Positions 1 through 64,000 of a stretch of 64,000 nucleotides of DNA are shown one piece after another. Source of the DNA: Tolumonas lignilytica (GTDB lineage Bacteria > Pseudomonadota > Gammaproteobacteria > Enterobacterales > Aeromonadaceae); contig NZ_AZUK01000001.1 in assembly GCF_000527035.1 (NCBI RefSeq), forward strand, positions 2,492,001 through 2,556,000, given 5' to 3'. A program made the position numbers and the translations under genes. Position 1 is the first letter of the stretch; every line of letters starts with the position of its first letter. A model generated the notes under the pieces. The model was given only the letters and a program-made list of their open reading frames with translations. It did no database searches and was not told the DNA's origin.

Positions 1-86
1 GCCTGATTGATAACAATGTGTTGTTCTTTCAGCACCAGGGCCTTGGCAAATGCAACGCCAGGTGATGCCAGGATACCAGAGATCAT
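1..86 (-). CDS. ptsI: PTS enzyme I, N-terminal fragment (runs off the left edge)
   Basis: Only the first 28 or so codons are present. The reading from the ATG at 84-86 (minus strand) gives [20 protein letters not shown], which is the recognisable amino terminus of enzyme I of the phosphoenolpyruvate:sugar phosphotransferase system, the cytoplasmic kinase that takes phosphate from PEP and passes it to HPr. It lies 59 bp downstream of ptsH on the same strand, the usual ptsH-ptsI order, so the two are probably cotranscribed. The catalytic part is outside the window. Confidence 0.88.
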
Positions 87-145
87 AGCCGTACCTATAT
101 TGTGTTAATAGGGATAAAAAAAGTGCAAAAACAGAAAGAGCCGGA

Positions 146-403
146 TTATTCCAGCTCGTCCATCAGTGCTACCAATTTATCAACAGCTTTTTTCTCATCA
201 CTGCCTTCAGCGCGGATAGTGATAGTAGTACCTTTGGTCAGACCCAGAGTTTGCAGTTTGAACAAGCTCTTGGCGCTGGCAGATTTGCCGCCACTGATAA
301 CGGTTACTTCGCTTTGAAATTCTTTTGCTTCTTTAACGAATTGAGCAGCAGGACGTGTGTGCAGGCCGTTTTCAGCAGTAATCAGTACAGACTTCTCGTA
401 CAT
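146..403 (-). CDS. ptsH: HPr phosphocarrier protein
   Basis: An 85-residue protein, exactly the usual HPr length. His15 in NGLHTRPA is the residue phosphorylated by enzyme I, and Ser46 sits in the conserved SAKSLF segment that in Firmicutes is a regulatory site. HPr relays phosphate from enzyme I to sugar-specific EIIA proteins in the cytoplasm. The open frame extends 18 codons further upstream, but the ATG at 401-403 gives the conserved start MYEKSVLI, so the longer start is rejected. ptsI follows directly, and cysK lies upstream on the same strand as in enterobacteria. Confidence 0.96.
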
Positions 404-448
404 TTGTTCACCCCAAATTAAATAAATCCATATTGTCGAGCGCGCTAA

Positions 449-477
449 GGATAGCATTACACAGCTGCTGAGATAAA
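449..477 (-). promoter_or_regulatory. Candidate sigma-70 promoter for ptsHI
   Basis: On the minus strand there is an extended -10 (TGCTATCCT, hexamer at 449-454) about 45 bp before the ptsH start, with a poor -35 (TTATCT, 472-477) at 17 bp. Extended -10 promoters tolerate weak -35 boxes. This is inferred from sequence only. Confidence 0.35.
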
Positions 478-644
478 CGATTTTGCATATTAAATCGAGA
501 TTTTTTGAATAATGTTACCGAGATGTTATTGATAAAATAACGAGTTGTAGTGCTTAAATAGTTGCTTCGTTAATCAAAGAGTGCATGTTTTGCCATATAG
601 GTTATTGAATGTTGACTAACTTGATAAAAGTAAACGATATGGAA

Positions 645-672
645 TAAAAAAAGCACGCTGTCGCGTGCTTTA
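645..672 (-). terminator. Rho-independent terminator of cysK
   Basis: A GC-rich stem (AAGCACGC / GCGTGCTT, tetraloop) at 651-670 is followed on the minus strand by a run of seven T. It lies 24 bp after the cysK stop. Confidence 0.85.
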
Positions 673-695
673 AATGTAAGAGATAAGGGCTGAAC

Positions 696-1664
696 TTATG
701 ATTGCAGCTCTTGTTCCGTGAAAATACCTTGGAACAATACGCTGGAGAGGTAACGCTCACCGGAACTTGGCAGAATGACAACAATTGTTTTGTTTGCAAA
801 TTCAGGCAATTCAGCCAAACGGTTGGCAGCAACCACGGCGGCACCAGAACTGATACCGGCAAGAATGCCTTCTTCTTCCATCAGTCGACGGGCCATGGCA
901 ATGGCATCATCACTAGTCACTTTTTCTACCCGATCCAGCAGCGAGAGATCCAGGTTGCCAGGAATAAAGCCGGCACCAATGCCTTGAATTTTGTGTGGGC
1001 CCGGCTTCAGCTCTTCACCGGCCAGTTTTTGGCTGATCACGGGCGATTCGGCTGGCTCAACAGCCACGGAGATGATTTGCTTGCCCTGTGTTTTCTTGAT
1101 GTAGCGGGAAATCCCGGTAATTGTACCGCCAGTACCAACACCGGCTACTACGACGTCAACCTGACCATCGGTATCATTCCAGATCTCCGGGCCTGTTGTC
1201 TTTTCGTGAATTTCAGGGTTTGCCGGATTTTCAAATTGTTGCAGCAGTACATATTTTTCCGGGTCAGCATTAACCAGCTCTTCTGCCTTGGCAATGGCGC
1301 CTTTCATTCCCAAAGGGCCTTCGGTTAACACCAGATTAGCACCTAATGCTTTCAATAGCTTACGCCGTTCAAGACTCATGGTCGCAGGCATGGTCAGCGT
1401 AATGCCGTAACCGCGTGATGCCGCAACAAAAGCCAGTGCAATCCCGGTATTACCACTGGTTGGCTCAATAATTTCTTTGCCTGGTTTCAGAATGCCTTTT
1501 TTCTCAGCATCCCAAATCAAATTGGCACCGATACGGCATTTCACGCTAAAGCTTGGATTCCGACTTTCAACTTTTGCTAATACATTGCCTTTACTGACGC
1601 GGTTCAGGCGAACCAGAGGCGTATTACCAATGGTCAGTGAGTTATCTGCATAGATTTTGCTCAT
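696..1664 (-). CDS. cysK: Cysteine synthase A (O-acetylserine sulfhydrylase)
   Basis: A 322-residue PLP enzyme that makes L-cysteine from O-acetylserine and sulfide in the cytoplasm. Visible landmarks are the PLP lysine in [13 protein letters not shown] near residue 43, the substrate loop [12 protein letters not shown], the glycine-rich phosphate loop VGTGGTITG, and the C-terminal SSGAAVVAA. The [13 protein letters not shown] version is typical of CysK rather than CysM. An AGGAG ribosome-binding site precedes the ATG. Gene order (ptsH next door, cysZ 2 kb away) matches the enterobacterial cysZ-cysK-ptsHI region. Confidence 0.95.
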
Positions 1665-1917
1665 GTTCGCTCCTGCGAGTAGGTCTTTATTGGAAGTAGG
1701 TTAATCTTAAATGCAAGGATAGGAAATGCTGTTTTGTTATAACCATATGTAATAACAAGATATAGACCATTACCCAATAAATGCTATTTCTTTGCCGCGT
1801 AAAATAATCAGCGCATGCGGCATTGTTTTAGGCATAATTACATCTATTCAAAATAATAGCGTATTACTTACCCCTGCAAATTCTTCAGAAATAACGTCAG
1901 GGCTAAGGAGGAAAGGA

Positions 1918-3462
1918 ATGCGTGGTAAATTAATGTCGACAGCAGCGGTAGCCCTGTTGGCATGGAGCAGTAATAGTTTTGCTGTTAATGTTGAATATCA
2001 AGGAACATTAACTGATTCGACCTATGAAGCCAAAACGGCCCTGCCGTTGCCTTCTGTTGCCGTTCGGGCTGAATTAACCCAGCAGTTGATGGAAATTGCC
2101 ATTACTGGCATTCATCCTGTTTTTTCTGATAGCTGGATTCAGTTAACCAAACAGCCTGCCTTGGCGCAAAATCCTGAAACCTATTACCGGATATATTCGC
2201 TGTTATCGCAATTTCGTCGCAATTGGCATGCCTTGGATTGGGATTCCAGACAGCATTTCCATCTGAAAAATTTCCGCCCGGATATATCTTCGGTCAGCCG
2301 TCATGACTATGCCGCGTTATTACAAGCCAGTGATGTTGAAAGCCGTATTGATAAATTGAGACCGCAGACGGAAAACTACCTGGCCAGCCGTCGGGTATTA
2401 CTTTCGCTTCTAAATGATTCGCGAAAAGCACCCTGGCCGAAGTTGCCTGATCTAAGAATCAAACCGGGTGATACGCATGAGGCTTTACCTGTCATTCGTG
2501 ATGTCTTGATGCGCAGTGGTGATTTGCAGGCAGAAACATGGACTGCTGAACAAATGAAAAGCCCTGTTTATGATGATCAAACCGTATTGGCTGTTGAACA
2601 TTTTCAGAAACGTCATGGTCTGGATGCTGATGGTGCTATTGGACATCGGACATTGAGCTGGTTACGCCTGCCACCCCAGATCCGAGCTGTGATTTTGGCT
2701 CGCAGTATTTTACGCGGCGATATTCCACAAAATGTTTCATCTCATCGTTATGTACTGGTCAATATTCCTGAGTTTCGTTTGCGGGTGCTAGACAAGCAGC
2801 AGGAAATTTTTACCAGTCGCGTTATTGTCGGAAAAACAGAACGTCCGACCCCGATTTTATCCAGTGAGATATCTAGTATTGTTGTAAACCCTGCATGGCA
2901 TGTTCCATCACGGATACTACAACAGGATTTGGTTCCTAAGTTATTAAAAGACAAGCACTTTCTTGATAAGGGACAATATGAAGTGGTGAACTCACAAGGG
3001 GAGACGGTTGATCCTTCTGAGGTGGTTTGGGATGGCAGCGAAGAGAATTTTCCTTATCGGTTACGGCAAAAACCAGGCGACCACAATGCACTGGGGCGCT
3101 ATAAATTTTATTTACCTAACAACGATGCCATCTACTTACATTCAACATCATCGCCGGGATATTTTAAACGTGACTTACGGGCGCTGAGCTCAGGATGTGT
3201 GCGGGTTGAAGAAGCGGATAGTCTGGCTCGTTTGCTGCTGAAAAACTCCAAATGGGATATGAGTAAACTTGACCAGTTCTTGAAGGAAGATACGACCAAG
3301 TGGCTGCCTGTGGTAGACCCTATCCCTGTTTATACAGTTTATTGGCGTAGTTGGGTTGATAAGAAAGGGCAGTTACAGCTCAGAGACGATATTTATCAAT
3401 TTGATGACGATGCCAAAATGGCAAATACGGCCGTTGTGAATAGTCTGATCGGGCATGGTTAA
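1918..3462 (+). CDS. L,D-transpeptidase, YcbB/LdtD type
   Basis: A 514-residue exported protein. The start at 1918 is chosen because AAGGAGG lies 6 bp upstream and the product begins with a good signal peptide (MRGKLMSTAAVALLAWSSNS then FAVN); the open frame extends upstream to 1792 without a ribosome-binding site. A peptidoglycan-binding repeat (AVEHFQKRHGLDADGAIG) is near residue 220, followed by a YkuD catalytic domain from about residue 275, with His408 and the nucleophile Cys427 in SSGCVRV. Enzymes of this family form 3-3 crosslinks between meso-diaminopimelate residues in the periplasm and resist most beta-lactams. It sits between cysK and cysZ, which are neighbours in enterobacteria. 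Confidence 0.9.
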   Translation: MRGKLMSTAAVALLAWSSNSFAVNVEYQGTLTDSTYEAKTALPLPSVAVRAELTQQLMEIAITGIHPVFSDSWIQLTKQPALAQNPETYYRIYSLLSQFRRNWHALDWDSRQHFHLKNFRPDISSVSRHDYAALLQASDVESRIDKLRPQTENYLASRRVLLSLLNDSRKAPWPKLPDLRIKPGDTHEALPVIRDVLMRSGDLQAETWTAEQMKSPVYDDQTVLAVEHFQKRHGLDADGAIGHRTLSWLRLPPQIRAVILARSILRGDIPQNVSSHRYVLVNIPEFRLRVLDKQQEIFTSRVIVGKTERPTPILSSEISSIVVNPAWHVPSRILQQDLVPKLLKDKHFLDKGQYEVVNSQGETVDPSEVVWDGSEENFPYRLRQKPGDHNALGRYKFYLPNNDAIYLHSTSSPGYFKRDLRALSSGCVRVEEADSLARLLLKNSKWDMSKLDQFLKEDTTKWLPVVDPIPVYTVYWRSWVDKKGQLQLRDDIYQFDDDAKMANTAVVNSLIGHG

Positions 3463-3479
3463 GCGTTTTGTTGGATGTA

Positions 3480-3509
3480 AAAAAGGGAGACGATGAGTCT
3501 CCCTTTTTA
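3480..3509. terminator. Bidirectional terminator between ldt and cysZ
   Basis: The stem AAAAAGGGAGAC / GTCTCCCTTTTT flanks a short loop, with A and T runs on the two sides, so it can end both the plus-strand ldt gene and the converging cysZ gene. Confidence 0.8.
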
Positions 3510-3521
3510 ATTTTCATCGAG

Positions 3522-4262
3522 TTAAACAGATTGGTCTTTCTGGTCATCGATCCACATGGCGGTACTGGCACATATAGCCATCGGCATCAGGAACAAATTG
3601 AGGAAGGGGACCGACCCCAAGAGCACAATTAAACCGCCAAATGAGAGATGGCGCCAACGTCGGCGAGCCAGGAGATGGCGCATGTCCAGAAAAGAGACCC
3701 GGTGATTGTCATAGGGATAATCACAATATTGAATTGCCATCATCCATGCAGAAAATAACAGCCAGATCCACGGGGCAACGAATTGACCGACGACTGGAAT
3801 AAAAAACAAGATAATGCAAAGCAGTGTCCGGGGTAACCAATATTTGAGTTTTTGCCATTCCCGATGAAAGGCATTGTGAATTTCCTTCCAGAGTGGTCGT
3901 TCATCGACCTGATGCAGATCGGATACCAGATATTGTTCCACACGTGCTGCCAACATGCCGTTAAACGGTGCCGCCAGCCAATTTGTAGCCATACCAAAGA
4001 CAAAACTGAACATAAATAAAATCACTAGAATCGCAATTGGCCATAACAGGAAAGTCAGCCAATGCAACCAGTCTGGTAACCACGCATTTAATGCATGCAT
4101 GGCAATATCAAATCGCTGAAACAATAGATAAAAACCGAATGAAAAAAGTAATGTGTTGATTAATAAAGGAAACCAGACATAACGTCTGATACCTGGGCGC
4201 ATCATAAGGTGCATGCCTTGAAGCAGATAACCGACTGCACTAAGGGGTTGAATATTTACCAT
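3522..4262 (-). CDS. cysZ: Sulfate transporter CysZ
   Basis: A 246-residue inner-membrane protein with several hydrophobic segments. It matches the CysZ family in conserved stretches such as PGIRRYVWFPLLINTLL, NWLAAPFNGMLA, FFIPVVGQ and SAWMMAIQYCDYPYDNH. CysZ carries sulfate into the cell for the cysteine pathway. The open frame extends to 4418, but the extension has no family resemblance. The ATG at 4260-4262 is used; one at 4281-4283 (MAVGKTTM...) is also possible because neither has a strong ribosome-binding site. The gene diverges from zipA, as in E. coli. Confidence 0.92.
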   Translation of the reverse strand: MVNIQPLSAVGYLLQGMHLMMRPGIRRYVWFPLLINTLLFSFGFYLLFQRFDIAMHALNAWLPDWLHWLTFLLWPIAILVILFMFSFVFGMATNWLAAPFNGMLAARVEQYLVSDLHQVDERPLWKEIHNAFHREWQKLKYWLPRTLLCIILFFIPVVGQFVAPWIWLLFSAWMMAIQYCDYPYDNHRVSFLDMRHLLARRRWRHLSFGGLIVLLGSVPFLNLFLMPMAICASTAMWIDDQKDQSV

Positions 4263-4635
4263 TGTTGTTTTTCCAACAGCCATACTTATGCCGACTATTA
4301 CAGATAGCCTGATATTTTGGTAGAGTCGAAGGAAGGAGATTTCATTGAAATACGTGATTATCTGTGAATAAGCGTTGTCAGCCAGCACTGCAAAACGGAT
4401 AATGTGAATCAGGAACAAGTACTTATCGTTTATGACGACTAAGCTATAATCGGGTTATGGCAAAAGAAAGCAACTTAATCTGTCTTGACTGATTTCAGGA
4501 TCGATTGACATGGTTTCTTATCAGGACTGTTTTAATGATGAGACATGCCGGATTGCGGGAAAATGCAAGGCGCTGTCTGTAGTCACTGATAAAGGGATGT
4601 CAACAACCAATTAAACATATATAGAGCAACGACAA
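4263..4635. other. Divergent cysZ-zipA intergenic region
   Basis: About 370 bp separates the two starts. A TATAAT hexamer on the plus strand at 4445-4450 could be a -10 for zipA, but no acceptable -35 is seen at 16-18 bp. No convincing small gene, RNA or repeat was recognised. Confidence 0.4.
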
Positions 4636-5412
4636 ATGCAGGATTTGCGAATTGTACTGGTTATTGTGGGCGCACTGGCCATTGCCGCACTGGTAATTCA
4701 TGGCTTATGGACAAATCAACGTAACAAACGGGCGCATCAGAAAAACACCATGCCCAAAGTAGCTCCAGCCAGTAAGAGGAGCGCAGAATCCCGTGATGTC
4801 GATGGATTTGATGCCGATGGCATTGGTAAGGTGCGTGTCGTGCCTCGAAACGGTGGTGCGCCGGTGCGGGATGCAGAACCGGTTATTTCCTCTGTCCCTG
4901 AGTTTTCGGCTGGTGGAGAAGACGATGAAATTGTTGCCGAGCACATTGAGGAACCGGTGACTTCACCATCAGAACCTGCTGTTGCTGTTAAAGGTAATTG
5001 GAAGGATGTTTATGTCATCAACATTTCAGCGCGCGATGGGGCTTATATTTACGGGCGCGACCTAAAACATGCGTTACGTATTTTAGGTTTCCGCTTTGGT
5101 GAGATGGATATTTACCACCGCCATCTGGAAATGGACGGTCAGGGTGAAGTGTTGTTCAGTCTGATCAATATGATCAAACCGGGGACGTTTGAACCGAGTA
5201 AGATGGATCGTCTGATGACGCCAGGGATTTCTCTGTTCATGCAATTACCTTCGGCGGGTCGTGCGTTAGCTCATTTTGATCTGATGCTGAAAGCTGCAGA
5301 TAAATTAGCCAGTGAAGTAGATGGTATTTTGCTTGATGCATCGCGACAGCCATTGAATGAATATTATCTGACACAATGTCGTGAAGAATTAAAAGCTTAC
5401 GACCATCAATAA
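4636..5412 (+). CDS. zipA: Cell division protein ZipA
   Basis: A 258-residue division protein, shorter than the 328 residues of E. coli because the linker is short. One N-terminal membrane helix ([20 protein letters not shown], residues about 4-23) with a basic stretch after it fits the N-out ZipA topology. An acidic linker follows to about residue 120, and then the globular FtsZ-binding domain ([20 protein letters not shown] onward). ZipA tethers FtsZ to the membrane and stabilises the ring. The immediate neighbour ligA is the same as in E. coli. Confidence 0.95.
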
Positions 5413-5439
5413 CCCGCGATAGGGTGTTATGAATAAAAA

Positions 5440-5467
5440 AGAAGTGCGGCGTTGGCCGCACTTTTTG
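5440..5467 (+). terminator. Hairpin after zipA
   Basis: The stem AAGTGCGGC / GCCGCACTT with a 4-5 base loop is followed by T5. It lies between zipA and ligA, so ligA probably also has its own promoter. Confidence 0.75.
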
Positions 5468-5488
5468 TCTGTAATAAAAACGCTCTGA

Positions 5489-7567
<2,079 letters not shown>

Positions 7568-7582
7568 TGAATGTGTGAGTAT

Positions 7583-7607
7583 GCCGTTTGTTCTCATGAC
7601 AAACGGC
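7583..7607 (+). terminator. Stem-loop after ligA
   Basis: A perfect 9-bp stem GCCGTTTGT / ACAAACGGC with a 7-base loop lies 15 bp after the ligA stop. The T run after it is interrupted, so termination is likely but weaker than usual. Confidence 0.5.
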
Positions 7608-7618
7608 GTTTGCTGGAT

Positions 7619-7759
7619 TTAAGCTTGTTCGCAGATCAGAAAGAACGAACGATGGCGGTGCAGCGTCTTACGGTGTCGGGCAATACGCGCCACCAGACGT
7701 CTCACGCCACTTTGTAGCTTAGGTGTTTTACGTAAACGAATTCTTCGTCTGTTTAACAT
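7619..7759 (-). CDS. Possible small, very basic protein (46 aa)
   Basis: A 46-codon frame that begins MLNRRRIRLRKTPKLQ and is packed with Arg, Lys and His, so strongly cationic. The ATG at 7757-7759 is preceded by an unusually strong purine run (AAAGGGGGGAAG), which is the main support for translation. It lies alone on the minus strand between ligA and purL. I do not recognise a family. It could be a nucleic-acid- or ribosome-associated microprotein, a toxin-like peptide, or chance. The function is unknown. Confidence 0.4.
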   Translation of the reverse strand: MLNRRRIRLRKTPKLQSGVRRLVARIARHRKTLHRHRSFFLICEQA

Positions 7760-7917
7760 AGGGCTTCCCCCCTTTGTAATTGTTGTTTTGTTGTTATCAA
7801 GGTAGTGATAACACATTCGGAATGAGAAAGAAAAGAGAAAAGCGCGGCTTGTTACATAGTTTCAGCCTCATTCCGATATTTAATCGCATAGTTCCGTGAC
7901 AGAACGCTGCTTTTCGG

Positions 7918-7947
7918 TCGACAGTACCCCTCCCGCCTTCCTATAAT
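7918..7947 (+). promoter_or_regulatory. Candidate sigma-70 promoter of purL
   Basis: A TCGACA -35 (7918-7923) and a perfect TATAAT -10 (7942-7947) are 18 bp apart, about 50 bp before the purL start. No PurR-type palindrome resembling ACGCAAACGTTTGCGT was seen nearby. Confidence 0.6.
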
Positions 7948-7997
7948 ACGCGCACTGCAATTTCCCCCCTCTATTACTTAGTGAGAGAACTGGCAAC

Positions 7998-10900
7998 ATG
8001 GAAATCTTACGAGGTGCGCCTGCGCTATCCGAGTTTCGTATCAGCAAATTGAAGGATGCATTTGCTGAAAAATCCTTACCTGTGCATGATGTCTATGCCG
8101 AATATATGCACTTTGCCGATGTCTCGGCTCCCCTCTCGGAGGCGGAACGGGTAATACTGGAAAAATTGTTAACCTATGGCCCGACTATCGCAGAACATAC
8201 GCCGACAGGCTTGCTGGTTCTGGTTACTCCCCGCCCTGGTACTATCTCCCCCTGGTCATCGAAAGCAACAAACATTGCACACAACTGTGGTCTGAAACAA
8301 ATCAGCCGTCTGGAACGTGGCATTGCCTATTACATTACGGCAGATGCGTTAACGGCGGAACAGCAGCAAACCATTGCCGCACTGTTGCATGACCGGATGA
8401 TGGAAAGTGTGTTTGCCGATCTGAATGCAGCTACGGCACTGTTTGCTCACCACGAACCACGCCCACTGACATCAATTGATGTACTGACGGGGGGCCGTGA
8501 TGCTCTGGTGAAAGCCAACATCGAACTGGGTCTGGCACTGGCAGAAGATGAAATTGACTATCTGCTGGAAAGCTTCAAAAAGCTGGGTCGCAACCCGAAC
8601 GATATTGAGCTTTATATGTTTGCGCAGGCTAACTCTGAGCACTGCCGTCATAAGATTTTTAATGCTGACTGGACGATTGATGGTCAGAAACAGGATAAAT
8701 CCCTGTTCAAGATGATCAAAAATACGTTTGAGCAGCACAACGACTATGTACTGTCTGCGTATAAAGACAATGCGGCGGTGATGGTGGGCAGTGAAGCGGG
8801 TCGCTTCTTCCCAAGCCCGGAAACCGGTGAATATCAATATCATCAGGAGCCGATTCACATCCTGATGAAAGTGGAAACCCACAACCATCCGACTGCGATT
8901 TCTCCGTTCCCAGGTGCCGCAACTGGCTCTGGTGGTGAAATTCGTGACGAAGGTGCGACCGGTCGTGGTTCCAAACCAAAAGCGGGCTTGAGTGGTTTCA
9001 CCGTCTCTAACCTGCAGATCCCGGGGCATCGTCAACCATGGGAAACGGATTTTGGAAAGCCAAGTCGTATTGTCAGCGCACTGGACATCATGATTGATGG
9101 CCCACTGGGGAGCGCTGCCTTTAACAACGAGTTTGGTCGTCCGAACATTCTGGGTTACTTCCGTACCTATGAAGAAAAAGTGTCGAGCCACAATGGTGAA
9201 GAGATCCGTGGTTATCACAAGCCAATCATGCTGGCGGGTGGTTTAGGTAATATTCGCGGCGAGCATGTGCAGAAAGGTGAAATTTCTGTCGGCGCGAAAC
9301 TGGTGGTGCTGGGTGGCCCGGCGATGAATATCGGTCTGGGCGGTGGTGCTGCCTCTTCCATGACCTCTGGTCAGTCAGCCGAAGATCTGGATTTTGCATC
9401 AGTACAACGTGAAAACCCGGAAATGGAACGTCGTTGCCAGGAAGTCATTGATCGTTGCTGGCAGATGGGTGAACACAATCCGATCCTGTTTATCCACGAC
9501 GTGGGTGCAGGCGGGTTGTCAAACGCGATGCCTGAGCTGGTGAACGATGGTGGCCGTGGCGGTAATTTCTCACTGCGTGCCATCCCGAATGATGAACCGG
9601 GCATGACCCCGCTGGAAATTTGGTGTAACGAATCGCAGGAACGTTATGTTCTGGCTGTGGCGGCGGATCAGCTGCCATTGTTTGAAGATTTGTGCCGTCG
9701 TGAACGAGCTCAATATGCAGTAATTGGTGAAGCGACAGCAGCACAACACCTGACACTGCAAGACAGTCATTTTGACAATAAACCGATCGATTTGCCGCTG
9801 GATGTGTTGCTGGGTAAAGCACCTAAGATGCATCGGGATGTGACCAGTCTGCAGGTTCAGGGTAAGCCATTGGATCTTACTGGTGTAACGGTGAAAGATG
9901 CAGCGGAACGTGTGATGCGTCTGCCGACCGTTGCGGAAAAAACCTTCCTGATCACCATTGGTGACCGTACCGTAACTGGTCTGGTTGCTCGTGACCAGAT
10001 GGTTGGCCCTTGGCAGATCCCGGTAGCGGATTGCGCGGTAACGGCGGCGTCTTACGACACTTATGCCGGTGAAGCGATGTCAATGGGTGAACGCACACCA
10101 CTGGCATTGCTGGATCATGCTGCATCTGCCCGTATGGCAGTCGCGGAATCACTGACCAACATTGCTTCTGCACAAATCGGTGAAATGAAACGCGTTAAGC
10201 TGTCTGCAAACTGGATGGCTGCAGCGGGTCATCCGGGCGAAGATGCCGGTCTTTACGCCGCAGTTAAAGCGGTGGGTGAAGAGTTGTGCCCTGAGCTGGA
10301 ACTGACTGTACCGGTTGGTAAAGACTCTATGTCGATGAAAACCCGCTGGCAGCAAGATGATGAACAAAAAGAAGTGATTGCTCCGTTGTCACTGATTATC
10401 TCTGCCTTTGCCCGTGTGGATGATGTGCGTAACACCGTCACACCGCAACTGCGTACCGATAAAGGCGAAACCGACCTGATCTTTATTGATTTGGGTAATG
10501 GTAAAAATCGTCTGGGGGCTTCTTGTCTGGCGCAGGTTTACAAACAGCTGGGTGATAAGGCGCCGGATGTTGAGTGTCCATCTCAGCTGAAAGGCTTCTT
10601 CAACGCGATGCAGACATTGGTTGCTGAACGCAAATTGCTGGCTTACCACGACCGTTCCGACGGTGGTCTGTTTGTCACTCTGGCGGAAATGGCCTTTGCC
10701 GGTAAAACAGGGATCAGTGTACAGCTGGATCAGCTGGCTACCGATGATCTGGCCGTCTTGTTCAACGAAGAGCTGGGTGCAGTGATCCAGGTGCGTCGTG
10801 AAGAGAAGGAAGAGATCCTGACCACGCTGGCCGGACACGGCCTGGCAGCCAATGCCTATGTGATTGGTACCCTGAACCAGAAAGATACACTGTGCTTTAC

Positions 10901-11888
10901 TCGTAACGATCAAATCGTGATGTCAGAGCCTCGTGTTTATTTCCGTAAAATCTGGGCGGAAACCACACATCTGATGCAACGGATGCGCGATAACCCGGCT
11001 TGTGCTGACAGCGAACATCAGGCCAAACAGGATGTGAATGATCCGGGTCTGAATGTAAATCTGACCTTCGATCTGAATCAGGATGTCGCAGCGCCGTTTA
11101 TTGCCAAACGAGCTTATCCGAAAGTGGCTATCCTGCGTGAACAGGGCGTGAACTCGCAGAGCGAAATGGCGGCGGCGTTTGATCGTGCTGGTTTCAGTGC
11201 GATTGACGTGCACATGAGCGATATCCTCGAAGGTCGTTTGGATCTGGCTGAATTCCAGGGGCTGGCCGCGTGCGGTGGCTTCTCTTATGGTGACGTGCTG
11301 GGTGCCGGTGAAGGTTGGGCAAAATCGGTGTTGTTTAACAGCCGTGCGCGCGATGCGTTCCAGAGTTTCTTCCATCGCAATGACACCTTTGCATTGGGGA
11401 TCTGTAACGGTTGTCAGATGATGTCAAACCTGCGCGAGCTGATCCCGGGGGCTGATCTGTGGCCACGTTTCGTTCGCAATGAATCTGAACGTTTTGAAGC
11501 CCGTTTCAGTCTGGTCGAAGTGCAACAGTCACCATCTGTATTCTTCCAGGGCATGGCTGGTTCCCGTATGCCGATCGCCGTTTCACATGGTGAAGGCCGA
11601 GTAGAAGTTCGCGATGCTGACCATCTGTCTGCTATCCAGAACAGTGGCACTGTCGCGGTACGTTTTGTGGATCACTACGGTGTTGCAACAGAACGTTATC
11701 CGTTCAACCCGAATGGTTCACCTGCAGGTATTACCGGTCTGACTACCACCGATGGTCGCGTCACGATCATGATGCCGCATCCGGAACGTGTCATGCGTAC
11801 CGTTGCCAACTCATGGCATCCGGATGAATGGGGTGAAAACAGCCCATGGCTGCGCATGTTCCGTAATGCGCGCGTGTTTATCGGGTAA
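7998..11888 (+). CDS. purL: Phosphoribosylformylglycinamidine synthase
   Basis: A 1296-residue single-chain PurL (the large gammaproteobacterial type) that converts FGAR, glutamine and ATP to FGAM in de novo purine synthesis. The N-terminal and linker domains come first, then the duplicated AIRS-like synthetase halves ([42 protein letters not shown], later YHDRSDGG). A C-terminal glutaminase follows from about residue 1040, with nucleophile Cys in GICNGCQMM and the catalytic His-Glu in MMPHPERVM. All parts are intact. It is a single-gene unit with its own promoter and terminator. Confidence 0.98.
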
Positions 11889-11903
11889 TCGGTCAAGGTA
11901 TAT

Positions 11904-11936
11904 AAAAAGCCGCTCATCAAAGAGCGGCTTTTTTAT
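11904..11936. terminator. Bidirectional terminator between purL and the NlpC gene
   Basis: The stem AAAAAGCCGCTC / GAGCGGCTTTTTT has a 6-base loop with A and T runs on opposite sides. It serves purL and can also end the converging yceB-nlpC unit. Confidence 0.88.
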
Positions 11937-11981
11937 TTCTGAATCTTTTTATTTTCGAGAACTGAGTATTCGACGTTAACT

Positions 11982-12482
11982 CTATTGCGACAGACGGCGG
12001 GCCTGCCAGTAACTACGTTGCCAGTAGGGTTGATTCAGATCAGAAATCATGACGCCTTTTGTGGTGGAGGCGTGCAGGAATCTGTTTTTTTCCACCATCA
12101 CACCCACATGGCGAGTGCGTTTGCCGATATTGAAAAAGACCAGATCGCCGGGGCGTAATTGTCGGCTGGAAATTGCATGGCCGAGTTGTGCCTGACTACC
12201 GGTATCGCGGGGTAACTGCATGGCAAATTGCTGACGGAATGTCAGTTGGACAAAGCCGGAACAATCTACCCCTCTGCGGCTTTCGCCGCCATCTCGATAA
12301 GGTACGCCCTTCCAGGCCTTGTATTGGTCATAGAGTGCGGTACGCGTATAAACCGGATCGCTGAGCCCTGATGAATAGTGGGGTGGTGATTCTATCTGAC
12401 TTTGGCAACCAGCAAGGAACAGCGTCAACAGTATGACTCTGCGTAACAAAGTGGGCATCACGAATCGTGAAACAGGATTCAT
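11982..12482 (-). CDS. NlpC/P60 family lipoprotein (peptidoglycan endopeptidase)
   Basis: A 166-residue protein with a lipoprotein signal ending in the lipobox LAGC and an NlpC/P60 cysteine peptidase domain. The catalytic Cys is in GVDCSGFVQ and the His in RHVGVMV, followed by a third polar residue (His) in RFLHAST. Relatives (NlpC, Spr/MepS) cleave peptidoglycan peptide bonds at the outer membrane. Its ATG overlaps the stop of the upstream yceB-like gene by 4 bases, indicating translational coupling. An alternative start nine codons later (MPTLLRRVILL) would also give a good lipoprotein signal. Confidence 0.88.
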   Translation of the reverse strand: MNPVSRFVMPTLLRRVILLTLFLAGCQSQIESPPHYSSGLSDPVYTRTALYDQYKAWKGVPYRDGGESRRGVDCSGFVQLTFRQQFAMQLPRDTGSQAQLGHAISSRQLRPGDLVFFNIGKRTRHVGVMVEKNRFLHASTTKGVMISDLNQPYWQRSYWQARRLSQ

Positions 12483-13042
12483 TGTGCCGCTCCTGTTTTA
12501 TGGACATCTGTGTGTAATCGCAACTTGCCCGGTAGAAGTTCAAAGCGGGTGACATGCTGTTTCAGCCAGCGTTGATCTTTGTCATGTGTATTAAGGACAT
12601 AGGCCGGTTGTTGAGCCAGCCGGCTTTGCAACCCCTGCACCAGATAACCGACTAACGGTGCAAACTCTTCCTGTACTTCGGTGGGTTTGATTTGATAATG
12701 CGTGAGGGTGAAATTGTCGAGATAGACTGCACCACTTTGTATCTGATATCGCGGTTTTGCTTCAAAATCAGCGCTGATTGTTCCATCGACTGCCGGTTTA
12801 CCGGGTAAACTAAGAGTAAAGTGGCCGTTGCTTTGTACTTGTGCCATCCCGGCTTTTTGTCGGCCAAGCAACACTTGCATTGAGTCGATATTAACATCTA
12901 CATCAAACAGGCCGGGTAAGCCGTATTGTTGTTGATATTTTGCATTTTGATTTACATAGCGGGTGAGTTCTTGTTCCGTAATGTCGATAGGGCCGCCAGC
13001 CTGGCTGCTAAGAGACAGAGTCAACAGAAGAGCATGCAACAT
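12479..13042 (-). CDS. DUF1439 (YceB-like) envelope protein
   Basis: A 187-residue protein of the DUF1439/YceB family, recognisable by DITEQELTRYVNQ, a predicted repeated beta structure (HFTLSLPGKPAVDGTISADFEA) and FAPLVGYLVQGLQSRL. The N-terminus MLHALLLTLSLSSQAG is a short secretion signal. No lipobox cysteine is present, unlike E. coli YceB, so the mature protein may be soluble in the periplasm. The molecular function of the family is unknown; some members are linked to the envelope. It is cotranscribed with the NlpC gene through a 4-base overlap. Confidence 0.8.
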   Translation of the reverse strand: MLHALLLTLSLSSQAGGPIDITEQELTRYVNQNAKYQQQYGLPGLFDVDVNIDSMQVLLGRQKAGMAQVQSNGHFTLSLPGKPAVDGTISADFEAKPRYQIQSGAVYLDNFTLTHYQIKPTEVQEEFAPLVGYLVQGLQSRLAQQPAYVLNTHDKDQRWLKQHVTRFELLPGKLRLHTDVHKTGAAQ

Positions 13043-13130
13043 GATATCGCCTTATCAAATAACCTGAATGCAGGCTCATCATATCATTCGTTGCAGCTCA
13101 CACCAGCGTCTAAGTGATAAGGATAATGAA

Positions 13131-14606
13131 ATGAAAACTCAGATGAACCTGCTGGATGTGTTGTACGACTTGCTGGGTTTTCTGGCGTTTGGTTTTTATG
13201 TCATCGTGGTAGTTGTTGTTGTCTTTCGCGTCATTATGAAACGTCGTCCGATCGGGGTTTCGCTGGCTTGGCTCTCATTAATTCTGGCCATTCCGATTGT
13301 GGGAATTTCGGCTTATCTGATCCTGGGCGAGGTGAAGCTGGGACGGCGACGTGCCAAATTGGCGCAGGCCATGTATCGTCCCTATATCACTTGGTTACAG
13401 CGTCTGGTTGCGGGTTTTTCTGAACAACCGGTTGTTCCTTCGGCTAAGGCCAATCCGCTGGTTGCCCTTATCAAATCAAGGCTGGGTATGCCCCTGCTGG
13501 GTGGTAACCGCATCATGTTGCTTTCCAAGCCGGAGGCCATCCTCGATCAACTTATTAGTGATATTCAGCAGGCGCAGTACACCTGTTACCTGGAATTTTA
13601 TATCTGGCAACCGGGCGGCAGGGCTGATGTCGTCGCTGAAGCCCTGATGCAAGCCGTACAACGCGGAGTGGATTGCCGGATTTTGCTGGATTCAGTGGGG
13701 AGTGACGACTTTTTTGATACGGAGTGGCCAACCCGGTTATTGGATGCGGGCGTCAGGGTGGTTGAGGTATTACCGGTCAAAACCTGGCGGATACCGTTAC
13801 ACCGTCAAGATCTTAGGATGCATCGTAAACTGGTCATCATTGACGAGAAAATTGCGTATACAGGCTCCATGAATCTGGTTGATCCGGCACTTTTTAAGCA
13901 GTCCAGCGGCGTGGGGCAATGGATTGATGTCATGGTTCGTGTCATGGGACCGGTGGTTTCAGTGATCTGGTCATTATTTATTCGTGACTGGGAGATGGAA
14001 ACCGGAGAGCGACTACTTGACGCCCGTGAACACAAACCGGAATACTGGATCGAAGAGGGGCATCATGTGCAACTGATCCCGTCGGGGCCGTTCGTCGGGG
14101 GGGATTGTATTCAGCAGATCCTGCTACAGGCAATCTATCAGGCTGAAAAGAATCTGGTGCTGACGACCCCCTATTTTGTACCGGATGACCCGTTGGTCGC
14201 GGCATTGCAATCGGCTGCGGCGCGAGGGGTGTCGGTGCAGTTGATTATTCCTGAGCGGAATGATTCCCGAATGGTTAACTTTGCCAGTAATGCCTTTCTG
14301 GAAGAGTTATTGGTTTCCGGTGTTGAAATCTATCGCTTCCAAAAGGGGTTATTACACACCAAGAGTGTATTGGTCGATGATGCCCTGGCACTAATTGGGA
14401 CGGTGAACCTGGATCGGCGTAGTTTATGGCTGAATTTTGAAGCCACGTTGCTGATTGATGATCATGCTTTTGCCACTATGCTTAAAGAGTTGCAGCAAGA
14501 TTATATTCACCAGGGACATCGGCTTCAGTTGGCCGATTGGCAGCATCGCCCGTGGAAACAACGAATGCTGGAAAATGTGTTTTATCTGTTTAGCCCACTG
14601 CTGTGA
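13131..14606 (+). CDS. cls: Cardiolipin synthase
   Basis: A 491-residue inner-membrane phospholipase D-family enzyme that condenses two phosphatidylglycerol molecules into cardiolipin. Two N-terminal hydrophobic segments (residues about 8-33 and 42-62) are followed by two HKD motifs: His231 in HRKLVIIDE and His409 in HTKSVLVDD. Length and architecture fit ClsA (E. coli 486 residues). The start at 13131 is chosen because AAGGA lies 7 bp upstream; the open frame continues to 13068 without support. It diverges from the yceB-nlpC pair. Confidence 0.94.
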   Translation: MKTQMNLLDVLYDLLGFLAFGFYVIVVVVVVFRVIMKRRPIGVSLAWLSLILAIPIVGISAYLILGEVKLGRRRAKLAQAMYRPYITWLQRLVAGFSEQPVVPSAKANPLVALIKSRLGMPLLGGNRIMLLSKPEAILDQLISDIQQAQYTCYLEFYIWQPGGRADVVAEALMQAVQRGVDCRILLDSVGSDDFFDTEWPTRLLDAGVRVVEVLPVKTWRIPLHRQDLRMHRKLVIIDEKIAYTGSMNLVDPALFKQSSGVGQWIDVMVRVMGPVVSVIWSLFIRDWEMETGERLLDAREHKPEYWIEEGHHVQLIPSGPFVGGDCIQQILLQAIYQAEKNLVLTTPYFVPDDPLVAALQSAAARGVSVQLIIPERNDSRMVNFASNAFLEELLVSGVEIYRFQKGLLHTKSVLVDDALALIGTVNLDRRSLWLNFEATLLIDDHAFATMLKELQQDYIHQGHRLQLADWQHRPWKQRMLENVFYLFSPLL

Positions 14607-14670
14607 ATGTTGGGATGTGATGTAGAAATATCGGGGTTACGGACAGCTTCAGAATAAGAAGGATCACGTC

Positions 14671-16068
14671 ATGGGTTCAAAAATTATGCTCACGGTTGTT
14701 GGCTTGTTGCTGGCAATTGTGGTGTCTGCCATTGGTGCCAGTTGGTATACCGCCCAGAAAATGGACGAATACATCCAGCTCAGCCTGGAAAATATCAACC
14801 GCAGTAATGTGATGAAAGCCAGTTGGTATCCTAAATCCTCCTGGCCTTTTACCCGAAATGGCGTGTTGCATGTCGTGATATTTAATCAGCATATGCGAAG
14901 CAATGCCGAGGCGGGGCCGATAAACATTGATGATCCTCGCTCCTTGGAACGGGCCAAAGAACGGGCGGCGGCACCTTTGCCAAAGCGGAACGATGAACCT
15001 GTGCAGCTTTTCATTAATGTGTCCAATTCCATGTTTCCTTTTATGGTGAGTGGCAATGCGGCACTGGATATGTCACGCGGCACCGCCAGTGAACTGGTGA
15101 AACAAAAATCGATCCCGGCGGAATTGCCGATTGCCTTTACCTGGAAATACTCCGCATTGACGCAGGCTTTTAAAATGCGACTGAGCATGGATCATTGGTC
15201 GATCAATCAACCACATCAATCAGTTGATGTCGGTGCGGCCGAGGTATCTCTCAAAGGGGATATCAATGATGAGCTTGAACTCGATTATGGCTGGAGAGGA
15301 CTCAAAGTTGTTTTTAGCCAATCACTGCAAAACGGTTTTGAGGTGTTACCGATCGAAGGTAACTCATTGATCCGTAACTTTTCAGGTATTTTGATCGCGC
15401 CTGAAGGTCATATGATACTAAATGGTTTTCGACTGTCTGCGCCTGATCTGAAGGTGGACATGGGTAAACTGCAATTTGATTCGGTGATGTATGAGGTTTT
15501 GGCTGAAACGAGTCCCTTACTAAATATGAAACACAACATTGCACTGGATAAATTTCTGTTTGATTCGCCCCAAGAACATTTCCATTTGAATGACTTGTCG
15601 TTCGGTCTGGTTTTTAGCGGGTTGAACAAACAGGGGGTTGAAGAACTGGTGCAGGAGATGCGTGCAGAGCAACCCGACTTCGTACAGGTCATGAAAAGCC
15701 TGAATAAGATTACGTCCAAAGTATTACGACTTGATTTGGCTAATTGTCAGATGAAATTGAATCAGGGCAGGGTCACAGCCAGCGGTTATTTAGCATCGCT
15801 GCCATTTGAGGTGGAGCAATTGATCCGCGCACGCGCCGCCGCGACACCGGATCCGCTGAAGTTTATGTTGCAGGGCGATCTGTCGATTTCGGCAGAAACC
15901 AATGCCTTAACGGCGTTACCTGCCGATATGCGACAACAGCTCGATCAGCTTCGTCAGCAAGGATTTGTAAAGGCCGATAGCAAAGGCGTTAGCAGTCACT
16001 TGTTACTCAGAGGTGGTGCATTGACTGCCAATGACAAACTTATTCCGATGAGTGCTCCAAATCCATAG
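14671..16068 (+). CDS. DUF945 (YdgA-like) protein
   Basis: A 465-residue protein with an N-terminal membrane anchor or signal (MLTVVGLLLAIVVSAIGASW, residues 6-25) and a long beta-rich periplasmic region. It matches the DUF945/YdgA family in layout and in the SWYPKSSW-type segment near the start. The family's biochemical role is not established. AAGGA is 7 bp before the ATG. It follows cls by 64 bp on the same strand, and could be cotranscribed with it. Confidence 0.72.
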   Translation: MGSKIMLTVVGLLLAIVVSAIGASWYTAQKMDEYIQLSLENINRSNVMKASWYPKSSWPFTRNGVLHVVIFNQHMRSNAEAGPINIDDPRSLERAKERAAAPLPKRNDEPVQLFINVSNSMFPFMVSGNAALDMSRGTASELVKQKSIPAELPIAFTWKYSALTQAFKMRLSMDHWSINQPHQSVDVGAAEVSLKGDINDELELDYGWRGLKVVFSQSLQNGFEVLPIEGNSLIRNFSGILIAPEGHMILNGFRLSAPDLKVDMGKLQFDSVMYEVLAETSPLLNMKHNIALDKFLFDSPQEHFHLNDLSFGLVFSGLNKQGVEELVQEMRAEQPDFVQVMKSLNKITSKVLRLDLANCQMKLNQGRVTASGYLASLPFEVEQLIRARAAATPDPLKFMLQGDLSISAETNALTALPADMRQQLDQLRQQGFVKADSKGVSSHLLLRGGALTANDKLIPMSAPNP

Positions 16069-16099
16069 CATGTAATGCATGTGACGCCATGGAAAATAC

Positions 16100-16128
16100 A
16101 AAGGGCGACAGTTATGTCGCCCTTTTAT
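16100..16128. terminator. Bidirectional terminator between the ydgA-like gene and purU
   Basis: A 10-bp stem AAGGGCGACA / TGTCGCCCTT with a tetraloop, T-rich on the plus side and preceded by A residues. It separates converging genes. Confidence 0.8.
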
Positions 16129-16148
16129 TTGTTGAAGACCAGCAGCTG

Positions 16149-16985
16149 TTATTTGAATACGACGGTTTTGTTGCCGTAAACAAAGACGCGCTCTTCTGAT
16201 ACTGCAGTGAGTGCCTGATTGAGCACGGAACGTTCCCCATCCCGGCCGGCTTTGGCCATGTCCTCGGCAGAGAAGTTATGGTCAACCCGGATCACACCCT
16301 GTTCGATGATCGGACCTTCGTCCAGATCGTTGGTAACAAAATGCGCGGTCGCCCCGATGATTTTCACACCTCGGTCAAAGGCCTGCTGATACGGACGAGC
16401 ACCGATGAAGGCGGGCAGGAATGAATGATGAATGTTGATGATGCGATAAGGATAAGCAGCGACAAACTCAGGTGTCAGCACCCGCATATATTTTGCCAGC
16501 ACCACATATTCGGGCGCATATTCATCGATGATGGCACGCATTTGGGCTTCGTGTTCTTCACGGCTTAAGCCTTCATGGCTGACATGATGAAATGGAATAT
16601 TAAATTTGGCCGTCAGATCTGCCAATACATCGTAGTTACCAATGACTGCGACTACATCCAGATTCAAGGCACCTTCATAGCATTTGATCAGGATATCACC
16701 CAGACAATGCGCTTCTTTGGTAACCATGATGACGACGCGTTTTTTCCCGACTGGAACTAAACGACGGCTCGCACCTTGCGGCAGGGTATCATCCAAATCA
16801 CCCAGCAGTGTTTCATCATTGAAACGACCTTCCAGTTCGGTACGCATGAAAAAGCGACCGTGGGTATGATCAACAAACTCATCGTTCTTGATGATATTCA
16901 GCTGGTGTTTGTAACAAATATAAGTAATTTTCGCGATCAGTCCCTGAGCATCAGGGCAGTCAGTCAGAAGGATTTTGCGTTTCAT
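16149..16985 (-). CDS. purU: Formyltetrahydrofolate deformylase
   Basis: A 278-residue enzyme that hydrolyses 10-formyl-THF to formate and THF, balancing one-carbon pools and feeding PurT. An N-terminal ACT domain (KILLTDCPDAQGLIAKITYI) is followed by a formyltransferase-fold domain with the catalytic Asn-His in INIHHSFLPAF and the Asp in NDLDEGPIIEQ. The open frame extends to 17033, but the start MKRKILLTDCPD at 16985 matches the family length (E. coli 280) and has an AAGGA-type site upstream. Confidence 0.95.
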   Translation of the reverse strand: MKRKILLTDCPDAQGLIAKITYICYKHQLNIIKNDEFVDHTHGRFFMRTELEGRFNDETLLGDLDDTLPQGASRRLVPVGKKRVVIMVTKEAHCLGDILIKCYEGALNLDVVAVIGNYDVLADLTAKFNIPFHHVSHEGLSREEHEAQMRAIIDEYAPEYVVLAKYMRVLTPEFVAAYPYRIINIHHSFLPAFIGARPYQQAFDRGVKIIGATAHFVTNDLDEGPIIEQGVIRVDHNFSAEDMAKAGRDGERSVLNQALTAVSEERVFVYGNKTVVFK

Positions 16986-17167
16986 CCCGAGGTTTTCCTT
17001 AGAAAAGGGCCACGACCAATAATGGCGCAACACTATGCCACAAAACGGCGGTTATAGCAGCGAAAAATCCCGTAATTACACCAATTCCAGCCTGAGACGG
17101 GAGTAGGTGAAGTGGGCAAGATACGTTACTATTTAAAAGAATGTTATCGCCAGATGAGAAGAATGTT

Positions 17168-17770
17168 ATGTCTGCTGAAATGAACTCTGAATCGCGTTTT
17201 ATTCGTACGATTGCCGCATTTGATCAGGCGAATGCAAATGACCCTCGTCAGGAGCGGGATGAGAATGGTCTTGAGGTGGCTTATGAGGTGTTGTATGCCC
17301 GCCGGATGAGCGAGATGTTACGGCATTTTTGTCCGCATGCATCAGAAGCCCTGCAACTGGCGGCCCGTAGCCAGCATATCGAGCGCTGGTTGTTACCGCG
17401 TGAGCTTTATCCGCTGGATCGCAAAGGATATTTGCAATGGCGCAGTGAGCTCAAAGAACGTCATGCCATCCGCGCCGGTGAAATCATGCAAGCGGAGGGG
17501 TACGACTCGGTGATGTGCGATCGGGTTGCGGCGTTACTGAAAAAAGAGAAGTTGAAAAGTGATGACGAAAGCCAGACGCTGGAAGATGTCATTTGTCTGG
17601 TATTCCTGCAGTTTTATTTTTCGGAATTTGCCAAGGCACATGACGAAGCCAAGTTGATTGATATTTTACAGAAAACATGGCGCAAAATGTCAGATGCCGG
17701 ACATCAGGCCGCATTGAAATTACCGTTGTCGGAAGATGAACTGGCTTTAGTGACCAAGGCTTTATCGTAA
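17168..17770 (+). CDS. DUF4202 protein
   Basis: A 200-residue cytoplasmic protein that fits the DUF4202 family: FIRTIAAFDQANANDP at the start, then VAYEVLYARRMSEML, ARSQHIERWLLPRELYP, and a helical C-terminus containing DVICLVFLQFYFSEFA. The His and Asp/Glu residues in predicted helices recall HD-like metal proteins, but no activity is established. The ATG at 17168 is preferred over the one at 17141; neither has a strong ribosome-binding site. Confidence 0.75.
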   Translation: MSAEMNSESRFIRTIAAFDQANANDPRQERDENGLEVAYEVLYARRMSEMLRHFCPHASEALQLAARSQHIERWLLPRELYPLDRKGYLQWRSELKERHAIRAGEIMQAEGYDSVMCDRVAALLKKEKLKSDDESQTLEDVICLVFLQFYFSEFAKAHDEAKLIDILQKTWRKMSDAGHQAALKLPLSEDELALVTKALS

Positions 17771-17830
17771 AAATAAATTGACCCGTTCCACGGGAATTAA
17801 CCCGAAAGAAGTAACATCAGGAGTTGTAGT

Positions 17831-18304
17831 ATGCTGAAGTGGTACCGCTGTGTGTTGACAGCCATAGCATTAACGTTGACAGGGTGTGCGGCGTTGCAGC
17901 CCAAATTGGAAGCGCCGTCGGTGGCTGTCAATTCGGTGAAGGTCATGCCGGGGCAGGGGTTAAATCTGCGTTTTCTGATTGGTCTGCATGTTCAGAATCC
18001 GAATGCGATCCCGTTACCGATCCACGGTATTAATTATACCGTCGCATTATCCGGTCAGCCGGTTGTTTCTGGCAATTCGCAGAACCAACCGACCATTCCT
18101 GCACACGGCGAGCAGGATGTAGAGATCGAAGCGGTGGCTGATCTGGTCAATGGGCTGTCGCTGGCCAATACCTTGTTAAGTAATCCTCTGCAACAGGAAG
18201 TGCCTTATGCGGTGAAAGCGGCCGTGGATGTGGGGGCATTTCTGCCCAATATTCCGGTACAAAAAAGCGGTACGGTTAATCTGACGACCGGCACTATTCG
18301 CTAA
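17831..18304 (+). CDS. LEA14/WHy-domain lipoprotein
   Basis: A 157-residue lipoprotein. The signal peptide ends in the lipobox LTGC (Cys19). The mature part is a single LEA14-like WHy domain, with LRFLIGLHVQNPNAIPLPIHGINYTVALSG as the diagnostic stretch (alternating beta strands with an NPN turn). Such proteins are associated with desiccation and stress tolerance in plants, but their bacterial role is not known. AGGAG precedes the start. It follows the DUF4202 gene by 60 bp. Confidence 0.82.
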   Translation: MLKWYRCVLTAIALTLTGCAALQPKLEAPSVAVNSVKVMPGQGLNLRFLIGLHVQNPNAIPLPIHGINYTVALSGQPVVSGNSQNQPTIPAHGEQDVEIEAVADLVNGLSLANTLLSNPLQQEVPYAVKAAVDVGAFLPNIPVQKSGTVNLTTGTIR

Positions 18305-18314
18305 ATCGGGTGAG

Positions 18315-18342
18315 GAGCCCAGACAAGCGGTTTGGGCTCTTC
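18315..18342 (+). terminator. Stem-loop after the LEA14-like gene
   Basis: GAGCCCA / TGGGCTC with an 11-base loop lies just after the stop and before the end of the converging GGDEF gene. The T run is short. Confidence 0.5.
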
Positions 18343-19924
18343 ATAATGACAGCGTACTTTGCGGGTCATAAACCCTAATTCCCCGTTTCCCACCTTGTTT
18401 TACCTGATACATGGCCAGATCGGCACATTCAAAAGCACTCGTAAATGTGGCTGCATGTTCCGGACAGATGGCAATACCGATGCTGGCACCGACGTTGGCG
18501 GTTTTCCCTTTGCCAATGTCGATCGGTTCACTGATTTTCTGCAAAAAGCGTTGGGCCAGTAATCTGGCAATGTCTTGCGTCGCATCGGCAAGGGCAAGCA
18601 CAAACTCATCACCGCCCCAACGCGCGACAATATCGGTTTTTCGGGTCAACAGGCTTAACCGGTTGGCGACTTCAATCAAGACTTTGTCTCCCGCATCATG
18701 ACCTTCGATGTCATTAACGCTTTTGAAACCATCCAAGTCGATCACGATTAAGGCGATCGGTTGATAATTTTTGCTGGCTGCCTGAATCATTTGATCCATT
18801 TGCTGTTCGGCAACCCGGCGATTTTTCAGATGGGTCAGATGATCATGGCTCGCTTCATGTTTTGAGGCGTTAAGTGCTTCATGCTGACGAGTGATATCAT
18901 TGATAAAGAACAAAATCACATTTTCACCAGCGTCATTGATGGCCTCTTTCGCTGTGACGCTCACCCAGCGGCGCAGCCCATTTCCCTGCGATAACAATTT
19001 GACGTCAAAGCTGGTATCGCTTTTTTCCTCCAGAATGGTGGCTATTTTTTCCATAAATTCGTCAGGATTTTTGACCAGCAGACTGATCCATTCTGCGGTG
19101 TGGAGTAAATGTGGTTGTGATGATGTCGATGCGATCATCTTCTGGAAAGAGGGATTATAAGCCAGCAGATTCAACGCTCTGTCAGTGATCGCAAGCGCAT
19201 TGATCGAAAGCTCAAACACCGTGCGAAAATTATTAGCGGTGAGTTCCAGTCGATCTCGTAATTTTTTTTCATCGTAAATTTGTTGTTGCACCTGATCCAG
19301 CAATTGATTCACGGTTTGCGAGAAGGTTTCTAGCTCTGTTTCCTGTAGCAGTTGCGGAATGAGTAGTCGTTTTGCATCACCCGGATGAATATGATGCAGC
19401 TCTGCCGTGAGCTGGCTGACCGGCCGTGTGATAAACAGCCAGATCACCATGATAAGAAACAGCAGTGTCAGTATGACGATAAAAAAGGTGAAAACACTCA
19501 TTTCTAACGCCGTATCTTGCGCCTGTTGCTGCACAAATTCCTGATCAGGGGTGACGATTAGGCTGCCAACATATTCTCTTTTTCCAAACGGCGAATAGAG
19601 TGATCGTGTGATAGCGGGAAAAGCTGAGCTGTTCGTTTGTCCGTCTTGCAGAATATATTGATCTGTTTTGATGGTGACACTGTGGATGAGCTTATTCTGT
19701 GACAAACCGTTTAAGACATCCTCAGCAATCAGTTTATTACCAGTGTATGCTGCAATTTCTGCGGTTTTGAGGACGGTAGTGATTAATTGTGAGATGGCCT
19801 GCTGGCTGCGGGCCTGTTCGCGGTTATAAGCAAAATGATAAAAACGATAAGACCCTGCCATCGTTACCAGTGTAACGAACAGAGCGACGAGCAGTGACAG
19901 ACGCAGATGAAGGTTGAGCTTCAT
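18341..19924 (-). CDS. Membrane diguanylate cyclase (HAMP-PAS-GGDEF)
   Basis: A 527-residue sensor enzyme making c-di-GMP. It has an N-terminal membrane helix (LRLSLLVALFVTLVTMAG), a periplasmic sensor region of roughly 100 residues, a second helix (SVFTFFIVILTLLFLIMVIWLFI), a HAMP-like linker, a PAS domain around residues 225-350, and a C-terminal cyclase domain. The active site is the intact GGDEF in RWGGDEFVLAL near residue 435. An RxxD inhibitory site (RKTD) lies exactly five residues before it, so product feedback is likely. The input signal is unknown. Confidence 0.93.
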   Translation of the reverse strand: MKLNLHLRLSLLVALFVTLVTMAGSYRFYHFAYNREQARSQQAISQLITTVLKTAEIAAYTGNKLIAEDVLNGLSQNKLIHSVTIKTDQYILQDGQTNSSAFPAITRSLYSPFGKREYVGSLIVTPDQEFVQQQAQDTALEMSVFTFFIVILTLLFLIMVIWLFITRPVSQLTAELHHIHPGDAKRLLIPQLLQETELETFSQTVNQLLDQVQQQIYDEKKLRDRLELTANNFRTVFELSINALAITDRALNLLAYNPSFQKMIASTSSQPHLLHTAEWISLLVKNPDEFMEKIATILEEKSDTSFDVKLLSQGNGLRRWVSVTAKEAINDAGENVILFFINDITRQHEALNASKHEASHDHLTHLKNRRVAEQQMDQMIQAASKNYQPIALIVIDLDGFKSVNDIEGHDAGDKVLIEVANRLSLLTRKTDIVARWGGDEFVLALADATQDIARLLAQRFLQKISEPIDIGKGKTANVGASIGIAICPEHAATFTSAFECADLAMYQVKQGGKRGIRVYDPQSTLSL

Positions 19925-20084
19925 GGATAAAATCCTTATGAATCATCATGTGCGATAACATATAGTTATTATTTCTATTTGTTATTCTGTACTCGTGCTC
20001 TGTAAGGTGTTGCCTTGATCTAAGTATGGCAGGGGATAGCCATTTTCCAGGAAATTAGTGGATAAATGGCTACCTGATGTGTGA

Positions 20085-20546
20085 TCAGCAATATTCGCCT
20101 TCAATCAAGAACTCATCAATGATGTCGGTGAATTCCGGCCATAACTCTTCCGGCACGGCGGCTTCAGGATCGTCTTCATTGTCACCGTAGTCATCCCAGA
20201 AATAGCTGCGCAGCGCGTTGGCAAATTCATCATCGATCTCGGCCAGTTGCGCCAGAGTACCGAACCAGACAATACGGCGCAGACTCTCAGTCAGATCATT
20301 TAATTGTTCCATGAGTTCCTGATCATGCCGGCTTTGCTCAATGAGCAATTCAAAACGAGCACGTGCATTTTCGGTCTGATCTTCGTCGAGTTCCCCGGTA
20401 TCGGCCAGCAGGTAAATGTAATCATTCAGCAGGTATTCAATCAGATCATCTCGCTGATGAAACCAGTGCCACTGGCTCCCTTTATTACCAAGTAAGGATG
20501 CGTCAAAGGAACTGTCTACATGGCAAAGTGCCCACTGATTTTCCAT
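20085..20546 (-). CDS. Hypothetical acidic protein
   Basis: A 153-residue, strongly acidic, soluble protein, beginning MENQWALCHVDSSFDASLLG. It has no signal peptide or membrane segment and is predicted largely helical, with a very acidic end (DDYGDNEDDPEA). I do not recognise a family with confidence. The ATG at 20544-20546 has GGAG upstream; a longer reading would need a TTG. It precedes no obvious partner; ghrA lies upstream on the same strand. Confidence 0.72.
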   Translation of the reverse strand: MENQWALCHVDSSFDASLLGNKGSQWHWFHQRDDLIEYLLNDYIYLLADTGELDEDQTENARARFELLIEQSRHDQELMEQLNDLTESLRRIVWFGTLAQLAEIDDEFANALRSYFWDDYGDNEDDPEAAVPEELWPEFTDIIDEFLIEGEYC

Positions 20547-20644
20547 CGCTTGTTCTCCACTCAATTAAATCTGGGATGGGGATTGAAATTGCGCAGCGAA
20601 TATAAGGCATTTTCCCTGCCTGCTCTATCTTCTTTTGTAGTCGT

Positions 20645-21568
20645 TCAATAACCGCGATGTCGATCGACCTGCCCGGGTACGGGTAACCCGTTGGCCAATA
20701 GCTGCATGTTGGCCGCAATCTGGGCGACCGCCTCTTCCGGAATGGTGTCAGCAGCAATATGTGGAGTGATCAGCACCGACGGATGCTGCCAGAATGGGTG
20801 CTCGGCAGGCAGTGGTTCTTCGGCAAAGACATCGAGCAACACAAAGCGCAGATGTTGCTGATTGAGCAGATTGAGGAGTGCTTCCTGATCAATCAATGTA
20901 CCGCGCCCGGCATTAATCAAGGCGGCGTTTTTGGGTAATAACGCCAGACGTCTGGCATCCAGTAAATGCTGGGTTTCATCGGTGGCAGGTAATATGCTGA
21001 ACAGAACATCGGTTTCAGGTAATAAGCGATCCAGTGCGTCGCAGCCATGGACACAATGTACATGTTCGATGCTTCTGGCCTGACGACTCCAGCCACTGAC
21101 CGGATAACCCAAGCGAGCCAGATTTTGTGCAACCTGCATTCCCAACTGACCTAACCCTAGGATCGTGACCCGGGTCTGTTTGGCCAGTCGGGTCGGTTGC
21201 GGCTGCCAAACACCTACCTGCTGTTGCTGACGATAGATATCCATTTGTCGTTGGTAGTGCAACAGACCATACAGAGCATATTCCGTCATTTGTTGTGCCA
21301 TGCCGGCATCGGTAAGGCGAATGAGGGTCACGTGTTCCGGAATATCATCACGGTGCAGAAATTTATCAACGCCCGCACCCAGCGTGAAAATAACCTGCAG
21401 ATTTGGAAAACGCTGAAAGAAGGCGACTGGAGGCTTCCAGGCCACCACGTGGGTGACGGCTTCTGCATTGACTTCCTGCGGCCAGCAAGCAATCGACCAG
21501 TCAGGGAGCGCTTCTTGTAACAGACGATGGTAGTGATCCTGTTGATCAGGGGCATACAGATAGAGCAT
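20645..21568 (-). CDS. ghrA: Glyoxylate/hydroxypyruvate reductase A
   Basis: A 307-residue NAD(P)H-dependent 2-hydroxyacid dehydrogenase, matching GhrA in length (E. coli 312). The Rossmann motif is GLGQLGMQVAQNLARLG near residue 142, the catalytic Arg is in INAGRGTLID, and the catalytic His is in ITPHIAADT. It reduces glyoxylate to glycolate and hydroxypyruvate to glycerate in the cytosol. Other members of the D-isomer dehydrogenase family remain possible, but the N-terminal YAPDQQDHYHRLLQEALP segment suits GhrA. Confidence 0.87.
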   Translation of the reverse strand: MLYLYAPDQQDHYHRLLQEALPDWSIACWPQEVNAEAVTHVVAWKPPVAFFQRFPNLQVIFTLGAGVDKFLHRDDIPEHVTLIRLTDAGMAQQMTEYALYGLLHYQRQMDIYRQQQQVGVWQPQPTRLAKQTRVTILGLGQLGMQVAQNLARLGYPVSGWSRQARSIEHVHCVHGCDALDRLLPETDVLFSILPATDETQHLLDARRLALLPKNAALINAGRGTLIDQEALLNLLNQQHLRFVLLDVFAEEPLPAEHPFWQHPSVLITPHIAADTIPEEAVAQIAANMQLLANGLPVPGQVDRHRGY

Positions 21569-21657
21569 AGACGGGTTCGCTATGTGGGATGGAGTTGTAT
21601 ATGCAGTATAGCAAGACAGGCTGTGGGTGACAGAGCCGAGAGGGTTGTGGTGACAGT

Positions 21658-21694
21658 GCCGTGTCTGACTGGGTTGTCACGTTTCAGACACGGC
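21658..21694 (-). terminator. Long stem-loop downstream of tpx
   Basis: A perfect 11-bp inverted repeat GCCGTGTCTGA / TCAGACACGGC with a 15-base loop lies 26 bp after the tpx stop. There is no T run on either side, so it may protect the 3' end or pause polymerase rather than terminate by itself. Confidence 0.4.
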
Positions 21695-21719
21695 GCCGCA
21701 GAGATCTGTCTACCGGAAA

Positions 21720-22220
21720 TTATGCCAGCACTTTCAGTGCGGCATCGTAATCAGGTTCGTGAGTGATTTCTGTCACCAGCTCGGCATGCAGTACTTTATC
21801 GGCTTCGTCCAGCACGACAACCGCACGTGCGGTCAGACCAGCCAGCACGCCATCGGTAATATCAACACCGTAAGCCTGCTTGAATTCAGCGCCACGCAGG
21901 GTGGAAAGGGTCACGACATTATCCAGACCTTCAGCGCCGCAGAAACGAGCCTGTGCAAACGGTAGATCGGCAGAGATACACAGCACGACGGTGTTTTCCA
22001 GTTTGCTGGCCGCTTCGTTAAAACGACGCACAGAGGCGGCACAAACGGAGGTGTCGACGCTTGGGAAAATGTTCAGTACTTTACGTTTACCGGCAAACGC
22101 GGCCAGTGACACATCCGCCAGTTCTTTGTTAACCAGAGCAAACGGTTTGGCTACCGCGCCAGCTTGTGGGAAGTTGCCGTTCACAGTTACCGGATTGCCA
22201 GCCAGAGTTACAGTTGCCAT
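21720..22220 (-). CDS. tpx: Thiol peroxidase
   Basis: A 166-residue atypical 2-Cys peroxiredoxin that reduces hydrogen peroxide and alkyl peroxides with thioredoxin. The peroxidatic Cys60 is in [15 protein letters not shown] and the resolving Cys94 in ARFCGAEGL, matching Cys61 and Cys95 of E. coli. Conserved [13 protein letters not shown] and ISADLPFAQ segments are present. A purine-rich site precedes the ATG at 22218-22220. Single-gene unit. Confidence 0.96.
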
Positions 22221-22360
22221 GTCACTATCTCCTTGCAGATGAAAAATGAATTGTGCGCAATTTAATTGCTGTCAATTAATGTAACCGATTTAACAGATAT
22301 TCAACAAGTATATTTGGTTTTAAACGAAACGCAGGGAGATCAAACACAGAAGCAGAAATG

Positions 22361-22387
22361 AGACTGCCAACACGGGGTTGGCAGTCT
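22361..22387 (-). terminator. Stem-loop after malS
   Basis: A perfect 10-bp stem AGACTGCCAA / TTGGCAGTCT with a 7-base loop lies just after the malS stop on the minus strand. T residues after it are mixed with other bases, so efficiency is uncertain. Confidence 0.5.
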
Positions 22388-22405
22388 GTGGTGTCTTTTC
22401 AACAA

Positions 22406-24472
22406 TTAGTGGGCTGGTGTTCCTCCCCATACCACCATGACTTTATCCTGCTGGTATTGTCGGCTGAAAGCATAATAGTGCGGATCATGCTGTGAGGTTT
22501 GCAGACCTTCACCGATCGCCGGATGACGGGCGCGGAACTGGCTGATTTTCTGCCAGTGTGCCAGCAACGCGGCGTTGTCGCCGGTGATGTCTTTCCAGTT
22601 CATATCAGAGCGGGTGCCCTGGATCGGATCAGAACCGGTCGGCCCGAACTTACGACCACTTTCATCACCGTAATAGATCTGCACGGCGCCAGGAGCCAGT
22701 AGCAGCAGATTGCCAGCCATTTCCTGTTTATGGATGTCATTTTTGGCATCATCATTAAAGAACAGGCGAGTGTCGTGTGACGAAATATAACTGAGTACAT
22801 TCATGGATTGCAGTTTTTCAGCCATCTGTTGATAGGTGTTATCAATAGACGCATAACAACCGAGTGCCTGCTTGGCCTGATCCTGAAAATCGAAATTGAT
22901 CATGCTGTCAAAACCATGCTGGAAATAGTCGCTTTTCATGACGCCGTGTCCCCAGGCTTCACCGGTCATCCAGAAAGGAGCATTATCCAGCGCTTCCTGC
23001 GGATGGGCTTTTTTCCATTCGGCCAGCGCTTCGGTGGCTTGTTTTTTCAGTTGATCCCAAGCCGGTTTTTCCACATGTTTGGCGGTGTCGACGCGGAAGC
23101 CGTCAATGCCATAATCCCGCACCCATTGACTGAGCCAGTGCGTGATGTAATCGCGCGGGGTATAACCCGGGATCTCTTTGGCATTGGTATCTTTTTTATA
23201 GCGGAAGAAATTCGGTAACCCACTCGGTTGGGTAGATTCGGTTTTCACATCCGGCAGAAAGGCGAGCGACATGGTCAGATCGTCGTAACCAGGGGCATCA
23301 TAATTGCCGATACCGCTGCGAACCCATTTCTTACCCCACCAGTTTTCCCAGGCCGGGCCATCACTGAAGTTGATGTAATTGTTAAAGCTGTGCCAGTTTT
23401 CGCCTTTGCCCGGTTTCCAGTCAGTCCAGTGTTCGCCGAGTATTTTTTTCTGTTCCGCCGGATTCAGGTGTAAGGCGCCAAAGTGGAATTCCTGCATGTC
23501 GGCCAGTGTCGCATAACCGACATGGTTCATGACAATGTCAAACAAGATGCGGATGCCGCGCTTATGCGCTTCGCTGACCAGTGTTTTCAGATCCTGCTCG
23601 GTACCCATGTTGGCGTCGAGTTTGGTCCAGTCCAGTGTGTAGTAGCCGTGGTAGGCGTAATGCGGGAAATCGCCGTTGTTGCCGCCGCCAATCCAGCCGT
23701 GGATTTGCTCCAGCGGAGAGCTGATCCAGAGTGCATTGACGCCGAGCTGTTGCAGGTAATCGAGTTTGCTGGTGATCCCGGCCAGATCGCCGCCGTGGAA
23801 GGTGGCAATTTCCTGCTGACCATCACTTTTTCGGCCATAGCTGTGATCATTGGCGGGGTTGCCGTTGGCGAAACGGTCGGTCAGCGCAAAATAGACCGTG
23901 GCGTTATGCCAGTTGAACGGCGCGTTTTGTGTGGTAGCTGCCGATTCGAGCAGCAGTAAACCGCCGCTTTCTTTCGCCGGTTGCATGGTGATTTTACCCT
24001 GCTGTACGACGGCGGTTTGCCCGCTGTAATAGTCACGGACGGTCTCGCCGTCTTTGAAGGTCTTGCTGACATCGACTGTCAGCGGTTTGCCGTCTGAAAC
24101 CGGGCATTGCTGGGTCAGGTTGGTCGTGTTACTGACCGCCGTGGTTTTTACGCTCAGCAATACGGTGGGGGTCCCGCTGCGAGTATCAATTTTTATCTGA
24201 TAATCCCCGTCGCGATAGAGGTGCCAGTCCACCACCGGCTGTGAGCCGCACGGTTGCAGCGACAGCATCTGGTTCAGCTTGGGGGCGCTGGTGGGTTGCC
24301 AACATTGATTGTCGGCTTTAAAGCGTAACGGGTAGGTTCCTTTATTCAGCGTCGCGGTGCTGGTAAAGATCCCGCTGGGGTCTTCTTTGAATGCCGGGAA
24401 TTTGGGCAGATCCCATTGGGCGAAGGCTGCCGACGGTAAAAGGAATAACAACGGAAAAGCGAGACGTTTCAT
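22406..24472 (-). CDS. malS: Periplasmic alpha-amylase
   Basis: A 688-residue exported glycoside hydrolase family 13 enzyme of the MalS type (E. coli 676). The signal peptide is MKRLAFPLLFLLPSAAFA. An N-terminal region of about 200 residues with several cysteines precedes the (beta/alpha)8 barrel. Catalytic residues are visible: nucleophile Asp in GFRVDTAKH near residue 461, acid/base Glu in MTGEAWGHG near 503, and the third Asp in ISSHDTRLF near 564. It degrades maltodextrins in the periplasm. It is transcribed away from nifH; no maltose regulon neighbours are present. Confidence 0.93.
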   Translation of the reverse strand: MKRLAFPLLFLLPSAAFAQWDLPKFPAFKEDPSGIFTSTATLNKGTYPLRFKADNQCWQPTSAPKLNQMLSLQPCGSQPVVDWHLYRDGDYQIKIDTRSGTPTVLLSVKTTAVSNTTNLTQQCPVSDGKPLTVDVSKTFKDGETVRDYYSGQTAVVQQGKITMQPAKESGGLLLLESAATTQNAPFNWHNATVYFALTDRFANGNPANDHSYGRKSDGQQEIATFHGGDLAGITSKLDYLQQLGVNALWISSPLEQIHGWIGGGNNGDFPHYAYHGYYTLDWTKLDANMGTEQDLKTLVSEAHKRGIRILFDIVMNHVGYATLADMQEFHFGALHLNPAEQKKILGEHWTDWKPGKGENWHSFNNYINFSDGPAWENWWGKKWVRSGIGNYDAPGYDDLTMSLAFLPDVKTESTQPSGLPNFFRYKKDTNAKEIPGYTPRDYITHWLSQWVRDYGIDGFRVDTAKHVEKPAWDQLKKQATEALAEWKKAHPQEALDNAPFWMTGEAWGHGVMKSDYFQHGFDSMINFDFQDQAKQALGCYASIDNTYQQMAEKLQSMNVLSYISSHDTRLFFNDDAKNDIHKQEMAGNLLLLAPGAVQIYYGDESGRKFGPTGSDPIQGTRSDMNWKDITGDNAALLAHWQKISQFRARHPAIGEGLQTSQHDPHYYAFSRQYQQDKVMVVWGGTPAH

Positions 24473-24666
24473 TCTGTTTCCTCAGACAAAAAAATAGATT
24501 GGGGCCAATCTAGTCTGCCTATAACCCAAAAATCAGCCTCCTCCTTCGGATTTAGGCTTGGGGGAGGAGAACATGGGGGGAGAAAAAGACAATGTTGAGC
24601 TGGATCGCGTTATGGGTTTGGGGTTGGCCTATAAGTTTGAAGCAGTTCACAAAGCTGACATTCCCT

Positions 24667-24682
24667 TGTCCATTTCCATACA
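24667..24682 (+). promoter_or_regulatory. NifA upstream activator site for nifH
   Basis: TGT-CCATTTCCAT-ACA fits the TGT-N10-ACA consensus exactly. It is centred about 128 bp before the transcription start predicted from the sigma-54 element, which is the normal distance for NifA binding. Confidence 0.8.
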
Positions 24683-24720
24683 AAAAGTCAGAGTTTGTAT
24701 CGATCGTTTCTGCGACATAA

Positions 24721-24737
24721 ATCACGATCTTCGTGAT
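24721..24737. repeat. Palindrome in the nifH control region
   Basis: ATCACGA-TCT-TCGTGAT is a perfect 7-bp inverted repeat with a 3-base spacer. It sits between the NifA site and the IHF-like site. It is not part of either, and could bind another regulator. Confidence 0.5.
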
Positions 24738-24747
24738 AATCCTTTAT

Positions 24748-24760
24748 TTTCAATAGGTTG
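24748..24760 (+). promoter_or_regulatory. IHF-like site of the nifH promoter
   Basis: TTTCAATAGGTTG agrees with WATCAANNNNTTR at all but one position and lies between the NifA site and the sigma-54 promoter, where IHF bends DNA in nif promoters. Confidence 0.55.
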
Positions 24761-24776
24761 CTATGTTTGGCCTGAT

Positions 24777-24792
24777 TGGTACGTAGCGTGCA
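24777..24792 (+). promoter_or_regulatory. Sigma-54 (RpoN) promoter of nifHDKTY
   Basis: TGGTAC-GTAGC-GTGCA carries the invariant GG and GC dinucleotides with ten bases between them and fits TGGCAC-N5-TTGCA well. Transcription should start near 24803, 28 bp before the nifH ATG. An open frame that runs through this region (24558-24797) is not considered a gene. Confidence 0.85.
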
Positions 24793-24800
24793 CATAGTAA

Positions 24801-25715
<915 letters not shown>

Positions 25716-25784
25716 GGTTTTGCATCGGCGGCTGGCAGGGATGCTGCCAGCCCGGATTGTCCGCCCATTCAAGGAATTACTGCT

Positions 25785-27233
25785 ATGACTAACAGAACTC
25801 GCGAAGAGAATCTGGCGTTAATTCAGGAAGTGCTCGAAGCCTATCCGGAAAAAGCGCGTAAGGATCGTAAAAAACACCTGACGGTTAACGACCCATCGCT
25901 GGAAAAAGCCAGCAAGTGTATTACTTCTAACCGTAAGTCGCTGCCGGGCGTCATGACCATCCGTGGTTGTGCCTATGCAGGGTCAAAAGGGGTAGTGTTC
26001 GGCCCAATCAAAGACATGATCCATCTGTCGCATGGTCCTGTAGGTTGTGGTCAATATTCCCGTGCTGGTCGTCGTAACTATTACACTGGTCTGACTGGTG
26101 TGAACAGCTTCGGTACCATGAACTTCACTTCTGATTTCCAGGAAAAAGACATCGTTTTCGGTGGCGATAAAAAACTGACGAAAATCATTGAAGAGATGGA
26201 AATGCTGTTCCCGTTATCAAAAGGGATCACCGTGCAATCTGAGTGTCCGGTTGGTCTGATTGGTGACGACATCGAATCAGTAGCAAAACAAGCCAAAGCG
26301 AAAATCGGTAAATCAGTGGTGCCAGTTCGCTGTGAAGGTTTCCGCGGTGTGTCTCAGTCTTTAGGTCACCACATTGCGAACGACGTCGTTCGTGACTGGA
26401 TCCTGGGTAACCGTGATGAGCAAGAATTCGAAGGGACTCCATACGATGTCGCCATCATCGGTGACTATAACATCGGTGGTGATGCTTGGTCTTCTCGTAT
26501 CCTGCTGGAAGAGATCGGTCTGCGCGTGGTAGCACAGTGGTCTGGTGACGGTACGCTGGCGGAAATGGAAAATACGCCAAAAGTGAAAATGAACCTGGTG
26601 CACTGCTACCGTTCAATGAACTACATCTCTCGCCATATGGAAGAAAAGTATGACATCCCATGGATGGAATACAACTTCTTTGGCCCAACCAAAATTGCTG
26701 AATCACTGCGCAAAATTGCAGCTCAGTTTGACGAAACTATCCAGAAAAAAGCGGAAGAAGTGATCGCCAAATATGAAGCGCAGACTGCGGCGGTGATTGC
26801 GAAATACAAACCACGTCTGGAAGGCAAGAAAGTCATGCTGTACGTCGGCGGCCTGCGTCCACGTCACGTGATCGGTGCTTACGAAGACTTAGGTATGGAA
26901 ATTGTCGGTGCCGGTTATGAATTCGCGCACAACGATGACTACGACCGTACGCTGAAAGAGTTGCCAGAAGCAACCCTGCTGTTCGACGACGTGACCGGTT
27001 ATGAATTCGAAGAATTCGTGAAAGCGGTGAAACCTGATCTGATCGGTTCTGGTATCAAAGAAAAATTCATTTTCCAGAAAATGGGTATTCCGTTCCGTCA
27101 GATGCACTCCTGGGATTACTCAGGACCTTATCACGGCTATGACGGCTTTGCCATCTTCGCCCGTGACATGGATATGACACTCAACAACCCATGCTGGTCA
27201 AAACAGACTGCGCCATGGAAGAAAAGCGCGTAA
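25785..27233 (+). CDS. nifD: Nitrogenase MoFe protein alpha chain
   Basis: A 482-residue subunit of dinitrogenase, which holds FeMo-cofactor and reduces N2. P-cluster ligands are Cys62 (RGCAYAG), Cys88 ([10 protein letters not shown]) and Cys154 (QSECPVG). FeMo-co ligands are Cys274 ([10 protein letters not shown]) and His441 (RQMHSWDY). His195 in [10 protein letters not shown], important for substrate reduction, is conserved. The numbering is almost that of Azotobacter vinelandii NifD. It has no insertion of the kind that marks VnfD or AnfD. It lies 69 bp after nifH. Confidence 0.98.
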
Positions 27234-27299
27234 TGGCCCCGGTAGTTGATTCCATTACCCCGTTAGTTCACAGATGAGTGGCGCGGGAAGGAGAATGTT

Positions 27300-28868
27300 A
27301 TGAGTCAGAATATTGAGAACATCAAATCCTGTTATCCGCTGTTTGAACAGGACGAATACCAAAACCTGTTTGCCAGCAAACGTGCGAACTATGAAGAAGC
27401 GCACGATGCAGCGAAAGTCCGTGAAGTGTTCGAGTGGACAACCACTGAAGAATACAAAGAGCTGAACTTCAAACGTGAAGCACTGACCATTGACCCGGCT
27501 AAAGCCTGTCAACCACTGGGTGCAGTATTGTGCTCACTGGGCTTTGAGAAAACCCTGCCATATGTGCACGGTTCACAAGGTTGTGTGGCTTACTTCCGTA
27601 CTTACTTCAACCGTCATTTCCGTGAGCCAGTAGCTTGTGTCTCTGACTCCATGACTGAAGATGCAGCCGTATTCGGTGGTCACGCGAACATGAACGATGG
27701 TCTGCAGAATGCGTTAGCACTCTACAAACCAGAAATGATTGCGGTATCAACCACCTGTATGGCGGAAGTTATCGGTGACGACCTGCAAGCGTTCACCAAC
27801 AACGCCAAAAAAGACGGTTTTGTACCACAAGATTTCCCAGTGCCTTACGCACATACCCCAAGTTTCGTCGGTAGCCATATCACTGGTTGGGACAACATGT
27901 TTGAAGGTTTCGCCAATACCTTCACTGCAAAAGATGTTGAATACAAACCAGGTAGCAACGGCAAACTGAACATCGTGACCGGTTTTGAAACCTATCTGGG
28001 TAACTACCGCGTGATCAAGCGCATGCTGACCGAAATGGGCGTGCCATTCTCCATGCTGTCTGATCCGTCAGAAGTGCTGGATACCCCATCGGATGGTCAG
28101 TACCGCATGTATGCTGGTGGTACGACTCAGGCTGAAATGAAAGATGCGCCAAACGCGATCGATACCCTGATGCTGCAACCATGGCACCTGGTGAAAACCA
28201 AGAAAGTGGTCAAAGAAACTTGGGGCCAGCCTGGCACTGAACTGAACATTCCAATGGGTCTGGAATGGACTGATGAGTTCCTGATGAAAGTGTCTGCACT
28301 GACTGGCAAAGCGATCCCGGCTTCGCTGGAACTGGAACGTGGCCGTCTGGTTGACATGATCACCGACTCTCACACCTGGTTGCACGGCAAGAAATTCGGT
28401 GTCTATGGTGACCCTGATTTCGTCGAGGGCTTAGTTAAATTCCTGCTCGAACTGGGCTGTGAACCAACCGTGATCCTGTGCAACAACGGCAGCAAAAAAT
28501 GGAAAAAATCCATTGAGAAAATGCTGGCCGATTCACCATACGGTCAGGGCAGTGAAGTTTATGTCGGCAACGATCTGTGGCACTTCCGTTCACTGATGTT
28601 CACCAACAAACCAGACTTCATGATTGGTAACTCTTACGGCAAATTCATTCAGCGTGACACGCTGGCGAAAGGCAAAGCGTTTGAAGTTCCATTGATCCGC
28701 CTGGGCTTCCCGATTTTCGACCGTCATCACCTGCATCGCATGACCACCCTCGGTTACGAAGGGGCTATGTACATGCTGACCACACTGGTTAACGCCGTGA
28801 TGGAAAAACTCGACAGCGAAACGATGGAACTGGGCAAAACCGATTACAACTTCGACTTGGTTCGCTAA
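27300..28868 (+). CDS. nifK: Nitrogenase MoFe protein beta chain
   Basis: A 522-residue partner of NifD. P-cluster ligands Cys70 (PAKACQPLG), Cys95 (GSQGCVAYF) and Cys153 (STTCMAEVIGDD) and Ser188 (HTPSFVGSH) match the A. vinelandii numbering. An N-terminal extension of about 50 residues that wraps the alpha subunit is present, as in Klebsiella and Azotobacter. Its ribosome-binding site (AAGGAG) is close upstream. It is cotranscribed with nifHD; two hairpins follow before nifT. Confidence 0.98.
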   Translation: MSQNIENIKSCYPLFEQDEYQNLFASKRANYEEAHDAAKVREVFEWTTTEEYKELNFKREALTIDPAKACQPLGAVLCSLGFEKTLPYVHGSQGCVAYFRTYFNRHFREPVACVSDSMTEDAAVFGGHANMNDGLQNALALYKPEMIAVSTTCMAEVIGDDLQAFTNNAKKDGFVPQDFPVPYAHTPSFVGSHITGWDNMFEGFANTFTAKDVEYKPGSNGKLNIVTGFETYLGNYRVIKRMLTEMGVPFSMLSDPSEVLDTPSDGQYRMYAGGTTQAEMKDAPNAIDTLMLQPWHLVKTKKVVKETWGQPGTELNIPMGLEWTDEFLMKVSALTGKAIPASLELERGRLVDMITDSHTWLHGKKFGVYGDPDFVEGLVKFLLELGCEPTVILCNNGSKKWKKSIEKMLADSPYGQGSEVYVGNDLWHFRSLMFTNKPDFMIGNSYGKFIQRDTLAKGKAFEVPLIRLGFPIFDRHHLHRMTTLGYEGAMYMLTTLVNAVMEKLDSETMELGKTDYNFDLVR

Positions 28869-28883
28869 GCGAAGTTGGCATCC

Positions 28884-28948
28884 GAGGCAGGGTAACCTGC
28901 CTCTACCAAGCCCGGAACCGTTCTTGCAACGAACGTTCCGGGCTTATT
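28884..28948 (+). terminator. Two tandem stem-loops between nifK and nifT
   Basis: The first is GAGGCAG-GTAAC-type (stem GAGGCAGG / CCTGCCTC, 28884-28903). The second is a longer hairpin with arms AAGCCCGGAA and TTCCGGGCTT (28909-28945), followed by an ATTTATCTT stretch. They could terminate a fraction of nifHDK transcripts, so that nifTY is expressed less, or stabilise the nifHDK mRNA. Confidence 0.6.
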
Positions 28949-29007
28949 TATCTTAATCGTATTGATCATAAGAAATTCAAGTGGTTGCAAAGGGAAGGAG
29001 TTGTCAT

Positions 29008-29226
29008 ATGCCTAACATAATGTTCCGTCAGCACGATGATGGTCTGTATTGCTACATCGCCAAGCGCGATCTGGAAGCGAAGGTTGCAAAGCTTGAATTC
29101 GAAGCGGATGACAACTGGGGCGGACGTGTCGATCTGGATAACGGTGAAGCCTATTTTCTGGCTCCGCAGGAAAAACCTTCATTGCCCATCACGCTGCGTC
29201 TGAAACGCGCGGGTGAAGACGATTAA
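29008..29226 (+). CDS. nifT: NifT/FixU family protein
   Basis: A 72-residue protein that begins MPNIMFRQHDDGLYCYIAKRD, with the conserved GRVDLDNGEAYFLAP core. The ATG at 29008 has AAGGAG upstream; the open frame from 28981 is not used. NifT lies between nifK and nifY in Klebsiella and Azotobacter, and its loss there gives little phenotype; its role is unknown. Here it keeps the same place. Confidence 0.9.
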   Translation: MPNIMFRQHDDGLYCYIAKRDLEAKVAKLEFEADDNWGGRVDLDNGEAYFLAPQEKPSLPITLRLKRAGEDD

Positions 29227-29247
29227 TTTAAGAGACGGGAGGCTGTG

Positions 29248-29934
29248 ATGAAAACTCTGCTAGAAAGTCAGGTTTACTGGCGTCTTATCGCGTTGGCACA
29301 GGCAGTACCGGAGGTAGAACAGGGCATTCTGTTTGACTGGATCAGCGGCGCGCTGAACGGTCCGCTGACGACAGCCCAGTTAGAAAAACTCACGGTTGAA
29401 GCATTGAAATCTTCCGCTCCGTCTGAATTGTCGGGATTTAGTCAGGCGCGCTGGCAGGTGTTGCTGGAATGTCTGCAGGGCGAGTTGCCTGTGCATCTCG
29501 ATCCGAAACCGGCCGTCGCCGAACCGGATGCCTTGCGGGTGGCCTTTTCTTCCAATGATGGTCTGCATGTGAATGGTCATTTTGGCAATTGTCATCTGTT
29601 TTTCATCTATCAGGTGACCGAGGCGGGTTCGCAACTGATCGACATCCGCCACTTTGTCGCTGATGAGACACAGGAAGATAACGAAACCCGTGCCCGTCTG
29701 TTGCAAAACTGCCATCTGCTGTTCTGTGAGGCGATTGGCGGGCCAGCGGCGGCACGCATCATTCGCCACGGCATCCACCCGGTCAAAATCAAGAAAGACA
29801 ACCGGATCAGCACCCAGTTGGATGCTCTGCAAGAGCTGATGCAAGGGCAACTGCCGCCTTGGTTGGCGAAAGCATTGGGTCGCAAAGACGATCTGGGTAA
29901 ACGTTTTAACGACGAGTTGTCTGAACTGGAGTAA
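29248..29934 (+). CDS. nifY: NifY, dinitrogenase-associated cofactor-binding protein
   Basis: A 228-residue protein with a helical N-terminal half and a C-terminal NifX/NifB-type cofactor-binding domain from about residue 95 (LRVAFSSNDGLHVNGHFGNC). The HFGNCHLFFIY segment holds the conserved His and Cys. In Klebsiella NifY binds apo-dinitrogenase and helps insert FeMo-cofactor. The start ATG is at 29248, preceded by GGGAGG. It ends the nifHDKTY unit. Confidence 0.9.
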   Translation: MKTLLESQVYWRLIALAQAVPEVEQGILFDWISGALNGPLTTAQLEKLTVEALKSSAPSELSGFSQARWQVLLECLQGELPVHLDPKPAVAEPDALRVAFSSNDGLHVNGHFGNCHLFFIYQVTEAGSQLIDIRHFVADETQEDNETRARLLQNCHLLFCEAIGGPAAARIIRHGIHPVKIKKDNRISTQLDALQELMQGQLPPWLAKALGRKDDLGKRFNDELSELE

Positions 29935-30038
29935 CGGCTCCGTGAATCAGGTTGCTATCAGGAATCAAAGCTATCGCCCTTGTTGATTTGGCTGGGGGGT
30001 GAAATCTGCAAGGGTGATAGCGTCCTGTATGTCGAGTT

Positions 30039-30054
30039 TGTTGTGAATATGACA
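30039..30054 (+). promoter_or_regulatory. NifA upstream activator site for nifENX
   Basis: TGT-TGTGAATATG-ACA fits TGT-N10-ACA exactly. It is centred about 67 bp before the predicted start, closer than usual but still upstream of the IHF-like and sigma-54 elements. Confidence 0.72.
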
Positions 30055-30070
30055 AACACAAAATCATTTA

Positions 30071-30083
30071 AATCAATATGTTA
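30071..30083 (+). promoter_or_regulatory. IHF site of the nifE promoter
   Basis: AATCAATATGTTA matches the WATCAANNNNTTR consensus at every position. It lies between the NifA site and the sigma-54 promoter. Confidence 0.72.
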
Positions 30084-30087
30084 TGGA

Positions 30088-30103
30088 TGGACTGCTCCTT
30101 GCA
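30088..30103 (+). promoter_or_regulatory. Sigma-54 promoter of nifENX-fdx
   Basis: TGGACT-GCTCC-TTGCA has the GG and GC dinucleotides at the right spacing and a perfect TTGCA -12 half. The predicted start is near 30114, 32 bp before the nifE ATG. Confidence 0.88.
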
Positions 30104-30145
30104 CCTCTCAAAATTGAGAGCTCGCGCACATTTCAGGAGGGAGCG

Positions 30146-31519
30146 ATGAAAGGCAACGAAATAGCGGCATTGATGGATGAGCCCGCCTGTGGCCATAACA
30201 GTAAAGCCAAATCGGGTTGTAGTGCGCCGAAGCCAGGCGCAACGGCAGGTGGCTGCGCCTTTGATGGTGCGCAAATCACGTTGTTACCGATCGCTGACGT
30301 TGCACATCTGGTGCATGGCCCGATCGGTTGCACTGGCAGTTCGTGGGATAACCGGGGCGCCCGCAGTTCCGGCCCGTCACTTTACCGGTTAGGGTTTACC
30401 ACTGATTTAAATGAACAGGATGTGATCATGGGGCGCGGTGAACGCCGTCTCTATCACTCCGTCAAACATATCGTTGAGAAATACCATCCAGCGGCGGTAT
30501 TTGTTTACAACACCTGCGTACCAGCGATGGAAGGGGATGACATCATCGCCATCTGCAAGGCAGCAGAAAGCAAGGTGGGTGTGCCGGTGATCCCGGTCGA
30601 TGCCGCCGGTTTCTATGGCAGCAAGAATTTAGGTAACCGTATCGCTGGTGAGGTGATGGTCGATCGCGTCGTGGGTACCGCCGAACCGGCACCGTGGCCG
30701 GCGGAGTGTGCGATCCCCGCCGAACGTGGTCACGATATCGCCCTGATCGGCGAATTCAACATTGCCGGTGAATTCTGGAACGTGCAGCCGCTGTTTGATG
30801 AACTCGGCGTGCGCATTCTCTGTACGCTGGCCGGTGATGCCCGTTTTCATGAAGTACAGACCATTCACCGCGCGGAACTCAACATGCTGGTCTGCTCCCG
30901 TGCACTGATCAATGTGGCGCGCAAACTGGAAACCAAATACGGCACGCCGTGGTTTGAGGGCAGTTTTTACGGCGTCACCGATACCTCCAAATCTTTACTG
31001 ACCGTCGCCGAGATGTTGGGCGATGCCGATCTGATCGCCCGCACCAAGGATCTCATTGCCCGCAAAGAGGCCGAAACCGAAGCGCAGCTCGCACCGTTCC
31101 GGGCCCGTCTGAAAGGCAAGCGCGTGCTGCTGTATACCGGAGGGGTGAAATCCTGGTCAGTGGTAGCGGCCCTGCAGGATCTCGGCATGGAAGTGGTGGC
31201 CAGCGGTACCCGCAAATCGACTGAAGAAGACAAGGCCCGTATTCGTGAGTTGATGGGTGACAACGCCCTGATGCTGGAAGACGGCAACGCCCGCAATCTG
31301 TTGGATGTGGCCTATCAATACCGCGCGGATCTGATGATTGCCGGTGGCCGCAATATGTTTACTGCTTACAAGGCCCGACTGCCGTTTCTGGATATTAATC
31401 AGGAACGTGAACATGCGTATGCCGGCTATGAAGGCATGGTTGAGCTGGCACGTCAGATTTGCCGCTCGCTGGAAAGCCCGATCTGGGCGCAAGTCAAGCA
31501 ACGCGCGCCTTGGCAATAA
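30146..31519 (+). CDS. nifE: FeMo-cofactor assembly scaffold NifE
   Basis: A 457-residue NifD-like protein; with NifN it forms the scaffold on which the NifB cofactor is matured with Mo and homocitrate. Cys37 (AGGCAFDG), Cys62 (GPIGCTGSS) and Cys124 ([13 protein letters not shown]) are conserved. An earlier ATG at 30083 would place the start inside the IHF site and upstream of the predicted transcript start, so the ATG at 30146, with AGGAGGG upstream, is chosen; this gives exactly the Klebsiella length. It is the first gene of the second nif unit. Confidence 0.96.
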
Positions 31520-31535
31520 CGCAGGAGACCCCCCT

Positions 31536-32918
31536 ATGGCTCAAGTTATCAAAACACACAAACCGCTAGCCACCCAACCGATCAAAAGCGGGCAACCGCT
31601 CGGTGCGATTCTGGCAAGCCTCGGTATTGAACGCTGCATTCCGCTGATCCACGGTGCTCAGGGTTGCAGCGCCTTTGCCAAGATTTTCTTTATTCAGCAT
31701 TTTAACGAGCCGATCCCGCTGCAATCGACCGCGATGGATCCGATCACCACTGTGATGGGCTCTGACGACAACATCATTCAGGCGCTGGCGCATCTGTGTG
31801 AAAAGAGTAATCCGCGACTGATCGTGCTGCTGAGTTCCGGGCTTTCAGAAGCACAGGGTTCCGACATGAACCGCGCGCTGAAAGAGTTCCGCAAACAATA
31901 TCCAAAATTCGAGCGCAACGAGATCGTCACGGTCAATACCCCCGATTTCTATGGCTCGCTGGAAAATGGCTACAGTGCACTGGTGGAGAGCCTGATCACG
32001 CAACTGGTGCCGGAACAGAAGCTGCGCAGCATCCGCAAGAAACGCATCAATTTACTGCTCAGTCACATGCTGACACCGGGCGACATCGAATTGATCCGCC
32101 AATACGTGGAAGCCTTCGGCTTACAGCCGATCCTGGTGCCGGATCTTTCCCGCTCGATGGATGGGCATCTGGTGAAACAGGATTACCTTTCCGTCAGTCA
32201 GGGTGGTGCCGATGTCAACATGCTGCGCCAGCTCGGACAGAGCAGTCTGACCTTGGTGGTGGGACCTTCCATGCAGCGAGCCGGGCAATTGTTGAGTACC
32301 CGCAGCGGGGTGGAGAGTGTCTATTTTCCCCATCTGATGACGCTGGCCGAGGTCGATCGTTTTATTCACACCCTGCAACAGCTTTCCGACCGTCAGGTGC
32401 CGGAATGGATTGAACGCCAGCGCGGGCAGGTGACCGACACCATGATCGACACCCACACCTGGGTCAACGACACCCGTATTGCCATCGGTGCAGAAGCCGA
32501 TTTGTTGGTGGCCTGGATGGCCTTTGCCGAATCGGTCGGGATGAATGCCGTCTCTGTGGTCGCGCCGGTCAATCAACCTTGTCTGGCCGCCCTGCCGGTT
32601 GAAAAAGTGCTGATTGGGGATTTGGAGGATCTGCAACAACAGGTGGAAGAAAAGGGCTGCGATCTGCTGCTGGCCAATTCGCATGGGGCGGTGATGGCAG
32701 AGACACTGCATCTGCCGCTGATGCGGATTGGTTTCCCGATCTTTGACCGCTTTGGTGAGTTTCGCCGGGTTCGTCAGGGGTACGCCGGTATCCGCGATAA
32801 TCTGTTTGAAATTGCCAACTATCAGCAGCAAGCCTGTCATGGACGTCCGGTCTATCACTCACCACTGAAACAACCGTTTGCACAATCTGCATTGCATACC
32901 GAGGAGGAAGTGGCATGA
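31536..32918 (+). CDS. nifN: FeMo-cofactor assembly scaffold NifN
   Basis: A 460-residue NifK-like partner of NifE. Cys34 and Cys44 lie in RCIPLIHGAQGCSAFAKIFF; Cys44 matches the cluster ligand of Azotobacter NifN. The open frame continues upstream into nifE, but the ATG at 31536 (after GCAGGAGA) gives the family start. It begins 16 bp after nifE and overlaps nifX by 4 bases, so the three genes are probably translated in a coupled way. Confidence 0.96.
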   Translation: MAQVIKTHKPLATQPIKSGQPLGAILASLGIERCIPLIHGAQGCSAFAKIFFIQHFNEPIPLQSTAMDPITTVMGSDDNIIQALAHLCEKSNPRLIVLLSSGLSEAQGSDMNRALKEFRKQYPKFERNEIVTVNTPDFYGSLENGYSALVESLITQLVPEQKLRSIRKKRINLLLSHMLTPGDIELIRQYVEAFGLQPILVPDLSRSMDGHLVKQDYLSVSQGGADVNMLRQLGQSSLTLVVGPSMQRAGQLLSTRSGVESVYFPHLMTLAEVDRFIHTLQQLSDRQVPEWIERQRGQVTDTMIDTHTWVNDTRIAIGAEADLLVAWMAFAESVGMNAVSVVAPVNQPCLAALPVEKVLIGDLEDLQQQVEEKGCDLLLANSHGAVMAETLHLPLMRIGFPIFDRFGEFRRVRQGYAGIRDNLFEIANYQQQACHGRPVYHSPLKQPFAQSALHTEEEVA

Positions 32919-33367
32919 ACCATCTGCAACGACACCTGCGGGTCAGTGATTATCACGTTCCGCATTTAAAGGTGGCCTTCGCCAGTTCGGACATGAAAAC
33001 CGTAGACCAACATTTCGGCTCTTGTGAAAGCCTGCTGGTGTACGGCGTTGAGCCGGATGGTTATGAATTGCTGCAAGTCGCGGAGTTTCAGGTGGTGGAA
33101 GGTCATCTGCCTGCCAAAGTCGCTAGCCGCATTGAGGTAATTGAAGGCTGCTTTGCCGTGTATTGCAATGCGGTTGGCGAGGCTGTTTTTCGTCAGTTAA
33201 TGGCGGCGGGGATCCGTGCCATTCGCGTCGAGCATGGCACCAGCATCACTAGCCTGATCCAGTCGTTGCAGGATCAATGGCCACAACGCATTCCCCAAAA
33301 ACAGCGGCAGACCGACTTGGCGGATAGTCTGGCCGATGCGTTGGAAGATGCGGGCTGGGACGAGTAA
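32915..33367 (+). CDS. nifX: NifX, cofactor-carrier protein
   Basis: A 150-residue protein with the NifX/NifY/NifB C-terminal fold: LKVAFASSDMKTVDQHFGSC with the conserved His-Phe-Gly-x-Cys, then YGVEPDGYELLQVAEFQ. NifX carries NifB-co or a precursor to NifEN. The ATG overlaps the end of nifN. The acidic tail (LADSLADALEDAGWDE) is typical. Confidence 0.94.
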   Translation: MNHLQRHLRVSDYHVPHLKVAFASSDMKTVDQHFGSCESLLVYGVEPDGYELLQVAEFQVVEGHLPAKVASRIEVIEGCFAVYCNAVGEAVFRQLMAAGIRAIRVEHGTSITSLIQSLQDQWPQRIPQKQRQTDLADSLADALEDAGWDE

Positions 33368-33409
33368 TTATCGATACAACAGAAAAAACTTAGCTCAGAG
33401 GAGAGAAAT

Positions 33410-33706
33410 ATGAGTGGATTTATTACCGGTATTACTCGTGGCGGTGCTGCCTGGACACCGGAATTCGTAACTGCAGTGGATGCCCATACCTGTATTGGTT
33501 GTGGTCGTTGCTACAAAGTCTGTTCCCGCGATGTGTTCAACCTTGTCGACAAAGCCGATCTGGTGGATGAAGACGAGCTGGATGATGATCAGGATGATGT
33601 GATGATGGTGATGACGGTGGCCAATGCCGATGACTGCATCGGTTGTGGTGCCTGTTCTCGGGTTTGCCCAAAAAACTGTCATTCCCATGCGGCCATGTCA
33701 GCCTGA
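33410..33706 (+). CDS. Nif-associated 2[4Fe-4S] ferredoxin (FdxB/ferredoxin III type)
   Basis: A 98-residue ferredoxin. Two cluster motifs are visible, CIGCGRCYKVC and CIGCGACSRVCPKNC, separated by a long acidic insert (DEDELDDDQDD). The N-terminus SGFITGITRGGAAWTPEFV is characteristic of the ferredoxin III proteins found beside nifENX in many diazotrophs. It likely donates electrons to nitrogenase or to cofactor assembly. GGAGAG precedes the ATG, and a strong terminator follows. Confidence 0.92.
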   Translation: MSGFITGITRGGAAWTPEFVTAVDAHTCIGCGRCYKVCSRDVFNLVDKADLVDEDELDDDQDDVMMVMTVANADDCIGCGACSRVCPKNCHSHAAMSA

Positions 33707-33760
33707 TTCATTTTACTGAGTCCTTTGCAATCTTGGGTGGCAACACCCGACTGCGTTTTC

Positions 33761-33784
33761 GCCCGGGTTCGCCCGGGCTTTTTT
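33761..33784 (+). terminator. Terminator of nifENX-fdx
   Basis: A GC-only 7-bp stem GCCCGGG / CCCGGGC with a TTCG loop is followed by T6. This is a textbook intrinsic terminator. Confidence 0.92.
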
Positions 33785-33787
33785 ATC

Positions 33788-35239
33788 TCAGTGCATGATG
33801 TTGGTCAGGCAGAGGTTGGTTTGCTGCACAAAATGCGTAAAGCTGAAAAAGTCTTCACTGGTCAACGGGCGACCACTGGTGGCGCGATCGGCATAAAACA
33901 GACCGATGCTTTGCTTGTCCAGCACGATCGGCGAGAGGAAAAATCCTTTGGCGCAACTGATGCTCTTGGTGGTTGCCGGGAGCAAGTGCGACCAATGTAA
34001 ATCGGTATGACTCTTGATCCACACGGTTTCATGTGTCTGCAAACAATGGTGAAAGATCGAGCGCAAACCGCCTTCCAGCTCAATGATAAAAATCTCTTTT
34101 AACGGGCTTTGGTCCAGTGCGGCGGCGAAACGGGCCTGCAACTGTGTTTTTTCCCGATTCAGCATCAGGATCGCCACCCGATCCATACCGACACCCTGAT
34201 AAATTCCATGCAGAGATTTCTGCATGATGAGATTGATATCGGCCTTTTCATACGCCAGCGTAGTCAGTTCGCGCAGCGTTTTAAGTTGTATCAGATCATC
34301 CGGTTCATTCGGCTGCTGTACGGTCTTTTCTGCTGTCAGGAAGGGGGCCAGACTGGCATCCAGATAAGGCGAAAGCATCAACGCGCCATAGGTATAGGCC
34401 AGTTTGATAGTTTCCTCACCGCATTGACGAACACGCTGTCGCAAGATTCGGGGCTCGATTTTCATTGTTTTAGCCATGGCGTTCATTTGCTGTTCAATCT
34501 GCGCCGGAGTGGCTTTAGGATCTTGCAACAAGGCACTGAACTGATTGGCTTCCGCGATCGCCTGCAGTTCCGGTGTACGGCGGTCCGGATCTTTTAAGGA
34601 CAGCTGCAGCAGACTGCCCATATTCCAAGAGTTGGCCAGACCGGCACTGATTTTATTAAATGTGGTGCCCAGCATGTCCCGGACGATGTCGTTTTCGTTG
34701 CCCTGCGCCTTACGGAGTTTATCATCCAACTGTTCGGTAATCGGGCCACCCATACTCCAGAAGGTGCTCTCACCGATGTTATGCAGTAACGCCGCGATAT
34801 AGGCCTCTTCACGGGTATCTTCGTCATAATCGGCCAGCATCATTTTTGCCAGCATGGCGGCATGAAATGATTGCGCCATGAGGCGCAACAGCCGTTCATA
34901 CACCATTTGCGAGATGTCGTGACTTTTCAGCAGGCTGTCGACCAGTTTGGCGGTAATACAAATCTGTTTCAGCGCATTAAACCCGAGCAGCACGACTGCC
35001 CGGCTGATGGTGGTGACCGGGGTGTTGCCGCGATTATAGGTCACGCTGTTGGCAACCCGCAGAATGCGGGTGGTAAGCCCATGATCGTGCAGGATCGATT
35101 TACCCAGATCGGCCAGCGACATATTGTCATCTTTGGCCATTTTTTCCAGCATGCGCACGGTCGCGCAAAGCGCAGGCATTTCCTGCACATTGATCCGTTC
35201 GATCCAGGCATCGGTACCACGAGTTGATTGAATCGCCAT
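33788..35239 (-). CDS. HDOD-GAF signalling protein
   Basis: A 483-residue cytoplasmic protein. An HDOD domain covers about residues 15-220, with PALCATVRMLEKMA, TRILRVANSVTYNRG and ISRAVVLLGFNALKQI; HDOD resembles HD domains but has lost most of the catalytic metal ligands. A GAF-like domain lies in the C-terminal third (MDRVAILMLNREKTQLQ, IGLFYADR). Relatives take part in signalling, often with c-di-GMP or chemotaxis genes, without a known activity. It points against the flanking nif units and ends just beyond the terminator of nifENX-fdx. Confidence 0.85.
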   Translation of the reverse strand: MAIQSTRGTDAWIERINVQEMPALCATVRMLEKMAKDDNMSLADLGKSILHDHGLTTRILRVANSVTYNRGNTPVTTISRAVVLLGFNALKQICITAKLVDSLLKSHDISQMVYERLLRLMAQSFHAAMLAKMMLADYDEDTREEAYIAALLHNIGESTFWSMGGPITEQLDDKLRKAQGNENDIVRDMLGTTFNKISAGLANSWNMGSLLQLSLKDPDRRTPELQAIAEANQFSALLQDPKATPAQIEQQMNAMAKTMKIEPRILRQRVRQCGEETIKLAYTYGALMLSPYLDASLAPFLTAEKTVQQPNEPDDLIQLKTLRELTTLAYEKADINLIMQKSLHGIYQGVGMDRVAILMLNREKTQLQARFAAALDQSPLKEIFIIELEGGLRSIFHHCLQTHETVWIKSHTDLHWSHLLPATTKSISCAKGFFLSPIVLDKQSIGLFYADRATSGRPLTSEDFFSFTHFVQQTNLCLTNIMH

Positions 35240-35317
35240 CGTCCTGATTTTCCGTCGCTATTTCCATTTTCCTAAACTAAGCATAGCGAAAATGAGCAAA
35301 CTGTCTGCTGCTTTTCT

Positions 35318-36556
35318 TTACTCTTGTGCGTTAAGCCACTCTAAGATGCCGTGACTGGCCACATAACCGCTGGCAAAACAGCCAGTCAGCAGATAGCCAC
35401 CGGTGGGTGCTTCCCAATCCAGCATTTCACCGGCACAAAACAGTCCGGGAAAACGTTGCAGCATTAAGTGTTCATTTAGCGCGGAAAAACAAACCCCGCC
35501 AGCGGTGCTGATGGCTTCATCCATCGGGGTGGTCTGTGACAGATGTAACGGCAGTTGCTTGATGGCTTGCGCCAGCAGTTTTTCCTGACTGAAGATTTCT
35601 TTGGTAAGACATTCCCGCAGCAAACCGGCCTTTACACCATCAATGCCCACTTTGTTTTTCAACTGGGTCGAGAGTGATTTCGAGCCGCGTGAGCGCAACT
35701 CCTGTTCAATACGTTCAACACTTTTATTGGGCAATAAATCTAAATACAGGGTGGCGCTGCCATTCAGTTCCAACTGTTCGCGCAGTTCGGCGGCAAACAC
35801 ATAAATCAGGCTGCCTTCGATCCCGCGCTCGGTGATGACAAATTCCCCCTGGCGTTGCGTGGTTGCCCCTTGCGCGTCGGTCAGTGTCGCAATGACGGTT
35901 TTGACGGGGGTGCCGGCAAAACGCTGGCGAAAATCGTCAGACCAGGCACAGATAAAGCCACAGTTGGCGGCTTTGAGGGGGGCCACTGCAATGCCTTTTT
36001 CTTCCAATAACGGTACCCAGGCACCGTCAGAACCCAGACGAGACCAACTGCCACCGCCCAGTGCCAGCAACACCGCATCGGCCTGTACGCTGATTTCACC
36101 ATCGGGGGTGGCGAACACCAACTGCTGTGCTTCATTCCAGCCCATCCAGCGATGGCGGACATGGAATCGAACACCCGCTTCACGCAAACGCTGCAGCCAG
36201 GTGCGTAACAGCGGTGCGGCGCGCATATCGGTGGGGAACACCCGGCCGGAACTGCCGACAAAGGTGTCAAAGCCCAGCTGGTGTGCCCATGCGCGGAGTT
36301 GGTCTGCGCCGAAGGTTTGTAACAAAGGGCGCATTTCTGTTTGTCGCTGGCGATAACGGTTAAGAAATGGTTCAAACGGTTCGGAGTGGGTGAGATTCAT
36401 GCCGCCTTTACCGGCTTGCAGGAATTTGCGGCCGACCGAGGGCATGGCATCAAACAGATCGACCTGGATATTATGCTGGCTGAGTTGTTCCGCCGCGATC
36501 AAGCCGGCTGGCCCTCCGCCGATGATCACTACCTGTTTGGTTGCTGTTGTCGCCAC
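35318..36556 (-). CDS. HI0933/YhiN-type FAD-dependent flavoprotein
   Basis: A 412-residue flavoprotein. The N-terminal dinucleotide-binding motif is VVIIGGGPAGLIAAEQL, followed by the family signature GRKFLQAGKGGMNLTHSE and the C-terminal STAGGVCF and GEMLDWEAPTGGY segments. Members are predicted NAD(P)/FAD-dependent oxidoreductases with no agreed substrate. It is 78 bp from the HDOD gene on the same strand. No nitrogen-fixation role is implied by the sequence. Confidence 0.87.
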   Translation of the reverse strand: MATTATKQVVIIGGGPAGLIAAEQLSQHNIQVDLFDAMPSVGRKFLQAGKGGMNLTHSEPFEPFLNRYRQRQTEMRPLLQTFGADQLRAWAHQLGFDTFVGSSGRVFPTDMRAAPLLRTWLQRLREAGVRFHVRHRWMGWNEAQQLVFATPDGEISVQADAVLLALGGGSWSRLGSDGAWVPLLEEKGIAVAPLKAANCGFICAWSDDFRQRFAGTPVKTVIATLTDAQGATTQRQGEFVITERGIEGSLIYVFAAELREQLELNGSATLYLDLLPNKSVERIEQELRSRGSKSLSTQLKNKVGIDGVKAGLLRECLTKEIFSQEKLLAQAIKQLPLHLSQTTPMDEAISTAGGVCFSALNEHLMLQRFPGLFCAGEMLDWEAPTGGYLLTGCFASGYVASHGILEWLNAQE

Positions 36557-36670
36557 CCTGCACCCCGTTGGTCATGCTGCTCAAAGAAAGCCGCGATTGT
36601 AACATTCATTCCATGATGCTGCAGGGCCAGAAGTGCTGGTGAGGAGATGAGAAAGGTAAACGGAGGGCAT

Positions 36671-36693
36671 AAAAAAACCGTCTGGGTAGACGG
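36671..36693 (-). terminator. Terminator after the TRL-like gene
   Basis: The stem CCGTCT / AGACGG with a 4-base loop is followed on the minus strand by T7. Confidence 0.78.
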
Positions 36694-36737
36694 CTAAACA
36701 TGTCTGCTATGCAGTGTCACTATTCTAAATTCTAATT

Positions 36738-37046
36738 TTATTCGCCTTTCACGGTGACGGTGTACGTTCCGATCAAGCCGAGGATGTTATTTGATTTCTG
36801 GTCAACATGGCTGACACGGGAGATGTTGCCGTTTTTCTTGGCGGCATCAATTGAACAATCGCCAATTGCCACCATGGCCAGATAGCTCTTACACGTTGCA
36901 GTACCCGTTTTACTGGCTTCTGCATTTGACGTGGCGGTCACTGGGGCATTGATATCTGTGTAAATGGCACCGATAGGTTGAGAAGTGGCACAACCTGTCA
37001 GGGCGAATGCGGTGGCAAGCAGGCTGCCGATGATCATCTTGTTCAT
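36738..37046 (-). CDS. TRL-like lipoprotein
   Basis: A 102-residue lipoprotein of the TRL-like family. The signal ends at the lipobox LTGC, and the mature part contains PIGAIYTDINAPVTAT, GTATCKSYLAMVAIGDCSIDAAKKNG and ISRVSHVDQKSNNILGLIGTYTVTVKG, the usual family pattern. Two further cysteines could form a disulfide. The function is unknown. It diverges from the iscA-nifUS unit, sharing the 314-bp region between them. Confidence 0.8.
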   Translation of the reverse strand: MNKMIIGSLLATAFALTGCATSQPIGAIYTDINAPVTATSNAEASKTGTATCKSYLAMVAIGDCSIDAAKKNGNISRVSHVDQKSNNILGLIGTYTVTVKGE

Positions 37047-37214
37047 GTTTTATCCCGAAATAATTACAGAAATGAGTTGCCGTAAGGCGGGCGGGAATTT
37101 ATAGCAAGGATTCATTAATAGCCATTGGAAATCGGCCTTCCTGTCAGCTTTGCCAGCCTAACCGTCATTTGTCCTGATGGTTTTTTATCGTGATTTGCAC
37201 GGCTTTCGACATCC

Positions 37215-37230
37215 TGTCTTAACTGCGACA
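37215..37230 (+). promoter_or_regulatory. NifA upstream activator site for iscA-nifUS
   Basis: TGT-CTTAACTGCG-ACA fits TGT-N10-ACA exactly and is centred about 115 bp before the predicted start. A second near match with an 11-base spacer (TGT at 37246, ACA at 37260) follows. Confidence 0.78.
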
Positions 37231-37312
37231 AAAGCTGACAAAGCCTGTCTGCTTGTCAGACAAAACGCCTTTTATTCTGTTTTATCACTTTGAAAAATAA
37301 TGATTTTATATG

Positions 37313-37328
37313 TGGCACCTCATTTGCA
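37313..37328 (+). promoter_or_regulatory. Sigma-54 promoter of iscA-nifUS
   Basis: TGGCAC-CTCAT-TTGCA is a perfect match to the TGGCAC-N5-TTGCA consensus. Transcription should start near 37339, 22 bp before the ATG of the iscA-like gene. The AT-rich stretch between it and the NifA site could bind IHF, but only two-mismatch matches were found. Confidence 0.92.
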
Positions 37329-37360
37329 GCTTTGTGATCACGGTCACAGGGAGAAACGTC

Positions 37361-37720
37361 ATGATTCAAATCGAAGAAAACGCAGTGATGCAATTACAAC
37401 GTCTGCAGCAACAGTTGGTGCAGGAGTGCGTCGGTTTGCGTCTGATTGCCAAAGGCGATCCCTGCTCGGGGATCAAGGTCGAAATGGGCTGGACTGCGGC
37501 CCAGCAGCCGGACGATGTGTTGTTCCGTCAGGATGGGTTGGTCTTTCTGGCCGATCGCCGTCAGTGGCCTCTATTAAAAGATTGTCAAATTTCACTGGCA
37601 GAACGTCAGGGGCAACCGGGCTTCAACATTCAGCCGCAACCGGCAGATTGCAAATGCAGTCATGGCAGTTGCAGCCCGGCCCAGTCAAGTCAATGTTCAT
37701 CTGGCACCAGTGTGAATTAA
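37361..37720 (+). CDS. Nif-specific IscA/HesB-like protein
   Basis: A 119-residue A-type iron-sulfur carrier. VGLRLIAKGDPCSGIKVEM is the family core, with Cys35 matching IscA Cys35. Where IscA has CGCG near its end, this protein has Cys97-Lys-Cys99 in CKCSHGSC, followed by further Cys104 and Cys112 in a Ser-rich tail. This tail is unusual. Its place, directly behind a perfect sigma-54 promoter and before nifU, parallels IscA-nif of Azotobacter, which supplies clusters for nitrogenase maturation. The ATG at 37361 is used; the open frame from 37310 starts inside the promoter. Confidence 0.85.
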   Translation: MIQIEENAVMQLQRLQQQLVQECVGLRLIAKGDPCSGIKVEMGWTAAQQPDDVLFRQDGLVFLADRRQWPLLKDCQISLAERQGQPGFNIQPQPADCKCSHGSCSPAQSSQCSSGTSVN

Positions 37721-37744
37721 AAATACGCGCAAAGGAGACGAGTC

Positions 37745-38638
37745 ATGTGGAACTATTCAGAAAAAGTTAAGGATCACTTCTTCAATCCACGCAATGCCAA
37801 GGTCATTGCCGATGCGAACGCGGTGGGTGATGTCGGCTCGATCAGTTGCGGTGATGCACTGCGGTTGATGCTGCAGGTCAATCCGGAAAACGAGATTATC
37901 GAAGATGCCGGTTTCCAAACTTTCGGTTGTGGCAGCGCGATTGCTTCTTCTTCTGCCCTGACGGAAATGGTGATTGGCAAGACACTGGATGATGCGCTGA
38001 AGATCAGCAACATGGATATTGCGGATTACCTCGATGGTCTGCCACCGGAAAAAATGCACTGCTCAGTGATGGGACAGGAAGCCTTACAGGCGGCGATTGC
38101 CAACTTCCGCGGTGAGGAATGGCATGACGATCATGAAGAAGGCGCGTTGATCTGTAAATGCTTTGCGGTCGATGAAGTCAAAATCATCAAGGCCGTCAAA
38201 GAAAACGGTCTGACGTCGATTGCCGATGTCATCAACTACACCAAAGCGGGTGGCGGTTGCGGTGCCTGTCATGAAAAGATCGAACAGGCCTTACAGAAAG
38301 TGCTGGCTACTCAACCATGCAATGAAGCGCGTATCGCCACCACCAGTCTGGAGCGCAGCAAGGTAGCTCCGCATGTCGATCTGGCGAAGAAAGATGAAAA
38401 CTGGCGCACCGTGGCTGCGGTGCTGGAAGAGATGCGTCCGCGCTTGCAGGCCGATGGTGGCGATGTCACGCTGATCAGCGTGACCGAATCGAAGGTGGAA
38501 GTTGCCCTTTCCGGCAGTTGCCTGGGCTGCATGATGACCGATATGACCTTGTCTTGGATCCAGCAGACCCTGATGGAAAAAATGGGCCGCTACATGCAGG
38601 TCGTTAGTGTTACTCAGGCTGAGACCACACTGGTTTAA
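37745..38638 (+). CDS. nifU: Iron-sulfur cluster scaffold NifU
   Basis: A 297-residue three-domain scaffold on which clusters for nitrogenase are built. The IscU-like domain has Cys35, Cys62 and Cys106. The central ferredoxin-like domain holds a permanent 2Fe-2S cluster with Cys137, Cys139, Cys172 and Cys175 (ICKCF ... GGGCGACH). The C-terminal Nfu domain has Cys259 and Cys262 (GSCLGCMM). All nine ligands are intact and most keep Azotobacter numbering. It is 24 bp after the iscA-like gene and 11 bp before nifS. Confidence 0.97.
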
Positions 38639-38649
38639 GGAGACGGAAC

Positions 38650-39855
38650 ATGAAAGCGATCTATCTGGATAACAACGCCACCACCCGTCTTGATCCGATG
38701 GTGCTGGAAGCCATGATGCCGTTTATGACCGAGCATTACGGTAACCCGTCTTCGATTCATGGTTTCGGCGAACCCGTGCGCAAAGGCATTGAACGGGCCC
38801 GCGAACAAGTGGCGGCCCTGTTGGGGGCGGCGCACGACAGCGAAATTATTTTTACCTCTTGCGCGACTGAGGCGAACAGCACGGCGATTCTTTCTGCCGT
38901 GGAGGCCTTGCCCGAGCGCACGGAGATCATCACGACCGTGGTAGAACATCCGGCCATTCTGGAGGTGTGTGAACACCTGGAGCGCCGTGGTTACACCATC
39001 CACCGTTTGCCCGTCGATGGTCAGGGTCGTCTGGATTTAGACCATTACCAGTCGCTGCTCAGTGACAAGGTGGCGCTAGTCACGGTGATGTGGGCCAACA
39101 ACGAAACCGGCACCGTATTTCCGGTGCAGACAATGGCGACCATGGCTAAGGAAAAAGGCATTCTGTTTCACACCGACGGGGTGCAGGCGGTCGGCAAATT
39201 CCCGATCCATCTGGCGAGCAGCGACATTGATCTGCTCTCTTTCTCCGGTCACAAGTTGCATGCCCCGAAAGGTGTCGGTGCCCTGTATGTCAAACGCGGT
39301 ACGCGATTCCGCCCACTGCTGCGCGGTGGTCATCAGGAACGCGGGCGCCGTGCCGGTACCGAAAATGCTGCCGGTATTGTCGGCCTCGGTATGGCCTGTG
39401 AGCTGGCTGAAGTGCATATGCCGATGATGTCGCATTTGGCAGAACTGCGGGATGAATTGCAGGCTGGCTTACTGGAAAAAGTTCCTTGTTCCATTGTGAC
39501 CGGCGATGTGGAAAACCGCACGCCGAACACGCTGAACATCGCCTTTGAATATATCGAAGGGGAGGCGATCCTGCTGATGCTGAATCAACTCGGGATCGCG
39601 GCATCGAGCGGCAGTGCCTGTACCTCCGGCTCGCTGGAACCGTCACATGTGATGCGGGCGATGAACATTCCCTACACCGCGGCGCATGGCAGCGTGCGTT
39701 TCTCGCTGTCGCGTTATACCCGCCAGAAAGAGATCGATTATGTGCTGGAAAAACTGCCTCCGGTGATTGAACGCCTGCGTTCGCTGTCACCTTACTGGAT
39801 GCAGAACAAACCCGATCTGGAAAAACTGGGTGAGTTTTCACCGGCGTATGGTTAA
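38650..39855 (+). CDS. nifS: Cysteine desulfurase NifS
   Basis: A 401-residue PLP enzyme that takes sulfur from cysteine and passes it to NifU. The PLP lysine is Lys202 in SFSGHKLHAPKG, and the persulfide-forming Cys324 lies in SSGSACTSGSLEPSHVM. Both agree with Azotobacter NifS to within one position. Length and the GGGHQE-type loop (RGGHQERGRRAGTEN) fit NifS rather than the housekeeping IscS. It is the last gene of the third nif unit. Confidence 0.97.
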   Translation: MKAIYLDNNATTRLDPMVLEAMMPFMTEHYGNPSSIHGFGEPVRKGIERAREQVAALLGAAHDSEIIFTSCATEANSTAILSAVEALPERTEIITTVVEHPAILEVCEHLERRGYTIHRLPVDGQGRLDLDHYQSLLSDKVALVTVMWANNETGTVFPVQTMATMAKEKGILFHTDGVQAVGKFPIHLASSDIDLLSFSGHKLHAPKGVGALYVKRGTRFRPLLRGGHQERGRRAGTENAAGIVGLGMACELAEVHMPMMSHLAELRDELQAGLLEKVPCSIVTGDVENRTPNTLNIAFEYIEGEAILLMLNQLGIAASSGSACTSGSLEPSHVMRAMNIPYTAAHGSVRFSLSRYTRQKEIDYVLEKLPPVIERLRSLSPYWMQNKPDLEKLGEFSPAYG

Positions 39856-39885
39856 GCCTGAGTGCTGTGATTGCGTTGTTTCAAT

Positions 39886-39915
39886 AAAGCCTGCGCGATA
39901 TGTGCAGGCTTTTCG
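39886..39915 (+). terminator. Terminator of iscA-nifUS
   Basis: A 9-bp stem AAAGCCTGC / GCAGGCTTT with a 9-base loop, followed by a broken T run, about 30 bp after the nifS stop. It separates the nif unit from the downstream sensor genes. Confidence 0.75.
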
Positions 39916-39974
39916 TTATTTTACAGCCCGGCAGTTCTGGTTCAGAATGAGAACATCGTCTATCACTCTTCAGG

Positions 39975-40409
39975 ATGAAGTTTATGTTCCGTTCCTTTGC
40001 CAGCACTCTGTTGCTCGGTGCCGGACTGTTGTTGCTGGTGGCTTGCCAGAGCACGGCAGAAAAAGAAAAAAGCAAAACTCCCGTCAAACACACACCGTCT
40101 GAACTCTTCGTCAACGATCTCCGGCAGAACGGCGATAAGCTGCTCTGTAACCAGCCGGCCTATCTGAAATGTTATCTGCAAACGCCCAGTCGTTGCGTCA
40201 AGGATCTCTCCGGCTTTAAAGAGGCTTGTCTGAATGAGGCACTGCAAAAAAACAATGGACAGGTGACAGCAGCCAACTATAAGCAAGTCGGCAACGATTT
40301 TACGCTCTGTATGCTGGTCAAACATGCACTGCTTTATCCGAAGAAAGCCGAAGCTATCGGACAATGTCTGGATAAAAGTCGCTTTGAAAATAAACCACGT
40401 CTGAATTAA
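39975..40409 (+). CDS. Hypothetical lipoprotein downstream of nifS
   Basis: A 144-residue protein with a lipoprotein signal (LLLGAGLLLLVAC, lipobox Cys24) and a short mature domain holding five or more cysteines (LLCNQPAYLKCYL, SRCVKDL, EACLNEAL, FTLCMLV, GQCLDKS). Regular Cys spacing in helices suggests disulfides in a helical periplasmic domain. I do not recognise the family. It lies between nifS and the heme-PAS kinase gene on the same strand. Confidence 0.72.
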   Translation: MKFMFRSFASTLLLGAGLLLLVACQSTAEKEKSKTPVKHTPSELFVNDLRQNGDKLLCNQPAYLKCYLQTPSRCVKDLSGFKEACLNEALQKNNGQVTAANYKQVGNDFTLCMLVKHALLYPKKAEAIGQCLDKSRFENKPRLN

Positions 40410-40520
40410 TTCTTCCTGACTCTTTTCCGACAAGACCCAGCCTGTGGGTCATTGGGACTCAGTGGCATCTTTGCGTTCGGCCATCTATGCTGAAATTATT
40501 TGCGGGAAGGAGATGCCGTC

Positions 40521-43091
40521 TTGAAATCAACGACCACGGGAACTGTTGCAGCAGTCGGGACGATCACCATTGATGAAAAGGGATGTATTACGGCATTTGA
40601 TGAGGTCGCGGTGCGTCTGTTCGGGTATGAATCTGCGGAGGTGGTCGGGAAAAACGTGTCGGTGCTGATGCCGGAACCTTACCACTCCCAGCATGATGAT
40701 TATCTGGCCCGTTATCATCAAACGGCCAACCCGCATATTATCGGCAAAGGTCGTGAAGTTACGGGACAGCGCAAAGACGGTTCGCTGTTCCCGGTCTGGC
40801 TGGCGGTCAATAAGGTCACGTTCGGTGATCAGCATCTGTTTGTCGGCTGTATTGTGGATCTGTCCGATCTGAAAGCGACTGAAGCCAGCCTGAGTCGCAG
40901 TACCGAAATGACCCGTGCCATTCTTGATACGGCGGTAAACCCGATCATTACCATTGATGCCAAAGGGTTGATCCGCACGGTCAATCCGGCGACAGAGCGT
41001 CTGTTTGGCTACACTGCCAGTGAAACCATCGGGCAAAACGTGAAGATCTTGATGCCGATGCCTTATCGGGAAGAACATGATCACTATTTGTCCCGCTATC
41101 TGCAGGAAGGCAACCCGCGCGTTATCGGCGTCGGGCGTGAGGTCAGTGCGCAGCGTAAAGACGGCTCCATTGTGCCGATCCACCTGTCGGTCGGTGCGAT
41201 GCAGATCAACGGTGAACCGATGTTCGTGGGGATCATCTCCGATCTGACAGAACAAAAACGCCATGAGGCCGAATTGCAGGACAAAAGGGCCGCCGAGGCG
41301 GGCTCGCGGGCGAAATCGGCTTTTCTGGCACACATGAGCCATGAAATCCGCACGCCGATGAATGCCATCATCGGTTTCACCGAACTGGTCTTGCAGGATA
41401 AAACGCTCTCGCCACAAACCATGCAGCATGTAGATACGATCCACGGTTCAGCGAAGGCCTTGCTGACCATCATCAATGACATTCTGGATGTATCCCGTCT
41501 GGAAGCCGGTAAATACAAGCTTGAACGTATCGCGTTCAATCTGCCCAACATGATCACCGATACGGTTGAACTGATGCACCAGCGGGCGGCAGAAAAAGAT
41601 CTGATGATTGGCATTGAATATGATAGTCGTTTGCCGCTGCGGGTCATGGGCGATCCCACCCGGTTGCGTCAGGTCATGTTGAATTTATTGAGCAATGCGG
41701 TGAAATTCACCAATGAAGGTGCGGTTAGAGTGGTGATCCGGGCGACAGAGCAGGCCGACCTAGTGCTGTTTGAGGTGCTGGATACCGGCATCGGCATGTC
41801 GGAAGCGGAAGTGGCCAAAATTTTTGAACCCTTCACGCAGGCCGATAATTCTATTTCCCGCCGTTTTGGCGGAACCGGTCTGGGTACCACCATTTGCAAG
41901 CAAATCATCGATCTCATGGGTGGGCATATCTGGCTGGAGAGCAAACTGGGCGTGGGCACGTCGGTGTTTTTCACTATCCATCTGCCAGAAGCCGAACCGG
42001 GTGTCACCTGTCTCTATGAAGAAGCCCGCACACTGAACGAGGCTTTTATTCCGCCGCGTTTGTTCAATGTGTTGCTGGTTGAGGATGTGGAGAATAATGC
42101 CTATCTGGCTACTATCCGGCTCAGGCAGGCCGGGCATGTGGTGGAGTGGGCCAGAAATGGGTTTGAAGCCGTCGCGGCGAATCAGAAAGGCGACTATGAC
42201 ATTATTCTGATGGATGTCATGATGCCGGAAATGGATGGGCTGGAAGCCACCCGGCTGATCCGGCAGTCAGAAACCGGCAGCGATTTGCACATGCCGATCA
42301 TTGCACTGACGGCCAGTGTGATGAAAGAGGACGAAGCGAAATACCTCGATGCGGGGATGGATGCCATCGCCGCCAAGCCGATCGAATTCGATCAACTGTT
42401 CTCCCTGATGGAAAAATTGGTACCCCCGGAAAAAGGTCATACGAATAACGCAATCATGTTATCTGTTCCCGGTAATAAAGAGGTGGATCTGACCCCGCTG
42501 GATGCTGTTGCCGACTATACTAAAGCAATCAGGAATTGGGGTGATATTTACGCCTACATCAAAGCATTGACCAATTTCTCCCGGCAACAAACCCTGGATG
42601 CCGACACCATGCAACATCTGCTGCTACAACACCCCGACGATGTCGAACCGGCCAGATCGGTGGCACATGCCCTGAAAGGGCTGGCGGGGAATTTGTCGCT
42701 GAAGCAGGTGGCGGAGCTGGCCATCAAAATTGATATGTATTTAAAAAACAGGCAGCGCGATGCCGCAATAACATTATTACCCTCATTAAAACAGGCTCTG
42801 CATGAGGCGAGTGATGCCATTCAGTCATTGCATGTTCCCGGCGATTGGGAACGGGTGCTGAAAGAGTTTGATCAGGTCGTGGTACAGGATTTGTTCCGGC
42901 AGCTCGCGGTGGCGCTGGATCAACTGAACCCTGATAAAACCGAACCAGTCATGAAGCAGCTTGCCGAATATGTCCGCAGCAGCGATATGGCCGCAATCAA
43001 TAATTATATTGAACGATTTGATTTTCGCGGTGCCAAAGAGGAGCTGAAGAAGTTAGAGCAAGAGCTGTTGTCTAACCGGAGATCGGGATAA
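40521..43091 (+). CDS. Hybrid histidine kinase with tandem FixL-type heme-PAS domains
   Basis: About 856 residues, cytoplasmic, without membrane helices. Two PAS domains at the start each carry the FixL pattern: His58 in HSQHDDYLARY with Arg78 in GKGREV, and His186 in EEHDHYLSRY with Arg206 in GVGREV. In FixL the His ligates heme and the Arg, 20 residues later, senses bound O2. HisKA follows (His274 in MSHEIRTP), then an ATPase domain (N-box LSNAVKFTNEG, DTGIGM, FGGTGLG), a receiver (Asp565 in LMDVMMPE) and an HPt domain (His716 in AHALKGLAG). A TTG at 40521 is the best start, with AAGGAG 8 bp upstream. It is coupled to the HD-GYP gene by a TAATG overlap. Heme binding is inferred. Confidence 0.9.
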   Translation: MKSTTTGTVAAVGTITIDEKGCITAFDEVAVRLFGYESAEVVGKNVSVLMPEPYHSQHDDYLARYHQTANPHIIGKGREVTGQRKDGSLFPVWLAVNKVTFGDQHLFVGCIVDLSDLKATEASLSRSTEMTRAILDTAVNPIITIDAKGLIRTVNPATERLFGYTASETIGQNVKILMPMPYREEHDHYLSRYLQEGNPRVIGVGREVSAQRKDGSIVPIHLSVGAMQINGEPMFVGIISDLTEQKRHEAELQDKRAAEAGSRAKSAFLAHMSHEIRTPMNAIIGFTELVLQDKTLSPQTMQHVDTIHGSAKALLTIINDILDVSRLEAGKYKLERIAFNLPNMITDTVELMHQRAAEKDLMIGIEYDSRLPLRVMGDPTRLRQVMLNLLSNAVKFTNEGAVRVVIRATEQADLVLFEVLDTGIGMSEAEVAKIFEPFTQADNSISRRFGGTGLGTTICKQIIDLMGGHIWLESKLGVGTSVFFTIHLPEAEPGVTCLYEEARTLNEAFIPPRLFNVLLVEDVENNAYLATIRLRQAGHVVEWARNGFEAVAANQKGDYDIILMDVMMPEMDGLEATRLIRQSETGSDLHMPIIALTASVMKEDEAKYLDAGMDAIAAKPIEFDQLFSLMEKLVPPEKGHTNNAIMLSVPGNKEVDLTPLDAVADYTKAIRNWGDIYAYIKALTNFSRQQTLDADTMQHLLLQHPDDVEPARSVAHALKGLAGNLSLKQVAELAIKIDMYLKNRQRDAAITLLPSLKQALHEASDAIQSLHVPGDWERVLKEFDQVVVQDLFRQLAVALDQLNPDKTEPVMKQLAEYVRSSDMAAINNYIERFDFRGAKEELKKLEQELLSNRRSG

Positions 43092-44071
43092 TGGAAAAAA
43101 AAATTCTGTTGGTGGATGATGAACCGAACAATCTGCAGTTGTTACGGCAGATCTTGCGAGACGACTACCAATTGCTGTTCGCACATAACGGGCAGACGGC
43201 ACTGGATGCGGTGACAGCCCATCATCCTGACTTGATTCTGCTGGACGTCATGATGCCGGATCTCGACGGCTATGAGGTGTGTCGTCGTTTGAAGGCCAAC
43301 CCACTGACGAGCGATATTCCGGTCATTTTTATTACCGCGATGGGCGAGGTGGACGACGAAGCAGCCGGGTTTGACGTCGGCGCGGTCGATTATATTCATA
43401 AACCGGTCTCACCGGCGATTGTGAGCCGGCGGGTACAAACACACCTGTCGCTGGTGCATATCAAAGAGCTGGAGGACAGCCAGCGCGAAGCGATCTACAT
43501 GCTGGGGGCGGCCGGTCACTATAACGACAACGATACCGGCTTGCATATCTGGCGTATGGCGGCCTATGCGCGTGCCATCGCGGAAGCGGCTGGTTGGCCG
43601 GAAGACTTGGCCGAACGCATCGAGTTAGCCGCGCCATTGCATGATACCGGCAAGATCGGGATCCCTGACGGCATTCTCAAAGCCCCCCGCAAATTGACCG
43701 CTGAGGAATGGGTGATCATGCGCCAGCATACCACTATCGGTTATGACATCCTGCAGCGCAGCGATACCCCCATCTTTAAAATGGCGGCAGAAATTGCGTT
43801 GCATCACCACGAAAAATGGGATGGCAGCGGTTATCCCAATGGGTTGGTCGGTAATCAAATCCCCGCATCAGCACAGATTGTGGCATTAGCCGATGTGTTT
43901 GATGCGCTGACGATGAAACGTTCTTACAAGGAAGCCTGGAGTGCGGAGGAGGCGGTAGCAGAGATCCGGGCAAACAGCGGCACGCATTTCAATCCGGCAC
44001 TGGTTGAGCTGTTTCTGAACATCCAGCCGCGGATAATCGAGATAAAAGATAAATGGAATCAAGAGGAATAA
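43091..44071 (+). CDS. Response regulator with HD-GYP c-di-GMP phosphodiesterase domain
   Basis: A 326-residue protein. The receiver domain has the acidic pair Asp9-Asp10, phospho-acceptor Asp52 in LLDVMMPD and Lys104 in HKPVS. The HD-GYP domain begins near residue 130 and has the catalytic His184-Asp185 in PLHDTGKIG, a His cluster (ALHHHEKWDG) and the intact GYP at 247-249 with PNGL after it, so it should hydrolyse c-di-GMP. Its ATG overlaps the stop of the hybrid kinase by one base, marking it as the likely phosphorelay output of that kinase. Confidence 0.95.
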   Translation: MEKKILLVDDEPNNLQLLRQILRDDYQLLFAHNGQTALDAVTAHHPDLILLDVMMPDLDGYEVCRRLKANPLTSDIPVIFITAMGEVDDEAAGFDVGAVDYIHKPVSPAIVSRRVQTHLSLVHIKELEDSQREAIYMLGAAGHYNDNDTGLHIWRMAAYARAIAEAAGWPEDLAERIELAAPLHDTGKIGIPDGILKAPRKLTAEEWVIMRQHTTIGYDILQRSDTPIFKMAAEIALHHHEKWDGSGYPNGLVGNQIPASAQIVALADVFDALTMKRSYKEAWSAEEAVAEIRANSGTHFNPALVELFLNIQPRIIEIKDKWNQEE

Positions 44072-44134
44072 TGTAAAGAACGCTGTTCAATTTGTGACTT
44101 AAATCGTTGGTTTCAGCACTTCAAGAAAAAGAAA

Positions 44135-44389
44135 TTAGCGTCCGGGGATAACATTTGGCGGAGCCATTTTGTTGTTTTTTATTTCTCTGGGGAATCCAGT
44201 CTCGGTACGTACCGCTTGAGAGGTCACTGGCGTGATGTCGGTGGCTTGAGCTGCACTAACATCCAGCGTCACTATTCTATTTGCGGTTTGGCTGTTTGTG
44301 GCGTGTCTGTTTTCCTGCTTGGCGTCATCAGCAGAGCAGGCCGCAATCATTAAGGCGCAAATGGTCATTCCTGAAGCTATTTTTTTCAT
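44135..44389 (-). CDS. Small hypothetical lipoprotein
   Basis: An 84-residue protein with a lipoprotein signal ending at the lipobox IAAC and a short, polar, Thr/Ala-rich mature part. I do not recognise a family. A strong purine site (AAGGCGGGGG) precedes the ATG, and the gene starts 18 bp after the end of the secreted protease gene on the same strand, so the two are probably cotranscribed. Confidence 0.62.
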   Translation of the reverse strand: MKKIASGMTICALMIAACSADDAKQENRHATNSQTANRIVTLDVSAAQATDITPVTSQAVRTETGFPREIKNNKMAPPNVIPGR

Positions 44390-44407
44390 TGCCCCCGCCT
44401 TGTTTGA

Positions 44408-45823
44408 TCATTTCGCTTTAGCGCAACGGCGTTTTACAACAGCGGCAAGACCCGCCAGCGCAATCCACTCGATACCAAAACTACCACCGCCGCTTGAACT
44501 CGTCGTGGTTGTAGAGCCTGAACTTGTATTAGTGCCTGTGGTTGCACTAATCAATGTACCATTCACATAGCAATCATAACCGCTGATGCATGATGTTACC
44601 GCTTTCGCATTGGCGTTCATCACGGTACGTAACCAGGTATAGAAGGCCCCCACATCGGTATAAGATGACGCTGTGCTTGTGCCACAATATTGTGTGACAC
44701 CATAACTGGTGATGCCGACTTCTGTACCTGCCGAATTTAGCAGCGGGCCACCACTATCGCCAGAACAGGTATCCTGACCAGTCGCGCCCGACCAAATCTG
44801 TTTGTTAACCGTATCCAGACTGACGAATGGCACCGTGCCTTCCATCAGAACCGTAGACAGATTGCTTGAGGTTGCGTTATTCACATTCAGTGTTGGATCG
44901 GTCACGCCCCAACCATAAATCGTCTGTGTTTCTCCTACTGTAAAGGTTGACGCCGTCGAGGCGGTTTTTGCCGTCAACACAGGGGTGACAGGAACATCAC
45001 GAGTGCCTGAATACAGCGGGTTAGTCAGTCGCAGTAAGGCAATATCATTGCCCTGAGATATATTCGCTTTGTTAAAATTTGGGTTAGCCACATACATATC
45101 AGCATAATCCCGATATTGCTGATTATCACGGATAACCCCAGAGCCGGAGTTGTAAATTTTGCGACCTTGTGAGTCAGTAATATAGGAATCATCATCGACT
45201 TGCACTGAAACAAAGGCTACCGTCAAAGGATTACCGTTACCATCTTCCAGTCCTGACAGACAATGCGCTGCCGTCATCACCCAAGCCTCATTGATCAACG
45301 TACCACCACAAAAGAACTCAAAAAAATGGGCAGTATCGCTTGTCATATACCCTGAGCTATTAGTTGGGCAACTGGTTACACCATTGGTGGTCGTTGGGTT
45401 GTTGCAGGCGCCAACCAGAAGGTTTGACATCCATTTAGGGGCGGGGTTGGTGTAATTATATGTACCAATCCCATTGGCATCATAGGTAATAGAGGGGGAG
45501 CTCAAGCCAGAACCATCGCCTGTAGCTGTGCCACCAATGATCTTGGTATAGACCCCATTAGCGGGTGTTGACGCCTGGCCTGTACGGATCAGATTCGTGG
45601 CTTGACTGGCATTGAGTTCTGTCAATGTCACTGGCTGCAAATTACCGGCAAATGAGCCGTTTTCAGCCTCCAGCAGATACACAGTGTCGTTCATTATTTT
45701 ACCGGTGTTGATTGGCGCGGATAATGACACTGTGTTTGTTGAAGACACCGAAGTCGCATGTACATAAAAAGTTAATCCAGTAAAGATAACGATAATCTTG
45801 GCTATAAAATTTTTACTTTTCAT
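44408..45823 (-). CDS. Secreted trypsin-like serine protease with GlyGly-CTERM tail
   Basis: A 471-residue exported S1 protease. After an N-terminal signal, the catalytic triad is visible as His in VMTAAHCLSG, Asp in GNDIALLRL and Ser in DTCSGDSGGPL. The C-terminus carries the tripartite GlyGly-CTERM signal: a Thr/Ser-rich linker, SSGGGSFG, a hydrophobic helix (IEWIALAGLAAVV) and basic KRRCAK. In Vibrio and relatives such tails are cleaved by rhombosortase and mark type II secretion substrates. The start at 45823 is chosen for its signal; ATGs at 45835 and 45859 are alternatives. Confidence 0.9.
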   Translation of the reverse strand: MKSKNFIAKIIVIFTGLTFYVHATSVSSTNTVSLSAPINTGKIMNDTVYLLEAENGSFAGNLQPVTLTELNASQATNLIRTGQASTPANGVYTKIIGGTATGDGSGLSSPSITYDANGIGTYNYTNPAPKWMSNLLVGACNNPTTTNGVTSCPTNSSGYMTSDTAHFFEFFCGGTLINEAWVMTAAHCLSGLEDGNGNPLTVAFVSVQVDDDSYITDSQGRKIYNSGSGVIRDNQQYRDYADMYVANPNFNKANISQGNDIALLRLTNPLYSGTRDVPVTPVLTAKTASTASTFTVGETQTIYGWGVTDPTLNVNNATSSNLSTVLMEGTVPFVSLDTVNKQIWSGATGQDTCSGDSGGPLLNSAGTEVGITSYGVTQYCGTSTASSYTDVGAFYTWLRTVMNANAKAVTSCISGYDCYVNGTLISATTGTNTSSGSTTTTSSSGGGSFGIEWIALAGLAAVVKRRCAKAK

Positions 45824-46017
45824 GAAGTTATCCATGGTGGTTTTATTTGGTGTCTGCATGTTTTGAGTTACTGATTAGGGTTCATGCTCGGTATTAACTA
45901 TTTGATTGCGACTCAAGCAAGAGTAAGCAATAGTTAAAGTATAACGATTATTATTTATTAGTGTTGGTCGATCCTGTTGCAGAAGTCGTACTTAATACAA
46001 GGAATAAAACTTGGCTA

Positions 46018-46038
46018 TGTATCACATTGTGTATCACA
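46018..46038 (+). repeat. Direct repeat TGTATCACA x2
   Basis: Two identical 9-mers start 12 bp apart. The spacing (just over one helical turn) resembles operator half-sites read on one face of the DNA. Confidence 0.45.
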
Positions 46039-46072
46039 AAACTGAAATACTCAGAAGGTAACTTAATTAATA

Positions 46073-46093
46073 ATCTATATTTATCATATAGAT
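46073..46093. repeat. Inverted repeat ATCTATAT-N5-ATATAGAT
   Basis: A perfect 8-bp inverted repeat with a 5-base spacer, about 80 bp before the phoH start. It may be an operator or a small stem-loop in the leader. Confidence 0.45.
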
Positions 46094-46171
46094 ATTGGCT
46101 TTTGATTATTTGCGTATGTTGTGGCTGACATGAATTTGTCATCTGGCACATCAGGCCAAAGGAGGCTGCCT

Positions 46172-47554
46172 ATGGATAGCGATGAACGTAAACTCTTCAT
46201 CCTTGATACCAACGTGTTATTGCACGAACCCCTCTCCATCTACTCCTTTCAGGAACACGACATCGTCATACCGATGACGGTGCTTGAAGAACTCGACAAT
46301 ATCAAAGACCGCCAGAAAGATGTCAGCCGTGAAGCGCGGGTCGCGATCCGCACGCTGGAAGATTTGTTCCGTGATGCTACCCCCGAAGAAATTACCAGCG
46401 GCATCTGTCTGAAAAATACCGCCGGTGGTGGTTGCAGTGGTCTGATCTCTATCGTGACCGATCACCATTTACCGGGCGGCGAAGAAGTTTTCACCAACAA
46501 AGAAGCGGATAATCGCATCATCAATCTGGCGCTTTACCTGCAAAATGTGCGTAAAGATCGTCAGGTCGTGCTGGTGACGAAAGACATCAACATGCGTCTG
46601 AAAGCCAAAGGCGCCGGGCTGGCAAAAGTCGAAGATTATCGCACTGACCAGTTGATTGATGATGTGCGTTTGCTATCTAAAGGATTTCAGAGGATACCCG
46701 GTTCCTTCTGGGATCAGGTTGGGCAGTGTGAGACGATTTCCCATGGTCGCGATGTATTCCAACGGATTGATGAAAACATCCTGCAAGGGACGCACATTAA
46801 TCAATATCTGATTGATGAAGCAGAAAGCTTCGCCGGGCGAATACAAAAACGCGAGGAAGGTTCGTTATTCATCAAGGATATCGGGTACGAACGCCTGATG
46901 AACCGTCACGCTTGGGGTGTGCATCCGAAGAATATTTATCAGGGAATGGCGTTAGATGCTTTGCTGGATCCGACCCTGGATTTGGTGATCCTGACCGGGC
47001 CGGCGGGCTGTGGTAAAACCTTGCTGGCGGTAGCGGCCGCACTGGAATTGGTGATTGAGCGCGGGATCTATGAACGCATCATCGTGACACGCAATACGCC
47101 GGAAATTGCGGAAAGTATTGGTTTCCTGCCGGGTTCCGAAGAGGAAAAAATGTTGCCTTGGCTGGCTGCGGTCACCGATACGCTGGAGGTGTTGCATAAG
47201 CACGATGAAAGTCGCGAAAGCTCGCTGCAATACATCATGGAGAAGGCCAATATCCAGTTTAAATCGGTGAACTTTATGCGTGGCCGCAGTTTCCAGAATA
47301 CTTTTGTATTGCTGGATGAATGTCAGAACCTGACGGCATCACAGTTGAAAACTATCATCACCCGTTGTGGTGAAGGCACCAAGATTGTCTGTTCCGGTAA
47401 CTTGGCGCAGATTGACTCCAATTATCTGACACCGGTAACGTCCGGTCTGACCTATATCGTCGAGCGGTTTAAAGACTTTGAAGGAAGTGCGAATATCTTC
47501 CTGAATGGTGTTATTCGCAGTCGTTTGGCTTCATTTGCTGAGGAAAATCTGTAG
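46172..47554 (+). CDS. PIN-PhoH ATPase
   Basis: A 460-residue protein with an N-terminal PIN domain (KLFILDTNVLLHEP, ILDTNV carrying the acidic metal ligand; further acidic residues in KEADNRIINLAL) and a C-terminal PhoH ATPase domain. Walker A is TGPAGCGKTLLA and Walker B VLLDECQNLT. Such PhoH2-like proteins are RNA helicase/ribonucleases in mycobacteria; the cellular role here is unproven. The ATG at 46172, with AAAGGAGG upstream, is chosen over 46121. Confidence 0.93.
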   Translation: MDSDERKLFILDTNVLLHEPLSIYSFQEHDIVIPMTVLEELDNIKDRQKDVSREARVAIRTLEDLFRDATPEEITSGICLKNTAGGGCSGLISIVTDHHLPGGEEVFTNKEADNRIINLALYLQNVRKDRQVVLVTKDINMRLKAKGAGLAKVEDYRTDQLIDDVRLLSKGFQRIPGSFWDQVGQCETISHGRDVFQRIDENILQGTHINQYLIDEAESFAGRIQKREEGSLFIKDIGYERLMNRHAWGVHPKNIYQGMALDALLDPTLDLVILTGPAGCGKTLLAVAAALELVIERGIYERIIVTRNTPEIAESIGFLPGSEEEKMLPWLAAVTDTLEVLHKHDESRESSLQYIMEKANIQFKSVNFMRGRSFQNTFVLLDECQNLTASQLKTIITRCGEGTKIVCSGNLAQIDSNYLTPVTSGLTYIVERFKDFEGSANIFLNGVIRSRLASFAEENL

Positions 47555-47563
47555 CTTCTGATC

Positions 47564-47584
47564 AGGCCCCTGTGTTAGGGGCCT
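47564..47584. terminator. Stem-loop between converging phoH and thiQ
   Basis: A perfect GC-rich 7-bp stem AGGCCCC / GGGGCCT with a 7-base loop, but no T run, lies between two converging genes. Confidence 0.45.
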
Positions 47585-47589
47585 GCCAA

Positions 47590-48297
47590 TCAACGTGCCA
47601 GTGGTATCCCCAGATAGGCGGCAAATGCCTCACTGGGTGGTAGCGTCAGTGCATTCATCGGGGCGGTAAATTGCAGTTTCCCCTCATCAACAAAACCGAG
47701 CCAGTCGGCGTTGTCTTTGGCTTCCTGTGGCTGGTGTGAGACAAGCAAAACGCCGATACGCTGTTCCGTGGCCAGACGCCGGACTTCCTGCATCATCTCC
47801 TGACGTAATGCAGGATCGAGTGCCGAAAAGGGTTCATCGAGCAATAAATAGGGTTTACGTCGCACCAGACAGCGGGCGAGCGCCACGCGTTGTTGCTGTC
47901 CGCCAGATAACGACGCCGGGTATCGGGCTAACAAATCTTGAATTTGCAGCCGTTCCGCCGCCTCCAGCAGGGTATGTTGTTCCAGCCGGGAGAGTTTCAG
48001 GTTGGCCCGAATGCCCAGCCCGATGTTTTGCTGTACGGTTAAGTGTTCAAACAAATTATGTTGCTGGAACAGCATCGTAAACGGCCGTTCCGCGGGTGGC
48101 AGTTGCTGAATAGGCTGCCCTTCGGCTAACAAAACACCATCAGTCATGGGCAGAAAACCGGCCAACAGCTCCAGCAAGGTAGATTTGCCACTCCCAGAAC
48201 GCCCGAGTAACAGACCGATCTCTCCCGGCTGCAAGCGCAGGGAAAACTCAAACAGACGCCCTTGACGCCGGGTTTGCACTTTTTCAACAAATAACAT
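47590..48297 (-). CDS. thiQ: Thiamine ABC transporter, ATP-binding subunit
   Basis: A 235-residue ATPase. Walker A is LGRSGSGKSTL, the signature LSGGQQQRVALARCL and Walker B LLLDEPFSALD. It powers uptake of thiamine and its phosphates with ThiB and ThiP. It starts 2 bp after thiP ends and is the last gene of the thiBPQ unit governed by the TPP riboswitch. Confidence 0.94.
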   Translation of the reverse strand: MLFVEKVQTRRQGRLFEFSLRLQPGEIGLLLGRSGSGKSTLLELLAGFLPMTDGVLLAEGQPIQQLPPAERPFTMLFQQHNLFEHLTVQQNIGLGIRANLKLSRLEQHTLLEAAERLQIQDLLARYPASLSGGQQQRVALARCLVRRKPYLLLDEPFSALDPALRQEMMQEVRRLATEQRIGVLLVSHQPQEAKDNADWLGFVDEGKLQFTAPMNALTLPPSEAFAAYLGIPLAR

Positions 48298-48299
48298 GC

Positions 48300-49904
48300 T
48301 TACTCCAGCAAAGAGGGAGGATCACGCTGTTCATTGCGGCTGGCGAGCCATTCAACCAGCCAGAGCAGCGTGATGCAAAGTAGTAATAATATCAGCGCGG
48401 TCGCGGAAGCCGCTGCCATCTGATAATGCCCGAGTTGCTGATACAGCAGCCAGGGCAGAGTTTGCAGGTTATCACTGCCAAACATGGCAATCGCGGCCAG
48501 ATCGCCCAACGAAAAAATCATGCCCAGAGCCAGAGCGCGTCCGGCTGGGCGGCAAAGCAGCGGCCATTCCAACCAGCGCAGCCGCGACATTCCGCACAAC
48601 CCCAGACTGTCGGCTAACCGGTCATAGCGAACCAGCAGATCTTGCATCGGTTCTTGTAAGGCGCGCAGCGTATAAGGTAGGGCTGCCAGTGCATTCAGCA
48701 AGATCACCAACCAGAACCCTTGCGCAAACAGATCAACGCGTGCCTGTAGCAGAATAAACAAGCCGGTACTGAGTACTGATGTCGGGATCAGCAAAATCAA
48801 GGAACCGGTGCCGGCAAGGAGTCGTCCCCACTGCGGGGAGTGCAGACGCACACTTAAATGCTGACCGGTGAGTAACAGCCCGATACTGAAACTTAACGCA
48901 AGGAGTCCGGCACAAGCGGCAATGGACAACGATTGCCGGGTTGTCTGTAACAGCAGCGACTGCTGCCAGCTTTGGTTAAGCAGGGCTTGCAGTCCATACC
49001 AGAAAATAGCCAGCAGTGGGGGCAGAAACAGCGCCAACCCCGTCAATAATGCAAACAAATCGGGAAGCAGCGCATGGGGTTGATAGCGCACATACTGGCC
49101 TGAGGTGGTAGTCAGATGGGGTGATGAAGGTTTCAGCCAGCCATAACAGGCGACCACGATGGTGCCCAGCACCAACTGCCAGCAGGCCAGTTGTCCGGCG
49201 GCGGCCAGATCAAAATCAAAGCGCAGCGCCTGATAAATGGCAACCTCCAGTGTGGTGGCCTGCGGCCCGCCGCCCAAGGCCATGACGATGGTGAAACTGG
49301 TAAAACAGAGCATAAAGATCAGGCTCGCCAACCCCGGCAACAATCGGCGCATGGCAGGCCATTCCAACAAATGAAAACGGCTCCATTCTGTCATGTTGAG
49401 TTGTGCTGCCTGCCGCCAGTAATTGTGAGGGATCTGCTCCAGCGACTGTACCAGCCAGCGTGTCGCCAACGGCATATTAAAAAAGACGTGGGCCAGCAGA
49501 ATGCCGGAGAGGCCAAACAAATAATCGGGCAATGTCAGCCCAGCCCATGACGCCAGTTGCCTCAGCCAGCCTTGTGCACCATGTACTGCGACCAGCCCGA
49601 ACAAGGCTATGATGACCGGTAATACCTGCGATAAGCCGAAAAGATGTAAGAGCAATGTCTTGCCGGGGAATTGACGATGAAACAACGCACGCGCCAGCGG
49701 TATCGCCAGACATAAACTCAGCAGTGTGGAGAGTGTGGCCTGTTTCAGACTGAACCAGACCACATGCAGCAGATAACTGTCTTGCCAGAGCTGAACGGAG
49801 GTCGTTTCCGGCTGGGCCAGCAAAGCCGTCAACGGGCCCAGTGTGACCGATAAAATCAGTGCGGCCACCAACGAGCCAGAACACCACCAGAAACGCCGCC
49901 GCAT
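48300..49904 (-). CDS. thiP: Thiamine ABC transporter, permease subunit
   Basis: A 534-residue inner-membrane permease with about 12 hydrophobic helices arranged as two fused halves, typical of ThiP (E. coli 536). Each half has an EAA-type loop, for example QAAQLNMTEWSRFHLLEWPAM and LADSLGLCGMSRLRWLEWPLL. The ATG at 49904 overlaps the thiB stop (TGATG), so translation is coupled; the longer start at 49928 is rejected. Confidence 0.94.
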   Translation of the reverse strand: MRRRFWWCSGSLVAALILSVTLGPLTALLAQPETTSVQLWQDSYLLHVVWFSLKQATLSTLLSLCLAIPLARALFHRQFPGKTLLLHLFGLSQVLPVIIALFGLVAVHGAQGWLRQLASWAGLTLPDYLFGLSGILLAHVFFNMPLATRWLVQSLEQIPHNYWRQAAQLNMTEWSRFHLLEWPAMRRLLPGLASLIFMLCFTSFTIVMALGGGPQATTLEVAIYQALRFDFDLAAAGQLACWQLVLGTIVVACYGWLKPSSPHLTTTSGQYVRYQPHALLPDLFALLTGLALFLPPLLAIFWYGLQALLNQSWQQSLLLQTTRQSLSIAACAGLLALSFSIGLLLTGQHLSVRLHSPQWGRLLAGTGSLILLIPTSVLSTGLFILLQARVDLFAQGFWLVILLNALAALPYTLRALQEPMQDLLVRYDRLADSLGLCGMSRLRWLEWPLLCRPAGRALALGMIFSLGDLAAIAMFGSDNLQTLPWLLYQQLGHYQMAAASATALILLLLCITLLWLVEWLASRNEQRDPPSLLE

Positions 49905-50902
49905 CAGTGACTGACAGCCTGTAACCACTCTTTGATCCAGCGTTTACGTTCGCCCAGTTTCTGCGGGTCGATCTGTAACGTTTTCGCTGGCGTTTCGTGT
50001 TGGTTAAAGCCATCAGGCAGTGGAATGTTTGTCACGGGATACATCCAGTTACCTTCCGGAATTAATTTCTGAAAACGATCTGTCAGCAGGAACTGCATAA
50101 ACTGCTGCGCCAATTGCGGTTGTTGGGCATTTTTCAATTGTGCTGCTACTTCAACCTGACGCAGATGACCTTCGCTGAACATGGCCGCGTGATATTGCTG
50201 TTTGTTTTCCGCCAGACGATGATAGGCCGGCGAGGTTGTGTAAGAGAGCACCAGATCGGCTTGTCCTTTCAAAAACATGCCATAGGCTTCACTCCAGCCT
50301 TTGGTGACGGTCAGCGTTTTTTTCGCCAGTTGCTCCCAGGCCGCGGGAGCCTGATCGCCATAAACCTCTTTCACCCACATCAGCAATCCTTGTCCGGGGG
50401 TACTGGTCCGAGGATCTTCATAAATGATTTTCAGATCGTTGCGAGAGACCAGCTCCTTCAGGCTTTGCGGAGGGTGTTGCAGCTTATTCCCGTCATAGAC
50501 AAACGCGAAATAGCCGTAATCAAACGGCAAAAAGGTCTCATCGTGCCAGCCACCGGGTAGGCTCAAACTTTTCAGATCCGCATGGTGAGCGGTAAATAAT
50601 TGACTGTTCCGCGCATCAGCCAGCATACCTTCATCCATTCCCAGCGCCACATCGGCTTTAGTATGAGCGCCTTCCAGCTTCAGACGATTCAGGATCGCCA
50701 CGCCATCTTCCAGTGCCACCCATTTCAGTTCGCACTGACATTCAGCTTCAAAGGCCTGTTTGACTTTCGGGCCCGGCCCCCAGTCACTGGCAAAGGAATC
50801 ATAGGTGTAAACCGTCAATACCGGTTTGGATTCGGCGGCCTGAACGAGTGTCGAGCCGGTTAGTAAGACGGCGGTCAGAAGCCATGACCCAAAATGACGC
50901 AT
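49904..50902 (-). CDS. thiB: Thiamine-binding periplasmic protein
   Basis: A 332-residue solute-binding protein with signal peptide (MRHFGSWLLTAVLLTGSTLVQA then AES). The mature start VLTVYTYDSFASDWGPGP and the FDYGYFAFVYD and GMFLKGQADLVLSYTTSP segments are typical of ThiB/TbpA, which binds thiamine, TMP and TPP. GGAG lies 7 bp before the ATG at 50902; a start at 50914 is less likely. First gene of thiBPQ. Confidence 0.95.
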   Translation of the reverse strand: MRHFGSWLLTAVLLTGSTLVQAAESKPVLTVYTYDSFASDWGPGPKVKQAFEAECQCELKWVALEDGVAILNRLKLEGAHTKADVALGMDEGMLADARNSQLFTAHHADLKSLSLPGGWHDETFLPFDYGYFAFVYDGNKLQHPPQSLKELVSRNDLKIIYEDPRTSTPGQGLLMWVKEVYGDQAPAAWEQLAKKTLTVTKGWSEAYGMFLKGQADLVLSYTTSPAYHRLAENKQQYHAAMFSEGHLRQVEVAAQLKNAQQPQLAQQFMQFLLTDRFQKLIPEGNWMYPVTNIPLPDGFNQHETPAKTLQIDPQKLGERKRWIKEWLQAVSH

Positions 50903-50983
50903 GCTATACTCCATTTATATCTGTGTAGGTAGCGGTTGTGCAGGCGTCAATTTCTGAGCATGGCCGAAGGATGAATGCGCCAC

Positions 50984-51062
50984 TCTCAAATCCCTACGCC
51001 AGTATGAACTGGATCAGGTTCACCGGGTATGATCTCAGCGGACGCCCGCACCCCGTTTGAGA
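50984..51062 (-). promoter_or_regulatory. TPP riboswitch (THI element) controlling thiBPQ
   Basis: Reading the minus strand, all conserved blocks appear in order: GGGGTGC, GCTGAGAT, ATACCCGGTGAACCTGATC, AGTTCATACTGGCGTAGGGA. A 7-bp closing P1 helix TTTGAGA / TCTCAAA frames them (51056-51062 and 50984-50990). It ends about 80 bp before the thiB start; no clear terminator hairpin follows, so control may be at translation initiation. Confidence 0.95.
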
Positions 51063-51196
51063 AACATTGTTATTTTAGTAACGAAATGGCCGTAAAACCA
51101 GTGACGTAATAATGGAGTGATGCTAGGTTTTTACTATACCTGATTAAATATATCGAAGTTGAAAACGTTTTCTAACCCCTATTCAAGGAGATAACT

Positions 51197-51490
51197 ATGC
51201 TGACAACCACCCGCGAACGACGCACTTTCATGCGTATGGTGATCAATGCGCCTGTTACTCTGATTCGCGGTTCTGAACATATTCTCGCTACTTGCCGGGA
51301 TCTCAGCGCCAACGGCATGGCCATTGAGGTGGAGACCGATACTCAGTTTACGCTGGAGGAAATCCTGAGTGTGAGTTTATCGACGAACAGCAATGCATTA
51401 CCGCCTTTTGTTGCCGATGCCAAAATAGTGAGGTTGGAAACGATCGATGAGATAGTTCAATTAGGGGTCGAATTTGTCACTGTCGGGTGA
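51197..51490 (+). CDS. PilZ-domain protein (c-di-GMP receptor)
   Basis: A 97-residue single-domain protein. The two parts of the c-di-GMP-binding signature are intact: RxxxR as Arg9-Arg13 in RRTFMRM, and DxSxxG as Asp35, Ser37, Gly40 in CRDLSANGM. Short PilZ proteins relay c-di-GMP to motility, polysaccharide or secretion machines. AAGGAG precedes the ATG. Its last 34 bases overlap the end of the converging transglutaminase-like gene. Confidence 0.9.
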   Translation: MLTTTRERRTFMRMVINAPVTLIRGSEHILATCRDLSANGMAIEVETDTQFTLEEILSVSLSTNSNALPPFVADAKIVRLETIDEIVQLGVEFVTVG

Positions 51491-52443
51491 AAACGCTCAT
51501 ATTGATACTCATGGCTGCGAAGATACAGACGACTTTTTTCTCCCAATACACCGGGTGCCAATTCGGCCGGGCCGGTAACCTCCAGGGGCAGAAAGGGCTG
51601 CCCTTCAATAGCAACTGTCTCTTCATTTCCGCTATAAGCAGGAAGCGCAACGGCCAATAAAGCGTGATCCGGAATATACACAATCGCTTGTGGCAAGTCG
51701 GGATAAAGCGCTGCCAGTAAGGCCATCATCAGGGCGCTTTTACTATCACAGTCGCCACGATTTTGTGCCAGCACCTGCTCCGGCATCAGAAACGTCACGC
51801 CTCGCAAACCATCACTGGATTGCAGGGGGTCATAAGGAATCGATTGCACAAAATCTAACAGACCGGCTGTCACCAGCGATTTTTCATCGTTCGGATAGCG
51901 CTTTTTCTGTTCTTCTGTGGCAGACGCGACGATGACTCGTTGTAGCGTCTGTGCGATTTCCTGTAATTCAGGGCTGCTGTCGGCCGCGATCCGGACATGA
52001 TCAGGTCGGATTAAATGACTGTCGTTACCGCCATGCCGTTTATAGTAGTGCTGATCCAGATAGGCATTGAAGAGCGTGGATTGTTGCTGTGCCAGCCAGC
52101 TTTTGATCTGCGGGAGCAGCTTTTCGTCGCTGGTTTGATAATCAACCCGGCCACCGTCGGCCGTCTGACGAAAACGGAAGCTGACATCCGGATACTGTTC
52201 CCGGGCATCACGCACCAATTGCTGAAATACAAACGCATCTGCCTGCGCAGAGCGCCATGCACTCCAGGGTGGTAAGGCGGTCTCTGCAGGTAACGTGAGC
52301 GTAAAGGCCTGAGTCGATGCATTATCGTATTTCCAGACATAATGCAGTTGCAGGCCTTCGCGCGAGAAGGCTTGTTGTTGCGCACTGGCTGTGCCGTTAA
52401 GCAACGCCAGTGCTAAACACAGCGGGATCAGGCGAATTGCCAT
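51457..52443 (-). CDS. Transglutaminase-like periplasmic protein
   Basis: A 328-residue exported protein with signal MAIRLIPLCLALALLNGTASA. A transglutaminase/papain-like core is visible as Cys in AQNRGDCDSKSALM and His in YIPDHALLAVA. Its substrate is unknown; such enzymes can be proteases or crosslinkers. The ATG at 52443 overlaps the last 16 bases of the upstream ABC transporter gene, implying coupled expression; an ATG at 52461 is also possible. Confidence 0.78.
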   Translation of the reverse strand: MAIRLIPLCLALALLNGTASAQQQAFSREGLQLHYVWKYDNASTQAFTLTLPAETALPPWSAWRSAQADAFVFQQLVRDAREQYPDVSFRFRQTADGGRVDYQTSDEKLLPQIKSWLAQQQSTLFNAYLDQHYYKRHGGNDSHLIRPDHVRIAADSSPELQEIAQTLQRVIVASATEEQKKRYPNDEKSLVTAGLLDFVQSIPYDPLQSSDGLRGVTFLMPEQVLAQNRGDCDSKSALMMALLAALYPDLPQAIVYIPDHALLAVALPAYSGNEETVAIEGQPFLPLEVTGPAELAPGVLGEKSRLYLRSHEYQYERFHPTVTNSTPN

Positions 52444-54137
52444 TGTCCGTTTGCTTGCCATAACAGGGTCTTCTCATGGAACGGTTGCAATGTGCTGCGA
52501 TGACCGACACTGACGATGATGGTGTGCGGCAGCTCTTTACGCAGCAATTGATAGAGCTCGGCTTCACTCTGTTCATCCAGCGCCGAAGAGGCTTCATCTA
52601 AGAATAGAACATTGGGTTCAACCAGCAGTATGCGGGCAAAGGCGACGCGCTGCTGTTCACCGAGACTGAGGATTTGTCCCCACATTTCCACATTGTCCAG
52701 TTGGGCGGTCAGTTTTTCCAGGCCGACGAGCTGCAACACTCTGGCCGCTTCGGTATTGCTGACTTCGGCCAATGGATAGCTCAACGCCTGACGCAGGCTG
52801 CCCAGCGGCAGGTAAGGTTTTTGTGACAGGAACAGCGACTGGCTATTTTCAGGATAGTTCACTTTGCCGCTGGCAAACGGCCATAACCCTGCCAGGGTAC
52901 GCAGCAATGTTGATTTGCCACAGCCTGACGGGCCTTGAATCAATAATGAATCGCCCGCTGTCAGTTGCCAGTTGGCATTTTCCATCAGACAGGTGCCATC
53001 TGGTTGAGTGATGCCAACCTGCTGCAGTTGCAATGCATGACCCGTTTTCTCGGGTTGCAGGCGAGGCAGATTTTCAGCCTGCTGCAAGCCCTGTTCAAAA
53101 GTAGCAAGACGGTCGACGACCGATTTCCAGCGGGCCAAATCGGTATAGTTGTCGATCAGCAATGACATGGAACCTTGCACAATGCCAAATGCAGACAACG
53201 TCTGCATCAAATCGCCCAGGGTGATTTGCTTGGCAAAATAGAGTGGAGCGCCTAACACCACAGGGAAAATCACTGCGGTCTGATTAAAGCCCAGGGTAAA
53301 AAAGCCCAGTACTTTTTGACGTTTCATCAGAGCATAGAAATTATCGACCACCTGCAGGAAGCGGTTACGCAGATATCCACCTTCTTCCTGAGATCCCTGA
53401 TACAGGGCGATGGCTTCGGCATTTTCGCGCATACGAACCAGAGAAAAACGGAAATCTGCTTCGTAACGCTGCTGGTTAAAATTGAGTTTGACCAACGGGC
53501 GACCAATCCAGAAAGTCAGTATCGTGCCAAAGACGGAATAGGCTAGGGCGGCCCAGACCATATACCCCTGCGACAAATGGAACGAGGTATTGCCGATAGA
53601 GAGAGTGGAGGGCTTTGATAATGTCCACAACACGCTCAAAAAAGTAAACAGTGTGGCAATCTGTGACAGAAAGCCGATCGACAGCGATAGTGTTGAGCCG
53701 ACAAATTCGTTGATATCTTCTGCAATACGTTGATCGGGGTTATCCGTCTGACGGTCGGTCAGTTGCAACCGGTAAAAGTTATTGTTGGCCAGCCAGTGCG
53801 AGATCCGATGTTGCGTCAGCCAGCGGCGCCAGATGATTTGTAACATCTGATTGAAGTAAGTGCGATGAACACCCACCAACACCCAAATGGCCGCCAGCCA
53901 GCAAAAGGTCAATAACAGACTTTTAAATTGAGGAAAATCATACCCCTGAATGGAGTTATAAAACTGGTTATGCCAGCTATTCAGGACTTTCTGTAAATAA
54001 ACGGAACCTGCGGAGAGTGCCAGCACAACCAATAAAAGTAATAGGCCTTTGGTTTTGCCTTCTTTCGATGCCCAGAATGGTTTTAACAGCATCAAGAAGT
54101 TGCGCCACAGGTGTTTCACCGGTGGAGTCGGTGTCAT
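52428..54137 (-). CDS. SbmA/YddA-type fused ABC transporter
   Basis: A 569-residue transporter with an N-terminal membrane domain of the SbmA/BacA (ABC_membrane_2) type (about six helices; conserved NSWHNQFYNSIQGYDFPQF, RWLTQHRISHWLANNNFYRLQ, NPDQRIAEDINEFVG) and a C-terminal ATPase with Walker A QGPSGCGKSTLL, signature LSLGEQQRVAFAR and Walker B VLFLDEASSALD. Close relatives include E. coli YddA and mycobacterial B12 transporters. The cargo is not known here; the transglutaminase-like partner suggests a peptide or envelope role. Confidence 0.88.
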   Translation of the reverse strand: MTPTPPVKHLWRNFLMLLKPFWASKEGKTKGLLLLLVVLALSAGSVYLQKVLNSWHNQFYNSIQGYDFPQFKSLLLTFCWLAAIWVLVGVHRTYFNQMLQIIWRRWLTQHRISHWLANNNFYRLQLTDRQTDNPDQRIAEDINEFVGSTLSLSIGFLSQIATLFTFLSVLWTLSKPSTLSIGNTSFHLSQGYMVWAALAYSVFGTILTFWIGRPLVKLNFNQQRYEADFRFSLVRMRENAEAIALYQGSQEEGGYLRNRFLQVVDNFYALMKRQKVLGFFTLGFNQTAVIFPVVLGAPLYFAKQITLGDLMQTLSAFGIVQGSMSLLIDNYTDLARWKSVVDRLATFEQGLQQAENLPRLQPEKTGHALQLQQVGITQPDGTCLMENANWQLTAGDSLLIQGPSGCGKSTLLRTLAGLWPFASGKVNYPENSQSLFLSQKPYLPLGSLRQALSYPLAEVSNTEAARVLQLVGLEKLTAQLDNVEMWGQILSLGEQQRVAFARILLVEPNVLFLDEASSALDEQSEAELYQLLRKELPHTIIVSVGHRSTLQPFHEKTLLWQANGQWQFA

Positions 54138-54339
54138 GAGTTTACTCCCGTTACGACATCATATTGCGGCTCATGTTGCCAGAGTGGAGCCGGAAAGCAA
54201 TCAGATGTGAATGCAAATGCCTGGCAACTGAGCGGCGACAACCCTGAATTCCGGTGATTTTTATGCTATTGATAACGGGAGAAAACAGCACCCTGTGCCC
54301 GATTTGAGCCAACGGTATGCATTCAACCGCGGAGAATCT

Positions 54340-55005
54340 ATGTCGAAAAAACAGTCAGCCCGCTGCTACTGGGCCAGTGAAAATGCGGTCACCCTGCAGG
54401 CGCCCGCGCCGGTTTCATTCGCTCATCAGCAAAAGATCTGGGCATTGGGGGCATCTTATCAACAGATGCCGGGGATCACTGAAATTGTGCCGGGCATGAA
54501 TAATCTGACACTGCAGTTTGATGCAACCCAACAGGATGGCACCGCCTTGATGGCGAGTTTGTTGCGCGGATGGGAGCAGATCGATGCGTTGTCGCACACC
54601 GCACGGCACATCGAACTTCCGGTGAACTATGGCGGTGAGGCTGGGCCGGATCTGGCAGAGATTGCACAGCAGACCGGGTTGAGTCAGCGAGAGGTGGTGC
54701 GTCTTCACAGCGAAGCGGAATACACGGTATTTTTTCTCGGTTTCCAGCCGGGCTTTGCCTATCTGGGCGGAATGTCAAAAAGGCTGACGACACCAAGACG
54801 GGCTTCGCCGCGGCAGGTGGTACCAGCAGGTTCAGTCGCGATTGGTGATGAGTATACGGGCGTCTATCCGCAAGCTTCACCGGGCGGCTGGCAAATTATC
54901 GGACACACCGAGGCTGTGTTATTTGACCCACATCGCGATGCACCTTCGTTATGGCTGCCGGGCGATCGAGTGCGGTTTGTGATCAACGGAGCCTGCTATG
55001 ATTGA
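54340..55005 (+). CDS. pxpB: 5-oxoprolinase subunit B (KipI family)
   Basis: A 221-residue KipI/AHS1-family protein with the diagnostic FFLGFQPGFAYLGG, PRRASPRQVVPAGSVAIG and QASPGGWQIIGHT segments. With PxpA and PxpC it forms the ATP-dependent enzyme that opens 5-oxoproline to glutamate. The ATG at 54340 is used, with GGAGAA upstream; the longer frame from 54295 has no support. It overlaps pxpC by 8 bases. Confidence 0.92.
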   Translation: MSKKQSARCYWASENAVTLQAPAPVSFAHQQKIWALGASYQQMPGITEIVPGMNNLTLQFDATQQDGTALMASLLRGWEQIDALSHTARHIELPVNYGGEAGPDLAEIAQQTGLSQREVVRLHSEAEYTVFFLGFQPGFAYLGGMSKRLTTPRRASPRQVVPAGSVAIGDEYTGVYPQASPGGWQIIGHTEAVLFDPHRDAPSLWLPGDRVRFVINGACYD

Positions 55006-55927
55006 AATTTTACAGGCCGGGCCACTGGTCTCAGTACAGGATCTGGGGCGTCATGGCTTGCGGCATCAGGGGGTGAGTCAGGCGGGGGCGTTAGACGGCT
55101 TATCTTTGCTAATTGCCAACCGGTTACTGGCAAATGATGACCATGCGGCGGGGCTGGAAATGTTTTACGGCCTTACGCAAATCAGATTTCATAAAGACAC
55201 CTGGTTTGCACTGGCAGGGTGTGAATGTTTTGCCACGCTGAATCAGAAGCCCGTGCTGTTAGGTTGGGCAAGAAAAGCCAAAGTTGGCGACATACTGACC
55301 CTGAATTCACCGCGTAACGGCCTATGTGCTTATCTGGCTGTCGCCGGGGGCATTGATGTCCCGTCGCTGATGGGCGCGCGGGCCACAGATGTACAAGCCG
55401 GGTTTGGTGGTTATGCTGGCCGGAAATTGCAGAATGGCGATCAACTGCTGCTCGGGAAAAAAGCGCACCGCAAACTGATGGCCCGAGGCGTGTTATTGCC
55501 CCCCTTGAATCAGGCAATCCGCGTACTGGCCGGTGCGGAGTGTCATGAATTTACGGACGAGGCACAGCAGGCCTTTTTTAATCACGGCTGGCGGGTATCG
55601 AGCGACAGTAATCGGATGGGCTTTCGGCTGGAAGGGGAAACACTCAGCCGTACAGTACAAAGCGAGTTGTTGTCACAGGGTGTTTTCCCCGGCGTGATCC
55701 AGGTGCCGCATAATGGCCAGCCCATTATGCTTGCTGCGGAAGCACAAGCGACGGGAGGATATCCGCGCATTGCCACCATCATTCAGGCGGATTTGTGGAA
55801 ATTAGGGCAACTCAGACCGGGCGTCGATGTGCACTTCAAACTTGTCTCACGAGCTGAAGCCGCCTCTGCGCTGTCGGTTCAGCAACGTTATTTGGCGCGA
55901 ATTTCACTTGGCCTGAATAAGGAATAA
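54998..55927 (+). CDS. pxpC: 5-oxoprolinase subunit C (KipA family)
   Basis: A 309-residue KipA/AHS2-family protein. It begins IEILQAGPLVSVQDLGRHG, then GVSQAGALD, and ends with SQGVFPGVIQVPHNGQPIMLAAEAQATGGYPRIATI, the usual AHS2 core. It works with PxpB as the ATP-using part of 5-oxoprolinase. It overlaps pxpB and precedes pxpA by 5 bases, the same order as E. coli ybgJKL. Confidence 0.93.
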   Translation: MIEILQAGPLVSVQDLGRHGLRHQGVSQAGALDGLSLLIANRLLANDDHAAGLEMFYGLTQIRFHKDTWFALAGCECFATLNQKPVLLGWARKAKVGDILTLNSPRNGLCAYLAVAGGIDVPSLMGARATDVQAGFGGYAGRKLQNGDQLLLGKKAHRKLMARGVLLPPLNQAIRVLAGAECHEFTDEAQQAFFNHGWRVSSDSNRMGFRLEGETLSRTVQSELLSQGVFPGVIQVPHNGQPIMLAAEAQATGGYPRIATIIQADLWKLGQLRPGVDVHFKLVSRAEAASALSVQQRYLARISLGLNKE

Positions 55928-55932
55928 AACGA

Positions 55933-56688
55933 ATGGCGCAGATCGATTTGAATTGTGACATGGGCGAGAGCTTTGGCGTCTATTCATTAGGTGCTGATTT
56001 GCAACTCATGCCGCTGGTCAGCTCCGTCAATATTGCCTGTGGCTTTCATGCCGGAGATCCCTCCGTAATGCGAAAAACACTGGAAGCGGCGGTGGTGCAT
56101 GGCGTTGCGATTGGAGCACATCCGGGATTGCCGGATTTGGCGGGGTTTGGCCGTCGTAATATGCTGGTTTCCCCGCAGGAAGTGTATGACCTGATGGTGT
56201 ATCAGTTGGGGGCATTGCAGGGGTTTGCGACCGTATCCGGTGTTGCACTGCATCATGTCAAACCCCACGGTGCATTGTATAACATGGCGGCAAAAGATCC
56301 GGCGCTGGCGCGGGCCATCGCCTGTGCTGTACGGGATGTGGATGCCTCATTACTGCTGTATGGTTTGGCGGGCAGTGCATTGGTGGCCGAAGGCAAAGCG
56401 GCGGGGTTACGGGTAGCCAGTGAAGTGTTTGCCGATCGCTCCTATCAGAGTGATGGTTCGCTGACGCCACGTTCACAACCCAATGCGTTGCTACAATCGG
56501 ATGAGGAAGCCGTGCAACAGGTAGTGAGCATGGTGATAGAACAGCGGGTAAAAACTGCAACCGGAGCGTGGATTGACGTGGCAGCCGACACGATCTGTAT
56601 CCATGGTGATGGTACTCATGCCGTGAGCTTTGCAAGCAAAGTACGCGAAGCGTTGTTACAGGCGGGTGTGGAAATTAGGGCTGGTTAG
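55933..56688 (+). CDS. pxpA: 5-oxoprolinase subunit A (LamB/YcsF family)
   Basis: A 251-residue member of the LamB/YcsF family: QIDLNCDMGESFG at the start, then NIACGFHAGDPSVM, HVKPHGALYN and the C-terminal CIHGDGTHAVSFA. The Asp/His-rich motifs form the hydrolase active site of 5-oxoprolinase. It ends the pxpBCA unit and is followed by a shared terminator facing leuD. Confidence 0.94.
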   Translation: MAQIDLNCDMGESFGVYSLGADLQLMPLVSSVNIACGFHAGDPSVMRKTLEAAVVHGVAIGAHPGLPDLAGFGRRNMLVSPQEVYDLMVYQLGALQGFATVSGVALHHVKPHGALYNMAAKDPALARAIACAVRDVDASLLLYGLAGSALVAEGKAAGLRVASEVFADRSYQSDGSLTPRSQPNALLQSDEEAVQQVVSMVIEQRVKTATGAWIDVAADTICIHGDGTHAVSFASKVREALLQAGVEIRAG

Positions 56689-56704
56689 ATTTCGCGCGCA
56701 AAGA

Positions 56705-56733
56705 AAAAGGGAATCAGCAGATTCCCTTTTTTA
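56705..56733. terminator. Bidirectional terminator between pxpA and leuD
   Basis: The stem AAAAAGGGAATC / GATTCCCTTTTTT with a tetraloop has A and T runs on opposite sides and ends both converging operons. Confidence 0.9.
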
Positions 56734-56756
56734 TCTCGTGATGAGTCAGAAAAGAA

Positions 56757-57356
56757 TTACAACCAGGCCGGTTGTTTCGCTTCATACGCATCAATGGCAT
56801 CGGCGTGCTGCAGCGTCAGGCCGATGTTGTCCAGACCGTTCATGATGCAGTAACGACGGAAGTCATCGATTTCAAACTTGAAGCAGTAATCCGCCGCACG
56901 TACTTCTTTGGCTTCCAGATCAACCGTGATGGTCTGGCCTTCGTTGGCTTCGACCAGCTTGAACAGCGCATCGACTTCGTCTTCTTTCAGACGCACCACC
57001 AGCAGACCGTTGTTCAGCGAGTTGCCGTAGAAGATATCCGCAAAACTCGGTGCGATCACGGCTTTCAAACCGAAATCAGCCAGCGCCCATGGCGCATGTT
57101 CACGGCTGGAGCCGTTACCGAAGTTCTCCCGTGCCAACAGGATGGAAGCACCCTTGTAGCGAGGAAAGTTCAGTACGAAATCCGGATTTGGCTGTGTACC
57201 GGCATCATCCAGAAAACGCCAGTCGTGAAACAGATTCTGACCAAAACCGAGTTTGGAAACGCGTTGCAAAAACTGTTTCGGAATGATTTGGTCGGTATCG
57301 ACATTGGCGCTGTCTAACGGAGCGGCCAGACCAGTGTGTTGTTTAAACTCTTGCAT
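56757..57356 (-). CDS. leuD: 3-isopropylmalate dehydratase small subunit
   Basis: A 199-residue swivel-domain subunit. [13 protein letters not shown] near the start and the [15 protein letters not shown] loop are diagnostic. With LeuC it isomerises 2-isopropylmalate to 3-isopropylmalate in leucine synthesis. It begins 11 bp after leuC ends and is the last gene of leuABCD. Confidence 0.96.
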
Positions 57357-57367
57357 GGCGGTTCTCC

Positions 57368-58765
57368 TTACAATTCACGAACATCAACGAAGTGACCGGC
57401 AATCGCGGCCGCAGCTGCCATCGCAGGGCTGACGAGGTGAGTGCGACCACCACGACCCTGACGGCCTTCGAAGTTACGGTTGCTGGTGGCGGCACAACGC
57501 TCGCCCGGTTCCAGACGGTCGTTGTTCATCGCCAGACACATAGAGCAACCTGGCAGACGCCATTCAAAACCGGCTTCGGTCAGGATCTTATCCAGACCTT
57601 CCGCTTCCGCCTGTGCTTTTACCTGTTGTGAACCAGGAACCACCAATGCCTGCACACCTGCTGCTACTTTGCGACCTTTCGCAACGGCAGCCGCTGCACG
57701 GATATCTTCGATACGACCGTTGGTGCAAGAACCGATAAAGGCTTTGTCGATCTTCACGTCAGACAGTTTCTGACCAGCTTTCAGATCCATATACTCCAGC
57801 GCTTTCTGCGCAGAGCTGCGTTCAACGGGGTCTGTAAAATCTTCCGGTGCTGGGATCGGCGTGTTGATGCTGATCACCTGACCAGGGTTGGTACCCCAAG
57901 TCACTTGTGGTTCGATAGCATTACCGTCTAATACCAGTTCAGCATCGAAGTGTGCGCCGTCGTCGGTTTTCAGCGTTGACCAGTAGGCCACTGCGGCATC
58001 CCAATCAGCACCTTCCGGTGCAAACGGACGACCTTGCAGGTAATCGAAGGTAGTCTGGTCTGGTGCGACCATACCCGCTTTGGCACCCAGTTCGATCGCC
58101 ATATTACAGACGGTCATACGTTCTTCCATGGTCAGTGCCTGGATGGCAGTACCACAGAATTCGACAACATAACCGGTGCCGCCGGCTGTACCGGTTTTAC
58201 CGATAATTGCCAGCACGATGTCTTTCGCCGTCACACCTGGACCCACTTTACCGGTGACTTCGATTTTCATCGTTTTCGCCCGGTTTTGTTTCAGAGTCTG
58301 GGTTGCCAGCACGTGTTCTACTTCAGAAGTACCGATACCGAACGCCAGTGCACCGAATGCACCGTGAGTGGCGGTGTGTGAGTCACCACAAACGATGGTG
58401 GTGCCCGGCAGGGTCAGGCCGATTTCTGGGCCCATAACGTGCACAATGCCTTGCCATTTGTGGTTCAGACCATACAAAGGTACACCGAAATCTTCGGCAT
58501 TTTTCATCAGGGTCTGCATCTGGATACGGGCCATTTCACCTGACGCGTTGATGTCGTTGGTGGTAGTGGATACGTTATGATCCATGGTCGCCCAGGTACG
58601 ATCAGTACGACGTACTTTACGACCCTTTTCACGCAGGCCATCAAATGCCTGTGGGCTGGTCACTTCATGCACCAGATGACGATCGATATAGATAATCGGT
58701 GTTTCGCCAGCCGTTTCATAAACGACATGCGCTTCAAATACTTTCTGATACAGCGTCTTAGCCAT
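57368..58765 (-). CDS. leuC: 3-isopropylmalate dehydratase large subunit
   Basis: A 465-residue aconitase-family enzyme. The three 4Fe-4S cysteines are in [12 protein letters not shown] and [12 protein letters not shown]. The start [15 protein letters not shown] and the [27 protein letters not shown] stretch are typical (read here in pieces). It starts 2 bp after leuB ends. Confidence 0.97.
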
Positions 58766-58767
58766 GT

Positions 58768-61427
<2,660 letters not shown>

Positions 61428-61467
61428 ATCTTTATCCTCGATAACTGGTTTCGTGCACTGGCGGCAT

Positions 61468-61499
61468 AAAAAAACCCGCGCTCTCTGCACGGGTTTTTA
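61468..61499 (-). terminator. leu operon attenuator
   Basis: Between the leader peptide and leuA, minus strand, a hairpin (ACCCG ... CGGGT, continued by GC pairs) is followed by seven T. Together with the Leu-codon run in leuL this is a classical transcription attenuator. Confidence 0.88.
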
Positions 61500-61522
61500 T
61501 GTTTTTGCCTTAATTCTGGCTG

Positions 61523-61582
61523 CTACATACCCGCGCGATGATTCGCGATAAGCAGGAGTAGAAGCAGAGAAGTTAAGCGCAT
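61523..61582 (-). CDS. leuL: leu operon leader peptide
   Basis: A 19-residue peptide, MRLTSLLLLLLIANHRAGM, with six consecutive leucine codons (CTG CTT CTA CTC CTG CTT) plus an earlier TTA. An AAAAGGA site lies upstream. When charged tRNA-Leu is scarce the ribosome stalls here and prevents the downstream attenuator from forming. Use of four different Leu codons in the run means that stalling does not depend on a single rare tRNA. The peptide itself has no expected function. Confidence 0.9.
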   Translation of the reverse strand: MRLTSLLLLLLIANHRAGM

Positions 61583-61611
61583 AAACGTGTCCTTTTTGAA
61601 CTGTTAGATTA

Positions 61612-61640
61612 TGTGTACGCCTTTTATCGAAACTTGTCAA
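61612..61640 (-). promoter_or_regulatory. Candidate leu operon promoter
   Basis: On the minus strand a perfect TTGACA (61635-61640) is followed after 17 bp by a weak TACACA (61612-61617), some 30 bp before leuL. The -35 is convincing, the exact -10 is not. Confidence 0.5.
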
Positions 61641-61894
61641 ACGTCACGTGCATGACTTGCTCTATTTTTGATGAAAGATAGCGTTTTTTTATTATTTTTG
61701 AAATTTAATTGCGCGTTTTTGCCATTTAATTGCAATAACCAAGATTTGTCTTGATGCGGTGCGAACATAAGAAACAGCGATTTTCCGGATAATGTGATCA
61801 CTCCTGCTTCGTTTTCGTATAGCTGAGTATGAGTCTTTTCGTGAATTGTCGCTGCGCCATGACCGCATTTTATTTTGATAACCGTTTTATTCAT
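61637..61894 (-). CDS. Doubtful small ORF overlapping the selO start
   Basis: An 85-codon frame from the ATG at 61892-61894 (MNKTVIKIKCGHGAATIHEK) with GGAAG close upstream and a protein-like stretch GVITLSGKSLFLMFAPHQDK. It overlaps the first 36 bases of selO head to head and its 3' end covers the leu -35 element, both of which argue against a real gene. I recognise no family. Confidence 0.2.
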   Translation of the reverse strand: MNKTVIKIKCGHGAATIHEKTHTQLYENEAGVITLSGKSLFLMFAPHQDKSWLLQLNGKNAQLNFKNNKKTLSFIKNRASHARDV

Positions 61895-63418
61895 GAACTT
61901 CCAGGCGATCCATCGCTGCAAAACCAGCCCCGGCAGGTATTGGGGGCGTTCTGGAGTCCGGTGGTTCCACAGCCTGTGGAAACTCCACAATTGATTGCCT
62001 TTGCCAGTGAGGTTGCGGTTTTACTGGGGATACCAGAAGCAGAATTGACAGCGGGCGCATGGTTGAATGCTTTATCCGGCAATGCTGTCTTGCCGGGGAT
62101 GACTCCCTTTGCCACCTGTTATGGCGGTCATCAGTTTGGTCAGTGGGCCGGGCAGCTTGGCGATGGCCGGGCCATCAGTCTGGGAGAACTGATTTACAAC
62201 CAGCAGCGCTGGGAGTTGCAACTGAAAGGGGCGGGCGTCACCCCTTACTCTCGCCGTGGCGATGGCAAAGCGGTGCTGCGCTCCTCCATTCGCGAATTTC
62301 TTTGCAGCGAAGCCATGTATCATCTTGGCGTACCGACGACGCGAGCGTTAAGTCTGGTACTGACCGGGGAGTCGATCTGGCGCGATATGTTTTATGACGG
62401 AAATCCAAAGCAGGAACCTGGTGCGATTGTCTGCCGGGTTGCCCCTTCTTTTATCCGCTTTGGACATTTCCAACTGCCCGCCATGCGCGGTGAACATCAG
62501 CTACTCAATCAGCTCATCGATTTCACCATCGATCGCGATTTTCCGCATTTATCCGGCGAACCTGCAACGCAACGTCGTGCGCGATGGTTCCATGAAATCT
62601 GCCGGGCTACGGCAACGCTGATGGTGGAATGGATGCGGGTTGGTTTCGTGCATGGCGTGATGAACACCGACAACATGTCGATCCTTGGGCTGACACTGGA
62701 TTATGGTCCGTATGGCTGGGTGGATAATTTTGATCTGCACTGGACACCCAACACCACCGATGCGGAAGGGCGGCGTTACTGCTTTGGCCGGCAACCGGCA
62801 ATTGCCCGTTGGAACTTACAGCGGTTGGCGGAAGCGCTGGGCACGGTGATGAGCGATCATGCGGTTCTGGAAGAGGGTTTATCCCAATTTGATCAGGCTT
62901 TTGCCCGCGAGATCGGCGAGATGCTGGCAGCAAAACTAGGGTTTACACACTGGCAGGAAAACGACAGTGCGCTGGTCGATCGTCTGTTTGCCTTGTTACA
63001 GCAGGCGGAGGTGGATATGACACTGTTCTTCCGGCAACTGGCAGTGGTAGAGCCGCATACGCCGGATCTTACCGTGCTGGCCGATGTGTTTTATCGTGAC
63101 GATTTGTTTCAGCAGTATCAGGTCGATTTTCAGTCGTGGCTTCAGGATTATGGCCAACGTGTGCTGGCCGACGGCCAACCTGCGCAAGAACGGCTAGCCA
63201 AAATGAATCGGGTCAACCCACTCTATGTTTTACGCAACTATCTGGCACAGCAGGTTATTGAGGATGCCGAGCAGGGCAATTACCAGCCGATTGCAGAATT
63301 ATTGGAGGTTCTGCGTCATCCTTATACCGAACAATCCGGCAAGGAAGCGTATGCGCAAAAACGGCCGGATTGGGCCCGAGAGAAAGCCGGCTGCTCGATG
63401 CTCTCCTGTAGTTCATAA
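61859..63418 (+). CDS. selO: Protein adenylyltransferase SelO (YdiU)
   Basis: A 519-residue pseudokinase-fold enzyme that transfers AMP from ATP to protein Ser/Thr/Tyr. Landmarks are the ARVLG-like start (QVLGAFWSPV), YGGHQFGQWAGQLGDGRA, LQLKGAGVTPYSRRGDGKAVLRSS in pieces, HGVMNTDNMSILGLTLDYGP (catalytic and metal residues) and NPLYVLRNYLAQ. It ends in CSMLSCSS, where animal SelO has selenocysteine in the same place; a disulfide there regulates E. coli SelO. The ATG at 61859 lacks a clear ribosome-binding site. Longer than E. coli SelO (478). Confidence 0.93.
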   Translation: MTAFYFDNRFIHELPGDPSLQNQPRQVLGAFWSPVVPQPVETPQLIAFASEVAVLLGIPEAELTAGAWLNALSGNAVLPGMTPFATCYGGHQFGQWAGQLGDGRAISLGELIYNQQRWELQLKGAGVTPYSRRGDGKAVLRSSIREFLCSEAMYHLGVPTTRALSLVLTGESIWRDMFYDGNPKQEPGAIVCRVAPSFIRFGHFQLPAMRGEHQLLNQLIDFTIDRDFPHLSGEPATQRRARWFHEICRATATLMVEWMRVGFVHGVMNTDNMSILGLTLDYGPYGWVDNFDLHWTPNTTDAEGRRYCFGRQPAIARWNLQRLAEALGTVMSDHAVLEEGLSQFDQAFAREIGEMLAAKLGFTHWQENDSALVDRLFALLQQAEVDMTLFFRQLAVVEPHTPDLTVLADVFYRDDLFQQYQVDFQSWLQDYGQRVLADGQPAQERLAKMNRVNPLYVLRNYLAQQVIEDAEQGNYQPIAELLEVLRHPYTEQSGKEAYAQKRPDWAREKAGCSMLSCSS

Positions 63419-63451
63419 ATACTGACGCCAGTTGTCGTATTTCTTTGGTTC

Positions 63452-63946
63452 TTAATCATCACGCATAGAACCGTTGAGCCATTTACTCAGCAAGCGGGAG
63501 GATGCCGGACATAGCGCAGAAAACTGAGAGGTCTGCTGAATAACATCCGGCGTCTCTTTACGTGCCACCAGTTGGTAGCCTTGCTGGATGAAAAACGTAT
63601 CCGCCGTTTGGGTGAGTAAATAAAGCTGGTGGATCCCGCTGTCGCTCGCTTGCTGTTCGAGGTAAGCCACCAGTTTTTGTCCAATACCTTGTTGCCGTTC
63701 GCTGGGTTGAACAGCTAAAGAACGCAATAAACCAATATGTCCATAACGTTCCAAACCAATAATTCCCGTTAATTGTTCACCGGTAAAATATCCCCATAGC
63801 GAAAGATTCGGCTGCTGAAGATCGCTGCTGTTCAAACCAGAAGCTTGTAATAACTGATGTACGACGGCGTCGTCGGAGGTTAATTCGCGAATATTGAATC
63901 CGGTTTGGATCAATAGCCGATCGAGTGTTTCAATTAGTTGATTCAA
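63452..63946 (-). CDS. GNAT acetyltransferase, ArsN2-like
   Basis: A 164-residue GNAT enzyme. The acetyl-CoA loop is QPSERQQGIGQKLVAYLE, preceded by GLLRSLAVQ. GIHQLYLLTQTADTFFIQQGYQLV and the C-terminal SQFSALCPASS resemble ArsN2 proteins, which in other bacteria are found with arsenic resistance genes and modify organoarsenicals. No ars genes are visible here, so the assignment is to the subfamily only. It converges on selO. Confidence 0.78.
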   Translation of the reverse strand: MNQLIETLDRLLIQTGFNIRELTSDDAVVHQLLQASGLNSSDLQQPNLSLWGYFTGEQLTGIIGLERYGHIGLLRSLAVQPSERQQGIGQKLVAYLEQQASDSGIHQLYLLTQTADTFFIQQGYQLVARKETPDVIQQTSQFSALCPASSRLLSKWLNGSMRDD

Positions 63947-64000
63947 TGCAGTTAATAATGCGCCGGAACCTGAGGCCGGAAATGACAGAATCTGATTAAG

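Follow-up and report, generated by a model that had tools for sequence, protein, structure and literature searches.

The window, meaning the whole stretch of 64,000 nucleotides that was analysed, harbors on its forward strand two overlapping genes that lie beside a nif block and encode a hybrid histidine kinase and a response regulator. The kinase ORF (40521-43091, +, 856 aa) begins with a TTG at 40521, with GGGAAGGAG ahead of the start, and the regulator ORF (43091-44071, +, 326 aa) with an ATG at 43091, the motif TAATG creating a one-base overlap with the kinase stop. The features of the region are as follows (coordinates, strand, description, and evidence in brackets where applicable):

39886..39912, +, intrinsic terminator 3' of nifS, 12 pairs counted plus a T-rich tail, between the nif unit and the pair
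39975..40409, +, gene for a small lipoprotein-like product of 144 aa, lying between nifS and the kinase
40521..43091, +, hybrid histidine kinase gene, PAS-PAS-HisKA-HATPase-REC-HPt-tail, 856 aa (ORF, residues, Pfam)
40554..40895, +, PAS1, FixL-type, H58/R64/H72/R78, residues about 12-125 (BjFixL match)
40692..40694, +, codon of H58, predicted PAS1 heme ligand (alignment to BjFixL)
40752..40754, +, codon of R78, presumed BjFixL R220 equivalent (alignment to BjFixL)
40908..41282, +, PAS2, FixL-type, H186/R192/R200/R206, residues about 130-254 (BjFixL match, Pfam)
41076..41078, +, codon of H186, predicted PAS2 heme ligand (residue check, BjFixL match)
41136..41138, +, codon of R206, presumed BjFixL R220 equivalent (residue check, BjFixL match)
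41310..41510, +, HisKA dimerisation/phospho-acceptor domain (HEIRTP), residues 264-330 (Pfam PF00512)
41649..41990, +, HATPase_c (GTGLGTTICK), residues 377-490 (Pfam PF02518)
42069..42404, +, kinase receiver (Response_reg), residues 517-628 (Pfam PF00072)
42582..42815, +, HPt domain (AHALKG), residues 688-765 (Pfam PF01627, 34.6 bits vs cut-off 24.6)
42816..43088, +, C-terminal kinase tail, common to 14 full-length distant orthologues (matches extend to query residue 835-855)
43091..44071, +, response regulator gene, REC-HD-GYP, 326 aa (ORF, Pfam)
43103..43417, +, regulator receiver, phospho-acceptor D52 (Pfam; D52 conserved in 19/19 rows)
about 43532-43894, +, eight PmGH metal-ligand positions D148, H152, H184, D185, H213, H239, H240 and D268 (alignment; ligands from PMC4159591)
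43553..44002, +, HD-GYP domain, HD_5 (Pfam)

All Pfam matches of the kinase (PAS in two stretches, HisKA, HATPase_c, Response_reg and Hpt) exceed the curated cut-offs, and confirm the order of HisKA, ATPase, receiver and HPt behind two PAS domains that the initial annotation had proposed. Its description of these PAS domains as a tandem that keeps the FixL His and, 20 residues further, the FixL Arg also stood up, both to a residue check (H58/R78 in PAS1, H186/R206 in PAS2) and to significant BjFixL matches found for both domains; R78 and R206 presumably correspond to R220 in BjFixL numbering. PAS1 alone matches the BjFixL heme domain with an E of 6e-30, E. coli DosP coming second at about 6e-11, and with PAS1-PAS2 as the query the best stretch (residues 131-254) matches the crystallised BjFixL heme domain at 8e-36, so that the sequence likeness of the predicted PAS domains to BjFixL is far beyond chance. 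The AlphaFold models are of moderate confidence; that of PAS1-PAS2 (mean pLDDT 79.5, pTM 0.47) has FixL and DosP as its top PDB matches, which include an entry entitled BjFixL R220A; the whole model fits PDB structures loosely (TM about 0.5, rmsd 6-8 A), and single BjFixL heme domains superpose on it at 0.8-1.1 A across 104-119 columns. A two-PAS alignment of five rows (four proteins) shows the His, the +20 Arg and a GREV motif in each of the two domains throughout, and four complete congeneric kinases likewise have the His and its +20 Arg in both PAS domains. Taken together, FixL-type pockets for heme are supported in PAS1 as well as in PAS2, with heme binding predicted. The kinase as a whole scores 320.9 bits against the NCBIfam FixL equivalog (NF041777), whose cut-off is 850.

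The regulator matches Response_reg and HD_5 in Pfam, and its matches to transcription-factor models are confined to the receiver. All eight ligand positions, taken from PmGH as given in PMC4159591, are filled, which agrees with the earlier reading of the overlapping gene as a receiver with an intact HD-GYP domain. The triplet at 148-150 is DTG, and an E/D-T-G at the place of PmGH-E185 marks, according to the same source, the HD-GYP subfamily predicted to be trinuclear. In an alignment of 19 rows, among them two duplicates and five own-genus rows, D52, GYP and seven ligand positions do not vary, while the eighth, the PmGH-E185 position, holds Asp in 18 rows and Glu in one; the putative catalytic Lys, K188, is replaced by Asn in one orthologue (L155). 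A REC-HD-GYP protein with a complete predicted catalytic site is the likely cognate output of the kinase. Membership in the NosR family (NF053512) was tried and rejected, the regulator scoring 169.5 bits against a cut-off of 400 with its best stretch (125-314) in the HD-GYP half.

How widely is this arrangement found? Distant orthologues were defined by a kinase match of at least 591 bits, giving 14 loci in 13 genomes, and at 12 of these loci an orthologous REC-HD-GYP gene, 60-73% identical, adjoins the kinase (12 of 15 when the next-best match is counted). An adjacent HD-GYP gene is missing at the other two (L146 and L147), at the next-best match (L141, 546 bits) and at 12 further distant loci of 346-524 bits, some of which have short flanks; since 10 of these 12 carry FixL motifs, FixL-type hybrid kinases seem often to serve other outputs. 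Identity in the kinase core follows identity in the regulator (r 0.88 over 15 rows, with none of 5000 permutations as high, a value inflated by shared ancestry), and the sensors of the family kinases contain from none to three FixL-type motifs. The conserved unit is thus the predicted kinase/REC-HD-GYP module, in a dispersed family with a variable sensor. In the regulator tree the 15 family rows group apart from the paralogue (98/99), and no history was drawn from it, given its weakly supported deep branching and the very long branches of four rows. In a plasmid collection, 249 records matched at E 1e-60, all below 60% identity (32-38% for the 15 listed), and no close copy was found on the sampled plasmids.

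The position of the pair beside the nif genes, noted in the initial annotation, was borne out, as nifH, D, K, E, N, U and S (24831-39855) exceed the NCBIfam cut-offs and nifX was matched below its own. Within the genus, the pair lies by nifS in all five genomes where its position can be judged, namely the window and four congeners (G069, G070, G073 and G074), with one chemoreceptor-like gene intervening between nifS and the pair in G073. These four congeners have enough flank to show a counterpart of the lipoprotein-like gene directly 5' of the kinase. Near the pair, sigma-70-like sites are as numerous as expected (5 vs 4.7) and terminator-like sites exceed expectation (11 vs 4.7). A weak terminator-like site also lies at 40476-40494, between the lipoprotein-like gene and the kinase.

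We propose that the pair is probably a cognate gas-sensing phosphorelay with c-di-GMP breakdown as its output, and not a dedicated regulator of nitrogen fixation. In the cytoplasmic hybrid kinase both PAS domains would bind heme b, PAS1 via H58 and PAS2 via H186, and R78 and R206 would act as FixL-like O2-responsive Arg residues, as sequence and fold suggest. Gas binding, O2 most likely, would switch the kinase, and the phosphate would then pass from the HisKA His to the kinase receiver, the HPt domain and finally D52 of the REC-HD-GYP partner, which would hydrolyse c-di-GMP, probably at a tri-metal site. The direction of the response is a guess by analogy: as the O2-free heme corresponds to the active kinase in FixL, low O2 may lead to a phosphorylated regulator, an active phosphodiesterase, a fall in c-di-GMP, and motile or dispersed cells. 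More tentatively, the pair may belong to a scattered and so far undescribed family of phosphorelays leading from O2 to c-di-GMP, whose conserved kinase core and REC-HD-GYP partner would be combined with one, two or three FixL-type heme PAS domains, their number setting the oxygen threshold or the steepness of the c-di-GMP response. A wider sensing range, which the initial annotation suggested for two heme sensors in one kinase, would be another possible effect of the tandem.

Could the pair instead belong to the nitrogen-fixation programme, with c-di-GMP-driven attachment allowing cells to find or make low-oxygen sites for the nitrogenase? FixL is the classic fixation regulator, and the constant adjacency to nifS in the genus (5/5) keeps some link with nif possible; we nevertheless regard this reading as very improbable. 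A dedicated nif regulator was rejected because a terminator trails nifS in all seven genomes read (five by program, two by eye), no sigma-54 candidate reaching at least 9 of 11 lies between 37930 and 46527, and two near-complete congeners (G065 and G066) retain the nif block and NifL without the pair; neither a shared nif unit nor a sigma-54/NifA promoter is predicted for it. NifL, which usually serves as the redox/O2 switch for nif, is present in all seven genus genomes, pair or no pair. In a phylogeny built on five nif proteins of seven genomes, which is a tree of nif and not of species, the pair-less G065 falls inside the pair-bearing strains (support 94, with 79 at the neighbouring fork), making loss of the pair the simpler reading. 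Among the distant kinase-bearing genomes, nifD gave no match in 10 of the 12 that could be searched, several of them incomplete drafts, and in the other two it lies on contigs other than that of the kinase; the window's nif genes were seen at none of the 14 distant loci within the flanking DNA examined. Across genomes the pair does not track with nif, and in distant genomes it stands by unrelated genes in non-fixing relatives, an arrangement that the initial annotation had itself named as speaking against its proposal. Of that proposal, the heme-PAS pockets, the hybrid phosphorelay and the likely HD-GYP output hold at sequence level, while the functional tie to nitrogen fixation is not supported by the terminator and the relatives, and the seat beside nifS looks like a positional coincidence rather than a shared job.

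Other alternatives accept the phosphorelay and alter one of its parts. It is rather unlikely that a single PAS domain binds heme, the other being a structural or dimerising PAS, although the first PAS of BjFixL is heme-free and the pockets here differ from BjFixL at K76 in PAS1 and R200 in PAS2. We take these residues to sit at I218 and H214 in BjFixL numbering, so gas affinity may differ, or one PAS may lack heme; the second PAS of a Moraxellaceae orthologue has also lost the R192 equivalent, while retaining its His and +20 Arg. Against this stands the conservation in both domains of the motifs described above, in the alignment as in the congeneric kinases. A sensor that reads NO (or CO or redox) and not O2, which would make the pair functionally analogous to NosP-NosK-NosR or HnoX-HnoK-HnoB, appears unlikely too: the FixL Arg, which is linked to O2 discrimination, is kept in both PAS domains, PAS1 is far closer to FixL than to DosP, and no FIST or H-NOX domain is found among the Pfam hits of the kinase. 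In its favor, there is a crystal structure of the BjFixL heme domain with NO (1dp8), and the coupling of heme-based NO sensing to c-di-GMP regulators is well documented (PMC12570481, PMC8846402). Finally, the regulator might work mainly via protein contact and not catalysis. Such a role has been suggested for HD-GYP proteins with degenerate sites, and NosR, to which a comparable gas-sensing system leads, is degenerate (HG-GTP; PMC12570481); with every ligand position filled here, it is highly improbable for this regulator.

The gas-sensing phosphorelay that we prefer combines traits of several known systems. It shares with FixL of the Bradyrhizobium and Sinorhizobium FixLJ systems the heme-PAS sequence and fold, the His ligand, the Arg at +20 and the HisKA-HATPase behind, but differs in having two heme-type PAS domains, its own receiver and HPt, and an adjacent REC-HD-GYP regulator in place of FixJ and its DNA-binding output. 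RpfC has the layout of an HK-REC-HPt hybrid with a membrane DSF receptor. Here the same hybrid layout stands beside a REC-HD-GYP gene, as for RpfC/RpfG in Xanthomonas, but the sensors are FixL-type PAS domains, and the PAS1 match, which begins at residue 12-14, leaves no room ahead for an N-terminal membrane DSF receptor; two of the eight metal ligands are absent from RpfG (PMC4159591) and none from this regulator. A heme gas sensor acting through a histidine kinase on a c-di-GMP-type regulator also occurs in NosP-NosK-NosR of Burkholderia (PMC12570481) and in H-NOX/HnoK/HnoB/HnoD of Shewanella (PMC8846402), where the heme sits in a protein of its own (FIST or H-NOX), whereas here the predicted heme PAS domains lie inside the kinase. 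Several heme PAS domains (dual or triple) in one oxygen receptor are known for Vibrio Aer2, albeit in chemoreceptors rather than kinases, and heme gas sensors govern c-di-GMP breakdown in E. coli DosP and Vibrio fluvialis GCS-HD-GYP, with sensor and phosphodiesterase in one chain and no phosphorelay.

Heme-sensor kinases wired to HD-GYP regulators (NosP-NosK-NosR) and multi-heme PAS receptors (Vibrio Aer2) are already known. No FixL-type kinase partnered by an HD-GYP regulator was found among the matches listed in open-licence PubMed Central, at the level of titles and abstract starts, which is weak evidence of absence; PMC8396549 mentions FixL and one HD-GYP protein separately. If the proposal is true, FixL, the textbook O2 sensor of nitrogen fixation, would represent a single application of a transferable heme-PAS input module for kinases, and the same sensor would elsewhere address c-di-GMP and thereby whether cells attach or swim. 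Kinases with zero to three FixL-type motifs, all acting on one conserved output, would then offer a natural experiment on extra heme sensors. The general kinase/HD-GYP layout is wider than this heme-PAS family: in an adjacency survey of 113 kinase loci, duplicates and nine own-genome loci included, an HD-GYP gene of 38-44% identity also adjoins the kinase at four low-scoring loci that lack FixL motifs (L036, L037, L046 and L049), and the genome to which the window belongs carries a second kinase/HD-GYP pair with another sensor.

The initial annotation had described tandem FixL-type PAS domains in a hybrid kinase, and its open frames, its PAS assignment and its 20-residue His/Arg spacing (H58/R78 in PAS1, H186/R206 in PAS2) are all borne out by the ORFs, by Pfam and by matches to Bradyrhizobium FixL (BjFixL). 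The pair consists of:

40521-43091 (+), hybrid kinase gene, TTG start, 856 aa
43091-44071 (+), REC-HD-GYP regulator gene, 326 aa

Kinase stop and regulator start overlap at 43091 in a TAATG junction, and the kinase domains (PAS, PAS, HisKA, HATPase_c, Response_reg and Hpt) each score above the Pfam cut-off. Queried by itself, PAS1 gives E 6e-30 against the BjFixL heme domain and only about 6e-11 against DosP, while residues 131-254 of a two-PAS query match the crystallised BjFixL heme domain with E 8e-36. An AlphaFold model of PAS1-PAS2, of moderate quality (pLDDT 79.5, pTM 0.47), finds FixL and DosP as best PDB matches, the fit being loose across both domains (TM about 0.5) and tight against single BjFixL heme domains (0.8-1.1 A). 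Departures from the FixL pocket are a Lys in PAS1 and an Arg in PAS2, at the positions of BjFixL I218 and H214, respectively.

In the regulator, Response_reg and HD_5 are both above cut-off, and the HD-GYP reference protein PmGH (4mcw) matches with E 1e-51 and is the best PDB match of the AlphaFold model (moderate confidence, pLDDT 74.0). The HD-GYP site, previously called intact, proves so at the sequence level: all eight PmGH metal-ligand positions are occupied (D148, H152, H184, D185, H213, H239, H240, D268), whereas RpfG lacks two of the eight according to excerpts of PMC4159591, which also treat E/D-T-G HD-GYP proteins as the subfamily predicted to be trinuclear. In a 19-row alignment (five rows from the genus, two duplicating other rows), every ligand except D148 is invariant, the D148 position being Asp in 18 rows and Glu in one; the putative catalytic K188 is Asn at one distant locus, L155. 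Since the eight positions are filled and kept, and the protein resembles PmGH, catalysis by the regulator is likely.

Of 11 genus genomes, 7 carry the kinase (E 1e-150 or better), and in each of the seven the HD-GYP gene adjoins it. In the fragmented assembly of G071 the kinase copy (L096) falls in two frames that share a few bases, which points to either misassembly or a disrupted gene. A distant search took the best 80 of 332 confirmed stretches from named genomes, and also covered samples at class level (369 genomes) and phylum level (398) and 43 Chitinibacter-family genomes. It yielded at least 14 distinct loci in 13 genomes with kinase matches of at least 591 bits extending to residue 835-855, L149 and L152 being left out as copies of L013 and L015, and the near-identical L012 and L153 (97%) both being counted. 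At 12 of the 14 the kinase has next to it a REC-HD-GYP gene sharing 60-73% identity with that of the window, 216 bases away in L155; L146 and L147 have no adjacent HD-GYP gene. Neither has the next-best match, L141 (546 bits; 12/15 if counted), nor 12 other distant loci at 346-524 bits, some with short flanks and L156-L160 with longer ones. The number of FixL motifs per kinase differs among the 14 loci:

Three motifs: L012 (Chitinibacter), L153, L154
Two motifs: L011 (Moraxellaceae), L013 (Magnetococcales), L145, L147, L150
One motif: L146, L148, L151
No motif: L014 (Marinomonas), L155
Cut off by contig end, no count: L015 (Magnetococcales)

With adjacency at 12 of 14 loci and zero to three motifs, these loci thus keep much the same output while the sensor varies. 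FixL motifs are also present in kinases lacking an HD-GYP neighbour. Sensor exchange is seen in the window's own genome too, via a second pair:

G000:C1:850705-853537 (L002, L164), hybrid kinase bearing another kind of sensor, a membrane one resembling MHYT, then a REC-HD-GYP gene 54% identical to the window's

None of nine other kinase loci of this genome (L002-L010, from 64 further matches, some cut at the locus edge) carries the FixL motif.

Is the pair tied to nitrogen fixation? The location beside nif suggested in the initial annotation stands, and the pair adjoins nifS in 5/5 judgeable genus genomes, but the functional tie is not supported. The last gene of the nif block is nifS, which ends at 39855, and the relevant signals are:

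37215-37328, TGT-N10-ACA element at 37215 and full-consensus sigma-54 site (TGGCACCTCATTTGCA) at 37313, 5' of nifU
39886-39912, hairpin with T-rich tail after nifS

An equivalent hairpin lies 3' of nifS in 6/6 relatives, with or without the pair (four by program, L116 and L118 by eye from DNA). The sigma-54 site overlaps the first codons of an ORF annotated from 37310, though translation of this ORF probably begins further 3'; scanning against the sigma-54 consensus, scored over 11 positions, gave no candidate of at least 9/11 within 37930-46527. In G065 and G066, each at least 99% complete, different genes stand between the nif block and the conserved gene that comes next (window 46121). Among genus genomes at least 90% complete, nifD is found in 7/7 and the pair in 5/7; G072 (87% complete) has the pair and no nifD match, and nifD occurs without the pair in G067 (70% complete) and G068 (63%; part of nifD). 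NifL is above cut-off in 7/7 genomes tested, irrespective of the pair. Among 12 distant kinase genomes (G445 and G446 counted as G579 and G598 on identical coordinates, L014's genome left out), ten have no nifD match (completeness 71% for G598 and 75% for G594; no figure for G443, G444, G827 and G831), and two (G579, G544) have it on a contig other than the pair's; nifD is found in 2/4 genomes with only weaker kinase relatives (G482, G523). The comparison of gene neighbours also went against the tie, the window's nif genes having no match in the DNA examined around any of the 14 distant loci. The position beside nif is real, and the best reading of it is that gene order in this genus happened to bring the two together.

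What follows nifS varies within the genus, L115 and L116 having unrelated genes there. In G073 one gene intervenes before the lipoprotein-kinase-HD-GYP group:

L118:17788-19797, chemoreceptor-like gene (by eye)

From the domains, pockets, active-site residues and conserved pairing observed here, we infer a heme, a gas, a sign and a physiology for the pair. The PAS hemes would bind O2. The O2-free form of FixL is the active kinase; therefore low O2 would be expected to start autophosphorylation and a relay from kinase to REC, HPt and regulator D52, the phosphorylated regulator then breaking down c-di-GMP. NO is a possible alternative signal for the sensor, as NO systems of similar layout exist, namely NosP-NosK-NosR and HnoX-HnoK-HnoB (excerpts of PMC12570481, PMC8846402). 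In the Burkholderia cepacia complex, according to excerpts of PMC8406202, FixLJ affects biofilm and motility, with c-di-GMP changes that did not account for biofilm. Each part is already known, and so are heme-sensor kinases that act through an HD-GYP regulator. Among the open-licence papers listed, judged from titles and abstract openings, none is about the particular join seen here, in which a phosphorelay kinase has tandem FixL-type PAS domains and its HD-GYP partner is complete.

Other genes in the window and genome include:

44408-45859 (-), trypsin-like protease (by eye), its C-terminal tail GlyGly-CTERM-like
33788-35239 (-), 483-aa protein within the nif block, no NCBIfam match
G000:C1:3116085-3121003, nifD-like genes

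In G069 (L114) the pair also has a neighbouring gene 71% identical to the protease, with none at that place in G070 and G074. Relatives of the 483-aa protein hold the same place in L110, L112, L117 and L118, and are absent there in L115 and L116. The nifD-like genes score 373.6 and 271.8 bits, well below the Mo-nitrogenase cut-off of 653.55, and are possibly an alternative nitrogenase with assembly genes; several congeners carry such genes too.
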